From Symbiodinium sp. CCMP2592 (lineage: Eukaryota; Sar; Dinophyceae; Suessiales; Symbiodiniaceae), in assembly GCA_905221615.1 (NCBI GenBank), contig CAJNDT010005870.1:75001-139000 (forward strand): a stretch of DNA of 64,000 bases, given 5' to 3'. Shown piece after piece: positions 1 to 64,000 of this stretch. How positions within the stretch are numbered: the stretch's first letter is position 1; the number at the start of each line of letters is the position of its first letter. Position numbers and translations under genes: made by a program. The notes under the pieces are model-generated. The model did not search any database, was not told the origin of the DNA, and saw only the letters and a list, made by a program, of their open reading frames with translations.

Positions 1-513
1 TATGAAAGGGTTGTAGGGATTAAGATTACGTTTATGGTAGGGTATTCACCACTCGGACAATCCAGCGTTGGGTTTTTGGGGTTTAGGGTTGCTGCGTTTC
101 AGGTTTGGCATATTAGGCGGTACAGGGCTTTAGTTCGCGGTCTTAGGGCGTTAAAGGTTTGGGGTTTAGGCTTTTGCATTGGGTTTGGTGTGATTTAGGG
201 CCAGTGTAGAGATTTATAAATTTCAGGATTGAAGATGTCAGGGCTTCGGGGTTTTAGGACTTTAGGTGCTGGGTTGTTCATTGTAATTGGTTTTATAACA
301 TTTAATATTTAATAGTCCCAATCACTAAGTTCCACAGAAGTCCTGAGGCTGGGGTTCAAAAATGGAAGAAGGCCCAAACCGTCGCTCACAAGTTGCAGGA
401 ATTGGTTGTGATTTAATTTACCAACCTCATAAAGCTTTAAGGCAATACGTGAGTGATTGTTCTCGTATCATAGCCTATAGCCCACAAGAGGGTTCAGTGT
501 TCTACCGCAGGAA
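1..513. other. non-coding, intron-like stretch with TTTAGGG-like tracts
   Basis: No convincing coding frame is seen. The stretch is rich in short degenerate variants of TTTAGGG (for example around 75-90, 160-175 and 195-205), of the kind repeated in putative introns across the window. It probably precedes or lies within gene A. Confidence 0.45.
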
Positions 514-693
514 AGGTCAAGAGTTCTGCGAGAAGTGGATGAGCGAGCATTGCCACTTCTTGATGCTCCCAGAGTCCAAGAGCCTTCAGGGTGGCAGCAT
601 CCTCCCCGACATCTTGAAGTTCATGGAGCAGTTCCGGAGCATTGCTGGCAGGATGTATCGATACAGCAAGACTGCGAGTATGTGTGTGCGTTG
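514..693 (+). CDS. gene A, putative internal exon (unknown function)
   Basis: An open frame encodes about 60 residues with normal amino-acid complexity, including the segments EKWMSEHCHFLMLPESKS and LKFMEQFRSIAGRMYRYS. It starts after a CAG and ends just before GTAAGT near 694, a canonical donor. This is the first recognisable piece of a long plus-strand gene that seems to continue to a stop at 15726. No domain was recognised. The true 5' end may lie outside the window. Confidence 0.5.
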
Positions 694-873
694 GTAAGTT
701 GCGACTCATTGATTTTGCTCGTGCTTCAGGGTTCAGGGTTGTGGTGACGGTGTAGTTAAACAATTATGGTTAGTTGGTCGGTTGGTTGGTTGCTTGACTG
801 GTTGGTTTGTTGTTCCTGGTTGCTTAGCTACATAGATAGTTCGCCTACTTAGTGAGGTATCTAGTTTTTCCAG

Positions 874-1371
874 TTTGTGAGTGCGTGGTTGAGCGAAAGA
901 AGTCGAGGTATGTGATCGTCTGCTGCGACTTCACTCTCATGCCCGCCAACTCTTTGTATGTCCAGGAGGTGATAGCCGTGCTTGCCGCGTTGCTTTCGAA
1001 TTCCTCGAGCAACATCAGGCACATTCAGATGCCCCAGCACCACAAGGCGCTGCAGGGTGTAACGCTCGTGAAGCACCGGAGAACGCTCGAAGATCTCCTT
1101 ATCAAGGCAAAGGTTTCGCTTGAGAGGCCGGTTGTGATGCTTTACGAAAGGCCTCCGACAGGGAACACCAGTGACCAACGCCCGCTAACTCAGAACTGCC
1201 ATGCGGCAGCGATGGCTTCCTTCGGAGCTACGCCGTGGACAAGCAAGAGCAAAGCCGTTCTGGACGGTCGGCTGGGGCCGTTTGCCCTGTTGAAGGTCTC
1301 GGACTTTGTGGGGTACGACGAAGTCTCGAAGCCAAGCCCTTCGAGCAGGGTTGAGCAGTCGCTCGGACCAA
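874..1371 (+). CDS. gene A, large exon with module shared with gene C
   Basis: A long open frame of about 166 codons follows a TTTTTCCAG acceptor and is protein-like throughout. A hydrophobic strand-like segment (YVIVCCDFT) is followed by a helix-rich stretch, an RRTLEDL segment and a P-P-T-G-N-T-S loop. The same order (VLLVDFTKSG, RRIEDKADTKG, P-P-S-N-K-N) is read from gene C at 27114-27548, so the two genes appear to share a module. The family is not recognised. The frame meets a stop just after 1371. Confidence 0.55.
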
Positions 1372-1630
1372 ACTAACAGTTAACAGTGAGTCGGTTTGGG
1401 GTTCGGCAGGTATTACTTTCGGATCCAGTGACAAGAGCTCAGTATGAGGGAGTGGCTTTCTGAGTGAGTATTGCGTTGGTTGCTCAGGTGCTTGCCGGCT
1501 TGGAAGTTCCTTCACTTAGTTTGTTGGTCAGTCAGTGAGCGACATTAAAGGCGCTTAGAGTTAGTTAGTTGTTCGGCCGTCGGGAGTCCTTAGATTATGT
1601 GTTGCTGCTGTTGAAAGCTTTCAATTTCAG

Positions 1631-1895
1631 GGTGAAGCCCAGGCTTTCCGGTGCCCTTCCCGACCTCGGAAATCATCGGCCTCCCCCGTTGTCCGATATT
1701 CAATGTGACTGTGAAGGGTCTGTGAAGGGTTCTGCTTCAGACAAGCGAGGAGGATTGAGGACACCACTTGTTAATTGACAAAGGTCAATGCAGATTCCGA
1801 CGAGCGGCAGAGCAAATCCATTGTCCTGGGCATGCAATCCACTTGCGTGTTGTCGCACGGTCTGTCGAACTCAGGCATCAGGAGGATTTTGCTGG
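1631..1895 (+). CDS. gene A, possible short exons (weak)
   Basis: Two short open pieces may be exons. One starts after TTTCAG at 1630 (FRVKPRLSGALPDLG...). The other spans roughly 1783-1890 and reads NADSDERQSKSIVLGMQSTC. Both look more protein-like than the other frames but are too short for certainty. Splice sites could not be fixed. Confidence 0.25.
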
Positions 1896-2421
1896 CTGTG
1901 CGGATTCATACTCGGTTCATGTCTTGTTGCTTTGCCGCGTCCGGGTAGCAATGGGCAAGGTAGCACATTGGAAGTCTGTTGTATGGGTCGCTGCTGTGCC
2001 GTACCACGTTTGTTTGGCTCTGACGCGTCTTGCGAGTGCCGAAAGGACAATGTATGACTAGAGGTAATTTCCATTTAAAGACTGTCTGCCCTATGGCTGT
2101 TTAGTCTTCCATCAAGGCATGCGACTATCCGGGCGAGGGGGTTTGAAGTTGGTGTCCAGGGAATGAATTGATTGGTAGACATCAGGGTTTGGCGTAGGTT
2201 TACTTTAGACTTTAGACTTTATAGCGTTAAGGAGAGTCACAGAATCCCCGAAGTAATCATGCACCCCCGACAAAAGTCGAAACCATGTGCTGCCATCTAA
2301 GTCCTGCATGTTTGTTGCCAGCATCTATTTTGGAAGCTTTGGGTGGGGTAGCTGGCTCTGTTGGTAGAATAAGAGTTGAACCCCAAATATCACGAAGCCT
2401 GGAACCTGCGTTCGATGTAAC

Positions 2422-2442
2422 TCACACACACACACACACACA

Positions 2443-2479
<37 letters not shown>
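2422..2479. repeat. (CA)n microsatellite
   Basis: About 58 bp of nearly uninterrupted CA dinucleotide repeat with one TT interruption. It lies in a non-coding stretch (about 1900-2750) that also holds other simple repeats. Confidence 0.95.
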
Positions 2480-2482
<3 letters not shown>

Positions 2483-2572
2483 TTTTGACCCCAAGCCAAA
2501 CCCGGACCCTCGACCTCGCAATATGTGTGCGCATTATCTACATGGTTACTACATAATATGTAATTCGGTCTA

Positions 2573-2702
2573 CTATATATATATATATATATATAATATA
2601 ATATACCCCCCACACACACACATGAAGTCTCTGACTCTCTGCCTCTCTCTTTCTCTCTCTCCCTCTTGAAAGACTCTGCTCTTTGTTTTCGTTTCTCTCT
2701 CT
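2573..2702. repeat. (TA)n, (CA)n and (CT)n simple repeats
   Basis: An AT run (2573-2605) is followed by a short CA run and a CT-rich pyrimidine tract to about 2702. A pyrimidine tract just ahead of the exon ending at 2849 would suit a splice acceptor region of gene A. Confidence 0.85.
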
Positions 2703-2759
2703 GACGCTGAGTGTTGTAGAGTGTCCTGCGTGCTCCGTCTGTGCATTGTTCGTGCGGCC

Positions 2760-2849
2760 GTGCTTGTGTTGGCACTACAACTGAGGAAAGGCATCCCCGT
2801 TCACACGGGCACCCTTGATGGTTACATGGACGGGATGGACCTGAAAGAG
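2760..2849 (+). CDS. gene A exon, 5' half, interrupted by the retroelement
   Basis: The open frame reads RKGIPVHTGTLDGYMDGM followed by a few more codons, then meets the retroelement boundary at 2850. Joining 2849 to the sequence after 11596 keeps the same frame open (next residues are acidic, then RLICVDLLPNR). This suggests that one exon was split by the insertion. The exon start is uncertain; an AG at about 2785 is one option. Confidence 0.5.
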
Positions 2850-3085
2850 GACGCAACTCCGCGAACAGCGGATGAAGCTTTATTTTCCCCTGTGTCAAAA
2901 ATTTTGGTTTGTCAAACAAACTCGAAATTTAGGGCGTGATCTTTTGTTGAAGTTCTCTTAACCCATGACATGACAGTTCATGTTTGAGGAATCTCCATGA
3001 ATCTTTACCATGCCGTCAGTTGGCTCCACAGGGTGGTGGGAGGGTAAGAAAAAATTTCCGGCATAAGTCCGGAAAAAAGTTTTGT
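2850..3085 (+). repeat. split direct repeat A1 (left end of retrotransposon)
   Basis: 236 bp matching 11022-11257 with one difference near 2923 (CTCGAAA here, CTCAAAA in A2). It defines the left boundary of the element: upstream flanks of the two copies are unrelated beyond the shared GA. It probably contains the promoter of the downstream ORFs. Confidence 0.95.
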
Positions 3086-3182
3086 GTCGAACGGGGACCC
3101 CGAGGCGTAACAGGTTCGACTTTCAACCTGGCCCTTTTCGACGTTGCCTCTAGGGCTCCGTGCACGCCTCCTTAGGAGGCAG

Positions 3183-5465
3183 ATGGAAGCAGCTCCTGAC
3201 TTCTCTCCTGTGGCTTCAGAGCTACGGGGGCAGGGTCAGGAAGCCCCAGGTGTTGAAGAGTCTGATGCGTGCACCGGCAAGCCGCTGCCTGCTGAAAGTG
3301 AGTTGGGGTTTGATAAGCATCTTGAGCGTCTTTGCGAGGAGCTTGAGGAGGCAGGGACAGGGCGGCCTTTGCCTTCACATCTTGATGCTTTCGTGCCTTC
3401 AGAAATAGATAGTGAGCAGCGAGAAGCTTGTGTGCGCGATCGAGAGTCTGCAAGGGAAGTGGTCAATTGTGCTGACAGCAGCTTGCTTAACGATGCTTTG
3501 GGGGATTCCGTGCTTGCTCTGGGAAGGAGTGTAGTAGACATTCCTTTGCCTTGGGAGCAGGAGAGCATGAGTTTGGTCTTTGGAGAAGATGATTCAGTAA
3601 CAAAGCTTTTGGCAGGTCTCCCGAAGCACATACCAGTGCCTGCTGTGTCCAGCTCCAGTATCCAGCCTTCAGACCTTGTTGCCGAGCCACCGGCAAAGCG
3701 TGCGCGACAGATGCCTGAGAGTGGGGAGTGTTTCAGGGTTGCTATTTCTTCAAGGGCCTACGACAGTTACGAGGAAAAGGAGGAGGCTCAATGGCGACGT
3801 GCTCTTGAGAAGTGGCTGGTCATTCTTACTGAGTGCCCTGGTTCGTCATATATCGGAGAAACGGTTGCCATCCAAAAAACTGATGACGCAATTGAAACTT
3901 TGCGTGAACTCTTTGGGCGAAAGAGTGGCAGTACAGTCATGAAAAGGGGATCGGCCCTCATGGGATACCTCTCATGGGGGCGAAAGGAATGCAGGGGCAG
4001 TGACCTTTTCCCTTTCAAGTCCTCGCATCTGGATGGATACTTGAAGCAGCTGAAGAGAGAGAAGCGGCCAGCCGGGGCTTTCACCAGTTTCCAGGAGTGT
4101 GTGAATTTTGCAATACATGTGGTCGGCATTGCTGTCGATGAGTCCGTCATAGGACCAAAGCAAAGCACTGTGTGGAGCCATTGGAGTAAAGGTCTTATTG
4201 GTCAGGCACAGTTGACCAAGGCAGAGCGGAAGCAGGCCACAGTCCTGCTTGTGGCATATGTTGCAGCCCTGGAACGTTTGCTTGAAGATGAATCGGTCAA
4301 TAGCTTTGATCGTTATGCCTGCGGTGCCATCTTGTTTGGGATCTTTTCCAGGAGCCGAGTTTCGGATTTGCGAAAGACTTTCGGTTGGTTCCTTGACTTC
4401 AGTGAACTTGTAAGCGGAGGCGAAGGTTTCATTGAGTGCAAGACCCGAGATCACAAGACGGCCAATGCTGTGGCGCATACAGGCTTCAGCATGCCTTTGG
4501 TGGCGCCCGCGCGGGGTGTTACATCTTCGGCTTGGGCTGTGACATGGGCCAAGGTTGCAGATGAGGTAGGTTTGGGTTTTAGTTCCACCCGAGTAGGACC
4601 CGTGCTACCTGCGCCTGATCAGAAGGGGGGCTGGACTCGACGATGCGTCGATTCAGGAGAGGTCACCAAGTGGATGCGTGCGTTACTTGACAAGGCCGGG
4701 TGTGATGTGCCTGAGTCGTCGACTTCGCATGCCATCAAGGGGACTTCTTTGAGCTGGTGCTCTAAGTTTGGAATGGATAAGCATACCCGCCTGCGATTAG
4801 GACACCACAGCAGTGGCGACGGATCCTTGGATGCTTATGGGCGCGACAACCTTGCGCCAGCCCTCTTGAAATACACCGAAATGTTAGGAAGCATCAGGCG
4901 AGGTGTGTTCATGCCTGACTTGAGCAGATCGGGACGGTTCGCCGATCGTCCGATTGTTAAAGTCGAAGTATCAGAAGACGAAACTGCATCACCGATCGTG
5001 CCTGTGAGTGCGGCTTCTGATGAGGAGAGATCGTTAGGCAGGACCACTGAGTCGTTCGAGAAGGTCGATGCTGTTGCCAATCCTTCAGGGGTCTCTGCAG
5101 CTTGCGGAGAACAGGACTGCGAGAGTGAATCGAGCGACAGCTCCAGTGAGTCGGAGCCTGAGTCCGGAGATGAATGGGTCAAGGGCGAGGACTTCCGACA
5201 TCCAGCGAGCAAGCCTAGCACCTGGAGGCCTGAGGCCACCATGTACAAACATTCTAGGACTGGTGTTGTGCATCTCATGAGTGCTGGGAGTTCAGATGGG
5301 CTTTTTGTTTGTGGGAGGGCCCTCACCAATGATCATGTAGAAGTCAGTGGTGTGCCTTTCCTTGAGTTGCGGAAGTGCAAGCAGTGCGATTCGGGTCGTC
5401 CTGTTAGAGATGTTGGCAGCTTGAATGTCGCGCTGCAGCAGATCATGAACTGTAGAGAGAAGTGA
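3183..5465 (+). CDS. tyrosine recombinase of the retrotransposon
   Basis: The 760-residue protein should catalyse integration of the circular cDNA by strand exchange. Tyrosine-recombinase residues are visible in order: R392 in the SRVSDLR box, H516 and K519 in HAIKGT (an HxxK variant of the usual HxxR), H541/H542 in LGHH, and the likely nucleophile Y552 in DAYGRD. The N-terminal half is acidic and probably binds DNA or is regulatory. The C-terminal 200 residues hold an acidic Ser/Glu-rich linker and a final Cys-rich stretch (VCGRAL...KCKQC) that may bind zinc. The first ATG is at 3183; the frame is open from about 3144 without an earlier ATG. It is the first ORF after A1, 286 bp ahead of the Gag-like ORF. 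Lys in place of Arg in HxxR is found in some recombinases and need not inactivate it. Confidence 0.85.
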   Translation: MEAAPDFSPVASELRGQGQEAPGVEESDACTGKPLPAESELGFDKHLERLCEELEEAGTGRPLPSHLDAFVPSEIDSEQREACVRDRESAREVVNCADSSLLNDALGDSVLALGRSVVDIPLPWEQESMSLVFGEDDSVTKLLAGLPKHIPVPAVSSSSIQPSDLVAEPPAKRARQMPESGECFRVAISSRAYDSYEEKEEAQWRRALEKWLVILTECPGSSYIGETVAIQKTDDAIETLRELFGRKSGSTVMKRGSALMGYLSWGRKECRGSDLFPFKSSHLDGYLKQLKREKRPAGAFTSFQECVNFAIHVVGIAVDESVIGPKQSTVWSHWSKGLIGQAQLTKAERKQATVLLVAYVAALERLLEDESVNSFDRYACGAILFGIFSRSRVSDLRKTFGWFLDFSELVSGGEGFIECKTRDHKTANAVAHTGFSMPLVAPARGVTSSAWAVTWAKVADEVGLGFSSTRVGPVLPAPDQKGGWTRRCVDSGEVTKWMRALLDKAGCDVPESSTSHAIKGTSLSWCSKFGMDKHTRLRLGHHSSGDGSLDAYGRDNLAPALLKYTEMLGSIRRGVFMPDLSRSGRFADRPIVKVEVSEDETASPIVPVSAASDEERSLGRTTESFEKVDAVANPSGVSAACGEQDCESESSDSSSESEPESGDEWVKGEDFRHPASKPSTWRPEATMYKHSRTGVVHLMSAGSSDGLFVCGRALTNDHVEVSGVPFLELRKCKQCDSGRPVRDVGSLNVALQQIMNCREK

Positions 5466-5751
5466 TCGAGTTTGTCCACGTGGGGCAAAAGAAAGCGAAG
5501 TGCGCTTGAAGAGCAGATGAAGTTCATCTGGCAGTCAAGTCCGGTTGCGAGTGCAAGTTTCTGAGGAGCTATGTTATGCTCGAAGTTTTGCTCAAGTGGA
5601 GACCATTGGTGAACAGGCATGAGTGTGCTTTTCGAATGAGTAGAGACATGACGGAGACACATGTTAGGAGCGAGTTGTGAACTGACATGTGACTTCATGT
5701 TTTGACATAACTTGTGCTCGGTAGTCTGTGCTGGTGACTTGGTGAGGGATC

Positions 5752-6960
5752 ATGGGCTCGTTAACGGAATCTACAGCGGCCTTCGCATCAAGGGCTAAAG
5801 AGATTGGCTTGACTCAAGCCAATGTGGCCACGATGACGGGGACCGGAGTGGATACGCTTTCCAAATTAGCTTTTGCAACAGTTCCGCCGGGCCAGTCACC
5901 GAGCGACGATCAGGTACAGCGGCTCTTCGGGGCAACGCCCATCACGGCAGGGACGATGGCTGCAGCAAAGCGCTTGATCTTTGAGGCCCATACCCTCGTA
6001 GTCCAAGAGTTAAAAACTCGGGTTCAGAGGGGGGATTCTGGAGCACCTTCGACGCTTGCCACAGCAGAGAGGGAAGAGCGCATCACAGAGCAGCGTGCAA
6101 GGATCACAGGCCTTTTGCATCGTGGAGTCGAAGAGCCTAGCCATGCCTCTTACGACTTGGTGTACGCCATGTTGTCCGCGGATTCCTTGACGTACTTAGG
6201 GCCAGACAGGTTTCCGACCCGACAGTCCGAACTTCAGGGTAAGAAGCCCGGGAAGGAGCTCACCATCGACGGGAACAGTGTGACGGTGAGAGACAAGGTG
6301 CCTCATCAAACCTGCACGACAGGGACCGAGCTTGAGCTTACGCAGGCTCTGAGGCGGCGAGCCTTAGCATTTGATTTAGTCAAGTGCGCCAGTTATGACA
6401 CCATGAATCGGTATCACTCGTCGTTGATCCATCGACTGCAGGAGTTGCCACCGCCTACTTACGTAAAGATTTCGGTGGCACAAGTGCTTAGGGCAGACAG
6501 GGCAGCTTTCACTCGCATTGCCGAAAGCCTACCCTCGATCAAGCGTCAGCCTGATGGGGCTTTGCCTCTGGATCGAGCCCTTGAGAACATTCTTCAGGAT
6601 CCCAGCATCAGCTTCCACTTGTTGCCGTTGAAAGGTGGCGAAACCGATGATAACAAGCGGAAGTGGACAGATGATGCCAAAAAGACCGATGATTCGACCA
6701 AGTGGAAAAAGAATGGCAAGGGCAAAGGAAAGGGCAAAGGCAAGGATCAGCCAGGAGTCAAAGGAGCCAAATTCATCAAAATGCCGAAGCAGCTGGTCGG
6801 CAAAGCCAGCGAGACCAACGAAGGGAAGAGGCTGTGTTGGGCATACAACATTGATGGGTGTCCCAATGCCGCTGACGGCGAGGAGTGTCCTCGCGGCTGG
6901 CACTTGTGTTGCGAGCCAAATTGCTTCAAGGCGCATCCGTTGCCCAAGCACCGGAAGTGA
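5752..6960 (+). CDS. Gag-like nucleic-acid-binding protein with CCCH zinc finger
   Basis: The 402-residue protein starts at ATG 5752. The N-terminal 300 residues are mostly helical and of unknown fold. A Lys/Gly-rich basic stretch follows (about residues 300-330, including KGKGKGKGK). The C-terminal finger is C362-x7-C370-x8-C379-x4-H384, followed by more Cys and His. Its position upstream of Pol, basic tract and zinc finger fit a Gag that packages element RNA. It ends with TGA at 6958-6960, and the same frame then stays open into Pol. Confidence 0.75.
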   Translation: MGSLTESTAAFASRAKEIGLTQANVATMTGTGVDTLSKLAFATVPPGQSPSDDQVQRLFGATPITAGTMAAAKRLIFEAHTLVVQELKTRVQRGDSGAPSTLATAEREERITEQRARITGLLHRGVEEPSHASYDLVYAMLSADSLTYLGPDRFPTRQSELQGKKPGKELTIDGNSVTVRDKVPHQTCTTGTELELTQALRRRALAFDLVKCASYDTMNRYHSSLIHRLQELPPPTYVKISVAQVLRADRAAFTRIAESLPSIKRQPDGALPLDRALENILQDPSISFHLLPLKGGETDDNKRKWTDDAKKTDDSTKWKKNGKGKGKGKGKDQPGVKGAKFIKMPKQLVGKASETNEGKRLCWAYNIDGCPNAADGEECPRGWHLCCEPNCFKAHPLPKHRK

Positions 6961-6966
6961 CAGCCA
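6958..6966 (+). promoter_or_regulatory. possible stop-codon readthrough site between Gag-like and Pol frames
   Basis: The Gag stop is TGA followed by CAGCCA. The six bases after the stop fit the CARYYA context known to promote readthrough (best described for UAG). From 6961 to the Pol ATG at 7012 the frame is the same and has no other stop, so readthrough would give a Gag-Pol fusion. Independent initiation at 7012 is equally possible from sequence alone. Confidence 0.4.
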
Positions 6967-7011
6967 GCCGCCTCGGCTGTACCGGAGCCTGAGTCTTATC
7001 TTCAAAAAGTG

Positions 7012-10000
7012 ATGGCTAGGGTTAAGGGGGTCTCTTTAGATGAATGTCTCGTCTTGGAGGTCTCGCCGGGGTCGGGGCGATTGACTGCATGCCTCAAGCA
7101 GCGTCAGCTTGATAACAGTTTTTCCGTTGATAGAACAGCCGGCAAGTGCTGTGCACCACGAATTGTTGTTGACTTGTGTACAGAGTCGGGTCGCAAGCAG
7201 TTCCAGGAGATTTTGACCGAAGAAAATTTGATGTATGTTCATTTCTATCCGCCCAGTAATACTACAAGCCGTGCCAGATTGCGTCAATTTGCAGGAGCCC
7301 CTGCAATCCTTCGGAACGAAACCCATCCTGACGGAGTTCCAGGGTTGGGGCTAGCCGATCGTACTAGAGTGAGTGATGCCAATGCTTACCTGCGTGCTGT
7401 GGCTGCAGCTTGCAAAACATGTCACGAACGCGGAGTCCTTTTCAGTATCTGCAACCCAGAGTCAAGTTTTATGTGGGCTACCAAGCCTTTGCGACTTTTG
7501 CTTCAGGAAGTTCCTCTCTTCACAACGCACTTTCACCTTTGCAGCTTCGAATCGCCCTTCAAGAAGGCCATGCGGATGCTGCACTCACTACCAAAATTCT
7601 TGGAGTTGCATCGTCCATGCGCCGGTGGACATGTACATAAGTTTTGGTCTAAGGGTGTGGGCTGCAAGTTCGACCGTGATTTGGATTTTCCTTGGGGTTT
7701 GTGCAAGGCAATGTCACAGCTTCTGCAAGATCAACTACTTGACATGGGGGCCAAGCCTCTGCCTACTGACTTAAGTCAGACAACAGCCACAGTTGCAGCG
7801 GCCAGAGCTGTTGCTGGGTGGCAGAGCAACAAGCGTGTCCTTCCTCTGGTTCCGGAGTTCAAGCATGTTGTGAATGTTCGTGGCAGCTTCCCTGCTGCGT
7901 CTATGCAAGGTCTTCAAGTAGGCTGCAAACTCCCTGCATCGTGGGAGGTACCTGCATCTGCAAATGTTGACCCGTGCTTTGTGTCGTCGGTGCCACAAGG
8001 TTCCAAAATCCTTCGCATCCTCACGGTGCCGGGGGAAATGTCAGAGGATGCTCCGGACAACTTGAGTGCAGCTCAGGCTGGCCGCGTATTGCCGAGCCTT
8101 TCTGCTCCGCCCGAAGATGCTCACCCAGCTGAGAAGCTTGCTTGCATCATGTTGCAGTGGAACACTCGCTTCAGCCAAGAGGAGATGCGAACTCTTCTGG
8201 ACATGTTGCCGCAAAAACATCAGACCAGAGCCAGGGGGAGCTGTGACGAACAGTCCAATCAGTTTCTGTGTGGAGCCTATGCTCATGGGCCCATGACGGG
8301 CTGCAAGAACTTGACACGAGATATGCCTTGGTGCACTGCCGTGCTTTGCAAGCATGTTCGTGATAACGCTCCGGGTTTTTGCTTCTCTGCCGTGGGCTAC
8401 CTGTGCAATGTGCGCGCAGAGGCCCATCGAGATTTGCATAATGAGCCAGGGACAAAAAACCTGGTCATGGCAACGCATGATTGTGCTGGCGGTGGACTGT
8501 GGCTTGAGGAGGCAGGTGGGCCTGTTGCGATGGTCGTCGATAAAACTCAGCGTGCTGGGAGGTTTCATGACTTGGCAGTTGGAAGGCCTTTTATCTTCGA
8601 ACCGAAGCGTTGGCATGCTACTCAACCGTGGCGAGGTGACAGAGGAGTGATCGTTGCATACACCCCAGTGGGAGTGACCAAACTTGCAACTGCCGACAAA
8701 GGGTTCTTAGAAAATTTGGGTTTTCCCTTAGGCCCCTCTTCTGGTTCTAGTGATGTGCCTCCCAGGGTTGCAAAAGTACAAAAAGGAAGTATCGTTTTCG
8801 GCGTGTACCATGAACCGGAGGAGTTTGTGGCGAGAGCGTTGAGCGTGCAACATCCTTGTCACTTGGAAAGCCTTTTGCCATCAGAGCTTGTTGAGGCCAT
8901 ACGGGCAAATCACTCCAAAGATGTCGCTACGCTTGGGCGCGAGCGCACCGAGATGCTCAAGAAATGGCTTGCTCGCGCTGAGGAGCTGGAAACTGCCGAA
9001 AAACAGCTCAAGGGATCTTTCAGCTCCCATCGACGTCAAGTGTTGTGCAACAAGCGGCTGCTCTTGATGAAAGAGATGCTTGACAGTGTGGGACACGAGG
9101 ACGAGGACTTGATTTCTGATCTGTCAAACGGTTTCGACTTGACCGGACCCTTGCCCCGATCTAATGCCTTTAAGAATAAGTACCGCCCGGCAGCCATGGC
9201 CGAGGAAACGCTTAGGAAAAGTGCGGGATTAGTTAGGGGTCAGGTTTTGGCTTCGGTTAAAAGTTCAGGGGACGAGATCGTGGATCGAGGTGTACTGGCA
9301 GCCACCGAGAAAGAGTTGTCCAAAGGCTTCATCGAGGGGCCGGTGTGTGCTAGTGACATCCCTGCTGATGGGACGGTCACGCATCGCTTCGGAGTGATCC
9401 AAGGAGAAACCGAGGAGGGTCCCAAAGTGAGACCGATCGACAACTACTTGAGTTCGCTGGTAAATTCGGTTGTGTCCCAAAGTGAACAAGTGCCCGTCCA
9501 CACGTTGGACGTAGTTGCTGGCATGTTGGCGATGTGGTTGCACTTGTCTCCTTTGAAGTCCTTGCGTGAGGGACTTGTGTGCAAATGTTGGGACCTCAGT
9601 GCCGCATACAAGCAACTACCGCTTAGTGACAAAAGTTTCGAAAAGGATAGCTTCTTCGTGATTTACTGCCCCCGCACTCGCAAGCATGTCATCTACAAGC
9701 AGCGGGTCATGCCCTTCGGGGCGAAAGCCTCAGTGACTGCCTTCATCCGTTGTGCATTCGGAATTTGGCGGCTGGGGGTAAAAATGTTTTCCTTGGTCTG
9801 GAGTTTTTATTTTGACGATTTTCTATCGGCTTGCAAGCCGGAGGAGCGTCGACACGTGGAGGTCGTCATCAGCACGCTTTTCAGGATTCTAGGTTGGGAT
9901 CTTTCGCTAGATAAACTTCTGCCCTATGACGTGTGCTGTAAAGTCCTTGGAATCAAGATCGACGTGGCGGAGGCTCGCCTGGGACTCTTCAAGCTGGCGA

Positions 10001-10782
10001 ACACTGAAAAACGTGTGATGGAGTTAACCGCTGCCTTGGACGAAGTCTTGCTAGCCGAGAGGTTGTCGCATTCCGACTGCGAGAAACTTCGGGGTAGGCT
10101 GCAGTTTGCTTCCGGCCAGTTGTTCGGTCGAAGGGCGAAGGTTGCTCTGCACCAGCTTAGCCGGCATCATGGAGGTCGGTTGAGCGAGGCCACTTCTAAG
10201 GCGTGTCGCTTCTTGAGGCGTTTGGTTTCGTCAAACCAGAGCCGCTTGATTAGTCGACAACTTGGCAATGTCGTGCATGTGTATGTGGACGCATCCTTCA
10301 GCGATGAGGGCAAGCTTTGTGGCATCGGGGGCATGGCTTATGACCATAAAGGCTCTTTGCTCCAATGGTTCGGTGAAAACCTTGATGCTTCGCTTGTTTC
10401 CCAAGTCATGACGTCTTTTGAGCGTGTCAAAGAGACCGTCATTTTTGAGCTGGAGGCTTTGGCGGTACATGTTGCGCTGAAGTGTTTCTTCAAAGCTCTT
10501 AAGGGCAAGAATGTGGTTGTGTTCACCGACAACGAAGGTGTTCACGGCGCCTTCGTGAAGTGCTGGACTGTGAGTCAGTTTGCAACGCATGTCATCGATG
10601 CGGTATGTGAGATCGAAGAAAGCCTTGGCTTTATGATCTGGTACGATCGAGTTCCATCTGCAAGTAATCCTTCGGATCCGCTTTCAAGAGGAGTGTGGAA
10701 TCTGCCGACACCTGTGCGTGTTAGGCCTGCGGCTAAGTTCTTCGAGGACCTTCTTGAAAAGTCGAAGTCACGACTGAAGTGA
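7012..10782 (+). CDS. Pol polyprotein: degenerate C5-MTase-like region, 2OG-oxygenase-like region, RT, RNase H
   Basis: The 1,256-residue Pol starts at ATG 7012. Residues 13-155 resemble a DNA cytosine methyltransferase core: SAM-loop-like LEVSPGSG (15-22), SVDR (38-41), DLCTESG (54-60), YPPSNTTSRAR (79-89) at the motif IV position, and NPESSFMW (148-155). The catalytic Pro-Cys is Pro-Ser (S82), so methylation activity is doubtful. Residues about 440-560 carry H472-x-D474...H535...R544, the iron and 2-oxoglutarate ligand pattern of Fe(II) dioxygenases. RT follows, with D861 (WDLSAAYKQ) and YFDD at 933-936. RNase H has D1093, E1146, D1173 and D1222. RT and RNase H copy element RNA; the roles of the first two regions are unknown. 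It overlaps nothing and ends 58 bp before B1. Confidence 0.85.
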   Translation: MARVKGVSLDECLVLEVSPGSGRLTACLKQRQLDNSFSVDRTAGKCCAPRIVVDLCTESGRKQFQEILTEENLMYVHFYPPSNTTSRARLRQFAGAPAILRNETHPDGVPGLGLADRTRVSDANAYLRAVAAACKTCHERGVLFSICNPESSFMWATKPLRLLLQEVPLFTTHFHLCSFESPFKKAMRMLHSLPKFLELHRPCAGGHVHKFWSKGVGCKFDRDLDFPWGLCKAMSQLLQDQLLDMGAKPLPTDLSQTTATVAAARAVAGWQSNKRVLPLVPEFKHVVNVRGSFPAASMQGLQVGCKLPASWEVPASANVDPCFVSSVPQGSKILRILTVPGEMSEDAPDNLSAAQAGRVLPSLSAPPEDAHPAEKLACIMLQWNTRFSQEEMRTLLDMLPQKHQTRARGSCDEQSNQFLCGAYAHGPMTGCKNLTRDMPWCTAVLCKHVRDNAPGFCFSAVGYLCNVRAEAHRDLHNEPGTKNLVMATHDCAGGGLWLEEAGGPVAMVVDKTQRAGRFHDLAVGRPFIFEPKRWHATQPWRGDRGVIVAYTPVGVTKLATADKGFLENLGFPLGPSSGSSDVPPRVAKVQKGSIVFGVYHEPEEFVARALSVQHPCHLESLLPSELVEAIRANHSKDVATLGRERTEMLKKWLARAEELETAEKQLKGSFSSHRRQVLCNKRLLLMKEMLDSVGHEDEDLISDLSNGFDLTGPLPRSNAFKNKYRPAAMAEETLRKSAGLVRGQVLASVKSSGDEIVDRGVLAATEKELSKGFIEGPVCASDIPADGTVTHRFGVIQGETEEGPKVRPIDNYLSSLVNSVVSQSEQVPVHTLDVVAGMLAMWLHLSPLKSLREGLVCKCWDLSAAYKQLPLSDKSFEKDSFFVIYCPRTRKHVIYKQRVMPFGAKASVTAFIRCAFGIWRLGVKMFSLVWSFYFDDFLSACKPEERRHVEVVISTLFRILGWDLSLDKLLPYDVCCKVLGIKIDVAEARLGLFKLANTEKRVMELTAALDEVLLAERLSHSDCEKLRGRLQFASGQLFGRRAKVALHQLSRHHGGRLSEATSKACRFLRRLVSSNQSRLISRQLGNVVHVYVDASFSDEGKLCGIGGMAYDHKGSLLQWFGENLDASLVSQVMTSFERVKETVIFELEALAVHVALKCFFKALKGKNVVVFTDNEGVHGAFVKCWTVSQFATHVIDAVCEIEESLGFMIWYDRVPSASNPSDPLSRGVWNLPTPVRVRPAAKFFEDLLEKSKSRLK

Positions 10783-10840
10783 TTTGCACAAGTGGTGCGG
10801 CGGCAAGTAGTGTGGGCGCTCTCAGTGCCAAGGACTGGGG

Positions 10841-11023
10841 CAGGGCAAGGCACTGCGATGCCCCAATCACGATAAAAAGGTGAGCCGCTGCGTGAGCCGA
10901 ATTTTTATTAGTTGTGAAGTATATATTCGGATGAAGAATGACATATCCCGAATTTTTATATGTATATTCTTTTGTATATATTGAATGTGGAACGCCCGGT
11001 TGACACATAAAGGGAAAATAAGA
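10841..11023 (+). repeat. split direct repeat B1
   Basis: 183 bp identical by eye to 11414-11596. Its last two bases (GA) are also the first two of A2, forming the presumed circle junction. It is AT-rich (TATATA-like stretches) in its second half. Confidence 0.95.
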
Positions 11024-11257
11024 CGCAACTCCGCGAACAGCGGATGAAGCTTTATTTTCCCCTGTGTCAAAAATTTTGGTTTGTCAAACAAACTCAAAAT
11101 TTAGGGCGTGATCTTTTGTTGAAGTTCTCTTAACCCATGACATGACAGTTCATGTTTGAGGAATCTCCATGAATCTTTACCATGCCGTCAGTTGGCTCCA
11201 CAGGGTGGTGGGAGGGTAAGAAAAAATTTCCGGCATAAGTCCGGAAAAAAGTTTTGT
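11022..11257 (+). repeat. split direct repeat A2
   Basis: 236 bp, one mismatch to A1 (2850-3085). It lies directly after B1, giving the B1-A2 junction typical of split direct repeats. Confidence 0.95.
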
Positions 11258-11413
11258 CCCACCCAGCCCGCCCTGGTTGTTTCCTGCACAAGTTGTGCTG
11301 CGAAGTTCGCTATGGTGCAAGTGGCATCTTTCTTTTCACAATACCCATTGTACAAATGAAACTTGGCGATGTTGTTGAACTGAACAAAGAGCAAGCGCCC
11401 TGGGCCCGGAGCC

Positions 11414-11596
11414 CAGGGCAAGGCACTGCGATGCCCCAATCACGATAAAAAGGTGAGCCGCTGCGTGAGCCGAATTTTTATTAGTTGTGAAGTATATATT
11501 CGGATGAAGAATGACATATCCCGAATTTTTATATGTATATTCTTTTGTATATATTGAATGTGGAACGCCCGGTTGACACATAAAGGGAAAATAAGA
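11414..11596 (+). repeat. split direct repeat B2 (right end of retrotransposon)
   Basis: Copy of B1. After ...ATAAGA at 11596 the sequence diverges from the B1/A2 junction and resumes the host exon frame (GGACCGGCTG), marking the right boundary. Confidence 0.95.
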
Positions 11597-11640
11597 GGAC
11601 CGGCTGATCTGCGTGGACCTCTTGCCGAACCGGCCATCGA
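11597..11640 (+). CDS. gene A exon, 3' half after the retroelement
   Basis: This continues the frame that ended at 2849 (RLICVDLLPNRPSIRR). The sequence then becomes AT-rich and non-coding, so an exon end near 11640 is likely. With 2760-2849 it forms one exon of at least 130 bp. The copy in this assembly should not give a normal product unless the insert is removed. Confidence 0.45.
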
Positions 11641-11707
11641 TACGAAGAAAACAATTAATTTCAAGTTTATTATGTGGTGTTCTATGTTCTAACACTGCGT
11701 GATACAG

Positions 11708-12247
11708 ACAGCTGTGAGGCAAGCGGAGTTTGCAAGAGCAGTGCAAGAGCAGCAGTTCGCCAACAGCAAGTGTGTGCTACGATATTGCGGTATCTTGTCT
11801 ACGGAGCAGCTGGACGTGAAGTCCCAGTTGAACACAGCCGTGTACAATTGGTGGGACGAGAGCTCTCAGGCTCCTCCGAAGCGCCGCCCTCGAGGTGATG
11901 ACGACAACGTTGCGCTTCCAGACCTGCAGCTGCTGGCTTGGCAGGATGGTGGAGCCATTTGCCCCCAGAGCCTTGCAGGCAAGTTCCCCAGCGGCACGGA
12001 CGAGGAATCGGAGCTGACCAAGCTTCGGAAAAGTTTCGAGAGTGAGTTCCCCCGACCCCGGGCACCAACTCGCTCCATGAGCAGCCTGAGTGTGGGGACA
12101 GACACCGGAGCGCGGGTTGCCGGCAGCTGCGACTACAGTCAAGATGGAGAGCCTTTGGATGTGCAAAGAGTTCTCGACTTGGAAGCGGTTGCAGTTGCAG
12201 ACTTCTCCGAGACCCCGCTTCTTGCTTCCATGCCATCACATTTTGCG
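11708..12247 (+). CDS. gene A, large exon
   Basis: Open for about 180 codons after ATACAG. It starts with a Gln/Ala-rich helix (RQAEFARAVQEQQFANSK), then WWDESSQ, a basic patch (KRRPRGDDD), and an acidic Ser-rich region. Composition is protein-like and the competing frames are broken. No known domain was recognised. A GT near 12248 could be the donor. Confidence 0.55.
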
Positions 12248-12320
12248 GTTTTGAATGCTCGTTGTCATGCTGTCATATCCCCGGCTCAATTTCCCGAGGC
12301 TTGGCACCACAGTTCCGAAG

Positions 12321-12446
12321 GCCGGCAAGCTGGCTGTCATGATCACGGAGAAGTACGAGATGTGGGTTGGAAATCTCACTGACTCGGAGCTGCAAACTGG
12401 CCCTTGTGAACTTTGTGGCTTTGGAACGGGAAGCTACAAGGAGATG
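12321..12446 (+). CDS. gene A, short exon with CxxC
   Basis: After CCGAAG the frame reads about 42 residues (AGKLAVMITEKYEMWVGNL, then CELCGFGTGS). The CxxC followed by Gly-Phe-Gly could be half of a zinc site. It lies in order between the flanking gene A exons. Boundaries are approximate. Confidence 0.5.
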
Positions 12447-12639
12447 ATTGTCAGATGCTCGTCGTCAGTCAGTCAGTTTCAACACATCCAAACCTTGACC
12501 GGAAACCTTATTGCCTTGCGTATTCCACCGTTACCGTGGAAGTCTGACTACTGCTAGAAGTAGCAGCAGTCATAGTAAGCGATTTTTTATTGCAGCTGTA
12601 ACTCCTCCTGTCCTTGTCTTCCTGCCACTGCTAGTACAA

Positions 12640-12962
12640 CCACTACACCACTATTATTATACCACTAGACCACTAGACCATTAAACCACTAGACTAAACC
12701 ACCATACCACTATATACCGCTACCGCTCCCAGCACCAGCGCCGCCACTACCACAACTACTACCACTACTACATCCACCACCACTACCATTACCACCACCA
12801 CTACCGCCGCCACCACTACCACTACCACTCCCACTGCCACTACCACTACCACTACCAATAGCACCACTACCACGACCACTACCGCTACCACTACCGCTAC
12901 CACTACCACTACCTTACCACTACCACTACCACTACCACTACCTTACCACTACCACTTCCACT
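12640..12962. repeat. (ACCACT)n / (CCACTA)n degenerate microsatellite
   Basis: About 320 bp made almost wholly of ACC and ACT triplets. It reads as poly-Val or poly-Thr in long but meaningless frames. It lies in an intron of gene A. Confidence 0.95.
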
Positions 12963-12974
12963 ATTACTCACAAC

Positions 12975-13186
12975 AGCGCAACCCCGGTCCCTGGTTTCTC
13001 AACCGAGTCAATGTGGCAGAAGAGCCGAGCGGCGTTGCATTTCGGATTACAGACGACCGGGAGCTGGTCGTGGTGGACAAAAAGCTCGTTCCTTTGTGCG
13101 AAGTTCTGCGGCAAGCTGCTGTGGACAACGGGCTGGCCCACGTGGACATTGAGAGCCACCTCATCGCAGCCAAGCTTGCACCGCCG
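12975..13186 (+). CDS. gene A, exon
   Basis: After CACAACAG the frame encodes about 70 residues: GPWFLNRVNVAEEPSG, an FRITDDRELVVVDKK strand pattern, then LCEVLRQAAVDNGLAHVD. Strand-strand-helix composition suggests a small folded unit, but no family was recognised. GTGACT after 13186 fits a donor. Confidence 0.55.
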
Positions 13187-13256
13187 GTGACTTGTCAGCA
13201 ATTGTGCTGACCCGCAAGCATTGGACTCCGTGTTCGTTTAGATTTGATGTGTGCAG

Positions 13257-13481
13257 GAAGGCGACAACGAGCCGCAGCCCGTGGTGTTCAGGTACAACAT
13301 CTCGGGGCTGGTTTCTTCGAAAACCAGCGTGTTCAAGCCGACCCCGCTCGATGGTGATACCGATAAGAGTTCCGTCAAGGGCGCCGTCCTGGGTGCCGCC
13401 TACAACGGCAACTACAATCAGGTCATCAACAACAAGCGAGCCAAGATCTGCTGGGAGGCTGCCTGCTATGATCCCGTGTCT
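13257..13481 (+). CDS. gene A, exon
   Basis: Starts after GTGTGCAG and ends before GTGTCTG, both plausible splice signals. About 75 residues are beta-rich (VVFRYNISGLVSSKTSVF, GAVLGAAYNGNYNQVINN, ICWEAACYD). Family unknown. The exon order and tight splice sites make this one of the better-supported parts of gene A. Confidence 0.6.
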
Positions 13482-13548
13482 GGGTTCTGTTTGATAGATT
13501 TGACTTTGATGTCAGATGTTTACTGATTTCTAATCTATTCCTGGCCAG

Positions 13549-13650
13549 GTGATGATTTCTTCCAACCCTCCACGGCTGATGCCCATCAAGCCGAAGATCT
13601 ACCTGACTGCCGTAATCACCGTTCCAGCGCAAAGCTGGTGCAAACTTTCG
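13549..13650 (+). CDS. gene A, short exon
   Basis: Follows CTGGCCAG and reads VMISSNPPRLMPIKPKIYLT and further. It probably continues the beta-rich unit of the previous exon. The 3' boundary is uncertain; the frame stops near 13654. Confidence 0.45.
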
Positions 13651-14174
13651 TGATGAGATTTTGGTTCATGCGTTGCCATCTGAACAGCCTAGGTTTTGAC
13701 AGGTCTGACTGAGCCTGCTCAGACTTGCAATTGCTCAGTCTTTCGTGAGCCTTGCAGTTACCAGTTGCATAACACACACAATAATTCCGAGGTGCTTGAT
13801 TGTGTTTCTTGGGCGCCAGTCAGTTAAAACCTGTAGTAGGTTGTTGGCACGTCGAGACGCAGCAGCAGTGGCAAGCACACTTTGCCTCAAAACGTCCTGA
13901 GTTGGGTGCTGAATGCAAGCCTTGAGTCGGTCAAGCTGTGATTCTTTATGTCATGCTCAAGGAATGTGTCAGGCGCAAGTCAGTCGTGTGTAAAATTAGG
14001 CCGAGTGGATCATCGTACAGTGTCGTGCTTAGTTCCTGAAACCACCGTAAGCCCGCCCTCGTATGCCTTTGTTTACCTCCATCGCCGAAGTCTCAGAGAG
14101 CTCGGAGGACGGATCACATAAACCCTTAATTTAAACCCTAGACTCTGTAATCTTCGAAGCCCCCTGTCGTGCAG
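13651..14174. other. non-coding, intron-like
   Basis: No coding frame is supported. A CCCTTAATTTAAACCCTAGAC-type telomere-like fragment lies near 14125, and a GTGCAG acceptor closes the stretch. Confidence 0.4.
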
Positions 14175-14745
14175 GAGCCGGAACAGCCGAAGAAAAGACC
14201 TTCTGCGCTCAAGCCCACTTCGTTCAAGCCCAGTTCCAAGAAGAAGCCCAGTGCCAGTTCCAGCAAGAAGCCAAAAGTTGCTGAGTCAGAAGCCGAAACC
14301 GAGAACCCTCTTGAGCCTGAGGAGTTGTCTGAGGACTTAGGATCCCCAGAGGAGGGTCCGGAGGAAGAAGGTGAGAGTGAGGAAATCCCCGTGCCAGCCA
14401 AGAAGCCCAGCGTGAAAAAGATCCCGAAAGAGAAGAAGAAGCCAACAGTGAAGCCGAAGGGTAGCAAAAAGGAGAAGTCAACAGAGTCGAAGCCGGAGGG
14501 TAGCCCAACGGAGGAGAAGCAGGAGGGTAGCCCAAAAGAGGAGAAGTCAAGCGCGTCGAAGCCGAAGGGTAGCCCAAAAGAGGAGAAGTCAAGCGAGTCG
14601 AAGCCGAAGGGTAGCCCAAAAAAGGAGAAGTCAAGCGAGTCGAAGCCGAAGGAAAGCAAGAAGCCACCAAGCAAAGCGACGAAGGAGCCTAAGGCCAAAG
14701 CCAAGTCGAAAGCAAAGGCAAAAGCAAAGGCGAAAGCACGCTCAG
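14175..14745 (+). CDS. gene A, lysine-rich repetitive exon
   Basis: About 190 residues after CAG. A Lys/Ser/Pro-rich start is followed by an acidic stretch, then a tandem repeat of about 15 residues (EEKSSESKPKGSPK type) at 14460-14655, then a Lys-Ala tail (KAKSKAKAKAKAKA). It resembles a disordered, DNA- or RNA-binding linker like those of linker-histone-type proteins. A similar tail occurs in gene C at 30480-30560. Function is inferred from composition only. Confidence 0.6.
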
Positions 14746-14808
14746 GACATCTTGTTTTTGAGCTCTGTATTCTTGTTTAACCATGAATTGACATCACCTG
14801 CTTGACAG

Positions 14809-14885
14809 GAGGAGAGAGCATCTGTAACCCCAGCTACTACAAAAATAACAACAGCTGGGGCATCAAAGTGGGTGGATCAGAGAAG
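14809..14885 (+). CDS. gene A, short exon
   Basis: After CTTGACAG the frame reads GESICNPSYYKNNNSWGIKV and ends before GTCAGAG. The segment is polar and aromatic. Family unknown. Confidence 0.5.
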
Positions 14886-15111
14886 GTCAGAGTGCCTCGA
14901 CAGTTGATTGATTTACCAAGCTTTTGTTCTTCAGTAAGTAACCCAAAACCTTTAACCCTATATCCTAAACCCTCTCGGTTAGAAGGTTATGCTTCAATGT
15001 TAGGGTGCCACCACAAAAGCCCCACAACTTGAACCGAGTCTATCTAAACAAAATCACCAGTAATTACGATAGTCTAGCAACCAAAATCGCGATCCTCAAT
15101 ATCCCAACTCC

Positions 15112-15340
15112 AGGTTGGGGGAGTCTTCTACGACAAAGAGGAGTCGCGAAAGGTGGCCGATGCTTGGTTACGATTTAGAACTAAGTACCAATGCCAGGCT
15201 TAGGGCTTGTAGGCTTGCAGTGAGTGTTGTTGTATGAGATGGAAAGCCAGAGCCTGAGGTAGAGGCGGTGGCTGCGCTTCGAAAGGGCGACAGTCTCGAG
15301 AGCGTTAAGCAGATGGTGGTTGCTTGGTCCAACTCTTACA
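15112..15340 (+). CDS. gene A, two short exons (about 15112-15165 and 15257-15340)
   Basis: The first piece follows CTCCAG and reads VGGVFYDKEESRKVADAW. The second reads EAVAALRKGDSLESVKQM and ends WSNS. Both are helix-like and match the reading direction of neighbouring exons. The intron between them is not exactly placed. Confidence 0.45.
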
Positions 15341-15585
15341 CTCCCTCAAGTTTGTTGCGACATAAGCCTAAACCCATCACCTGGTTTGTAAAGAACTTGG
15401 GGTGAAGCCTTGTAGTTAACCCTAAACACGTCTTTCAGCCTGTCAGCATAACCTGTGCCCTAACCCGAAGCCTAGCCCCAACCCTATAAATCGATAGCTC
15501 GTTGATGTATGCTTTTGATTTGAGGCTAAACCCTAAAACCCTAAACCTTTGAGTGTTTGTAACTGTAATGGCTTTTACATCTCAG

Positions 15586-15726
15586 GCTTCGATGATGAAA
15601 GCCTTGTTGCGAAAGAAGCTGCCACCCGCAGAACGCGACGACCCTCCCCCGGAGCCGGAAGAAGGAGAAGGAGAAGAAGAGGGTGATGCGGACGGTGAAG
15701 GTGATGATGCTGTGGTGGAAAGCTGA
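15586..15726 (+). CDS. gene A, final exon with acidic C-terminus
   Basis: After TCTCAG the frame runs 46 codons to TGA at 15724-15726. It starts ASMMKALLRKKLPPAERDD and ends in a Glu/Gly/Asp-rich acidic tail. A basic lysine-rich exon followed by an acidic tail suggests a chromatin or RNA-associated protein, but this is only a composition argument. Confidence 0.55.
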   Translation, partial: ASMMKALLRKKLPPAERDDPPPEPEEGEGEEEGDADGEGDDAVVES

Positions 15727-16319
15727 AGCTTCGAGTGCGTCACGACTGAACACACACGGCGGCCTGCAAAAAAGCCGTTGCATCACTTGCTGTGTTCTGT
15801 CCCGACTTTGAGCAAGTTCACCATTTCAACGCATGGTAAACAGACACTGCTCCTGAGTCCAAGGGCTTTCAGAGCGAGAGTCTGTGAGAGAGAGTGCGGG
15901 GCAGAGAGACAGGGAGAGGCAGGGAGAGAGGGGGACTGGAAACGAGACTGTGGGTGACTGACGAGGCTTTTGACTGCGAGCAAGTGGGAGTGAGGAAGTG
16001 AGAGAGCGAGTGGTTTGACATCAGCAGGCACCATCGTCATCACTTCTACCATTGTCATGCGCGCTCGCTGCACATTTTATTTGTTTTGAATTTTTACCGT
16101 TGGAACCATCACTCTTTCTTGGGTTTGGGATGCCGCACCCGACCCGCTCCATGCTTAGCTTGTTGTTCTGAACTAGTTTACCTTTTTAGGGTTGTGAGTT
16201 TCGTGCCCACGCCCACTGCCACCCCTCCACTCCTTTTAGGGGTTTGCACTCCTGTCAGGGGTGGGGTCAACTTTGGATGGTATTGTTTTTATTATAGCGG
16301 CAAACCCGGACCCAGATAA
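15727..16319. other. non-coding; purine-rich tract
   Basis: No coding frame is supported. Positions 15875-16015 are rich in GAGA-type sequence on the plus strand. The second retroelement fragment begins downstream. Confidence 0.4.
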
Positions 16320-18932
16320 GAACGTAAGCATCAAGCCAACAAAAGTTCGACCACCAGTTCATTTTCGACACCCGATTGCCGGGAAATTTCTTTCAAGGTG
16401 GGCCTGCGTTCCAACACCTCATCGCACCCCAGTGTGAGCAAACTCTTGTGCGAGTATGTGCGCCGGGTTGCCCCGGGCCATCCTTTCACTTCCCTGATGC
16501 TGGGCAAGAACCTCGCAGGCAAGGTGCATACCGATAGAAACAATGAGCCAGGACTACCGAATGCGGTCTTGAAGATTTCCTCCTTCGAGCAAGGGGGAGT
16601 GTGGATCGAATCACCTAGTGGCTCCGTCGCTTGTCCTGATCCTGGCCACCCCGAGCTTTTGGGAAATGTTCTTGACTTCGAGGGCCGACGAATAATCTTT
16701 GATCCGAGTGGTAGGCACTGTCAAGCTCCATGGTGTGGGGGACCCAGGATCACGCTTGTTGCCTATGCGATACGCGATCACCACAAACTTCTTGACGATC
16801 AGAAGAAACAGCTTGTAGACCTTGGTTTCGGCCTCCCTGGAAGCTCCCCAGAGTGCTGCCCAACAGCCGGTCCCGAGGCAGCCACCCGTAAGTCTGGTTT
16901 AGGCCCCAGCTCCTTGACTAAGCCACCACCTGGGATCCCGTCCTGCAGCATGCCAGAAAGTGGCCGTATGCACAAGGTGGCCGTAGGCATCCCTTGGAAA
17001 CCTCAGGAGTTCATTGAGCAAGCACTGAAAGCTGGGCACCCCCGTCACCTCTTGGACGGTGTGCCATCACATTCCAAGGCGGCCATCGACCGTCTTGCTG
17101 ACATGTCGCTTCATGAGATAGGAGCCCAACGCACCGAGAGGCTCCGGCATTGGATCAGCAAGGCCCGTGAGCTGGAGGCCGAGGAAGAGGAGTTGCGTGA
17201 CTCAATGCCGCAACATTGCAAACGTGTCCTGGGGCGGAAGCGGCTGGTCCTTTTTAGGACCATGCTCGAGGAGTGTGGCCACGAGGACCTAGAGATAGCG
17301 AATGACATCGCCAAGGGTTTTGACCTCAGTGGTGCGATCCCGAGGAATCCTGCATATCGCCCCAAGCTGTCACCTGCTTCCTTATCCGTATCTGATCTCC
17401 GGAGCTCTGCAGCTGTGATGAGGGAAGCAACTCTTCTCGCCACCAAAAGCTCCGGGGACCCCGAACTTGATGAGGCCCTCATGGCGGCCACTGACAAGGA
17501 GGTCGCCAAGGGGTGGTTACGAGGACCCATCGATCCTGCTTCGCTAGATCCTAATGCTGTCCTCTCGCGCCGCTTCGGCGTTTGGCAGGGCGGCAAGTGT
17601 AGGCCTATAGATGACTTCAAGGCCTCTGGGGTTAACTCAACGACTTCAGCCGAAGACTCGGTGACTGTGCACACGGCGGATGCAATCGCCGCTTCCATTG
17701 CCTACCGTCTCAAGCGCGACCCAAAGTGCCGACGGCACGGCGGGCTCGAGATGAAATCTTATGACTTACACAAGGCGTATAAGAATCTTCCTTTGAGCAC
17801 TTCGGCGGTGGAGGAAGCTTATCTCTCGGTGTACAACCCCCGGTCGGGGAAAGCGGAGATCTACGAGCAGTGCGTGTTGCCCTTCGGCGCTCGTGCGTCG
17901 GTCCACTCGTTCTGCAGAACTTCACTTGGCATCTGGACGATTGGGGCGATTCAGCTGGCTTTGATGTGGTCAGTGTATTACGACGACTTTGTCGGCAACG
18001 AAGTCCCGCCACTTACACGGCTCTTTGACCTTTGTGCTGAATCGCTTTTTCAGATCCTTGGCTGGGACACGTCTCCAGACAAGCCTACCATCTTCGGAGG
18101 CGTGGCAAAAGTCTTAGGCCTGGAGTTTGACTTGCGCGAATCCTACCTCGGCAACTTCTACATGAGAAATACGACGACTCGACGCGAGGAGCTGAGAGAA
18201 AGTCTTTCTTCTATCATCGAAAAAGGAGTGCTGGCTAGGAAAGACTGCGAGAGGCTGAGGGGCCGCCTGCAGTTTGCCGCCAACCAGGTTGCTGGGAAGA
18301 AGGCTGGCATCGCATTCAAGATCCTGTCCAAACATCTTACGGAACGAAGCCCGAGCATCGGAGACAATCTGAGGGCTGCACTTCTGTTCCTGAGGGACAG
18401 ATTTCTTGAAGGGCCCCCGAGGGCTCTGAGTGCCAACGTCTTGCATCTTTGGCATGTATATGTGGACGCTTCTTGTGACAACGATCGCATCGGTCTTGGA
18501 GGAGTTCTTATCTCGGACAATGGAACGAAAGTTGGGCATTTTAGCGTGTGGGCCTCTGATGAGCTACGACTTCTCGTTGGCCCCGAGAGCAAGAACCCCA
18601 TCTTCGAGTGCGAGTGTTTGGCAGTACTCATGTGCATACATGTATGGAAGGGACTCCTTAAGGGATGCAACATTGTCGTCTTCTCGGACAACGAGGGCAC
18701 TCGTGCCTGCATGATCAAAGGAGCATCAGACAACTCAGTCGGGATGCGCATTGTAGATGCCACTCATGATGCCATCGACGCCGCGAGCTGCATACCTTGG
18801 TTTGAGCGCGTGAATACCGCATCGAACATAGCAGACGATCCCTCTCGAGGAATATCTGACGAAAGCCTTGGTCAGCGTTTCGAAGTGGATGCGCTGAGCA
18901 TCGCAAAGTCTGCATTGGTTCCATGGGGATGA
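16320..18932 (+). CDS. 5'-truncated Pol of a second retroelement: 2OG-oxygenase-like region, RT, RNase H
   Basis: The frame is open from a TAA at 16317-16319 to TGA at 18930-18932 (870 residues) with no early ATG, so the 5' part is missing. It aligns in order with the second half of the Pol at 7012-10782 but is clearly divergent. The oxygenase-like ligands are kept: H70-x-D72 (HTD), H133 and R143, numbering from the first open codon. RT has YYDD at 553-556, and RNase H has VDAS, ECECLA, FSDNE and ADDPSRG. No recombinase, Gag or split repeats are found around it, so it is probably a dead fragment, although the remaining frame is unbroken. Confidence 0.85.
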   Translation, partial: ERKHQANKSSTTSSFSTPDCREISFKVGLRSNTSSHPSVSKLLCEYVRRVAPGHPFTSLMLGKNLAGKVHTDRNNEPGLPNAVLKISSFEQGGVWIESPSGSVACPDPGHPELLGNVLDFEGRRIIFDPSGRHCQAPWCGGPRITLVAYAIRDHHKLLDDQKKQLVDLGFGLPGSSPECCPTAGPEAATRKSGLGPSSLTKPPPGIPSCSMPESGRMHKVAVGIPWKPQEFIEQALKAGHPRHLLDGVPSHSKAAIDRLADMSLHEIGAQRTERLRHWISKARELEAEEEELRDSMPQHCKRVLGRKRLVLFRTMLEECGHEDLEIANDIAKGFDLSGAIPRNPAYRPKLSPASLSVSDLRSSAAVMREATLLATKSSGDPELDEALMAATDKEVAKGWLRGPIDPASLDPNAVLSRRFGVWQGGKCRPIDDFKASGVNSTTSAEDSVTVHTADAIAASIAYRLKRDPKCRRHGGLEMKSYDLHKAYKNLPLSTSAVEEAYLSVYNPRSGKAEIYEQCVLPFGARASVHSFCRTSLGIWTIGAIQLALMWSVYYDDFVGNEVPPLTRLFDLCAESLFQILGWDTSPDKPTIFGGVAKVLGLEFDLRESYLGNFYMRNTTTRREELRESLSSIIEKGVLARKDCERLRGRLQFAANQVAGKKAGIAFKILSKHLTERSPSIGDNLRAALLFLRDRFLEGPPRALSANVLHLWHVYVDASCDNDRIGLGGVLISDNGTKVGHFSVWASDELRLLVGPESKNPIFECECLAVLMCIHVWKGLLKGCNIVVFSDNEGTRACMIKGASDNSVGMRIVDATHDAIDAASCIPWFERVNTASNIADDPSRGISDESLGQRFEVDALSIAKSALVPWG

Positions 18933-20311
18933 GTCAATTGCTGACTATCCGATGCGTGCATTGGAATGCACATTGCGTGATGTGCTGTATGTACATCATG
19001 CGGAGCATCACGGATGCTCGATGAGGGGAACCTTTCACTTCGTTTCGACCTACTCGGAATTTCCCCGAGCGACGGCTTTCGCCAGACCTTTAAAAAAGAG
19101 AGAGTGGGCGCTGCATGTTTCATTGAATTATATATATTCAACGATGACACATACATTGACTGGAGTCTCACTTTGCGCAACAAATATATTTCGCTCAGAA
19201 ATATATTTTGTTTCTTTGGGAACATATAGAAACAGAATTTGGAAATAAAATAATAATAATCGTGTAACCTTGTCTTCCTAGTCCAACTGAAGGAGCCTCT
19301 TCAAACCCTCCACCGCATGGTAAGATTGACACAGCGAGGCCCCGGCGTCCATTATCCGGCTTCACATCTGATACTCTGCCTCAGCACGCCGGTCCTATGT
19401 TATCCCCAGTCTTTCGGTACCATGTTACCTATAGAGAATCTACACCAGGCCCACAAACCAAATCTACACCTTAGACAAGAACGTCATGCCCGACAACGCA
19501 AACCCCTCAAGCCCGACACCCTTAAACCCGGGCACCCGCCCTAGACACTAAACCCTTGTGCTACGAAGATATAAGCGCAAGGCATGCCTGGAGGATTTCG
19601 GGTTTGTGGGGTTTATTTTAAGGCCTCAGGGTTTTTTAGGGGTAGTACTGATACCAACATACAATTAAGACCGCTACTGCAGATCCAATACCCAAACCAG
19701 AAGACAAACTCCGCCCCCACACCTTATTTATGAAGCTAAACTCTAGACCATCCTGGACCCGGTCACCTGACCCCGAAGCCTCAGCCCAAGCCCCAACGCG
19801 AATCAACACTCCGAGACATGCTCTCAGGATCTTGGCCGTGTTCTGCAGCCCAAGGAGATGCTGGCCAGTCATTGCCTTCCTGTGTGCCCCCAGCATGCAC
19901 AGGCCTGCAATGCTCCTATCTTGAAGATCGAAAACGTACCGAAGACAGAGCAGATCCGTCAAGCAGGGAACTGCATGTCTGTACCTTGTCTAGGTGCTAT
20001 GCTTCTTGCTTGCATCTTGTGCGTGTCACCCAAAGACTGAAGTCTGTACAGGAGTTCGAGCTTCGGTGTGTGGAAGGTCCCCAGCATCTATTAGGAAATT
20101 CACTACTGTTACTGCAGACAATTCGACAACCGTGCCGGTCACCTGCAAGAAAGGCAAAGAATCAGGCTCGCGAGTCTTCAAAGGCCTAAGGCTTCACAGT
20201 TTGTGCGTGCTGCAGAATCACAACCGATACTTAGTGTTGTCTGCAGGTTTTCCAAGCAAGAGCAGGTGTCTGCGTAGGGTACAAAGGCATTGGTGCCTAG
20301 TGTGCCGGGAG
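18933..20311. other. non-coding region between second retroelement and gene B
   Basis: The first 300 bp are AT-rich (TATATATTC, AAATATATT) and may be 3' sequence of the retroelement. The rest holds telomere-like CCCTAAA fragments (about 19500-19560) and short frames without support, including one at 19980-20190 that could be a 5' exon. Confidence 0.4.
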
Positions 20312-20431
20312 ATGCCGCCGGCCAAGCGCAAGGCTGCAGCAGATGCTTCTGCAGCTAGCAACAAGGAGGCTAAGAGTGCTGCCGGCCCATGGTTGAAGAA
20401 GATGCTGAGCACGCACACGACCCGGCCTTAC
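20312..20431 (+). CDS. gene B, first exon
   Basis: Starts at ATG 20312 with a basic, Ala/Lys-rich N-terminus (MPPAKRKAAADASAAS), then GPWLKKMLSTHTTRPYG, ending at GTAAGC. The basic start could be a nuclear localisation signal. The next exon follows an AAG about 90 bp on. Family not recognised. Confidence 0.5.
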
Positions 20432-20522
20432 GGTAAGCATCCGAATCAAGTTGTTACAGCCAGATCTAGTGGCTAGCTTTCATACCCTCGGCTGATCATG
20501 ATGTTCTGCTGCTTTCTTAAGG

Positions 20523-20692
20523 AAGTTCGACTGTGTCAATGAATGTCATCCGGCGGAGTATGTCACACAGAAGCTTGCTGAGCCAGGGATCTATGATGGC
20601 CTGCATGCTTGGCTATTCCAGATGTCTGATGGCAGCTTGCAGCATCCCACGAGTGTGATGATGCCAGTGCGCTGGCATGTTATGTCTATAGA
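20523..20692 (+). CDS. gene B, second exon
   Basis: About 56 residues of well-mixed protein sequence: FDCVNECHPAEYVTQKLAEP, IYDGLHAWLFQMSDGSL, MMPVRWHVMSIEKG. It ends near GAGAAGG/GCCTG, which would be a GC donor (GC donors are reported in dinoflagellates). No known domain was recognised. Confidence 0.5.
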
Positions 20693-20853
20693 GAAGGGCC
20701 TGTTGTCTGTCCCCAACTCTAGGAGTCTAGCAAAGCTGGAAACTTGTAGAACTCTTCTCAATACAATAGAAGCTGAATGTAATTTGAAATTGCAATGGCA
20801 AAAGTCCGCAAACAAAAACTTTCTCCCATAAATACCGACCCCTTGGAGTTCCA

Positions 20854-21275
20854 AACCTGAGTTTGAAGCCTGTTCCCGGATGGCCCAGGCAGACACCCAG
20901 CACACCGTGTTTGAAGTCCCGCTGCTGAGCTTCCAGCTCTTCCAGCCCGAGGACGGCTACACCGTCCTGCAAGAGTGGCAGGTGCACGCAAGCAGCATAT
21001 GGTCCACAGGTTTCGAAGGATGGAGGCAAAACGTCGAAGTTAAGGTGTGGCAGGAAGCCTCCTTGGGACAGCCTGTAAAGTTTGGGGCTCTAGGGCCAGC
21101 AAAGGGGCATGGTAGATTGTCGATTCTTTACTTCGCCGTGCTGTACTCGTACTTGGAGCTGAAGCAAACGTGGGACGACGAGACCGAGGCTGAGTTCCGA
21201 AAGTACACTGGCAGCACTTTCATCAAGGGCTGTAGGCTCCCCCACATAACCGTACGACCCGAACTTACATCCTGA
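20854..21275 (+). CDS. gene B, third exon
   Basis: Open for about 140 codons to TGA at 21273-21275. Segments include FEVPLLSFQLFQPEDGYTVL, WQVHASSIWSTGFEGW and LYFAVLYSYLELKQTWDDET. Mixed strand and helix composition indicates a folded protein of unknown family. The TGA may be the real stop or an intron stop, since it follows PHITVRPE closely. Confidence 0.5.
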
Positions 21276-22851
21276 TGGTGAGTTTTGCACTGGAACGGGA
21301 TTTAGGGTTTGGGATTTGGGGGGATTCGGGGTGTCGGAGTTGGGATTTGGATATGGGATCTGAATACGGGATTTGGGATTCGAGATGATTAGGGATGTGG
21401 GCTTTAAGATTCGGGATATAATTCCGTACTTGACATTGGGCTTGTGGTGGTTTCCTGCACCTCCCTACGAGTAAGCCCGGAGCCCCGCACCCCCGAATAC
21501 CAAACAGCATCAAGCAGCAGCGGCAGCAGCAACAGCAAAAGCAGCGATCTGGGAGGATTTGCACGACCGAAAACGGCCACACGTGCGCGCCTGTCTGTGT
21601 CTCTCTCTGTCTCTGTCTCGCTCTCTCTCCGTTGGTCCGTTCGAAAGCGTCGAGTCGTATGTAGTTCCCGGGTTTTGCTTTTAAACGACTCGTGATGTGC
21701 TGCTTCTACTTGCACTTCTCATCCCGATATCCTGTAAGGACTGCTTTGCAATTGTCCCTGTAAGGGCCCTTGTATTCACCAAGAACGATTCAGAACATAT
21801 ACATACCGTTCGTGTGTTCCGCATTTAGGGGTCCAGGTCTTGAACCTAAGGGGTAATTGTGATCAAATCAACTACTAGTCCCAAACATAGCCCAAGGCTG
21901 TCCAACCTTGGCGACCCCCACGGCCTCAAGTCTTAAATCTCCCGACCCAAGAGAATCTCGATGCGTTTAATTTGCACCCAAGCAGTTCTAAGCTCTCCAT
22001 CTTCAGCCAACATCGCCAAAAGAGCAGTCTTACATCAAAGGTCTTGAGGAGTCTTGAAGTTTGAAAGAAGCACGAAAACATTCCTTTAGCCGCCGCTAGC
22101 TAGAACGTGGAAACAACTAGTGGTTACTAGATCTTGCGGGAATGCGGTACACCGGCATGCCCGGATTGAGAGATTGACTAATTACTTTTATTTTATTGTC
22201 GACATCCAGATCAAGCCTTCCCCGTTGGCTTGGCCAGCTGTCTCCCATCCTGCCACGAAGCTTCCCGCGTGCCACACTCCGGGACCCAAAGCTGTGCGAC
22301 TTGCACATACTAAGTAGACATAGACAAGCTTTGTGCGAGTCACATGCTTCGGAAGTGTCGAAGCTGAAATCTTGCATACCAAGCGCAAGTACGTGTGCTG
22401 AAATGATCCCATTATACCGGACTATACTTCTAGACGATGTGAGGTCTTCATCAGAAATGATAATGATCATTCCCTGCTGTTGTCCCTCCCGCTACTTTCT
22501 ACACCGCTCGTATAGCAAAAGCATGGTCTGGCAGAGGGGAGGTTTGGGCTGGTATCTTTGGCCTAATACGTTTTTTGACACCACACAATGATAATTATGT
22601 GACTTGGTCGACGTGACATGCAGGTGCATGCTGTACACCTCAAAACCGAGCATCATGAGGGTGTCAGACAAACTCGTCTGATCTCTGCTTTTCGACTTAT
22701 CAAGTGGACAAAAGTCTGTGGGTGTGTGGGTAAGGGTGGGCGTGCTCGCGGGGGTATGTGCTGGGCTGGTTATCTTGGTCCATGCTTCAAGAAAAAAAGA
22801 GCATTATGAGCATCACGGGTGGGGCTGGAGTGGCCCTGCGCAGGAGACGAC
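21276..22851. other. non-coding region
   Basis: No gene is supported. It contains GGGATTTGGG-like degenerate repeats (21295-21420), a GTCTCTCT-rich tract (21590-21640) and otherwise unique sequence up to the foldback element. Confidence 0.4.
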
Positions 22852-24397
22852 GGTTTGGAAGGTGTGGGGCCCTTGGAAACCCTCACCAGACCGCGCCTGC
22901 GCAGGAGACGACGGTTTGGAAGATGCGGGGCCTTTGGAAACCCTCACCAGACCGTCCCTGCGCAGGAGACGACGGTTTGGAAGATGCGGGGCCCTTAAAA
23001 ACCCTCACCAGACCGTCCCTGCGCAGGAGACGAGGGTTTGGAAGAAGAAACCCTCTTCTGTAGCCTCACCAGCAGGTTGCTGGCAGGGTTTCGGAGATTC
23101 CCTTCTGTTCTGTCTCTACAATACAGAGTGCCGTCGCACCGGAGGACACGACGGTTTCATCCAAACCATCAACTCCCGGGGCTGGGGCGTCCGGGAGACG
23201 ACGGTTTCATCCAAACCATCAACTCCCCGGGCCTGGGAGACGACGGTTTCATCCAAACCATCAACTCCCCGGGCCTGGGAGACGACGGTTTCATCCAAAC
23301 CATCAACTCCCCGGGCCTGGGAGACGACGGTTTCATCCAAACCATCAACTCCCCGGGCCGGGAGACGACGGTTTCATCCAAACCATCAACTCCCGGGCCT
23401 GGGCCCGGGAGACGACGGTTTCATCCAAACCATCAACTCCCAGGCCTGGGGTATTCAGCAGGGGACCATGCTTGCATCCTAAACAATCCATGGATCCCTC
23501 ATCTCTTTATCTTGCTACTTGGCCCAAGATGAAAGGTGATGGTTTGGATCAAACCATCACCTCCTGCCCTTTGTGGCAGATATGCTGTGTTTTTTTAAAT
23601 GATGGTTTTTGAGTTCCAAAAAAAAACGAGAATATGCCACAAAGGGCAGGAGGTGATGGTTTGATCCAAACCATCACCTTTCATCTTGGGCCAAGTAGCA
23701 AGATAAAGAGATGAGGGATCCATGGATTGTTTAGGATGCAAGCATGGTCCCCTGCTGAATACCCCAGGCCTGGAAGTTGATGGTTTGGATCAAACCGTCG
23801 TCTCCCGGACGCCCCAGGCCCGGGAGTTGATGGTTTGGATGAAACCGTCGTCTCCCGGACGCCCCAGGCCCGGGAGTTAATGGTTTGGATGAAACCGTCG
23901 TCTCCCGGACGCCCCAGGCCCGGGAGTTGATGGTTTGGATGAAACCGTCGTCTCCCGGACGCCCCAGGCCCGGGAGTTGATGGTTTGGATGAAACCGTCG
24001 TCTCCCGGACGCCCCAGGCCCGGGAGTTGATGGTTTGGATGAAACCGTCGTCTCCCGGACGCCCCAGGCCCGGGAGTTGATGGTTTGGATGAAACCGTCG
24101 TGTCCTCCGGTGCGACGGCACTCTGTATTGTAGAGACAGAACAGAAGGGAATCTCCGAAACCCTGCCAGCAACCTGCTGGTGAGGCTACAGAAGAGGGTT
24201 ACCTGTTCCAAACCGTCGTCTCCTGCGCAGGGACAGTCTGGTGAGGGTTTCCAACACCACCGCATCTTCCAAACCGTCGTCTCCTGCACAAAAACACTCT
24301 GGTGAGGGTTTCCAAGGGCCCCACACCTTCCAAACCGTCGTCTCCTGCGCAGGCGCGGACTGGTGAGGGTTTCCAAGGGCCCCACACCTTCCAAACC
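22852..24397. mobile_element. foldback element: large inverted repeat built from minisatellites
   Basis: The left arm (about 22852-23578) is the reverse complement of the right arm (about 23635-24397) around a loop of about 56 bp. Each arm has the same internal order: about 60-bp repeats containing GACGACGGTTTGGAAG, a unique segment of about 95 bp, about seven 44-58-bp repeats containing GACGACGGTTTCATCCAAAC, then a unique inner segment. Long frames through the arms are by-products of the repeats. No transposase is present, so if mobile it is non-autonomous. Confidence 0.85.
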
Positions 24398-24719
24398 TGC
24401 CACGGTCCCACCCCACCCCAGCCGGCTTCGCCCAGAACACCCCGCCCCGCCCCACCACACCCCGCCACTCCGCAGGCAGCCCAGCCCGGCCCATCTCCTG
24501 TGTTATAATACCACACACGTCGAGAAAGCAAAACTCACGAGAAATAAATATGCGGCTAGAAATTCAGGCTCTGCAAGACCATACCTTTTGATATAAAGTA
24601 CAAAGTTGTCTCGGCGTGGGTCGAGAACTCTTGCTGCCGGGTATTTGAGCACGGGGGTGATTCTCAGCTATCGAAATTATCCCAGTCTTTCAATCGATAA
24701 CTGATCCATACAGCCTGAG
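24398..24719. other. non-coding, C-rich then AT-rich
   Basis: A CCCCACCCC-rich tract (24400-24480) directly abuts the foldback element. The rest shows no coding frame until the gene C exon. Confidence 0.4.
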
Positions 24720-24921
24720 GTGGTTCAAGACAGCCGCCTCCATCGGCTGCGTCTTCATCAGACAAGCAAAGCAGGAAGAGTACATGTGGCGTCGCCTACA
24801 GCTCTCTCAGCAGCAAGCAGAGAAGCAGAAGAAGAATTTGCTGCAGCAGACCATGGTCTTCCATGCTCGAGCGGACAGCATCTTGAAAGATTCTTGCTTG
24901 CTCGACAGCAATTATTGTTCA
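24720..24921 (+). CDS. gene C, first recognisable exon
   Basis: About 67 residues: FKTAASIGCVFIRQAKQEEY, a Gln/Lys-rich helix (LQLSQQQAEKQKKNLLQQ) likely to form a coiled coil, then FHARADSILKDSCLLD. It is the most upstream supported exon of a long plus-strand gene ending at 31484. Function unknown. Confidence 0.5.
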
Positions 24922-24985
24922 GATGACAATGTACCAGAACACTGGAAAAGACGCCCCCAGACCCCGAAGCATTTCACACACTAAG

Positions 24986-25130
24986 GACAAGAGGATCTCG
25001 GACCCCACCCCCAATGAGTACCGCGATGCCTTCCTCCAGTCTGTGGATGAGTTCAACCACTACGGGGTCGCAGCTACGAACTCCCGGTACCGGCTCGATT
25101 CCAGTACTGCAATGTCAATGTACGGCTTCA
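24986..25130 (+). CDS. gene C, exon
   Basis: After ACTAAG the frame reads DKRISDPTPNEYRDAFLQSV then DEFNHYGVAATNSRYRL and ends near TTCAAG/GCCTG (a GC donor is possible). Family unknown. Confidence 0.5.
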
Positions 25131-25268
25131 AGGCCTGTAGCTTTTTCCAGCGTACAAAATAAACCCTTACAAATCAACCTTCATCCCTCGCGGATTTTAT
25201 AATGTCCAGGGACCTAACTTGAAAGTCGCTAAAACTACAGCCCCAACCCTAAACGCTCGAATCCTAAA

Positions 25269-25349
25269 ACTAAAAACCTTAGAACTTGTTCGGCTATAAA
25301 AAGATATTTAATATCTTTTTATAGCCGAACAAGTTCTAAGGTTTTTAGT
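25269..25349. repeat. 81-bp perfect palindrome in a gene C intron
   Basis: Forty bases on each side of the T at 25309 are exact reverse complements, so the DNA or its transcript can form a perfect 40-bp hairpin with a 1-nt loop. The arms start ACTAAAAACC and contain GTTCGGCTATAAAAAG. It lies between coding exons. Confidence 0.95.
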
Positions 25350-25427
25350 AAATTAGCCAGAACGAGCCCAGGACCCAGGAAGATAAACCCGTCCGATTCA
25401 ATCCCCATCCCTCGTCCGTTGCTGTAG

Positions 25428-25566
25428 GTCGGAGTCAGTGACGTGGTCTGGAAGCAGATCCAGCTTCACCTGCACCAGCACAGGCAGGACACTTCAGGCC
25501 AGGCGCAACTTTGTGAGCCCGGGGTGGGCATGCAAAAGTACGACGAAGTAGATCCCAGGAAGACTT
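25428..25566 (+). CDS. gene C, exon
   Basis: After TGTAG the frame reads VGVSDVVWKQIQLHLHQHRQ and ends KYDEVDPRKTYC. A His/Gln-rich amphipathic helix is apparent. Family unknown. Splice ends approximate. Confidence 0.5.
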
Positions 25567-25617
25567 ACTGTTGCACAAGCCCGTAACAAGCTAAATCAGT
25601 GCATTCTCATTCTTCAG

Positions 25618-25981
25618 CCCAATACTCAGAGCCATGTCCTTGCCCTGAAGCCTTCGCGAAAGAGACTCTTCTGAGCACTCGTTGGTTCTTGGGGGAGAGC
25701 ATGCCACAGACAGACGGATTGTGGCACGATGTACTCAAGATGAACGCTACGAAGCAGGAACTCTTCATGGAGAGAGTCTTGCTGCTGCACAAGATCGCCT
25801 TGAAGAAACGGGCTGGCAAGTCCAGCAATGTGAGGCTGACTTTGTCAAAGTGGGAAACCGAGACCAACATCATGGCTGTCTTGGGTCATGTGCTCCAGGA
25901 GATGGACAGTCGACCAAACTTATTCAAGCCAGAGCAGGTCAAGGCGGCGAGCCAGAAAATCCTCGAAGGGTGGCCCAGCTG
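25618..25981 (+). CDS. gene C, large exon
   Basis: Follows TTCTTCAG and ends before GTTAGC. About 120 helical residues: WFLGESMPQTDGLWHDVLKM, a Leu/Lys helix (ERVLLLHKIALKKRAG), NIMAVLGHVLQEMDSRPN and AASQKILEGWPS. The family is not recognised, but codon and residue use are clearly protein-like. Confidence 0.6.
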
Positions 25982-26049
25982 CGTTAGCAAGTCCATTGTT
26001 GCTTTTCGGGCACGTAATCATGGAATAACTACACGTGTCACTGATTCAG

Positions 26050-26338
26050 GGACTACAACGACGACATCCAGGCCCACATTGACGGCGCCCACCCCAACTG
26101 GTGCCCCTCCCACACGCAGGTGTGGAACGATCACCTGTGCTCCGCGAACAATGCAAACGTCATGGATGCAGCAGAAGCCCGACTGACAGCAATGGCCGAC
26201 GACGCAAGCAAGCTTGCATTCGAGCAGGATTCGTTGAAACTTGCGGCGGACATATCCAACATCGGGAAGATGTTGGACCGGTTCTTGCAAACCGATCGGG
26301 CGAGGCACTTGAGCAAAGTGACGCACTTGAAAGCGCAG
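26050..26338 (+). CDS. gene C, exon
   Basis: Follows GATTCAG and encodes about 95 residues. A His/Cys-containing start (DYNDDIQAHIDGAHPNW, CPSHTQVWNDHLC) is followed by a long helix (AEARLTAMADDASKLAFEQD...IGKMLDRFLQTDRARHL). The His/Cys pattern might bind metal, but no known finger was matched. Confidence 0.55.
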
Positions 26339-26414
26339 CACCTTGCCTACTTAGATTCATGAGTCATCGCTCCTGATTCCACCACTTCCAGCCCTAACAA
26401 TTCCGTGGCTCCAG

Positions 26415-26513
26415 GAACACACTTGGCGCCGCCTTTGTGTCTAGCTACATGAAGAAGTGGCTGAAGGTTGTGGGCGGGACCACTGAGGAGCTGGAGAGTG
26501 CCTTGTTGCAGGC
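26415..26513 (+). CDS. gene C, short exon
   Basis: After GGCTCCAG the frame reads NTLGAAFVSSYMKKWLKVVG then TTEELESALLQA. A short helical piece consistent with its neighbours. Confidence 0.45.
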
Positions 26514-27113
26514 CATTCCTTGCTCTATAATAATCTTTAAGAACCCTAAACCCTCAACCTGAAACCCTAAATCCCAAATCCTAAACCCTATTCATCACCT
26601 ATGTTCAAGCTTTCAACCCGGCCAGTGGACAGTCAGAGCGATTAGCCTTCAACGCCAGGTCCCAGATGCTCTAGACCGTTGCTTTGAGTGTTTGCCACGA
26701 CAATGGTGCAGGCCTCCAAACACAGCCCCCCATGATGCCAGTGCAATACTGCCAGCTTCATCAAACCGTAGGGAGTGCAACATCACTAGTCTTAAATAAA
26801 CCCCTGAGCCACAAGAGCCGGGCCCTCTACTTGCAAGCCTTATGATTAATTAGTTAACTGGGAAAGAACCATCAAACCTGAATGCCGGATGCCATAAGCC
26901 AGCCACAATAGTCAGCCGAGGGTGCGGGATCGATCTGTATATTACTATGGACTATAGGGACTAAGAAACGACCAATCCCCAGCTCGCATGCTCAGCCCCG
27001 TTTGAAATAGTTTTTTGGACCCCTCGCACTTGGAGTACTAAGCCTAAATTTACCCTAAACCCTAAACCCTTGCTACATATAACGCTCGGTCACCATAATA
27101 TCCCTGCCTGCAG
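26514..27113. other. non-coding, intron-like
   Basis: Contains several CCCTAAACCC-type telomere-like fragments (26545-26590, 27050-27070) and no supported coding frame. It ends in CTGCAG, the acceptor of the next exon. Confidence 0.45.
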
Positions 27114-27295
27114 TTCATGGCGAAGAGCTCCGTGGACGACTCGCCGTGTGTGCTCCTGGTGGACTTTACCAAGAGCGGGCGCTTGACGGTCAAGGATTTG
27201 GACCGCGACATTGGTTTGGTGAAGAAGTTCCTATCCTCAAAGCCTCTAATGACCATGGCTGTAGTTGTGGCACCGTTCTTGGAGTCAGCGAGACT
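27114..27295 (+). CDS. gene C, exon of the module shared with gene A
   Basis: Follows CTGCAG. It reads FMAKSSVDDSPCVLLVDFTK, then SGRLTVKDLDRDIGLVKKFL and a hydrophobic segment MTMAVVVAPFLE. The strand-then-helix pattern parallels the gene A exon at 874-1371. Family unknown; the alternation of hydrophobic strands and helices suggests an alpha/beta fold. Confidence 0.55.
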
Positions 27296-27390
27296 CGGAC
27301 AGCGCGGTGACATGAGGTGGGGAGGATTAGGAGGTTAGATTGGTGCCGCGGCTAGGAGCTAGCTTTTCAAGCCACTTGTCTAATGATTGG

Positions 27391-27548
27391 AGAGGCGCAT
27401 CGAGGACAAGGCCGACACGAAGGGGCTCTATTCGCAGGCCATCACTTTTCGAATGGAAAGCCCCCCGTCGAACAAAAACGTCCCGATTAACTTCCCAGCC
27501 TGGGTGATGATGGATGAAAATGAGCCGGAGAAGAACTTCTTTTGGCGC
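27391..27548 (+). CDS. gene C, exon of the shared module
   Basis: Reads RRIEDKADTKGLYSQAITFR, ESPPSNKNVPINFPAWVMMD and ENEPEKNFFWRCPL. This is the counterpart of RRTLEDL...PPTGNTSDQRPL in gene A. Boundaries approximate. Confidence 0.5.
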
Positions 27549-27644
27549 TGCCCACTGATGACAGACAGGACAGGGCTAGTGTAGCAGCATCATGATGAAG
27601 AGTTTGACTATAGGTGTTCTGCCACTGTTGGCCTGCCATAGTTT

Positions 27645-27805
27645 ATCCTGGACATTCAAATCTCAAGCCGTTGCAGGGGAAATCGGAGCAACATTCCTTT
27701 CGAGCCCGAGAGAAACTACATCGTGCCAATGGCAGTGAAAGACGCCGTGCCGTCAGCTTCTGAGGGTTCGAGGCTTGGGGCACAACCACAACTTGATCAG
27801 GTTTG
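27645..27805 (+). CDS. gene C, exon
   Basis: The frame GNRSNIPFEPERNYIVPMAV continues KDAVPSASEGSRLGAQPQLD. It looks like a continuation of the shared module. A long telomere-like, CCCTAAA-rich intron follows (27840-28040). Confidence 0.45.
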
Positions 27806-28049
27806 CTATGGCTTGATGATTCGGATTCCATCTACCAACCCTTTCCCACTCCGTAAATTAAGCCTTAAGCCCCCTAAACCCCAGCCCCAAACCCTAAACG
27901 CCCTAAACCATCCAAATCAAGACCTTAGCCCGAACTCGTGCTCTCACAAAACATGAACGATTTGAGGGCGGTGGGCTTGGACTGTGGTGTAGGGATTCGG
28001 GGTGTAGGCCGAGAAGTTTAGGGCTTACGGGTTTAGGGGTTTAGGGTGC

Positions 28050-28345
28050 CTGAACATTCCGTCAGGGCCCTCTCGGATGCGCAAGAGTCCGCTCAACTCC
28101 TGAGTGGACCCGGCTTTGCGGAAGCGGTCCTCGCAGGTTGCTTCGCAAACTTGCCCCGCAGAATGATGTACAGGACTGTGAATCTGTCCACTTACGATGC
28201 ACACTGGGAGAAGGCGGTTATGAAATTCCACCTCACAGAGCAACGGCCACGAATTTGCTCCCTCTCCCTGACGGATGATTTGGACATCAGCCAGTACTGC
28301 GAGCAAGTGTTGGCTGTGGACCTTCTGCAGGCTTGCTGCTGTAGC
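28050..28345 (+). CDS. gene C, exon
   Basis: Reads PEHSVRALSDAQESAQLLSG, FAEAVLAGCFANLPRRMMYR, TVNLSTYDAHWEKAVMKFHL and onward. Helical, protein-like, family unknown. Confidence 0.5.
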
Positions 28346-28588
28346 TTGCAAGTATTTCTTGTTGCTGTACGGGTAGGATATGGTCCCTGATGGTTTTTGC
28401 CATGAGCGCTTCTTAAGTGACTAGGGAGCCGCATGAACTCGCAAGTCTTCAAGATAAAGTCCAAACCCAAGAAACCACAGACTCCAAGGTTGAAGCTGAA
28501 AACCTTTGCTAAAGGATTGAAGAGCTTGAGCATTCAACCCCAGGCTAAAAACCGAAGACCGCAAACCGAAACAAGTCCCTTTCCCGGA

Positions 28589-28857
28589 GGCGTGGAAGCA
28601 GAACGGGGACATTCAGCTCCTTGCTGAAGAGCCAGGCTTCCGCCGCTACGAGAGCGAGGTGTCAGGCCTGGTGGCCAGCCCGGATCCGGCTGATTATGGC
28701 TTCAAGATGGTTGAGGTTACGACTGATGACTCTCAGCGGGGTGTGAACCGCTATAGGTTTTCCTTGTCACCAACCATCCGGGCACTGTACAACGCGGATG
28801 TAGTGCATCGCATGCAGTGGCAAGAGCTCATGGAAGCATTCGACAAGCAGCCCCTAG
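28589..28857 (+). CDS. gene C, exon
   Basis: About 90 residues: AWKQNGDIQLLAEEPGFRRY, YGFKMVEVTTDDSQRGVNRY, FSLSPTIRALYNADVVHRMQ. It ends near CCCCTAG/GTATGC, a good GT donor. Family unknown. Confidence 0.55.
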
Positions 28858-29066
28858 GTATGCATCCATTGGGAGCTGGAGAGCCTTTGTTGCCAACACC
28901 CCAAACCCACAAAAGATTCTGAATCCAAAAAGCATATTCTCAAAAGGATTTGAACCCCTGAAGCCGTCTGCTTGAAAGGGACCCTGAACCTGAAGCAGAA
29001 TCAGTGTGTCATACCCAAGCCCTAGAGCCTACCCGATCCTTAAACTCAGACCTTGCCATGCTCAGG

Positions 29067-29230
29067 TTTTCGCGCCACATGCAGGCCAGCCAGGCCCCGA
29101 ACACTGCGAGCACCCAGCAGGCACCGGTGGCCGAGGGCCCACTGACCTGGGAGGGTGAGCCAACATGCTTGGATGAGCTCACGAGCAGATATCAGATTGA
29201 ACACAAAATCCCAGCACGGGCCGCTGGTGC
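29067..29230 (+). CDS. gene C, exon
   Basis: Reads RFSRHMQASQAPNTASTQQA, PVAEGPLTWEGE and DELTSRYQIEHKIP. Partly low-complexity, so less certain than its neighbours. Confidence 0.4.
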
Positions 29231-29410
29231 GAGTTTGTTCGTTTGCAAAAGTGCAGAGCAAGATGGCGAGCAGAGGGATGTGTGTGATGGACAGATGTAC
29301 AAGCTTTTCATCGCTTCTTGACATAGACTTCAGACTGTGCTATGATTCATGAAAGAAGCCTCTGCACTCGATCAAGAAACATATCAAGAATAGCCCCTTA
29401 TCAACAGCTG

Positions 29411-29570
29411 AGGTTGCCCACAGTGCCGTGGCACTTTCCGCCACCGAGTTCTTGATCGCTCACGGACGGAGCGTCTTTCTCAAGCCTGAGAAGGCGGCGA
29501 AGCTGATGCGCGAAGCGTCAGGCTGGATTCTGCTAGGGTTTGCAGCTGGGTGCACTCTGCCGGCAACAAT
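29411..29570 (+). CDS. gene C, exon
   Basis: Reads AEVAHSAVALSATEFLIAHG, RSVFLKPEKAAKLMREASGW and onward. A helical segment of unknown family. Confidence 0.45.
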
Positions 29571-29845
29571 CATTATGACGTATGAACACTATATCATTGT
29601 AGCTGCTAAGGGTTCTAAATTCTAAAGCTGAGTACCCCAGGTTTAAGCTAGCGTTGAAGCAAGGATCGCATAGAATAGCATGGCAACGGGGCAGTGTCGT
29701 ACCGTGCAACTTGCTAGTGCTGCCACACGAACGTGCGAAGACCCTGTTTCTTTGCGTGGCCATTGGACCTCCATGATTCAAGGAGTGTAGGTCTAGAGGC
29801 CTTTCGAAGTCGACGTGTGACAGAGTTGTGTGTGACGCTGCGGCC

Positions 29846-30066
29846 ATGGATCCGCTGCAGATGCTGCTGTCCAAGCACGGCTTCCGCAAGGATGTAGTCT
29901 TAGTTATGAGACAATAGACGAGAAAACAGAAACAAACCTCGGGCTACTATTGCATGATTTTGCAGGACCTCAATGACATGATGGACGGCTCGTCCCCTGC
30001 GACCAGAACGCCTACCCCAACCGGACGCCCACTACCTGATGTTTCTGCTTCGTCTGCGACAGTGGG
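29846..30066 (+). CDS. gene C, two short exons (about 29846-29900 and 29968-30066)
   Basis: The first reads MDPLQMLLSKHGFRKDVV. The second, after GCAG, reads DLNDMMDGSSPATRTPTP and a Pro/Thr-rich tail. Exact splice sites unknown. Confidence 0.35.
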
Positions 30067-30179
30067 GAACTTAGGAATATGGTTTTGTTGGTGTACTGTC
30101 TGACAGAATCACGAGGAGCGGATTTTGCATTGAGGAAGGGTTTTGCTATCAAGCTGAGGCCGCTAGCCCCAGCGCCAGC

Positions 30180-30775
30180 CCACTGAGTCGAGGCAGCCTG
30201 CCAATGACCTCAGCGCACACAGTGGGGAACATGACGCCAACAGCAAGGAAAAACTTAGAATCGGAACTGAACCGAGCCCTGACCACCAAAGCAACACCCC
30301 AAGCGAGCAAGCAGGGACCAGCCACAGGCAGTGCAGCCGCTGGGTCTGGGGCACCGAACAAGCAGGCAACCACGGGCACTGCAACAGCAAGTGCACAGGA
30401 GGCGAGCAACACAACAGGCCTTGCACGGTTGAGAGCTTTCTGCGTAGAGGCTGCGAAAGACCGGGTCGGTGCACCAAAAAAACCCAAAGCAAAGCCAGGC
30501 CCCAAGGCGAAGGGAAAGGCAAAGGCAAGTGCCAAGGGCAAAGCGAAGGCTAAGGCCCTGGCCACCACGGCTTCTCCGGAAGAGGAAGAATCCGAGCAGC
30601 GTGAGGACGAAGAAGAGAGCTTGGGGGAAGCAGAGGAAGAGGGCCTAGAATGGGATGAGGAGGATGCGGAAGACTCCCAGGAAACCGTGGTTCCGAAGGC
30701 GTCCAAGGAGAAGCCCTCCAAAGAAAAGGCCACCCTGAAGAAGAAGCCCGCCGCCGCTAAGAAGGCTGGTTTTGA
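30180..30775 (+). CDS. gene C, lysine/alanine-rich then acidic exon
   Basis: About 195 codons: a Thr/Ala/Gln-rich start, LARLRAFCVEAAKDRVG, a basic tract (KPKAKPGPKAKGKAKASAKG), an acidic stretch (EEEESEQREDEEESLGEAEE), and a second basic end (KEKATLKKKPAAAKKAG). It is probably disordered and nucleic-acid binding, matching the composition of gene A at 14175-14745. Confidence 0.6.
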
Positions 30776-30943
30776 TATTGGGGTCGGCTTTGGGATTAGA
30801 TTATGCTTCGGCTACGTTCCTAGTATTCTTTGAGGTTAAATCAGGGTTCGGCTATGGTTTCTGCTATTCTGGCAATGTCCAAGCGAGAGCAGCCTTAGCC
30901 TAAAGGATCGTGATGACAAGCTGGACTCCAGTTTTCACTAAAA

Positions 30944-31190
30944 CCCCCATACACGTAAGTAGCTATACCCTGGACTTGAAGCATCGTAACCCTAAGCCCT
31001 AAGCCCTATAAACCCTATAGAAACCCCATACACGTAAGTAGCCATACCCTGGACTTGAAGCATCGTAACCCTAAACCCTAAGCCCTATAAACCCTATAGA
31101 AACCCCATACACGTAAGTAGCTATACCCTGGACTTTAAGCATCGTAACCCTAAACCCTAAGCCCTATAAACCCTAGAAACCCTATATGTT
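30944..31190. repeat. tandem repeat, about 79-80-bp unit, three copies, with CCCTAAA-like core
   Basis: Each unit starts CCCCATACACGTAAGTAG and includes CATCGTAACCCTAA...CCCTATAAACCC. The motif CATACACG recurs near 30948, 31027 and 31107. It lies in the last large intron of gene C and includes telomere-like sequence. Confidence 0.9.
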
Positions 31191-31195
31191 CGTAG

Positions 31196-31329
31196 GCATG
31201 CAAGAAGAAGAAGCTGGGGGACAACATGGTCGGAGAGTATTGGAAGGCGGTGAAGGCTTCCGTGCAGAAGCTTGAAGAGGAAAACCCGAATATCACGAAG
31301 AAGGAGGCCTTCGCCGAAGCCCGCAAGGA
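31196..31329 (+). CDS. gene C, penultimate exon with HMG/YABBY-like helix pattern
   Basis: Reads KKKKLGDNMVGEYWKAVKAS, a Glu/Asn turn, then NITKKEAFAEARKE. It ends at 31329 with a GT donor (GTAGTC). Joining to 31406 restores a Glu codon and gives ...ARKEWKTNP. The aromatic-helix, turn, KEAF-x-A-x-x-W pattern recalls small HMG-box-like domains, but the resemblance is weak. Confidence 0.6.
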
Positions 31330-31405
31330 GTAGTCCCCTCAGCATTATGTTGTTACTGTTATGTCCCCGGAGAATCTGATAGTAAAGAAGCTGAAGAGAC
31401 CTTAG

Positions 31406-31484
31406 GTGGAAGACCAATCCCGTCCGTGTCAACTACATCGCGAAGCATTCGCCCACTGAGCAGAAGCGCCGTCGCTTTGCCTAG
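31406..31484 (+). CDS. gene C, last exon
   Basis: After CCTTAG, codons run from the split Glu through WKTNPVRVNYIAKHSPTEQK and RRRFA to TAG at 31482-31484. The intron 31330-31405 is a clean GT-AG, phase-2 intron, the best-defined splice junction in the window. The basic end would suit nuclear location. Confidence 0.65.
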
Positions 31485-31763
31485 ACTCCTAGTTCCTGTA
31501 AGCTGGCATGCTCTGAAGTAACATCTGAACTGTAGAAGCTACGAACCCAAGTTTCTGGGCCCTTGGTCTCTGATTATTGAAGTGATGCTAATGACGATCT
31601 ACATCTGAATGAGATGGGCTGCCAACTCAAGTTTTGTCGAGCCTTGGGTGGGCTCGTTTAGAAATGCTGCTGTAGCTGAGCGCCTGACAAAAAGGGTCCG
31701 ATGCACCCGAGCGCATCATCAGCCCTGAGCAGAAACGTCATTCAAAGACTGACTTCATCATGT

Positions 31764-32310
31764 ATGCAGGCACAATTCCGAATCTCACTGTTTGCGAGTG
31801 GACATCGGAGTCGGACACCGTTATCTTGGAAGTGCCGGGCGCGGGCGGCTCCAGAACGGTTCAAGATTCGGAGCCATGCTCCATAAAACAGATGCTTGTG
31901 GAGATGGAGTCAGCCGGCCTCGTTGAGCTGACTCTCAATGGACATAACATCCAACGGTCTCAAGGATTGGCGAGTTGTTTGGCGGCAATTGATTGTTTGC
32001 AAGACTTCCATTCTCAATCCCTCCGAAGCAGTAGGTAGCTGCCATACGATTTTAATTTAGAGCCTAAGCAAGTAAGTTCAACAAAAACCGTGACTGTAAT
32101 CCCCGCAAGACCACGCCAATACTCCTTCGAAGCAGTCTACGCACAGGCGATGCAGAGGATCGGTTTGACGTGGCGCCCAAGGCCGTGAAGCTCTACTTCC
32201 AATACACAATGGTGGAACCCAGCAGCATCGCATCCCAGAAGTACACCAGCGTTGCCTCTGCCTTTCCTATCCAAGCAGCCTGCCCAACACAGACTTCAGT
32301 GTAGCCACTA
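31764..32310 (+). CDS. possible exons of an unknown gene (about 31764-31990 and 32130-32310)
   Basis: Two protein-like pieces. The first includes IPNLTVCEWTSESDTVILEV and KQMLVEMESAGLVELTLNG. The second reads RFDVAPKAVKLYFQYTMVEP and SSIASQKYTSVASAFPIQAA. They may belong to one gene. No start, stop or domain was established. Confidence 0.3.
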
Positions 32311-33009
32311 CGTCTTTCGAAGCACCCTGAAACCATCTCCCTATCCAATATTAATCAGGTTCTGGATGCCTCGAAGACTCTTCGCAAATGTTGGCGCGTG
32401 GCATTGGCCCCTGAGCGCAATGCCACACGGCAGGGTTCAGAAACCTTCGGGTCCGAAGTGGGTTCCAATCGTAGACGGACTAACATAAAATATTCCATTT
32501 TATAATCACCAGCAACACTAAATACCCTTTCATCCATGTAAGAACCAAGTAGACTGCTGCCGCCATGGATAGCAAGACTAAGTCGGACTACGTTGCGATG
32601 TAATGCTGCTTATGCTTCTTGTATGCGACAAGACACTTTTCTGTCCGATACATTATACTTTCGCTGCAATGTGCTTGCTTTCTTCGGAGCTTCCTGTACT
32701 CGCTACCATACATTGTCACGACCACCTACAGGGATCTAAGCCAAAACCCCAGAATGCCATCCGAAGGGAGTCACGAACCCGAGACCCAGTTTAAAAGTCA
32801 TTTACAACTGATGTAGGATTGCACGGTGTGCAAGTCACGACACCCAGAAGTTACAAACAACGGTCGCACAAGCTTTCTGGCTTCCAGGTTTGAGGTGTAG
32901 TCTGCCATGCTTATGATTTATAGTTATGTGAGTTTACGACTGACTTTTTGTCGGGCTGAGGGCTGCAAAAGGTTCAGTAGCTTAGATTCAGGGTCGTGGT
33001 TTATTGTAG
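32311..33009. other. no supported gene
   Basis: A short frame at 32355-32480 (VLDASKTLRKCWRVALAPER) could be an exon of the preceding unit. Otherwise only unique non-coding sequence is seen. Confidence 0.3.
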
Positions 33010-33490
33010 GTTTTCGTGCTTAGAACCAGACGATCCCGAAGCCACTCCGTGAGTATTCAAGGTGCAAACTCAAGCGACCCCGCGCCCAATCCCAAATGTA
33101 GAATGAAACGACTCCGAACCCAATCCGAAACTGCTAGGGCCTAGGGGTCTTGCATAAGCCACCCAGCACCGAATCCGAAAGTGTTTGGAGTGTAGAAGGA
33201 AACGTCTCCGAACCCAATCCGGTAGTTTAAGGGGTAGAGCATGAGCCACTCAGCACCCAATCCGAAAGTGGAGCGTGATTTTCATGAAACGACTCGGAAC
33301 CCAACCCGAAGGTATTTGGGATATTATAACATGAAACCACTCAGCATCCAATCCGAAAGTGTTTGAGGTGTTTGAGGAACGACTCCGAACCCAATCCCAA
33401 ATTGTAGAATAAGACAACCCCGAACCCAATCCGAAGATGTTGCATGTAACATAAAAACAGCTCCGAAACCCAATCCGAATGTATTTGGGG
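33010..33490. repeat. degenerate tandem repeat with CTCCGAACCCAATCCGAA core
   Basis: The core recurs about ten times at irregular 40-70-bp spacing, with intervening GTGTTTGGGGTGTAGAA-like segments. It generates short meaningless frames on both strands. Confidence 0.8.
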
Positions 33491-34382
33491 CCGGATCCCA
33501 AGCTGAGGAGATTTCGCACAGCTACTTTGCGGATCTGGAGGATTTCGCGATATGCTTTCTAATCATTCTAATCTAATAGTATTATTTGCACCAACCGAAA
33601 CGATAAGCTACCCGCCCTTGCTGACCCGAACATCCGAGGAAAGCCGTTGTACTTGCTGACGCAAGCTCTTGAGCTCGGGGCTGGCGGTGTCCTGCGCGTG
33701 TTGTAGATCCACTAGGATATCTGCTGACTGATGGAGCGGAGTAGGGGATTGGATGCGTGGCGTTCTCAACTACTTACTTAGCTGGTTGCTACCGGCTGCT
33801 GTGACTGCTCGTTTTGCACTTCCAACTTAACTTATGCTAAGATTATAGACTCTTCTCGGCAAGCCCCGATTTTGAAGCTCCACTCCGGCAGCGAACAAAA
33901 CTTCACAGAGGACCGTGTGCGCTGAAAAGTCTCACTCGCAAGACTCGCAACAACAATAATACTAGGAGCTACGCAATTGCAGGATCCTTATTATATGGAC
34001 CAAAAGAACGGATCGTTATCATAAGGACCCCAAGAAAAGGAACCCTGCTTTTCGGAAACCCCAAACCCTTTAAAGGAACCCTTCTACTAACCCAATAAGG
34101 CCCTAAACCCTAAGCCCCCAAAACCCCTAAACCCAAAACCCAAACTATAAACCGTATCCGCAGGCCTGCACCACAGCTTCGTCGAAGCAGCAAGGTGACC
34201 TCGAGAGCTGGAAATGAACTTGAGGGCTAGGGTGCTAAAGTTAAAGTTATTTTTTGGAAAGGAAAAGAAGTGCTGCCTATTTGACTCACGCTGAATCGGT
34301 CATTGCGTCTGTGGTCTGCATTAGGTTGGGCTTCATTGCCCACGCAAATCAAAAAATCCTCCGGGGTCCTGCGCTAGGAGAC
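33491..34382. other. non-coding; telomere-like tract at about 34090-34150
   Basis: No gene is supported. The second half has CCCTAAACCC and CCCCTAAACCC fragments close to the 3' end of the minus-strand recombinase gene. Confidence 0.35.
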
Positions 34383-34668
34383 CTACTCATACATAGAAGA
34401 CCAGAGATCCTGGACCTTCTTGTTGCTTGCCAGGGCTTCGCTAGCCTGGGCTTCAGAAATACGCCCGTAACCATCGTAAACCTTTTGTGAAGCAATCCTG
34501 GAAAAGACTTTGCCCACTGCACTGGAGACTCCACTAGTTTTCAAATCATTGATACACCTGTGCCGGGCGGAGTGCGACCTAATCTGTTTGATCTTCACTT
34601 GCGTGCCATGTGGAGGTACGTAAGTTGCCCGAGCTCTCCGAATGGCTGCTGACACAGCATCCTCCAGG
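34383..34668 (-). CDS. tyrosine recombinase gene, exon 2 (catalytic HxxR and Tyr)
   Basis: Minus-strand frame ending at 34383. After an AG near 34669 it reads DAVSAAIRRARATYVPPHG, then IRSHSARHRCINDLKTSG with the H-x-x-R pair, then VYDGYGRIS with the likely nucleophilic Tyr. Together with exon 1 it supplies R...HxxR...Y. The stop follows SSMYE. It should carry out DNA strand exchange. Whether it is domesticated or a remnant of a recombinase-based transposon (Crypton- or DIRS-like) cannot be told; no RT is nearby. Confidence 0.65.
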
Positions 34669-34807
34669 CAGGATGTCAGTGACAGGGATTATATGGTGAT
34701 TCTGGGATTCCAGATTTAGTTCGCAAGGGTTTTTTAATAGGATCTGTAATTAACCGCTATCGGAGTATAAACGTATCACTGTGCCCCTCACAACACTACT
34801 CATTTTC

Positions 34808-35296
34808 TGTACCGATGTCCTTGTTCATGCGCTTCAGTTTTGAATCCGATCGCACCGCTGGGAACAAGTAGGCCTCGTTGTCTTCCACAGGAGGGAACCG
34901 CCACTTGTCATGGATTGTTACCACCCCCCTGGAACCGCATTTGCGGGTGCGTTCTTCTGAGGCACCCCCATCCTGCACCCACCTCCCCAAGACATCTCGA
35001 GCCGCTTTCGAAAGAGACTTCCGCATCTCCCCGCGGCGTTTCAGTGGCCCCACGTACACAAAACCGGACTCTAAGTCCAGGTCTTCCCGCTGCAGTTTCA
35101 ACACTTCGGTGACTCTGCAACAAAGAAGGTGACACAACGTACACAGGGCCCACAGCCAAGTGGGTCCCTTGTTGTGCAGGTGATCCAGCCACGCGCGCCA
35201 CGAAGGCCCTACCAACATGTCGGCTTGGCCTTTGCCCGAGCATTTTTTGGTCTGGGCTGCAGGTTTTTTCATCTGCCTCTTCGGCTTCGGGGCCAT
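34808..35296 (-). CDS. tyrosine recombinase gene, exon 1
   Basis: Starts at ATG 35296 on the minus strand with a basic, nuclear-signal-like N-terminus (MAPKPKRQMKKPAAQTKK). It contains CHLLCCRVTEVLKLQREDLD, whose Arg fits the first catalytic Arg of tyrosine recombinases, followed by a strand (GFVYVGPLKRR) as in that fold. The protein would be short (about 260 residues over two exons), lacking most of the usual N-terminal DNA-binding domain. The intron is about 34669-34807; its donor is uncertain (a GT or GA lies near 34807). Confidence 0.65.
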
Positions 35297-37542
35297 TGCT
35301 ACGGTGCTTCTAACGCGATCTGATTCTGGTGCGCTGCGGAGGGTTGGGGGGATTCGTTTTTTTCACCGATGGCTGGGAGTGACAAGGAGCACTGATAAAC
35401 TACAAGTTATTCGGACATGTTGGTCTAATTAGAGTGTCAGAGGTTGACTTGTTGAGTATTTGTTCAGTCCGGCGTCATTCATTTCTTGGTTCAATACTGT
35501 GACTGTCGGAACAGTACTGGAACACTTCAGTACATTACAGCCTGACGCCGCCTTCACGAAGATAGAACCATATTGAACCTTTCATCCGATTCTTCAGTCA
35601 CCCTGAAGTTTTAACCGATGCAAAATACTCTATCTTTAATATAACTGGGGCTCGAACCTATGGAGAAGAAGCTGACCCCGAGAATGGATTGCGATGGACA
35701 GCACAAACCTTGCTGTTTTTGCAGCAAGCCAAACCCCGGAAGAAGAACTCCGAGCAAGATATGCCGTGCGAACATCGGGAGACACCCAACATCTTACCCT
35801 GCACAAGAGATCCGAAGAAACATGAATAGGTCGTCTCTTCCCTGCTCGAATGCCGTCGAAAGCTTGCCAAAACCTGCTAATTCCGAATCTGAAGCTAGCG
35901 CAGATCTACGGACCCAATCCCTTAGCTACTTTAAATTTAGGGTTCAGAGCTTTTGTGCGTTCCGAGGTTCCTTTGCTTTGCCTTATTATGGCTGATTTCA
36001 GAAAGCCTTGGGACTTGTGCCGACAAGCGTCCGATCACTGTTAAAGCATTAGGCTTAGGGCTTATAAAGCTTAAGGGGTTTAGGTTTGGGTTTTCACGGC
36101 TGCAGGGCTTCAAGCTTAGGGCTTAAGGCTGAGGGTGTTTCAGTTCTTCACAGCTATTCCTGTCGCTTCTTCCCGTCGCTCTAAGTTTTCTTAGGACCTA
36201 GAGGATAGGTAAGACATGCATCCCGTCACTGCTAAGGCATCTTTTTTTCGGATAAGATTCTTCAGATCGTGATGTTCTTTATACTCACCGGTCTTTACAG
36301 AGCTGGGAGATCTCCTTTCGCTCTTTTGGACAACTACCACGACTGGAAGGAGAACTGCCACGGCTGGAAGGAGAACTGCCGCGGCTGGAAGGAGAACTGC
36401 CACGGCTGGAAGGAGAACTGCCAGACCCGAAGGAGAACTACCGTGCCAGCTGCTGCGTGCTGCTGCTGCTTCCTCAACTTCAGAGAACTACCGCCGTGCC
36501 GAGCCGTGCAAAGAACAGCTGCTGCTCAACGTTGCGACTGCCAGACCCGAAGGAGAACTGTGTAACTACCGTTACCGTGCCATCTGCTGCTGCTCTTCAA
36601 CTTCAGAGAACACTGCCGCCGTGCCGAGCCGAACAAAGAACAGCTGCTGCTCAACGTTGCGACTGCCTGCACCGCCCGATCTGAATGCTCATGATGTGAT
36701 GAACTAGCTCTCGCCAATCAATCCCGCAGCGCTTGAACTTCAATCTCACGCCCGCAGACGGCTTGAGCTTGAGCCAAATTTGCAATTAAGGGCTGTTGGT
36801 GGGGCAACCGAAACTGGCTTCAAAGAACCTTCAAGCTTAAGCCTAAGAGCTTAAACTTAAAGGTTTCCCCGAGTTCCGAAGCCCGAGGCTCTGGCGGACA
36901 GCACCGGGCCGATCATCTCTGCAGCTGCTCTCGCTGCCACATCTTTGCGGATAGTGGCTGGGGGCACTTCTTAGATCTATTGTAGGGTGTAAGAACAGTA
37001 CGGGTCAATAGGGGTACCTCTAGCTACGGTCTCGGGGTTATACTTAAACCTAGCACAAGCTCTATGGGTCTGGGCTTCCGGTTTTTGCTAGGGCGCACGT
37101 TTGTAGTAGTATAAGGTTTAGGAGTCTGGTGGTTCAGGGGTTTAGGGTAATTATGCTGCCGTTTAGACAGTACCAGTTCACAAGAGCTTACGGATGCTAC
37201 ACCACCTGTATAGTTTTGCGCACTGTAGCCACGTACAATAGGCCAAGCTGAATCGTGAAACGGCATGCTATGGAAAAATTTTTCGTGCTTACACCCCCTT
37301 GAAGTGGCATCATGAGCATATGGAGCATCATTGCTGGGGGCGTCGTGAGCATATGGAGCATCATTGCATCGCCTTCTTCGACCCAAAGATACGCGAGGTA
37401 GTGTCAGAGACGTGAAACAAAGGACACAGCTGATCCTTTAACTTTGGGGCCCCGAATGAAATGAAATCGGCCCCGAATGCGACGAAATTGCCTTTACTTT
37501 GGAGCACTGTCGATTCGCGGGCCTACGGCCCGCAGCTCTGAC
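35297..37542. other. no supported gene
   Basis: Several short frames occur (for example 35660-35995) but none is convincing. The GGCTTAAGG/TTTAGGG-like stretch at 36030-36140 and the telomere-like bits at 37080-37150 resemble intron sequence elsewhere in the window. Confidence 0.35.
36335..36665. repeat. 21-bp tandem repeat and a tandem duplication of about 120 bp
   Basis: Four copies of GGCTGGAAGGAGAACTGCCAC (36335-36425) read as repeats of WKENCHG. They are followed by two copies of a segment of about 120 bp, each with CCCGAAGGAGAACT, CTTCAGAGAAC and AACAGCTGCTGCTCAACG. Coding status unknown. Confidence 0.85.
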
Positions 37543-37959
37543 GATCTTAGGGGCTCTAAAGTCTTTGCAAAACGGGCTTTAGAGGAACTTTAAGGGCGCG
37601 CCTCTTGCCAGCAGCCGACGAGCGCCTTGCGAGCTGCTTGTTGGCAGCCTGCGAGCCACTTGCTGGCGACTTACGAGCACTCGCCAGCAGCTTGCGAGCC
37701 GCAGCCCGGCGACTTTCGGGCCGCAACCCAGCAGCTTGCGAGCCGCAGCCCGGCGACTTTCGGGCCGCAACCCAGCGACTTTCGAGCTGCTCCCGCGCCC
37801 TCCGCGCCGAACATAGCGCGCGTAAGCGCGCGTCGCTACCCAAACAGCTCCGGAGCGCCACGGCGCGCCTCCAAACAGCTCGCGAGCTCCCTTCGCGCCC
37901 TCAAAGCGCCTCCGATGCCGCGTGCGCGCGTTTTGCAAGCACTTTAGAGCCCCTAAGAT
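37543..37959. mobile_element. MITE-like element with 31-bp terminal inverted repeats
   Basis: The left end 37543-37573 (ATCTTAGGGGCTCTAAAG...) and right end 37929-37959 are reverse complements with two mismatches. The 417-bp interior is GC-rich with internal repeats (CGACTTTCGGGCCGCAACCC). No transposase is present. Target duplication not resolved. Confidence 0.7.
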
Positions 37960-39333
37960 TGCGAGCCCTACGGCCTCCAGCCCTCAAAATCGACAGGCCC
38001 TCCAAGTACCGAATTCTACCCTATGTCTCGAAACTAGCCTCGTAGCTACTACAGAGTGGAGTGCGGGAACACCCTCCCCAGAGAGAGCGCACATCTCGAA
38101 CCGCCCAAAAATCGTGCTAATTAGCAGCGAAACCACGATTGATATTTCAGCCGGTCGTGACGTGCGGTTTTAGGCTGTGGGCTGTTCGCGCCCCGGGGCG
38201 GGGCCATCCGGGAGCTCACGTCCTACGAGGGACCATCCGGGAGCTCAGGTCGTATTGACTCCCGGGTGAGCCATGGTGTAGGCTGGTATGGGCGGGGTTT
38301 TGCAAACCAATTCTGCAGAGTTTGAATGACTGAAACAGGTCCATAGATTATTCAATTAGGGGCAATCGGGATCTGGAAAAGCATACAAACACACTGTGAA
38401 TGTTCATTCATGTGTACTCCGTCTCTCCATATCGAAAACAATTCTCGTTTCAACAGACAGGTCCTTATGTTTGGAGTGGTGAAAGGATGATTCTTGTAGT
38501 GCCAATGTAATGGCGGCGCTGTTCTCTTGAGGTACATCATGATCTAGATGTGTGTGTGTATGTGTGCGTGTGTGTTTGCTTTGGTTGGGTAAAGCGAGTT
38601 TTGAGACATATAGCGCTTGCGCCCAAGTCTTGTCATCCCCAAAGACAATGCTTCGAACAGTTACAAGTCATGTCAGTTTTACGTAAAAGGACAGCGATCA
38701 AATCGTATGTCTAGATGCGGACTGATTGTTGGTATTGCGCATTTCAGGACCTTGTTCCTTCAGGACCGCACGTGTAACTCCACATTGCTCGCGACGCATT
38801 CGGAACTGCCGACTGTGCTGTTGAAAAACCTTCTGTGTCTGCTGCTCGGGTGCGCGCAAGCAACATGACACCTTAAAACCCATGAAACTTAGGTTCCTTA
38901 ACCCCGACCTGGCCTGGACTATATGGTTTAGGGTTTAGTATAAAACAGACTTTTTCAAGGACGGAAATGGGAAGTCATACCAAGGAACTTGAAGTACATC
39001 TTCCAAACCTCTGAACCTACACCCCAAACACTGAGTAAGCCCCAGACCTTAACTCTTAAACCTGCAGTTTCCCAAGACCCAGCTCAATTATGAAGCTCTC
39101 CGCCCTGAACCCAATGGGCTCCAAAAAATCCTTGTAGCATAAGATTAACCTGTCGGCTAGGACTCCGGGTTTCATAGGGTTTAGGAACAACCTCGCCTTT
39201 TCAGTTACATGCCGAACCTGCCTCGCTGCAGACTAACGAGGCTCTCTGCGCTCTGAGTGAGTGAATATATTACGAACACCGCCATTGCCCAACTGCCTAA
39301 CTGCTGTTACTAAGTACTGCTAACATCTACTCG

Positions 39334-39450
39334 CTACTACTATTGCCACTGCCACTGCCACTGCGACTGCTACCGCTACTGCTACTGCTACTGCACGTAC
39401 TACCACTACTACTAGTACTCCTACTACCACTATCAACTACTGCTACTACT

Positions 39451-39492
<42 letters not shown>

Positions 39493-39493
39493 G

Positions 39494-39529
<36 letters not shown>

Positions 39530-40440
39530 GACTACTTCTTCTTCTACTACTACTATTGCTAGTAGTAGTACGTACTACTACTACTACTACGACGACGACT
39601 ACTACCACTACCAATATTACTACTACCAAAAGTAATACGACTACTACTTCTGCTACTACTACTACTACTACTACTACTACTGCTAATACCACTTCGACGA
39701 CTACTCCTACTATGACATTTACTCTTTACTACATAAGACTACTAAAGATCGTTATCAATACGCATAGTTTTGCGCCTCATGGCATGGCCGGCGGCAACGA
39801 CCAATACTATGTTCAACTACGAATAAGGGTCCTTTTACCCTCACTGGAAGTAAGTACCACTACTGCTGCTGCTACTACTACTACTACTCCTGCTGCTGCT
39901 GCTGCTGCTACCACTTGACCGATTTCCGATACAACAGCTATCTCCGATTATTCCTAATAATAAAGCAAGTGTCGGTGTTGAGCCCTATGTCCATTTTGAT
40001 ACATCTCTGAAGTTTTTCTAATCCTTACCGCGCCACTGCTATTGCCACCACCACTTATTAATATCATGACTGCCACCCAATTCGATTCTGCTGATATTAA
40101 TATTGCAACGACGACGACGACGACTACTACTACTACTACCACTACTAGTTCTAATACCAATACTACGACTACTACTGCTTCTGCCACTACACTGCTACTG
40201 CTACTACGAATATCAGGACTACTACTACTACTACTACTACTGCTACCGCTACCGCTACTGCTATGGTTACTGCTACTGCTACTGCTACTGCAAACAATAC
40301 TACTACCACCACGACGACTACCGCTACTACTGGAACTATTGCTACTACTACTACTACGAACTACTGCTGCTGCTAGTACTACTACAACTACGACTGCTGC
40401 TACTGCTACTAGGACGAATACTCTTGCCACTACTACAAAA
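39334..40440. repeat. ACT/CTG-type triplet tracts, left arm of palindrome
   Basis: Long runs of ACT, TAC and related triplets at 39334-39710, 39850-39915 and 40100-40440. All six frames give homopolymer-like proteins (Tyr, Leu, Thr, Ser, Val), so no gene is called. The right arm has the reverse complement. Confidence 0.9.
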
Positions 40441-41538
40441 CTGTTCATTAAAGAAAACTACTGCAACAACACCGACACTAATATTATTAGCATTATGATG
40501 TAGCTATAGTTTTTTTGTCAAAATATCTGTAAGTTTCTGGGCAGGCTTCTGGGTGCAATTGCGGGAGCAGCAACAACAACAGCAACACAAAGAGCATGAC
40601 ATCCGGCAAATACAACACGTTAAGCAACATCAGCGTGCAACAACAACTAATGTGTATATACAGTAGAACACCAATCAATGACAGCCCAGCAAGCTTGTTT
40701 CGTTTGGCCCAATATTGCTTTCCGGGTGAGTGGGTTGTAGTTGTTTATGCTGCAGCAAGATGGTTCGACCGCCGGCCATGCTGGACCCGGCCATTAACAT
40801 CAGTGCCGCTGTTCAAAACAGTTCTATGGAAACAAAACAAGAATCAAGTGCTGTTGTTGCAGCATGTTCAGCAACATTTGTGGCTTGCGAAACAAAGAAT
40901 ACAGAGCGAATCGCAAAACAACACATATTAACGCCGCCAAATTGGAAACAATCACGCCGCCACATTGGAGCTTCGAGATCTCATATGACATTGCTGAGTA
41001 GGTGTATTGTGTTTCCTGTGTTTTGTTATTTCCGTTTGGCAGATTGGTGGAAAATGTCATGGATTCTAAATTTTTTTGCCAAATTGATGAAGCTTTATTG
41101 TTGTTTCTTAACTTTTGTGGGACACTTATAAAAATTTTTCATCTTTCAATGCATTTTCATTTTTCCTTAGCAAACTTCTTAGCTTTTTCTTTTAGCAAGT
41201 TCATGAATATTTTCCTTTTTTCAGTGCCTTTTCCAATTTTTATTGACAACTTTCTCAATTTTTTTGTAAATTTATAAATATTTTTCAGTTTTCAATGCTT
41301 TTTTCCATCTTGTATTGACGAATTTCTTAACTTTTTTTTAGCAAAATGTATAAATATTTTTCATATTTCAATGATTTTTTGCATTTTTCTGCACAATTTT
41401 TGATATTTTTTCAGCAAATTTTATGATTTTTTTCATGTTTCAATGCATATTTTTCATTTTCTTTTCAAAATTTTTGATTTTTTCAGCAAATTTATGAATA
41501 CTTTTCATGTTTCAATGTGTTTATTTTCATTTTTTTTG

Positions 41539-41739
41539 CAAAATCGGCTCCCGAATCGGGCCCGCATCCGGGAGGCAGCTCCCGGATCCAGGCCCGGATC
41601 CGGGAGGCAGCTCCCGGATCGGGCCTGGATCCGGGAGGCGGCTCCCGAATCGGGCCTGGATCCGGGAGGCGGCTCCCGGATCGGGCCTGGATCCGGGAGC
41701 TGCCTCCCGGATGCGGGCCCGATTCGGGAGCCGATTTTG
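41539..41739. repeat. centre of palindrome: about 31-bp units of CTCCCGGATCGGGCC type
   Basis: About six units alternating CTCCCGGATC and GGATCCGGGAG, themselves nearly palindromic, bounded by CAAAATCGGCTCCCG and its reverse complement. The same CCCGGAT core occurs at both outer ends of the 7-kb palindrome. Confidence 0.9.
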
Positions 41740-42451
41740 CAAAAAAAATGAAAATAAACACATTGAAACATGAAAAATATTCATAAATTTGCTGAAAAAA
41801 TCAAAAATTTTGCAAAAAAAAATGAAAAATATGCATTGAAACATGAAAAAATTCATAAAATTTGCTGAAAAAATATAAGAATTGTGCAGAAAAATGCAAA
41901 AAAATCATTGAAATATGAAAATATTTATACATTTTGCCAACAAAAGATGGAAAAAAACATTGAAAACTGAAAAATATTCATAAATTTGCAAAAAAAATAA
42001 GAAAGTTGTCAATAAAAACTGGAAAAGGCATTGAAAAAAGGAAAATATTCATGAACTTGCTAAAAGAAAAAGCTAAGAAGTTTGCTAAGGAAAAATGAAA
42101 ATGCATCGAAAGATGAAAAATCTTTTTCTGTGTCCCGCAAAAGTTAAGAAACAACAATAAAGCTTCATCAATTTGGCAAAAAAATTTAGAATCCATGACA
42201 TTTTCCACCAATCTGCCAAACGGAAATAACAAAACACAGGAAACACAATACACCTACTCAGCAATGTCATATGAGATCTCGAAGCTCCAATGTGGCGGCG
42301 TGATTGTTTCCAATTTGGCATCTGTTTTTTGTCGGTCTTGTTTGTTGTTGTGAGTGATTCTTGTTGTTTCGTTGAGGTGTTAAACTACAACATCAAGCAA
42401 ACGCAAACTTTTCATGTTTGGATCTGCTGTGTTCTATAATTCGACGCGGCG

Positions 42452-42740
42452 CTAATCTTTGTTGTTTGCTACTCGCTCTATATTTTTTGCTTCGCAATTC
42501 GCAAGTGCTGCTTGAAATGCTGCAACAACTGCACTTGATTCTTGTTTTGCTTTCATAGAACTGTTTTGAACAGCGGGACCAACGATAAATTTTGCTGCAA
42601 CAGAATCTGAGCCTACCCATGCAGAGAACAAATTTGGACAAACGAAAAAATTTGCTTGGATGTTCTTGATTGGTGTTCTCCTCACGCTGGAATTATTACT
42701 GTTCATACTAGTTGGTTGTTGCACGCTGATGTGACTAAAG
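42452..42740 (-). other. conserved short frame in palindrome arms
   Basis: The minus frame here (RRTPIKNIQANFFVCPNLFS ... QNSSMKAKQESSAVVAAFQA) matches the left arm at about 40665-40920 (RTPINDSPASLFRLAQY, QNSSMETKQESSAVVAACSA). The right copy is open and the left copy is frameshifted. It may be a remnant of a small protein carried by each arm. Confidence 0.35.
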
Positions 42741-42869
42741 ATGTTGTTTTTGCCGGATGGCATGCTCTTCGTGTTGCTGTTGTTGCTCGAGCAATTACAC
42801 ACAGAAGTCTGCCAAGAACCGGACAGATATGCTATTATTAATAATGCTTGTAATAGTACTACTAAAAAT

Positions 42870-43720
42870 TTTAGTCGCTGTAGCACTAGTACTTGTGAAA
42901 ACAAAGACATAGCAACAGCAGTAGTAGTGCCAATAAGAATCGTCGTAATGGTGGTAGTACTAGTGGTAGCAGTAGCAGTAATAGTAGTAGTAGCGGTAAT
43001 GGCAATCATGATAATAGTGGTAGTAATAATAGCAGTCGCAGTAGTAATAGTAGCAGTGGCAGAATTAGCGGGGGTGGTGGTGGTAGTAGTAGTGGTAGTG
43101 GTGGTAGTAGCAATAGTAGTAGTCGTCGTAGTAGTCGTAGAATGAGTGGTAGTGGTAGTAGTAGCAGCAGCTGCAGTAACAGTTGTAGGAGGTAGTCGTA
43201 GTAGTAGTAGCAGTAGTAGTGATATGTATACCAGTAGTACAAGTATCGGTACTAGCATGAGTAGTAATCATAAATGTATTGGCCAGCCTTGTAAAGGTAG
43301 AAGTAGTAGCAATACTGGTAGTAGTAGCAGTGGTAGTAGTAGTAGCATAGTGGTTCTCCTGGTAATTCGGGGTAGTCATCAGGATACTGATAGGTGTTGG
43401 TAGCAATAGCAGTAGCCTGGTAAGGATTGGAAAAAGCTCGTAGGTGTATCCAAATGGACATAGGGCTCAACACCAAGCCTTGTTGTCACAGGTATAATGG
43501 ACCTAGTTTTTTGGACAGGACATCATACTCCCGGTGACTAGTTGTAGTAGTAGTAGTAGTAGTAGCAGTAATAGTAGTAACAGTACGTGTGAAAGGAACA
43601 ACTTTTGATATTGAACATGTCAGTACTGGTCGTAGTCGTCGTAGTAGGAATGATGAATAATGATAGTGGTACTAGTTTAGCAGTAGTAGTAACGGTAGTA
43701 TAGCAGTAATAGTAAGAGCA
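42870..43720. repeat. AGT-type triplet tracts, right arm of palindrome
   Basis: The reverse-complement counterpart of the left-arm tracts, with GTAGTAGTAG runs interspersed with GTGGTAGT. Confidence 0.9.
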
Positions 43721-44394
43721 GCTAGGTGGCTAGGCAGTTTCAACATCAGCCATATTCACTCACTCCGACCGCATGCAGCTTCATCAGTCTGCAGTGAAGC
43801 AAGCTTAGCATGTAGGTGAAACGGCGCGGCCGATCTTTTCGAAACTCCACAGCGGTTGTTACAAGGATTTAGGAGCTCACGGGGTTGAGGGCGTAGAGCT
43901 TCATAATTAAGCTCGGGTTTCGGAAGCAGAAAGGGCAGGAACTAAGGTCTAGGGCTTATTTAGAAGTCTGGAAAGTGTACAATGTATCTCACCCGTTTTT
44001 TTTTGGGTTCCTTGGTATGACATATTATATAAGTCCTTGAAAAGGTCAGGGGTTTTAAGGTGGCATGGAGCAGCTTGTGCAGCACACACAGGAGGTTTAT
44101 CAACAGGCTCAACAGGAGCACAGTCGGCAATTTCGAAATCCGCGCGAGCAATATGAAACTACGTAATGTACGCTCCTGAAGGAACAAGGTCCTGAAACGC
44201 GCAGTAACAGCCAAAAAACACTCCGAATCTAAACATACGGCTTGTTCCCTGTATCTTTCGTAAAACGGTTACCACTTGTAACTGTCAACGTCCTTGGGGA
44301 TGACAAACCGTGGGCAGAAGCGCTATATGTCTCAACACTCGCTGCACCCAACTGAAGCAAAAGCACAAATCTAAAGCACTATAAGCACCTCAAG

Positions 44395-44810
44395 CGACTT
44401 GCATCGTCATGACATTGACAATGCAAAAATCATCCTCTCACCAATCAAAACATAAGGATCTGTTTGTTGGAACGAGAACGCTTTTGCAAATAGGGAGACA
44501 TGGAGAACAATAAATGAACGTCATGGTCAAGAAATTTTCAACATGGAGAAACGGAGAAAGAATAAATGAACGCTATGGTCATGACAGTGGCACTACAAAA
44601 CTCGTCCCCTCACCACTCAAAACATAAGAACCCGTCTGATGGAACGAGAAAATTTTTCAATAAGCTGAGACGGAGAAAACATAAATGAACGTCGTGGTTA
44701 TGACGTCGGCACTACAAAACTCATCCTCCCTCCACTCCAAACATAGGAACCTGTCTGTTGAAACCAGTTTTGTTTTCAAGATGGAGAGACGGAAAAAGCA
44801 TAAGTGAGGG
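44395..44810. repeat. tandem repeat of about 145 bp, three copies
   Basis: Units contain ACTCATCCTC...CACTC, AAAACATAAGAACCTGTCTG and GAGACGGAGAA...ATAAATGAACGTC. One related copy, inverted, is in the left arm at about 38390-38520. Confidence 0.8.
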
Positions 44811-45130
44811 TCAGAGTTCGAGTTTCTGACAGCCAGTCACAATGTGTTTGTATACTTTTCCAGAAACAAATCCGAGATGACCTCCCCGGAACCATGTGTT
44901 ACGGACTTAGAAACAAGAACCAAAACCGGGATGACCTCCCGGATCCATGTGTTAAACCGGGATGACCTCCCGGATCCATGTGTTACGGACCTTTGAAACA
45001 GTGAGCTCCCGGATGGACCGGGCCCAACCCGGGAACGTGCTATCAAGGGAACCGCACGTCACGATTCAGCCGGCGAAATATCAATTCCCATCAATCGCCG
45101 CTCTTGCATCGATTTCGCTAACTTGTGTTG

Positions 45131-45768
45131 CCATTTCCTGGTCTCTCATTGCTTCAGAGCACAACTAGTTTTCGCAGATCAGTCCACCGGCTCGATTTCT
45201 ATGGTTTTGACAAGGTTAGCGAGCCAGAAGAGCCGATTGATGGAATTGATGGAATTGATGGTTTTTCTGGGCCGTCTCGGCTGGCAGATTTTTTTTGCCT
45301 CGATGCCAGGCAGGTGATGTTCGTCGTCGTTCACTTCGTCACCGCCGTCCGTCTACCCTATCCTACTCTATCCTAGTGGGGCACGCTGAGCTGGGGCCTA
45401 GGGCCGGTGATCCACCCTTGTGGGGAGAGGCTCGGTTCCGGTGCGGCGGTCCCAGCGGAGACGAGGGGGTTGCCCGACTGTTTTGGGGCTGGCCCCCGGC
45501 GGTTGTCAGGTTCGCCGGGACCCCTGAGGACTCTCCGCGCCGGTCCGTGAGGCACCGGGGAGCTCTCCAGGAAATGGGGGAGCTCCGAAGCCTCGCCGCC
45601 CCCGCCAGGCCTGTGCGCCTGGGCGGGATACCCTCTCAGTCCCCCTCCGAGGGGGGGCTGTCGGGGAACGGAATGCTGCCCGTTTTTGTTGCAGCATCTG
45701 TCGCCCCCAGTCGGGGCGCGTGGGGAACGAAACTATGCCCTTTTTTTTGCAGCTTTCGACCCCTTAAA
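45131..45768. other. GC-rich, no supported gene
   Basis: 45390-45720 is GC-rich with a long open frame of Arg/Pro/Gly-rich composition, typical of a by-product of base composition. No rRNA similarity was recognised. Confidence 0.35.
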
Positions 45769-46460
45769 AGCAAGGTCGGAATTCCGACCTTGCTCCAACA
45801 ACTCAGATCCAACCCATTCTTAGCTTTCGCCAAAAACGAGCCGGAGTCACAACTCGTCAAATCTGACGAATGCTGACACCCCCACAAAACCGCTCTCAAT
45901 TTCATCAAAAACGCGCCGGTGTCGCAATTCGCCAGATCTGGCTAATGATGACACCCCCACAAAACCGCTCTCAATTTCGATCAAAACGGGCCTTCTTCGG
46001 ACTCCGTCGGATCCGACGAAGCCTGAATAACGTCACAGGACGCTTTTTTTCATCAAAAAAAGGCCGGTGCCGCAACTCATCAAATTTGATGAATGCTGGC
46101 ACCCCCTCAAAACCCGCGCTCATTTTCGATCAAAACGGGCCTTATTCAGACCTCCTCCGATCCGAGGAAGCCTGAAGCAACCTCAAAAAGCTCGCTACTT
46201 TTCGATCAAAACCCCTTTGTTCAGACCTCCTCCGATCCGAGGAAGCCGAAACAACGTCAAAGAACACTCAGAAGCTCCGAATTGGTGGCCCGGATTTCAT
46301 CAAAAACGGGCCTTATTCAACCCTCCCTGAATTCAGGGAAGCCTGAACAAGCCACAAAAGCGCTCTACTTTTCGATCAAAACCCCTTTGTTCAGACTCCG
46401 TCGGATCCGACGAAGCCTGAACAAGCCTCAAAGAACACTCAAAAGCTCCGAATTGGTGGC
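45769..46460. repeat. degenerate tandem array beside the viral PolB-helicase gene
   Basis: It starts with a perfect 26-bp palindrome (45769-45794). Units of about 60-130 bp then contain TTTCGATCAAAACGGGCC, a small palindrome (CTCCGATCCGAGG or GTCGGATCCGAC) and GAAGCCTGAA. AAGCTCCGAATTGGTGGCCC occurs at 46273 and 46443. The array overlaps the last codons of the helicase frame. Confidence 0.8.
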
Positions 46461-48402
46461 CCGGGAGCAGCCCATGTACAGGTGCTTGAGCGTGAAGTGC
46501 GGGCTCTCCACGTCGTAGAGCCAAACCCGCCCCCTCAGGGTCAGGCCCTGGACCGAAGCATACGTAATCGCGCTGCAAAGCCGGGTGTGCTTCAGCAGCT
46601 CCGGGCCCGCGAAGCACTGCCCGCTCTCCAGGCGAACCACGTCCCCCTCCACCGCTTCCACGGTCAGGAAGGTGCCCTTCTGCACCTTGCCGCCCGCCCC
46701 GATCAAGCGCAGCCCCGGCCAGACCCTCATGGTCTGCGGCGCATTCGTCGGCACCGCCCCGCGAGCCTCGTACTGCACCACCAGGGCACCTGCAGGCGCG
46801 AGCCGCCGGTTCTCCCGCTCGTTGATCTGCAGCCGCTTGGCATGGGAGATGACCAGGCTCACGTCCGGCTCCCCCCGCCTCGGGAAGCGCCGCCGGGCCT
46901 CCCGCACCGCCTCAGGCAGCGGCACCTGCTCCGGCTCGTCCACTTTGAGCCAAGTCAAGAACTCGAAGATGCGCTCGTCGAAGCGCCAGCGCTCCGAGAG
47001 CTCGTGGCACCAGCCCCCCGCCAGATCGTGCAGCAGCTGGCTGTCTTTGAGCTCCAAGAGCAGAAACCGAATCTTCTTGTTCATGCTCAGACAAGCTATG
47101 TCAGCCCACAGGGGAGTATCTAACTGAGTGAGCTCTTCGATGACCAGCCAAGTTGCGCTGCAGTGCCCGTTCCGCACATTGCGCCGCACCCAGTGGTCCG
47201 CCGTCTGAGCCCCCAGGCCCACGTTTTGCACCGCCGCATGGGTCTTCGTAATGATGTGCACCGTGTCCCCATGCTCTCTCAGAGCCTCGACGATCCTCTT
47301 GGCCAGGTGCGTCTTGCCCGTCCCCGGAAAGCCCGTCAGCAGCAGGCTCTCTCCGTCCAGGCAGTGCACCACCGGGCCCTCCACCCGCCGCCACTGCGGC
47401 TTCGCTCGGATGGGCTCCGCCTCCATGCTGGGCTCGCGATACTGGCCCTTCAGCCCGGTGACCTCCTCGTAGCGATACACAGGCGTGCCGTCCCGGTGCG
47501 ACATCTTCAGCAGCCGCTCCACGGCGGGCCGGTGCTTCTTGGGGACGTCCTGCATCACCAGGCAATCGGTCTTGATGCATTTGAGGTACCGCCGGGGCAC
47601 CTCCGCCAGCGCCTGGCGAATGCGCGCCACGGCGACGTACTCGGCCCCCATGATGTAGTCGTGCACCGGGCGGTAGCTGCTGTTCGAGAGCAACTCCGTC
47701 ACAAAGACGTGGTCCCAGTGCATCCCCCCGGCCGCATCCATGAAGGTCTGGCGCCAGCTGCACCTCTCGCCGTCTACTTGATGATTTGAAGTCTTCATAG
47801 AATAGACTAGTTCTAGGTTCCTGGCAAACAGCCCCACGAGGCTGTTGACGGCCAGCTTCGCATAGTGCTCCTCACCTGTGGGCCAATTCTGCTCCATGCG
47901 CTGCAGCACCTGTTCCATGCACTGCTGATCTACGTCCACTTGAAGTGCTGCCACTGCGCCAGCCCCGCCTCGAGCATGTAGGCGCACACGGGCTTGGCAT
48001 ACCAGCCCCTCCCCACGAAGGGCAGCCGGTCTTGCGGTGGTCGCAGGGCAGGTCGACCCACATGAGATCCGCCAGCTTGCCCTCCTCCGTGGGGACGATG
48101 CAGTCCAGGGGGCAAAACACCGGCAGGGGGAAGCGGGCGTTGGCCAGGCCGTTCTTGCGGCAGCGGCACACGTCGATGCCCTGGCAGGGTCGGTCGAGAT
48201 CCCACTTCTGCAGCCGGAAGACCAGCGGCGGCAGCCTGGGCGAGGCCGCATAGTTCTGGTACACGTGGCGACAGAACCGGCTCTCCAGGGTGGTGCTGTG
48301 GTTGCCCTCCAGGCTCGTCTTGGTGCGGTGACACTCCAGGCATAAAGCCTGCAGCTCCTGCTGCTGTCCGGAGAAGGACTGGGCCACGGGGCAGGATGGC
48401 AA
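46428..48402 (-). pseudogene. viral family-B DNA polymerase (C-terminal part) fused to superfamily-1 helicase, frameshifted
   Basis: Minus strand. It reads LCLECHRTKTSLEGN (HNH-like Cys/His), DVCRCRKNGL...PLPVF, then after two frame changes (about 48025 and 47938) HYAKLAVNSLVGLFARN, matching the PolB motif KxxxNSxxG, and CIKTDCLVMQD at the motif C position (KTD where most PolB have DTD). A helicase follows: Walker A GFPGTGKTH (about 47310-47335), Walker B-like WLVIEELTQ (about 47120-47150) and C-terminal motifs TYASVQGLTL and YMGCSRAT. It would replicate viral DNA. It has no proper N-terminus, lacks an exonuclease domain and needs frameshifts, so it is decayed unless the assembly has errors. 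Confidence 0.7.
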
Positions 48403-48444
48403 GGGATGTGGCCGCAGGTAGAAACACGAGCGACTCCCAGGTCT

Positions 48445-48747
48445 ATGGCGGTCTTATGTGAGATGAAGCTGGACCTGCAGCTCACGAAGCGCGATGGCCT
48501 GTGGCTCCTGGAAAACCCGGAGGCGGAGATCCCGCTGGCCTACCACCACGAGCTGGCCGACGAGGAGGGCCAGGAGATCCTGCGGCTGCTGGCCCGGCGG
48601 TGGGCGCGGCCCCAAAGGGTCCTTGTGCGCTTCGACCCCGAAACCAAAACGGTGCTCAGCTACCTGTGCGAGGTCGTCCAGCGGGCCAGCGAGCGCTCGT
48701 ACTTGGGCAAGCGAGGACTCAAGATCCATGTAAATGGAGGAGCGTAG
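48445..48747 (+). CDS. small unknown protein of the viral segment
   Basis: 100 residues from ATG 48445, facing away from the PolB-helicase gene. It includes MKLDLQLTKRDGLWLLENP and LLARRWARPQRVLVRFDPET. Mixed alpha/beta, no domain recognised. Its end overlaps the start of the next viral ORF (ATG 48734), the compact spacing usual in DNA viruses and unlike the host genes nearby. Confidence 0.5.
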   Translation: MAVLCEMKLDLQLTKRDGLWLLENPEAEIPLAYHHELADEEGQEILRLLARRWARPQRVLVRFDPETKTVLSYLCEVVQRASERSYLGKRGLKIHVNGGA

Positions 48748-48796
48748 ACAGAATGGTTTCCGCGTCAAACCCTCATTTGGTCAGGTGCTAGGCTAC
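48734..48796 (+). pseudogene. 5' end of viral ORF split by LINE insertion
   Basis: ATG 48734 starts a frame of 21 codons that runs into the LINE at 48797. The rest of the gene lies at 52511-53788. It overlaps the upstream 100-residue ORF by 14 bp in another frame. Confidence 0.75.
48784..48796. repeat. target-site duplication, left copy
   Basis: GGTGCTAGGCTAC, repeated exactly at 52498-52510. The two copies flank the LINE. Confidence 0.9.
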
Positions 48797-49145
48797 TTTT
48801 TGTCACTTTGATCGCAGCAGCGTCGAAGCTGCCAAGCGGCAGGTCTTGAGCAGGCATGTTTATGCCCGGTACTTGAAGTAGCACACTGTGTCAACTAAGT
48901 AACACAGTCTCTTGGACTGGCAACAACAGAACCGCCCCGAAGAGCCAAGCGAACTGTACAGAACTCGAAGCGTGCCTAATTTCGCTCATGTGTTATCACA
49001 CAAAGCGCTAGCTAACATTGTAGGAACAAGTGCAAAATGCACTCCATAGATGCACAAGTGAATCAAACTACCATCACCACTCCAGTGCAGCGAATCCCAA
49101 TTCACCAAAAGCACTCTGTACAAGAAGCATGATGCATGTCTGGAT

Positions 49146-51218
49146 TCACTCACCACTCCTGCGAGCAAAGATCATGTAAACTTTGCGTTCTAACCATTCT
49201 GGAGCTCGCATGTGGAATACCGCAGGCCTGTCATCATCGCAAATCCATACGCCCCTCGCTGGAGCATAGAGAAAAGCCTGATAGTGTCCAGAAGAATATG
49301 TTGGTCCATGATGACATATACCACCCACGATCTCGTAAGAGCAGTGTTGCACATCAGTTTGATCATTCATGAACTGAGGAATCTGCAATCGAGGATGCTC
49401 CAATGAGCACCTGAACTCATGTTTCACAATACCCACTTGCTCCGACTGAACTGTCCGCTCCAGACGCAACGCGAGAACATGAGGAGGATGTACGAAAGCA
49501 CATGTGTGAGTTTGCTGACTCCATCTATCTAGCATGGACTGCAAAGAGTCCCCAGAATGTGAAGAATGAGACTCGCGCAATGAGCATTCGCGGAACCATA
49601 ATGTAATCGCCTCGGAGCCCGAATCACCCACTTCCGTCACTGTGGCTGGTAACCCTTCCATGGGGCTCCTGGCCTGCCATACTCCACAGAGCCACGGAAC
49701 CTGTATTCGCGAACTGAGAAAGGAAAAGAACTCACACACATCATGTTGACGATCAGGGTATGGCCAGTTAAACAGTAGGATCTTCCATAGCATCATGTGG
49801 TAAATGTGCACCGGCTGGCCTGTTTTGGCAAGCAAAAGACGCCATGCCTTCTCACCTCGACCGAATCCCGTACACCAATCTGGATGAAAGGCCCTAGCCA
49901 CGCACCATGACAAACACTGAATGAGCGCATGCATGTAGCAGAAATTCTGGGGGTTTGAAAGAATGAGTTGAGGCACCATCCCAAGTATTCGCGCACCATC
50001 TTGTTCAGGATCGATTTCTTCCAACCCTCGCGCTTGTACGACACTGCAATCAGCTGCCACACCGATGAACCCATGAGAACATGTAGAAGCTCCCATGTGC
50101 GCTGTGCTTCTTTGGATCTTTGGCTGATCTCGAGCAGGAACGTGGCCAATCCTTTCATCTCTGACGATAATGGTCGGGTGGAGTGGAACCTCATGACGGT
50201 CTGCCCCAGTAGCTTCGTCTTCAATTCTTCCAAGAGCTGGAGTATCTCCATATCCTTCAACGGTGCCCGCTCCGACACCGTCACGAGCATCTTGGACTCC
50301 GGATCCCACTTTTGGTAAGGCCAACCCGTTGTCGGATCTCTCCACCCCACTTCCTGAAGTTTGCGGGCTTTGTCCGCATCCCCTGCCACTTGCCCGACTC
50401 GGTTGATCACTTCCTGAACCATGGCGATTGCAAGCGTTGCTCGCAACGTGGGAATCTCGTCCACATCGGTGTTCATGGCCTTGTCCTTCCACTCCTTTGC
50501 CTTGTTGAACATCATCTGTAGTGCAGTATGTTCGCCTGGCCTCATCCATAGAACAAAGCTGAAGTCTTGTTTGAGGACTTGGACCTCGTTGTCCACCCGT
50601 AGCGCAAGCCGAGCTACCGCTGCAAGTAGAGTCTGCATGTACTGCTCCCACTGCTCTTGATCCATCGTTGACGTTGTTGCTGGTGTGGTTACGAATGGAC
50701 TTTGATGGTATCGGACTGGGGGACCGAAAGAGCCTTGCTGCTGTGGACTTGGTCCGAAGCCTCCTTTTTTTCCTTTGCCCTTGCCCTTGCCCTTGATGAA
50801 CTTTGCTGCCGCTTGTGTCGGCTCTTCCTGAGACTCTCGTTTGCGTAGAGGAGGATTGGGATTTATCGCGCCGAACATCTCCATGATTTGATCCATCGGC
50901 GCCCCCATGGTACCCAGCATTCACTAAACTACTCAAAGCCGATACTTGCCAAGCCACCGTGCATTTGTGACGTTTCCAAGATTTGGATGCATCCGCGCAC
51001 AATGAGCATCGTGGGGAGGGTGTAAACCATGATTTAAGCAATGATTCGCATTGGGACTGCAGCAAGTCAAACTCCTTCTTGTGAGTGTAGCGGTAATGCT
51101 GTTTCATCAGACCTGGAGAAACCAGCCATTGGTTACACACTCCACAATGATGTAATAAGTGTGCAGCAATCTCAGGCATGTCGTGAATAGCCGCCGGATT
51201 CTCAGCCATGGTCGACAT
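49146..51218 (-). CDS. LINE ORF with C2H2 finger and C-terminal ubiquitin-specific protease domain
   Basis: 690 residues from ATG 51218 to a stop at 49146. The N-terminus has a Cys/His finger (HHCGVCNQWLVSPGLMKQHY). Residues about 100-400 are Ser/Gly/Arg-rich and overlap another coding frame. The C-terminal 270 residues match a peptidase C19 plan: Cys box NPQNFCYMHALIQ (about 49920-49962), QHDVCEFFSFL resembling the USP QQD box, and His box GHYQAFLYA followed by GVWICDDDRP. The catalytic Cys and His are both present. Such enzymes remove ubiquitin from proteins; for a retroelement this could stabilise its own proteins or counter host turnover, which is inference. The frame is unbroken. Confidence 0.72.
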   Translation of the reverse strand: MSTMAENPAAIHDMPEIAAHLLHHCGVCNQWLVSPGLMKQHYRYTHKKEFDLLQSQCESLLKSWFTPSPRCSLCADASKSWKRHKCTVAWQVSALSSLVNAGYHGGADGSNHGDVRRDKSQSSSTQTRVSGRADTSGSKVHQGQGQGQRKKRRLRTKSTAARLFRSPSPIPSKSIRNHTSNNVNDGSRAVGAVHADSTCSGSSACATGGQRGPSPQTRLQLCSMDEARRTYCTTDDVQQGKGVEGQGHEHRCGRDSHVASNACNRHGSGSDQPSRASGRGCGQSPQTSGSGVERSDNGLALPKVGSGVQDARDGVGAGTVEGYGDTPALGRIEDEATGADRHEVPLHPTIIVRDERIGHVPARDQPKIQRSTAHMGASTCSHGFIGVAADCSVVQARGLEEIDPEQDGARILGMVPQLILSNPQNFCYMHALIQCLSWCVARAFHPDWCTGFGRGEKAWRLLLAKTGQPVHIYHMMLWKILLFNWPYPDRQHDVCEFFSFLSSRIQVPWLCGVWQARSPMEGLPATVTEVGDSGSEAITLWFRECSLRESHSSHSGDSLQSMLDRWSQQTHTCAFVHPPHVLALRLERTVQSEQVGIVKHEFRCSLEHPRLQIPQFMNDQTDVQHCSYEIVGGICHHGPTYSSGHYQAFLYAPARGVWICDDDRPAVFHMRAPEWLERKVYMIFARRSGE
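49975..50920 (-). CDS. LINE internal ORF overlapping the USP ORF
   Basis: From ATG 50920 (MLGTMGAPMDQIMEMFG) a second frame reads a coherent helical protein. It has a basic Gly/Lys tract (KGKGKGKKGGFGPS), EQWEQYMQTLLAAVARLALR, KMLVTVSERAPLKDMEILQL and SVWQLIAVSYKREGWKKS. It stays protein-like to about 49975 and formally ends at 49793. It probably is a nucleic-acid-binding, Gag/ORF1-like unit. It lies wholly inside the 690-residue frame, so this stretch is either dual-coding or joined by frameshifting. Confidence 0.65.
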
Positions 51219-52497
51219 ACACGAACGCAGGATAACCGGAACAGAGTCTGCATCAGCACTTGTGTGAGGTTTTTTTCTGTTTCAATGATCTCAACAGCAA
51301 CATCAGTCTCAATGGGAAGTTTAGTGCATCGGCGATTCACGATGTGTCTTTCAAGCCCTGACCATCGTGTAAACTTCTGACGGCAATACCTACATATAGG
51401 CAGGCCTTCCATTGAATGCCTTTGTTTATCAAACACTGCTGTATTCTCCTTCACACGATGCTTGCACCACTTGTGCACTCTGAGGGCCCGTTGCGTATCA
51501 AACGCATCCTGACATAACTCACACCGATATGGTAGATCTTGCTCTCCTGACAGCTGTTTATCTGTGTTCGAATGGCCACCTGAAACAATTGCAACTTGCT
51601 CCTCAGCATGGTCACCTGCCTCGTCGTGCACATCAGGTATCGGCTGCATTTCAGAATGAAGACCTCGAAGAGCATCAACAACACTCTTTAACGAAGCAAT
51701 GTCCTGCAGCACGTAAGGATCCTGACCATCCACATACGATGAGACCACCTTCGCATTCTCCAGCTCTTTAATTGCAGAATGTAACAACATGTCAATCGGA
51801 GACTGCAGACCAAACATATCAAGCAACTTGTCATCCGAAATGCGAGTTTTATGCACTGGCATGCTGGTAATAGACCTCAACTGTCGCATGACCGCCGACT
51901 TGAGTGATTTAGCTAGAACGCCATCAAGCTGCAGACAACTCATAGCATAAGACTGGGACGACCAAATGCATGACCTCCAAAGTTTGAGTCGTGATTTACG
52001 TGACATTGCCCTTCGACTGTTGAGAATGCCTGCCATCGCCCAAAATCTATGCCGCGCTTTCGCTGATCGATGTTTCAGAGTGAGCCCTGCAGCATTATCA
52101 TAAGCAATGACGGCACCTAGGTACTCCACCTTATCCACAATAGGGATATAGTCTTGTGGTCCGGATCCAAGAATCAGCCGTAGTTCATTTTGAACTTTCC
52201 GTGTCAATTTCTTCCTCAGATCACATCGCTTGGTGCCTTGAATCCTCAGGATGGCCTTGGCCTTTGTGGGGTTGATCAGCATACCCATTTCACTCAGAAT
52301 GGAGATAACCTTGTTGATATCATCAATCGCCTGATACAGTTCTTGTTCCGTGTTAAATTCGAAAGCGAGATGATGATCGTCAGCAAACAATGTCAAGTGC
52401 TCTTTGGCAAAGGAGTGTCGAATGTCTTTGTCCATGTGTAAAGCGATCAAGCCTGTGAATGCCGCCCATATAATGGGCGAGGCCTTGCACCCTTGCC
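51219..52497 (-). CDS. LINE reverse transcriptase (C-terminal half) with C2H2 zinc fingers
   Basis: Truncated at the 5' end. The frame reads QGCKASPIIWAAFTGL (RT motif B), then LTLFADDHHLAFEF (catalytic FADD), then KVEYLGAVI in the thumb region. After RT come two C2H2-type fingers: CELCQDAF...H and CRYCRQKF...H (about 51330-51530). The frame ends at 51107, overlapping the USP ORF by about 110 bp, which suggests frameshifting or reinitiation between the two. RT would copy LINE RNA at the target nick. Confidence 0.82.
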
Positions 52498-52510
52498 GGT
52501 GCTAGGCTAC
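52498..52510. repeat. target-site duplication, right copy
   Basis: Exact copy of 48784-48796, at the 5' end of the minus-strand LINE. Confidence 0.9.
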
Positions 52511-53788
52511 ATAGCTGAGGGCGAGCCCCTCGACATTCCCTTGCCCAACCGCAAGGCCAGCATCTACACATCCAGTCACTTCTACCTGGATGATTACCCC
52601 AATGCTCCGGAGCCCATCTCCGACGCACCGATGCCGCACACCACAATCAATCCGGCGGCCGCCTTCGAGACAGCGGACGAAGGTTACAGCGGTACTCCGT
52701 TTCCCCGCCCGCCCAAAGAGTTCACCAGGCCCTCCTTCCTACCGGACAGCGACGACGGAGGCATGGATTCAGGGCAAGCTGAGGAACGACGGGCTCAATC
52801 CACCGAGGCCCCCGACGCTCGGAGGCCGCATGAGGGAGTCGGGCATCCGGAGGCGATCATCGCCGGGGGCGCTGCGGGCGCCGCGGCGGCGACCCGAAGC
52901 GTGGCCGAGAACCAGACCTTCAACATCCTGCGGGGCGGCGGCGACTGGCTCGACAGAACCCTGCGCATCCCCAGGAGGCCGCCGGGACTGGCGCCGCCCC
53001 CGGACGAGGTCCCTCCGCCTAATATTATTGGGAGGCCCAGCGAGGTGGAGCCCTTGCTGGAGCGGGCCGGCCAGAGAGCCGCGGAGGCGGAGCGTGCGGC
53101 AGTGCAAGACATCGAGGCTTTTGCGACGCAGCAGCTGGCAGAGGCGGAGGCCTCAGAAGGCTTTGCGACTGCAGCCGAAGCCGCGGCGGGCGCTGCCGAA
53201 GCAGCAACCGCAGCAGAAGCGGGCGGAGGAGCTCTTGCGCTCCTGGGCGAAGGAGCTCTGGCGACTGCTGGTGCCGTGGGCGCGGCGACGGGAGGGTTGG
53301 CGGTGGCTGCTGCAGGTGCAGCCTTGGTCAGAACCGCATGGGCCATCGAGGGAGGCTTGAACGCGGCCTCCACCCTCACGGGCTGGGGCGCGGCGACGGG
53401 AGGCGGCACGGACTCAGACGCTTCGCGGCCCAGCGCGACCACGGACCTGGCGACACTGAACGGCATGCAAGAGTCGGGCGCAGTTGATCACTACTTCATC
53501 CAGGAGCAGCGCCGGGCCCAGCGCGCCCAGCCCCAGGTCTTCAGGATCGACACGGACTCAGAGAGCGAGCCGCGGCCCCAAGCACAGCAACACATCGTGG
53601 CCCGCCCGGCGCGGCGGCCGAGGGCCCAGGCCCAAACCCCTTTTGGCCTCAACAACATCCCGATCCCGGTGTCCTCCGGCAGCGACCGCTCCCGCATCAG
53701 CCGGCAGTCCCGCGGCGACCGGGGACCTTTGGGAACGCAGCCGTCCTTCGACGCCCTTCGTCAGGCGAGCGAACCGGAAGCTGCATAA
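52511..53788 (+). pseudogene. 3' part of viral ORF split by LINE; hydrophobic-tailed protein
   Basis: Continues the frame begun at 48734. Removing 48797-52510 joins the parts at a codon boundary to give a 446-residue frame. The sequence has a Pro-rich start (EPISDAPMPHTTINP), an Ala/Glu helix, then a Gly/Ala-rich hydrophobic segment (about 53220-53330) able to enter membranes, and an Arg/Gln-rich end. It lies just upstream of the capsid-like gene, so it may be a minor virion or membrane-associated protein. No family recognised. The frame itself is still open, implying recent interruption. Confidence 0.65.
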
Positions 53789-53802
53789 GTATGTAAAGAG
53801 AG

Positions 53803-55032
53803 ATGGAGCAGGTTACACAAGCCGTCAACGACGAGCTCGTGGCCTCGCTCGACTACAAGCTGGCCACGGGCAACACCAATTACATTCAAAGTCGCAAATC
53901 GGTGCAGTTCTTTCCGAGCTCCCTGTCAACGTTCACGCCGACGACCAGCCGTGTGTGCAGAATACCAATCACCCCCGGTCAAGACTTCGTGGACCCTGAA
54001 TCCATTAAGCTGGCCTTCACCTTCCGCAACACGGACGGCTCCAGCGACATGCTCTGCGGCTCGCCGGACCCCTCGTGCTTCATTGAGCGGATCCAGCTCT
54101 TCGCCAACGGGCAACGCGTGGAAGACATCAGCTACTACGGGCGCAGTTGCTTCATGTATTCGCTACTGAAACCGAGCGACTGGTGGACGGAGCTGCACTG
54201 GGAGGGCCTCCCGGTGGACGCCGGCGGCTGGGCGCAGCCGGTGCAGCCGGGGCAAAAGCGGGACGTGCTCATGCACCCCCATCTGATCGGCATGTTCAAC
54301 TGCGGCAAGATGCTCCCGCCGCAGCTAAATCTCGTCCTGGAGATCGAGTTCGCCGAGCCCGAGATGGCCATGCGCGCCGGCGTGGGCTCCAGCCTGTCGT
54401 ATCAGATCGAGAACGTGCACCTTTTGGCCGACCAGGTGACCCTTGATAGTGCCCTCCGGGAGAGCTTCGAGCGCATATTGTTGTCCAACAGATCGCTGAT
54501 TTTCAGCTTCCCGAGCCTCCACGTGCAACAGAGCTCCGTGCCGGCGGGCTCGACGAGCTACAATATCACCGTCGCGAGAGCGTTTACCAAGATGCTGGGA
54601 GCCTTTGTGCACTTCAACAAGACGGGCGAGAACCACATTTCCAACTTCGAGTACCCCGGGGAGGCCTTCCCCAACGTCTCGGCGGCCACGGTCATGGAGG
54701 GCCAGCTGCAGCTGGGAGTCCTACAATTTCCTCGCAATTCGGTCAAAAGCATCGCCGAATACCACCACTTTTTGGCTATCATGGCCGGAACCTACGATAG
54801 CAAGGTTCGAAATATGCGCCTGCCGAACTACGACAACACGAACTTCATCGCCGCTTTCCCCACGGAGCGTGTGCCCAAGCACCCCACCAGCGGTTTGTCG
54901 ACGCGCTCCGGCGACCTGTGCCGCTTCACCTTCAAGAACATGCCCGCGGACCGCGTGGATCAGTGCTTCATCGGGCTCGTATCCATGCAAATTTGCACTC
55001 TTAGCGGCAGTGGCGTGAGTATCCTCGACTGA
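53803..55032 (+). CDS. jelly-roll-type capsid protein candidate of the viral segment
   Basis: 409 residues from ATG 53803 to TGA 55032, unbroken. Strand-rich sequence includes an N-terminal SVQFFPSSLSTFTPTTSR, then RIPITPGQDFVDPESIKLAF, the loop FIERIQLFANGQRVEDISYY, and a second half with YQIENVHLLADQVTLDSALR and SYNITVARAFTKMLGAFVHF. This alternation and the IERI...NGQ.VEDI pattern recall double jelly-roll major capsid proteins of polinton-like viruses and relatives. At 409 residues it is short for that family (usually above 450), so a related minor capsid or single-roll protein is possible. It lies 14 bp after the preceding ORF. Confidence 0.6.
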   Translation: MEQVTQAVNDELVASLDYKLATGNTNYIQSRKSVQFFPSSLSTFTPTTSRVCRIPITPGQDFVDPESIKLAFTFRNTDGSSDMLCGSPDPSCFIERIQLFANGQRVEDISYYGRSCFMYSLLKPSDWWTELHWEGLPVDAGGWAQPVQPGQKRDVLMHPHLIGMFNCGKMLPPQLNLVLEIEFAEPEMAMRAGVGSSLSYQIENVHLLADQVTLDSALRESFERILLSNRSLIFSFPSLHVQQSSVPAGSTSYNITVARAFTKMLGAFVHFNKTGENHISNFEYPGEAFPNVSAATVMEGQLQLGVLQFPRNSVKSIAEYHHFLAIMAGTYDSKVRNMRLPNYDNTNFIAAFPTERVPKHPTSGLSTRSGDLCRFTFKNMPADRVDQCFIGLVSMQICTLSGSGVSILD

Positions 55033-55141
55033 TGATATTGGCGTTTTGAGCGATTTGTTTCGCCTTTTTTGCCCTCTTCGAGCACCTTAGAACACGTCGC
55101 AAGCCCAGACCGCCGGCGCAGAGCCCGGGCACTAGATGTAA

Positions 55142-58070
55142 ATGAGTTTGTTTCCCTCCACCCTGACCGGTAGGGTCCTGGACGACGGCACAACGCCCCC
55201 GCCAGTCATCGAATTGCAGGGCATCTCCGCCGGGCAGCTCTCCCTCGTCCTGACCCAGTACACCCCCCTGGAAACCACCACCCAAAATACCGTGGACATC
55301 GGCACCAACGCCGCAGCCATCGCGGCGCTGCAGGGCCAAGTGGCTGCCCTGCCCGCAGCTCCGGACCTAACTCCTTACGCCCTGGCCGCGGACCTCGCGG
55401 CAGCAGAGGGCTCCATCGCGGCCAACGCTTCTGGCTTGGTGGCAGTGAACACAAGCCTGACCCAGGGCCTGGCCACCAAAGCCAACCAGTCGGCCCTGGA
55501 CGCCCTCCAGGTGGAGGTCAATGGCAAGAGCACCCCCGCTTCGGTGGACCTCAAGCTCAGCAATCATCCCACGACGGCAGCGATGAACAGCAGCATCGCT
55601 TCGGCCAACAACGCCACGCTGGCGACTGTTGCGACAACCTACGCGCCTAAAAGCGTGGTGGACCAGCTGGCGATCGATCTGGCGGCCCGGCAAACAGCCG
55701 CCGACGTGGACCAGCGGGTCGCCACCGCTCTTCTGAGCTACGTGCAGCAGGCGGCCCTGGACGCCGCGCTGGCGCTCAGAGACGGCCGGCTGGACGGCCA
55801 CGACGCCGACATCCTGGCGCTGCAGAGCGCGGGGCCCTTCGCCCTGCCCAGCGAGATCACGGCCCTGCAGGCCTCCATCGATGCCATCCTCGCGGAGATC
55901 GCCACGCTGGGCGGCGCCACTAATCTGGTCAATGCTCCGGCCTGGCCCGCTAACGTGACCTGGGACCTGCTGGCCGGGAACTTGCACGCCGCCGCGCCCC
56001 TGAGCATCCAGCTCGAGAACGACAACTGGACCCTGTCCTTCTCCGTGGACAGCTACAGCGTCGCCCAAACCGACGCTGCCATCGCCGCGGCCCTGACGAA
56101 TCACTTCACGCGGGCGGAGGCCACCGCCAACTTGGTGGCCGGGATCACGGAGTGCAAAGATTACACGGACACCTCCCTGCTGGATTACAGCAAATGGACC
56201 AGGCCATCTCCGATGCGCTGGTGCCCTACGGAACCGCGGCTCAAAGAGACGCAGCCATCGCAGCGGCCCTCGCGAGCTATTACACCGCGGCGCAAATCGA
56301 CAGCGCCATCGCCGCGGTGACCCTGAGCAACGGCCAGTCCTGGACCGGCGGGCCGACCTTCGCTCTGCTGAAGGGCACGAACGTCCTGCGCAACCTGTCC
56401 GTGGCGGGCGCCCTGACGGCGACCTTCCAAAACCTGGACGACACCATCCTCATCGAGTCGGACTCATATGCGCGCAGCGAGACCTACACCCAGCTCGAAA
56501 CCGGAGCCGCCATCACGGCGGCCCTCGATGCGCTCAATCTGTCCCAGTACCGGACGGAGGCTCAGGTGCTGGCGCTCATCGCCGGCGAGCTGGTGCCCTA
56601 CTGGGACCAAACAGAAGTGCCCAGCTTCGTGGCCGGCGAGCTCGCCAACTACCAGACCAGCAGCCAGGTGAGCTCGGCCATCTCCGCGGCCCTGTCGAGC
56701 TACGACGACAGCAGCCAGGTGGACTCGAAGATCGTCACGGCCCTGCTGGACTTCTACACGCGGGCCGAGACCGACCAGGCCATAGCGGACGCCGTGACCG
56801 GCGGCGTGGACCTGTCCGACTACTACACAATCTCCCAGACCCAAACCTACGTGGCCAACGAGCTCCTCTCGTATTACCCCAGGACCGAGCTGGACAGCCA
56901 GCTCACGGCCACTTTCACGCAGTACTGGACCAGCGGGCGCACCCAGACCGAGATCAACGACGCCGTCGCCGGCTTGCTGGACCAGACCGCGGGGGACGCC
57001 CGCTACCTCGTGCGCGCACCCGGCGCGGAGTCGGGGCAGATCTGGAACTTGGTGCAGGAGCAGTTCACGCCCCGGATTGTGCGCAACCTGCTGCTGGAGG
57101 CGCCCCTGGTGGGCGACGCGATCCTGGGCAACCAGTCCACCCTGCGCATCCGAAGCGACTCCTGGCCTCTCCGCCCAGCCCATCCTGGGCAACGGCAGCA
57201 CCCTCCAGATCTCCTGCGACTGCTGGTCCAAAGGACAGAGCGACACCCGGTATCCCCTCATCGCAAACTTCAATCGCTGGGCCAGCGGGTCACGGACCTG
57301 GAGAACAGCCCGGGCGTGGACCCCACGGCGGACCTCACCGTCAACAGCCTCACGGCAACGGCCTTCGTGCAGACACCCCTGCTGCAGAGCGCCGCTGCAG
57401 ACCTGCAAATTCGGAATGCCACCACCACGATCCGCGCCGAAGACGGCACATTGGTGGCCTCCTTCGCCGCCGGCAGCATCGGCCTGGAGCAAGACATCAC
57501 CGTGCGCTCGGACCGCACTTTGAATGCAACCACGGCGGACTTCGCCCAGCTCTTCGTGGGCAGCACCGCTGCCACGGGGACCTTCACGAGCAGCAGCTCG
57601 GTGTCCGCTACGCAAGAGATCACGAGCGACCTGAGGGTTCAGGCGCCCCTGGTGCGCGCCGATCCGGCGGCCCCCTGGCTCACCGTCCAGGGCGGGACCA
57701 ACGGGATTCTACTGGACGACACGGTCCGCGTCAACGGGGTCTTGGGCCCCGAAGCCAGCCTGCCCTTCCTGAGCCTCTCGGGCGGGAGCAGCGGCGTGCA
57801 GGTGCTCAGCCGAGTGCTGGAGCAAATCGCCGTGGGGCCCACGGACGGCTCTGTGGGCGTGGTGATCCGCAATGCCGCAACGACTGGGGAGGCCGTGGTG
57901 CTGCTGGACGCCAACAACCAGGCCGGCGTGGCGGAGCTCAAGGTGCGGGCGGGCGGCAACTGCGAGCTGAACGCCGTGAACCAATTCATCAGCTTCAACA
58001 CCACCTCCGGGCTGGCCAACATGGCCATCGAGCCGAACATCGGGGGCAGCAACGACGGTTCCGGAGGAAT
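55142..58070 (+). pseudogene. tail-fibre-like repetitive protein, frameshifted
   Basis: Starts at ATG 55142, 110 bp after the capsid-like gene. It reads as a long fibre: coiled-coil-like Ala/Asp repeats (AAAIAALQGQVAALPAAPDL), then many copies of a Y-Y-T-x2-E/Q-x-D-x2-I pattern (YYTAAQIDSAIAA, FYTRAETDQAIADA), then beta-rich C-terminal sequence (VNSLTATAFVQTPLLQSA). Frame changes are needed near 56185 and at about 57165 and 57280. The gene is cut at about 58060-58090 where retroelement sequence on the other strand begins. Such fibres trimerise and mediate host contact in phages and protist viruses. Confidence 0.6.
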
Positions 58071-58074
58071 GGCA

Positions 58075-58877
58075 GTCGTCGAGATGGATGCTTGGCCTGA
58101 TTGCTGCTTCGGCTTAGCCTTGGATTTGACTGCCGTAGAGGAAGATGCCACTGAAGCTCCTCGAGGGGCCTGAGTGGCCCGGGCCTTTGTAGTCCGCAGT
58201 TGGGCTGCCGCTCTCTCCTGAAGGAGTCTACCGATCGACCCTTTGGGGAGGCGACCGGGCTTGGCCCCGGTTGCTCTGGGAGGCACTGTCGCTGTCTTGG
58301 GATCCTCGACCTTGTTGCTCTCTTCCTCGATCTGTGGCTCCACTGGAAGGGCAAAACGTGGAGATAGTGGTTTCGCCTTGACCTTGGGCTTTGGAGGCAG
58401 TGGAGTGAACGGCTCGGGCTCATCAGCCGGCGAAGTGGTCACCTGGTCTGTAGGAGTGCGAGGCGCCCCAGGTACAGCAGAAGACGAGGCCGGTTGTGGT
58501 GGCGTTGCCGGAGGCGGAACCTCAGCGACTGCTTCTCCTTCCACTTCTACTTCAACAGAGATCATCTCTTCTTCGTCCGGCATCTCAACGCCGAGTTCGT
58601 GTTGTTCTGATTGTGCCAGCTCCTCTTGTTGTTCGGGTCGTCGAGCAGGAGCGCGTGGAGGAGGAGGAGGAGGAGGAGGAGGGATCCTGTTCTGTGGGAT
58701 GACCCTCCTTCTGACTGCTGCAAACACAGTCAGCGGAGGCTCGGTCGTCACTGTTGATGTGTAGTCTTCGTGAGGTACGTCATTGGCATCTTGTCGAGCT
58801 TTGAGCAATGCCCGTGTCCGTTTGTCAGGGCGCTTGGCTTCTCGCTCATAATCACGCTGTGTCTTTTCTCTGGGCAT
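58075..58877 (-). CDS. proline-rich ORF of a minus-strand retroelement fragment
   Basis: From ATG 58877: MPREKTQRDYEREAKRPDKR, then a poly-Pro run, a Glu-rich acidic segment, and a Pro/Ser/Lys-rich region ending near KQQSGQASISTT. After about 58075 the frame runs on only as the antisense of the viral fibre gene, so the ORF is truncated there. Disordered composition and upstream ORFs suggest an ORF1/Gag-like linker of a LINE-type element. No enzyme motif. Confidence 0.45.
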
Positions 58878-59038
58878 GGGGAGAAGACCAGGCCCTAGCT
58901 GTGGCCCCGAGACCTGGCATGCGGCCTGGGTTCTTTGAGCAAAAGATGCTTTGGTGAGAAGAGAGTTGGTGCAGCTATCAACGGCACTGGGAGGAAGGCT
59001 TGAGAAGTGGTGACATGAACTGTCGCTCCAGCTCCAGA

Positions 59039-59758
59039 TCACTGAGGAGTGGTGGTGAGTAGGTTCAGGTTCAGTAGGGCCGGGTCCTCGTTGAGTTCCC
59101 AGTGCCGGCTGCTTTCGATGACCTCCTCCAGGGCCTGGCGGAACAAGGCGGGTTTCGGAGGGGAACCTCCAAGAGACATCAGGGCTGGTTGAGCAGTTAT
59201 TGCAGGCGGTAGGTTGGGTGCTGGGGGGGGTCGGAGAGGGAAACCTCCAGCGCAGAGAGATGAGCCCGTGTTGGCGAAAGGCTGACGTAGCTCTAGCCTG
59301 CTCACTCTGTGTGTCGCTGCAGCCTGTGCTGGCCTCCGGCATGGCAGGAGCCGGTGCGGCCGCAGGCCTGGGACGGCTATGGATTTTCCCCGGGTTGAAC
59401 CGCCAGAGTAGTGGGTCGGAGGGGACCTCCCGTAGCTTCGTAGTGTAGGGACGTACAAGAGTGGGGGGTGGTTGTTAAGGTGGGAGCTAGGGGTGTCTCG
59501 TACTGCTGTGATTATATTCCAGAGAGGCTGGGGCTTTCGGGTCCTACAACCTGGCATGCCCGGATAGCAAAGTAGTGGCAGAGGCGAGTCTGAGGTCGTG
59601 GCTGTGCATATAGGCCATGTTGACCGGGAGTGGACCAGGCATTGATCCGTAGGCATGCTGAAACTACGGAGGTCCAAAAGGCTAGGCTGGAGAACTCCGG
59701 GGGGTGGAAATCTCATGATTCCAAGAAGCAGCAGGCTAGTGGTCACCAGCCTGAGCAT
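59039..59758 (-). CDS. 239-residue ORF of the minus-strand retroelement fragment
   Basis: ATG 59758 to a stop at 59039. It has an N-terminal hydrophobic stretch (LVTTSLLLLGIM), a Ser/Pro/Arg-rich middle (NIITAVRDTPSSHLNNHPP) and a helical C-terminus (FRQALEEVIESSRHWELNED). Function unknown. It lies 22 bp after the preceding ORF and about 160 bp before the Pro-rich ORF, on the same strand. Confidence 0.45.
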   Translation of the reverse strand: MLRLVTTSLLLLGIMRFPPPGVLQPSLLDLRSFSMPTDQCLVHSRSTWPICTATTSDSPLPLLCYPGMPGCRTRKPQPLWNIITAVRDTPSSHLNNHPPLLYVPTLRSYGRSPPTHYSGGSTRGKSIAVPGLRPHRLLPCRRPAQAAATHRVSRLELRQPFANTGSSLCAGGFPLRPPPAPNLPPAITAQPALMSLGGSPPKPALFRQALEEVIESSRHWELNEDPALLNLNLLTTTPQ

Positions 59759-59778
59759 AATGAAATCTCATTGTAGCC

Positions 59779-60144
59779 TCAGTCCATGGCATCCAGATCC
59801 TCACAGCGGCCAATCCTAGCAGCATAGGCACCATCCACCACACTGTCAGCAAGTTCCGGGTTGATGTCGTATGTTCGTGCAATGAAGGCCGGTCTATGCT
59901 CTGCTGGTATCCATAACCATGCTTCCTGCCAAATGCAGTATGTAGAGGATCCCAGCCAGGAGATTCCGTAGAGGTTCTGAAGGTGGACCCTTGCGGAAAT
60001 CGGTAGGCCGCGTAAACCGATACATAAGAACTCAGTAGCCAGATGCAGAGCCCGCACATCCTGAGCAGTTTCCCACCTCCACCACGTAGCTTTGTGTGGG
60101 ATCTTGTTGCGTCCATGGGGGGCACACAGGTCCATGGCTGACAT
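59779..60144 (-). CDS. 121-residue ORF of the minus-strand retroelement fragment
   Basis: ATG 60144 to a stop at 59779. Reads TAQDVRALHLATEFLCIGLR, GISWLGSSTYCIWQEAWLWI and FIARTYDINPELADSVVDG. Trp/Tyr-rich and clearly protein-like, unlike the overlapping frame on the same strand starting 5 bp upstream. Family unknown. With the next two ORFs it forms a compact series, read as the 5' part of one retroelement. Confidence 0.5.
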   Translation of the reverse strand: MSAMDLCAPHGRNKIPHKATWWRWETAQDVRALHLATEFLCIGLRGLPISARVHLQNLYGISWLGSSTYCIWQEAWLWIPAEHRPAFIARTYDINPELADSVVDGAYAARIGRCEDLDAMD

Positions 60145-60271
60145 GTCATACTAGTTTCGAGGATATCTGAAGGTCCAGAAATGTGAATGACTGGGGACCA
60201 ATGGCAAAGATGAGGTGGGGAAGAAACTCTCTCGTGGGGACCCCGGGCGAGGTAGAGCGAGCCGAGACGCT

Positions 60272-60273
<2 letters not shown>

Positions 60274-60348
<75 letters not shown>

Positions 60349-60349
60349 A

Positions 60350-60432
<83 letters not shown>
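60274..60432. repeat. (AGT)n microsatellite
   Basis: About 159 bp of AGT triplets with one AAT interruption near 60349. It reads as poly-Ser or poly-Leu in frame, which is not taken as coding. The region 60433-60707 holds further short AGT/AAT tracts and no gene. Confidence 0.98.
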
Positions 60433-60707
60433 ATAAGAATAAGAATAACAATGGCAAGACCCGCAATTTAAACCTATAGTAACATAGTAGTACTAGTGTA
60501 CCAGTAGCAATCTTAATAAAAGGAATAGTTAGCGGCGATAGTAATAAAAAGTAATTAATTAAGCAGTTGTTGTGGTATAGTAGTTAGTAGTAGTAGCAAT
60601 ATCAATAGCAGCAGCAGAAGTCACTATCACTATGAGATATCACTATGTCACTATCACTATCCGATCCAGCTCTGCTAGCTCCAAATGAGGACAGCCGCAA
60701 TCTAAAC

Positions 60708-61358
60708 TCAGACCCTGTCACTGTTGGCCTTCAGAATGCATGGGCACCACAAACAAGTGGCCACACTCGGCAAAGCCATCCCTTGCCCTGCCAGCTGCCG
60801 GAGGCTGTGCACAGACATGCCGGTCGGGATCACCATGTCTCGAGGATGGCCATGCTGAAACATCATCTCGCGTGCCGTAATCAATCGGCGCAAGCCCAAA
60901 TGGATCTGCAAAGTGGAGCTGCACAAAGTATGATTGAAGCCACTGTCGGGCGTGATGAGGTTGCCCCGGTTAGGATTCTGACTTACGTTGACAATGAGAG
61001 TCTTGCAGGCCTTCCTGATGGAAGCAACACTGACACCCGACCTTCTTTGCCCGGGCTTCAGCTTCTGAAGCACTGACAGGTTCAGGATTGCCATGATCCG
61101 TTTGTTCTTCTGCAACCCACAGAGCTTCAAATTCTTGACTTTCCGAAGCACATCGACAGAATCCGAAATGCCCAAACGATTCTGCCACTCAGCGATCTGC
61201 ACCTGCCACTGCTGCGGCCCGCTTGCTGGCCCTGCAACACGGCGCGTTGTCTCCTGAGAGTCAAAACCGAAACGGCCACCAGGTTCATACTGACGTAACA
61301 GGAGACGTTGGAAGCTTGGAGACTGCTGCACTACGTATAATGTGTTGTTTTCGGGCAA
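60708..61358 (-). pseudogene. C-terminal fragment of a cytosine-5 DNA methyltransferase-like protein
   Basis: A minus-strand frame of about 216 codons without an ATG at its start. Its end carries LRRLITAREMMFQHGHPRDM and RQLAGQGMALPSVATCLW, which fit motifs IX and X of C5-methyltransferases (R-x-L-T-x-R-E-...-Q-G-F-P and the GNAVP-like element). The preceding part would hold the target-recognition region. The SAM-binding and catalytic Pro-Cys motifs are not found upstream, so it is a fragment or one exon. Methyltransferases on retroelements are known in dinoflagellates. Confidence 0.5.
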
Positions 61359-61688
61359 ACCTTAATGTTCTTCCGAGCCAAGATTATCTATTTTTGATTC
61401 TAGATGCTAGCTACTAATCACTGACTAATCACCACTGATTACTGGTTGCTGGTTACTGCCGACTGATTGAAATTTTCAAGCCTTCTGCTACCAGACCTAT
61501 CACCGACATGTAAATACTGCCATGTGGCAGGACAGCCCAGCACCAGCCCCCAATATTCCGGCCAGCCCAGCCCGGCCCGCCCGCCCAGCCCAGAAGCCTG
61601 GCCATTGTGGGATGGGAGAGGCCATCACTGCCGCATTTTTTTTGTATTTTGGAGCCATGAATCTGGCACTGCCCCCCCCCCCCTACGG

Positions 61689-61835
61689 GTTCGTATTATT
61701 TTCGTATTGGTTTTCGTATTTTTTTTTGTATTTTCCCTAGGAAAATACCAAAAAAATACGAAAACACCTACGGCCCAGTATTTCCAGATACGAAAAAAAT
61801 ACGGAAACCAATACAAATCAAATACGAAAAATTTA
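61689..61835. repeat. AT-rich inverted repeat of CGTATT/AATACG type
   Basis: The left side (TTTTCGTATTTTTTTTTGTATTTTCC) and right side (GGAAAATACCAAAAAAATACGAAAA) pair around CCTAGG near 61740; further CGTATT/AATACG copies continue outward. A likely small MITE-like hairpin. Confidence 0.6.
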
Positions 61836-62147
61836 TGGCACCCAAAAGCCTGAGCCTCGGGGAACTGGTCGGACCTTCGTGGGGATCCAGGCCAGCACCC
61901 TCAGCTCTCCTGGCAGCCCTTCCCCCCACCAGGAAGGGGTCTGGTGACCCTTCCAAGGCCGGGCCTTTGGTCACCAGTCCCCCACCCACCCCTTGCCCCC
62001 CGTCCCCCCCTCACCCGATCTCACCTCCCGGCACCCTACATGTCGGTGTCTCTTCTGCTTAGGCAATAATAGGAAGCTTCGCAAGATGTACCTGCACACC
62101 CATATCCACATCACTGGCCCAAACCCACATACCCTCTGCTTTCTGTT
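61836..62147. other. no supported gene
   Basis: GC-rich with CCCC tracts (61980-62030). Only short low-complexity frames are present. Confidence 0.35.
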
Positions 62148-62164
62148 TCAAATACACAGGCCCA

Positions 62165-62167
62165 CAG

Positions 62168-62200
<33 letters not shown>

Positions 62201-62270
62201 CTTCAATCCTTAACACAGAAACACACAAGCTAACACACAGAAACACAACACACACACACACACACACACC
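62165..62270. repeat. (CA)n-rich microsatellite region
   Basis: Several CA runs interrupted by TTCAATCC and similar segments. Confidence 0.9.
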
Positions 62271-62429
62271 CTGAAACCACGAAACACGAAAAGAAACAAA
62301 CAACCCTGAAATCGACGATCTTACTGAGTTAAACTGAATCCTGGAAGCCGAAAACACTGAATTGAAGTTGTCATAACAACAGTAGAGTCCGTAGAGATCA
62401 CGGTCGACGACAGCAGCTACACTCCAGCT

Positions 62430-62785
62430 GAATTCCGACCGGTCATACCCAACATTATGAAAACTGGGTTGTCCTCCTCCCGCTCCAGCTCGGCCAACAG
62501 AAGAGGATCGTCGCCGTCCAGCAGCAAGCGCTCCAGTGGAAGGGGCTCCAAGCTTTTTTGTCGTGCATGTATGGCCTGCATGGCAGCACGAACCCAAATT
62601 CCCATCTGCACAAGCTGTGTAATGATGCAGCTCTGGTATTGCACGGTGAAACTCAACTTTCCTGGGTACGGTGACTGATGCACGGCTATTCCGACGGCCT
62701 CGACCATCTTCTTGAAGCAAGAAGCCTCCTCTCTCGAGTACGTGTCCTTCCTGAAGAAGTTGATGTAGAGCCTGGACAGGAAGCA
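62430..62785 (-). CDS. possible exon of unknown gene
   Basis: A minus-strand frame of about 115 codons: LYINFFRKDTYSREEASCF, KMVEAVGIAVHQSPYPGKLS, FTVQYQSCIITQLVQMGIWV and a Leu/Glu-rich end (LERLLLDGDDPLLLAELERE). Well-mixed and protein-like. No domain, start or splice sites established. Confidence 0.4.
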
Positions 62786-63479
62786 AGGGAGGGATTCTCC
62801 AATACAGAATTGACAAAGCCTACTAACTAGTTTTGGGACTAGGCTAGTGACTAGACTAGTGACTAGTGAAAGAGGTTTAAGGCCTGGGGGACTCCATGGG
62901 TGAGTGCAGTTAGTCATTCGGTTAGTGATATTGATAGTGGCTGTTTCTGGATGTTGCAGGTTTGCGGGTGAAGGCTTAAGGCTTACACGGGTGAAGGCTT
63001 AAGGCTTACAGGTATCGGGCTTGGGGTTGTAAGCCTTCCTGATGATTGACTGTAAACCATTCAGAAAACAGGGGTTGCTCTCATGCAAGATGTTCTCAGA
63101 CCGAGGTTGGGCAAGGCCACTGAGGCAAAATGTTCTCAAACCGAGGTTGGGCAAGGTGTTTGAAACAGTGGGATATCTTCGGAATACACCGGCAGAGACT
63201 CAGCATTATCAATACCCCCCCTTAAGGGGGGTGGGGTAGTGGGGGTTGGGCTTCCGGGTATGTTGATGTGTGGTGGGGGTTGAACCACTCTCACAAGGAT
63301 CACTGCCGGTTTAGTCATATTGTACTAGGACGTAGGAAAGACTGTTATGCAGCTACCAGGAATACGAGCAAGCACAAACAGCGGCCTCTGGTAATCCAGA
63401 AGCAAGCTAGGCCAGAGGGTACCAAGAATAGCAAGCATATGGGTGGAAACCCAACCCCGTGTGGCTCTCCGGAGCGAGC
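62786..63479. other. no supported gene
   Basis: Includes short direct repeats: GACTAGTGACTAG near 62845, GGTGAAGGCTTAAGGCTTACA near 62970 and 62990, and TGTTCTCA..ACCGAGGTTGGGCAAGG at 63090 and 63130. Confidence 0.4.
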
Positions 63480-64000
63480 CGACCAGCCGGAAAGTCACCT
63501 CCAAACCAGCAGCCGGAAAGTCACACCCAAACAAGCAGCCGACCAGCCGGAAAGTCACACCCAAACAAGCAGCCGACCAGCCGGAAAGTCACCTCCAAAC
63601 CAGCAGCCGACCAGCCGGAAAGTCACCTCCAAACCAGCAGCCGACCAGCCGGAAAGTCACACCCAAACAAGCAGCCGACCAGCCGGAAAGTCACCTCCAA
63701 ACCAGCAGCCGACCAGCCGGAAAGCCACCCCCAAACCAGCAGCCGACCAGCCGGAAAGTCACCTCCAAACCAGCAGCCGACCAGCCGGAAAGTCACCTCC
63801 AAACCAGCAGCCGACCAGCCGGAAAGTCACACCCAAACAAGCAGCCGACCAGCGCCGGAAAGTCACCTCCAAACCAGCAGCCGACCAGCCGGAAAGCCAC
63901 CCCCAAACCAGCAGCCGACCAGCCGGAAAGTCACACCCGACCAGCCGGAAAGCCACCCCAAACCAGCAGCCGACCAGCCGGAAAGTCACCTCCAAACCAG
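63480..64000. repeat. 34-bp minisatellite running off the window end
   Basis: About 15 copies of a unit like CCGACCAGCCGGAAAGTCAC plus CTCCAAACCAGCAG, with CTCC/ACCC variants alternating. All frames are repetitive. There is no spacer diversity, so it is not a CRISPR array. Confidence 0.97.

Follow-up and report, generated by a model that had tools for sequence, protein, structure and literature searches.

Results

An oxygenase domain in the Pol of a DIRS-like retrotransposon

We analysed a 64,000-nucleotide stretch of genomic DNA from Symbiodinium sp. CCMP2592, hereafter the window. It carries a DIRS-like retrotransposon whose Pol polyprotein appears to contain a methyltransferase-like and an Fe(II)/2-oxoglutarate (2OG) oxygenase domain ahead of the reverse transcriptase (RT). 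The features are, in window positions:

about 2844-11596, DIRS-like retrotransposon, with three open ORFs and A-coding-B-A-B split repeats
2844-3085 (+), terminal repeat A, copy 1, 242 bases, 98.8% identity with 11016-11257
11016-11257 (+), terminal repeat A, copy 2, partner of 2844-3085 at 98.8% identity
10841-11023 (+), terminal repeat B, copy 1, 183 bases, 100% identity with 11414-11596
11414-11596 (+), terminal repeat B, copy 2, partner of 10841-11023 at 100% identity
3144-5465 (+), tyrosine-recombinase-like ORF, 773 aa, open frame, HAIK..GHH..Y by motif reading
5752-6960 (+), gag-like ORF, 402 aa, open frame, read from its position and cysteine/histidine-rich C-terminus
7012-10782 (+), Pol polyprotein, frame open from 7009
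7012-7746 (+), methyltransferase-like domain, Pol residues 1-245, from motif order, a marginal profile (A6) and a pN/pS of 0.134
7255-7257 (+), codon 82 (AGT, Ser), site of the C5-methyltransferase Cys
8224-8736 (+), putative TET/JBP-like Fe(II)/2OG oxygenase domain, Pol residues 405-575, from an AF2 model, Foldseek, VIA and invariant ligands
8425-8433 (+), HxD, residues 472-474, putative Fe ligands
8614-8643 (+), H535 (putative Fe ligand) to R544 (putative 2OG ligand)
9556-9954 (+), reverse transcriptase match, RVT_1, Pfam E 1.2e-08
10438-10545 (+), RNase H match, RT_RNaseH, Pfam E 0.0032, below the curated cut-off

The assignment to DIRS-like elements rests on the split direct repeats, which follow the A-coding-B-A-B order in the account of SymbioDIRS-Dnmt3 elements on which we draw (PMC5890265), and on an RT accompanied by an RNase H match, the latter under its cut-off. 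As the two copies of A are 98.8% and those of B 100% identical, the repeats suggest a young insertion. The RVT_1 match covers Pol residues 850-982 (numbered from 7009), after the oxygenase. Neither the recombinase-like ORF, whose assignment is a motif reading, nor the gag-like ORF had a match in the Pfam search; relatives of both are present at six other loci of the genome (L032, L038, L039, L044, L049 and L050).

Elsewhere in the window, an 844-aa ORF at 16398-18932 (+) belongs to a second, diverged element and encodes an N-terminal 2OG domain (34% identity) and an RT (37% identity); no methyltransferase-like domain was found upstream of it in the three forward frames. A further large mobile element may lie at 46428-52450 (-), where ORFs carry a helicase-type P-loop (AAA_30, 9.3e-10), a ubiquitin C-terminal hydrolase (UCH, 8.2e-13), and C2H2 zinc fingers with a weak RVT_1 match. 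At 52493-59342 long ORFs overlap on the two strands; the five scanned there had no Pfam match at 0.01.

Fold and profile evidence for the oxygenase

The initial annotation had read an Fe(II)/2OG-oxygenase-like region from an HxD...H...R pattern, and H472, D474, H535 and R544 are indeed in place when Pol residues are counted from the ATG at 7012. On its own the motif means little, because such a loose pattern is frequent by chance: shuffling the region 5000 times produced it 828 times, and shuffling the whole Pol 2000 times produced it 1168 times; it also occurs in 12 of the 189 stop-to-stop frames of at least 100 aa within the window. What takes the oxygenase beyond chance is the combination of a fold model, fold matches, conservation of the H, D, N, H and R residues, and selection. 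Structure prediction and a fold search had been proposed for residues 430-570, and the AF2 model of 8101-8778 (pLDDT 83.1, pTM 0.83, residues 405-575 confident) is predicted to form the double-stranded beta-helix typical of TET/JBP enzymes. Foldseek and VIA matched this model to ABH2, CcTet, TET2, NgTet1 and AlkB. The domain shares with the TET2, CcTet and NgTet1 structures the beta-helix fold and the HxD...H...R set, and with TET2 also the string AHRDLHN; it differs from them in its smaller size, in an identity of 11-19% in structural alignments and in having no profile match above cut-off.

Against the Pfam Tet_JBP model, with its curated cut-off of 34.9 bits, the window's domain scored 11.7 bits and its best relative 25.7 bits; the oxygenase domain of one relative gave an E-value of 7.8e-06, also under the curated cut-off. 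We therefore call the domain TET/JBP-like and do not file it as a member of that family. PHROGs and NCBIfam returned no match to the window's oxygenase segment. Taken together, structure prediction, fold search, weak-to-moderate profiles and selection bear out the oxygenase-like region at the level of a predicted fold. The public gene models P0008 and P0009 skip the stretch with H535 and R544, which was probably called as an intron, so that the annotation hides the oxygenase domain.

Copies, conservation and selection in the genome

In the organism's own genome (a 1.1 Gb assembly) we scored at least 150 oxygenase matches from 5020 first-look candidates, 146 of the 150 without a stop inside the match; as 150 of 5020 candidates were scored, these counts are lower bounds. 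The element's own family comprises 19 loci (L002-L020, the window's copy included), and H, D, H and R are kept in all 19. The same residues and N477 are kept in 27 of 27 further loci with 32-41% identity (L025-L051, representing 26 places, with L026 and L032 overlapping), although their retrieval by similarity biases the set towards conserved anchors; L025-L031 were taken by rank and L032-L051 hand-picked for spread of score. The Arg was kept in seven of the eight sequences of a further comparison.

Selection was examined in the frame set by the window's codons, to which the copies were fitted; insertions were dropped and codons with gaps ignored. pN/pS and NG86 ratios were pooled across 45 pairs, not independent of each other, drawn from 10 of the 19 loci (four of which, L014, L016, L018 and L019, have inner gaps). 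The pooled pN/pS was 0.092 for the oxygenase, 0.134 for the methyltransferase-like domain, 0.114 for the RT taken together with the segment before it, and 0.308 for the linker. The pair L003-L009 gave dN/dS values of 0.049, 0.071, 0.046 and 0.263, respectively. Contrary to this, ratios within the recent TCT-Ser clade, five loci of which two have indels, were 0.81, 0.62, 0.19 and 0.55, from few changes, and between L009 and L018 the methyltransferase-like domain differs by one synonymous and six other changes, likewise few. Both domains look constrained over the longer history, the oxygenase about as much as the RT.

A methyltransferase-like domain with an apparently repeated loss of its cysteine

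The N-terminal region had been described as C5-methyltransferase-like with the catalytic Cys replaced by Ser. The replacement is confirmed, Pol residue 82 being the Ser of PPSNTTS, and the motif letters read LEVSPGSG, PPS and NPESS. The assignment of the region itself holds in part: it is favoured by the order of the motifs and by a family profile whose match to SAM methyltransferases is marginal. The window's own segment drew no match from Pfam, PHROGs or NCBIfam with E up to 10, and PF00145 (DNA_methylase) matched neither Pol as a whole nor the segment at that threshold. The AF2 model of this domain was poor (pLDDT 40.0) and unusable; Foldseek and VIA returned mixed folds for it, with no C5 methyltransferase among the best 50 rows of each, a result that is uninformative in either direction. 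Profile A6, built from eight sequences with relatives from the genome, matched 14 PDB sequences at E <= 10, 13 of them with the SAM-methyltransferase fold by their names, or for two of the 13 by their known fold. These SAM-fold matches had E-values of 0.16-2.5 (DNMT2 1.2) and aligned mainly the SAM motif. Among six single relatives searched against Pfam, two were empty and L038 matched weakly to Methyltransf_23 (0.063) and Methyltransf_25 (0.11). With hhalign, a narrow alignment of the domain found nothing in DNMT3-like sequences; the wider A6 aligned motif I and the PC motif to theirs, at 2.6% probability. Residues 1-250 of protein P0004 resembled a segment of P0011 (score 53 versus 29.2 +- 4.2; 0 of 500 shuffles as good) in the C-terminal tail only, and 422 of 500 shuffles were as good as their match to a DNMT3-like sequence.

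Codon 82 varies within the own family. Among the 18 loci covering it, the window's copy included and the 19th locus lacking coverage of the site, 11 encode Ser (five AGT, six TCT) and seven Cys (TGT). Cys-bearing protein clusters had made Ser82 seem private to the window's copy, an idea overturned by these genome copies. AGT and TCT are two bases apart, and TGT can become either by a single change, which makes at least two origins of Ser probable; we infer that Cys is the older state. The motif VI Glu of C5 methyltransferases (ENV/ENP) is absent too: the window reads CNP and the family CNP or SNP. Beyond the family, Cys occurs with ENP in L039, L047, L048 and L049, PPA with EGP in L026, L029, L030, L031 and L032 (L028, of the same family, was missed by the pattern), and PPW with AHP in L038 and L044. 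Among relatives, the catalytic Cys thus appears to have been lost in at least four ways, twice to Ser, once to Ala and once to Trp. Between the two Ser lineages (L003-L012) the dN/dS of the methyltransferase-like domain is 0.073, and the Trp copies L038 and L044 differ by five synonymous and two other changes. Given such varied catalytic positions and constrained dN/dS, writer chemistry appears to have been lost repeatedly while the domain stays. With Ser in place of Cys, and with CNP at the site of the relatives' ENP, the window's copy has probably lost its writer activity.

Architectures of related elements

Among the further loci, L032, L038, L039 and L044 have the order recombinase, gag, methyltransferase-like, 2OG, RT; in L049 the 2OG domain precedes the methyltransferase-like one between gag and RT, and L050 reads recombinase, gag, 2OG, RT with no methyltransferase detected. 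In L047 and L048 the 2OG domain is followed by a methyltransferase-like stretch. In four of nine further long frames (L033, L040, L046 and L051) an RT of the Copia type (RVT_2) lies downstream of the oxygenase; the remaining five had no Pfam match at 0.01. Within this one genome, the oxygenase domain is present in DIRS-like and in Copia elements alike. Proteins P0010 and P0014 join a 2OG domain and a C5 methyltransferase with intact SPCQ and ENV in one ORF, and P0015 retains the end of the 2OG domain ahead of the same methyltransferase. Of 28 PDB matches of P0015 at E <= 0.01, 26 carry the name DNMT3A or DNMT3B, and the last two are DNMT3C and a different cytosine methyltransferase; these three proteins may be members of the published SymbioDIRS-Dnmt3 elements.

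Comparison with known systems

DIRS-like, LINE and Gypsy elements carrying DNMTs are known (PMC5890265). The closest in layout, SymbioDIRS-Dnmt3 of de Mendoza et al., is, in the account used here, a Symbiodinium DIRS-like element with A-coding-B-A-B repeats, a separate recombinase ORF and a methyltransferase-type domain in a Pol ORF with RT (PMC5890265). The window's Pol differs in having no PF00145 match, in lacking the catalytic Cys of its methyltransferase-like domain and in the additional 2OG oxygenase; the words 'TET' and 'oxygenase' are absent from the main text of that paper (PMC5890265). Mobile elements encoding a TET/JBP-type oxygenase are described in fungi, where the carriers are DNA transposons and Helitrons, and the author notes, in the part of that article on which we rely, that none were found in retrotransposons (PMC12730594). 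A retrotransposon with a 2OG oxygenase is described in orchids, as an LTR Gypsy element with an AlkBH5-like domain; according to the portion of the report used here, that domain lies in a separate ORF, belongs to the AlkB family with RxxxxxR and is an m6A demethylase in vitro (PMC9289625).

The open-licence literature searched yielded no account of dinoflagellate retrotransposons with a TET/JBP-like or 2OG domain, though one may exist outside it; as far as that literature shows, this would be the first TET/JBP-like domain in retrotransposons. Outside the genome, scans of viral contigs with the 2OG, methyltransferase and P0011 queries, and of prokaryote genomes with P0004, confirmed no relative. 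Against phages, tblastn with the 2OG domain gave no match and with P0004 two matches only, at E 5-6.

Discussion

The fusion had been proposed as a system for marking or unmarking element DNA. This is a reasonable inference; the eraser-like fold is supported by the analysis, the writer-like fold more weakly. The reading we favour, at about even chances, is that this DIRS-like Pol carries an intact-looking TET/JBP-like base oxidase that acts on the element's nucleic acid during copying, beside a largely non-catalytic methyltransferase-like part. We infer a nucleic-acid substrate because the predicted oxygenase is fused to RT and methyltransferase-type domains and resembles TET/JBP. Tethered to the RT, it would work while the element is copied, on the element's own cDNA or an RNA-DNA hybrid, and would oxidise a methyl group in the new cDNA, turning thymine into hydroxymethyluracil (hmU) or 5-methylcytosine into hydroxymethylcytosine. 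The copy might thereby mimic hmU-rich host DNA, or escape silencing through release from 5mC. Because the Cys has been lost several times and the domain retained, the methyltransferase-like part is most likely non-catalytic in the window's lineage, and may for example bind nucleic acid.

An AlkB-like oxygenase is appreciably less probable; it would strip N-methyl groups from the element's RNA or cDNA and so counter alkylation damage or marks set by the host. ABH2 and AlkB do rank with the best fold matches, and orchid Gypsy elements, with the role proposed for their AlkBH5-like domain, provide a retrotransposon precedent (PMC9289625). However, the RxxxxxR motif that this source names is not found after the second His, the window reading HATQPWRGDRGVIVAYT from H535; the Pfam model that recurs among these oxygenase domains is Tet_JBP rather than one for AlkB; and in VIA, TET2 aligns over more residues and at higher identity than AlkB, though their Z scores tie.

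It is unlikely that the oxygenase leaves nucleic acid alone and hydroxylates protein, such as the element's own gag or RT or a host factor. Its fusion to RT and methyltransferase-type domains argues against this, as do best structural matches that are largely nucleic-acid oxygenases, even though VIA lists a generic 2OG oxygenase first and two relatives match Asp_Arg_Hydrox (L043, 2.1e-04) and 2OG-FeII_Oxy_3 (L045, 0.006). We hold it equally improbable that both halves form an active pair, the methyltransferase making 5mC and the oxygenase converting it to 5hmC, as in the phage clusters that serve as precedent in the material used from PMC12730594. The four loci with Cys and ENP, and the union of a 2OG domain with SPCQ and ENV in P0010 and P0014, would suit such a pair; the window's copy does not fit it, with Ser at 11 of 18 loci of its family and CNP or SNP at motif VI. 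That the motif residues fell together by chance, with no oxygenase at all, is disfavoured and scarcely credible, however common the loose pattern in shuffles, given the confident model, fold matches, conservation and selection.

To our knowledge, no hmU-making enzyme has been established in dinoflagellates. According to PMC6723414, hmU replaces 12-70% of T in their DNA, and 5-hmC has been reported there as well; the same source considers TET-family enzymes the likely makers of hmU in nature and calls the biological reason for this base in dinoflagellates unknown. It is doubtful at present that the base stems, directly or in evolutionary terms, from TET/JBP-like oxygenases encoded by retrotransposons. 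DIRS-like and Copia polyproteins would then hydroxylate thymine in their own cDNA, and an hmU-rich genome would follow from mass insertion of marked copies or from a domesticated enzyme.

To conclude, a large class of retrotransposons with a conserved and, to judge from the model, apparently active base-oxidase-like domain would offer concrete, expressible candidates for the hmU enzyme, and an oxygenase site kept beside a repeatedly lost methyltransferase cysteine suggests which of the two activities the element needs.
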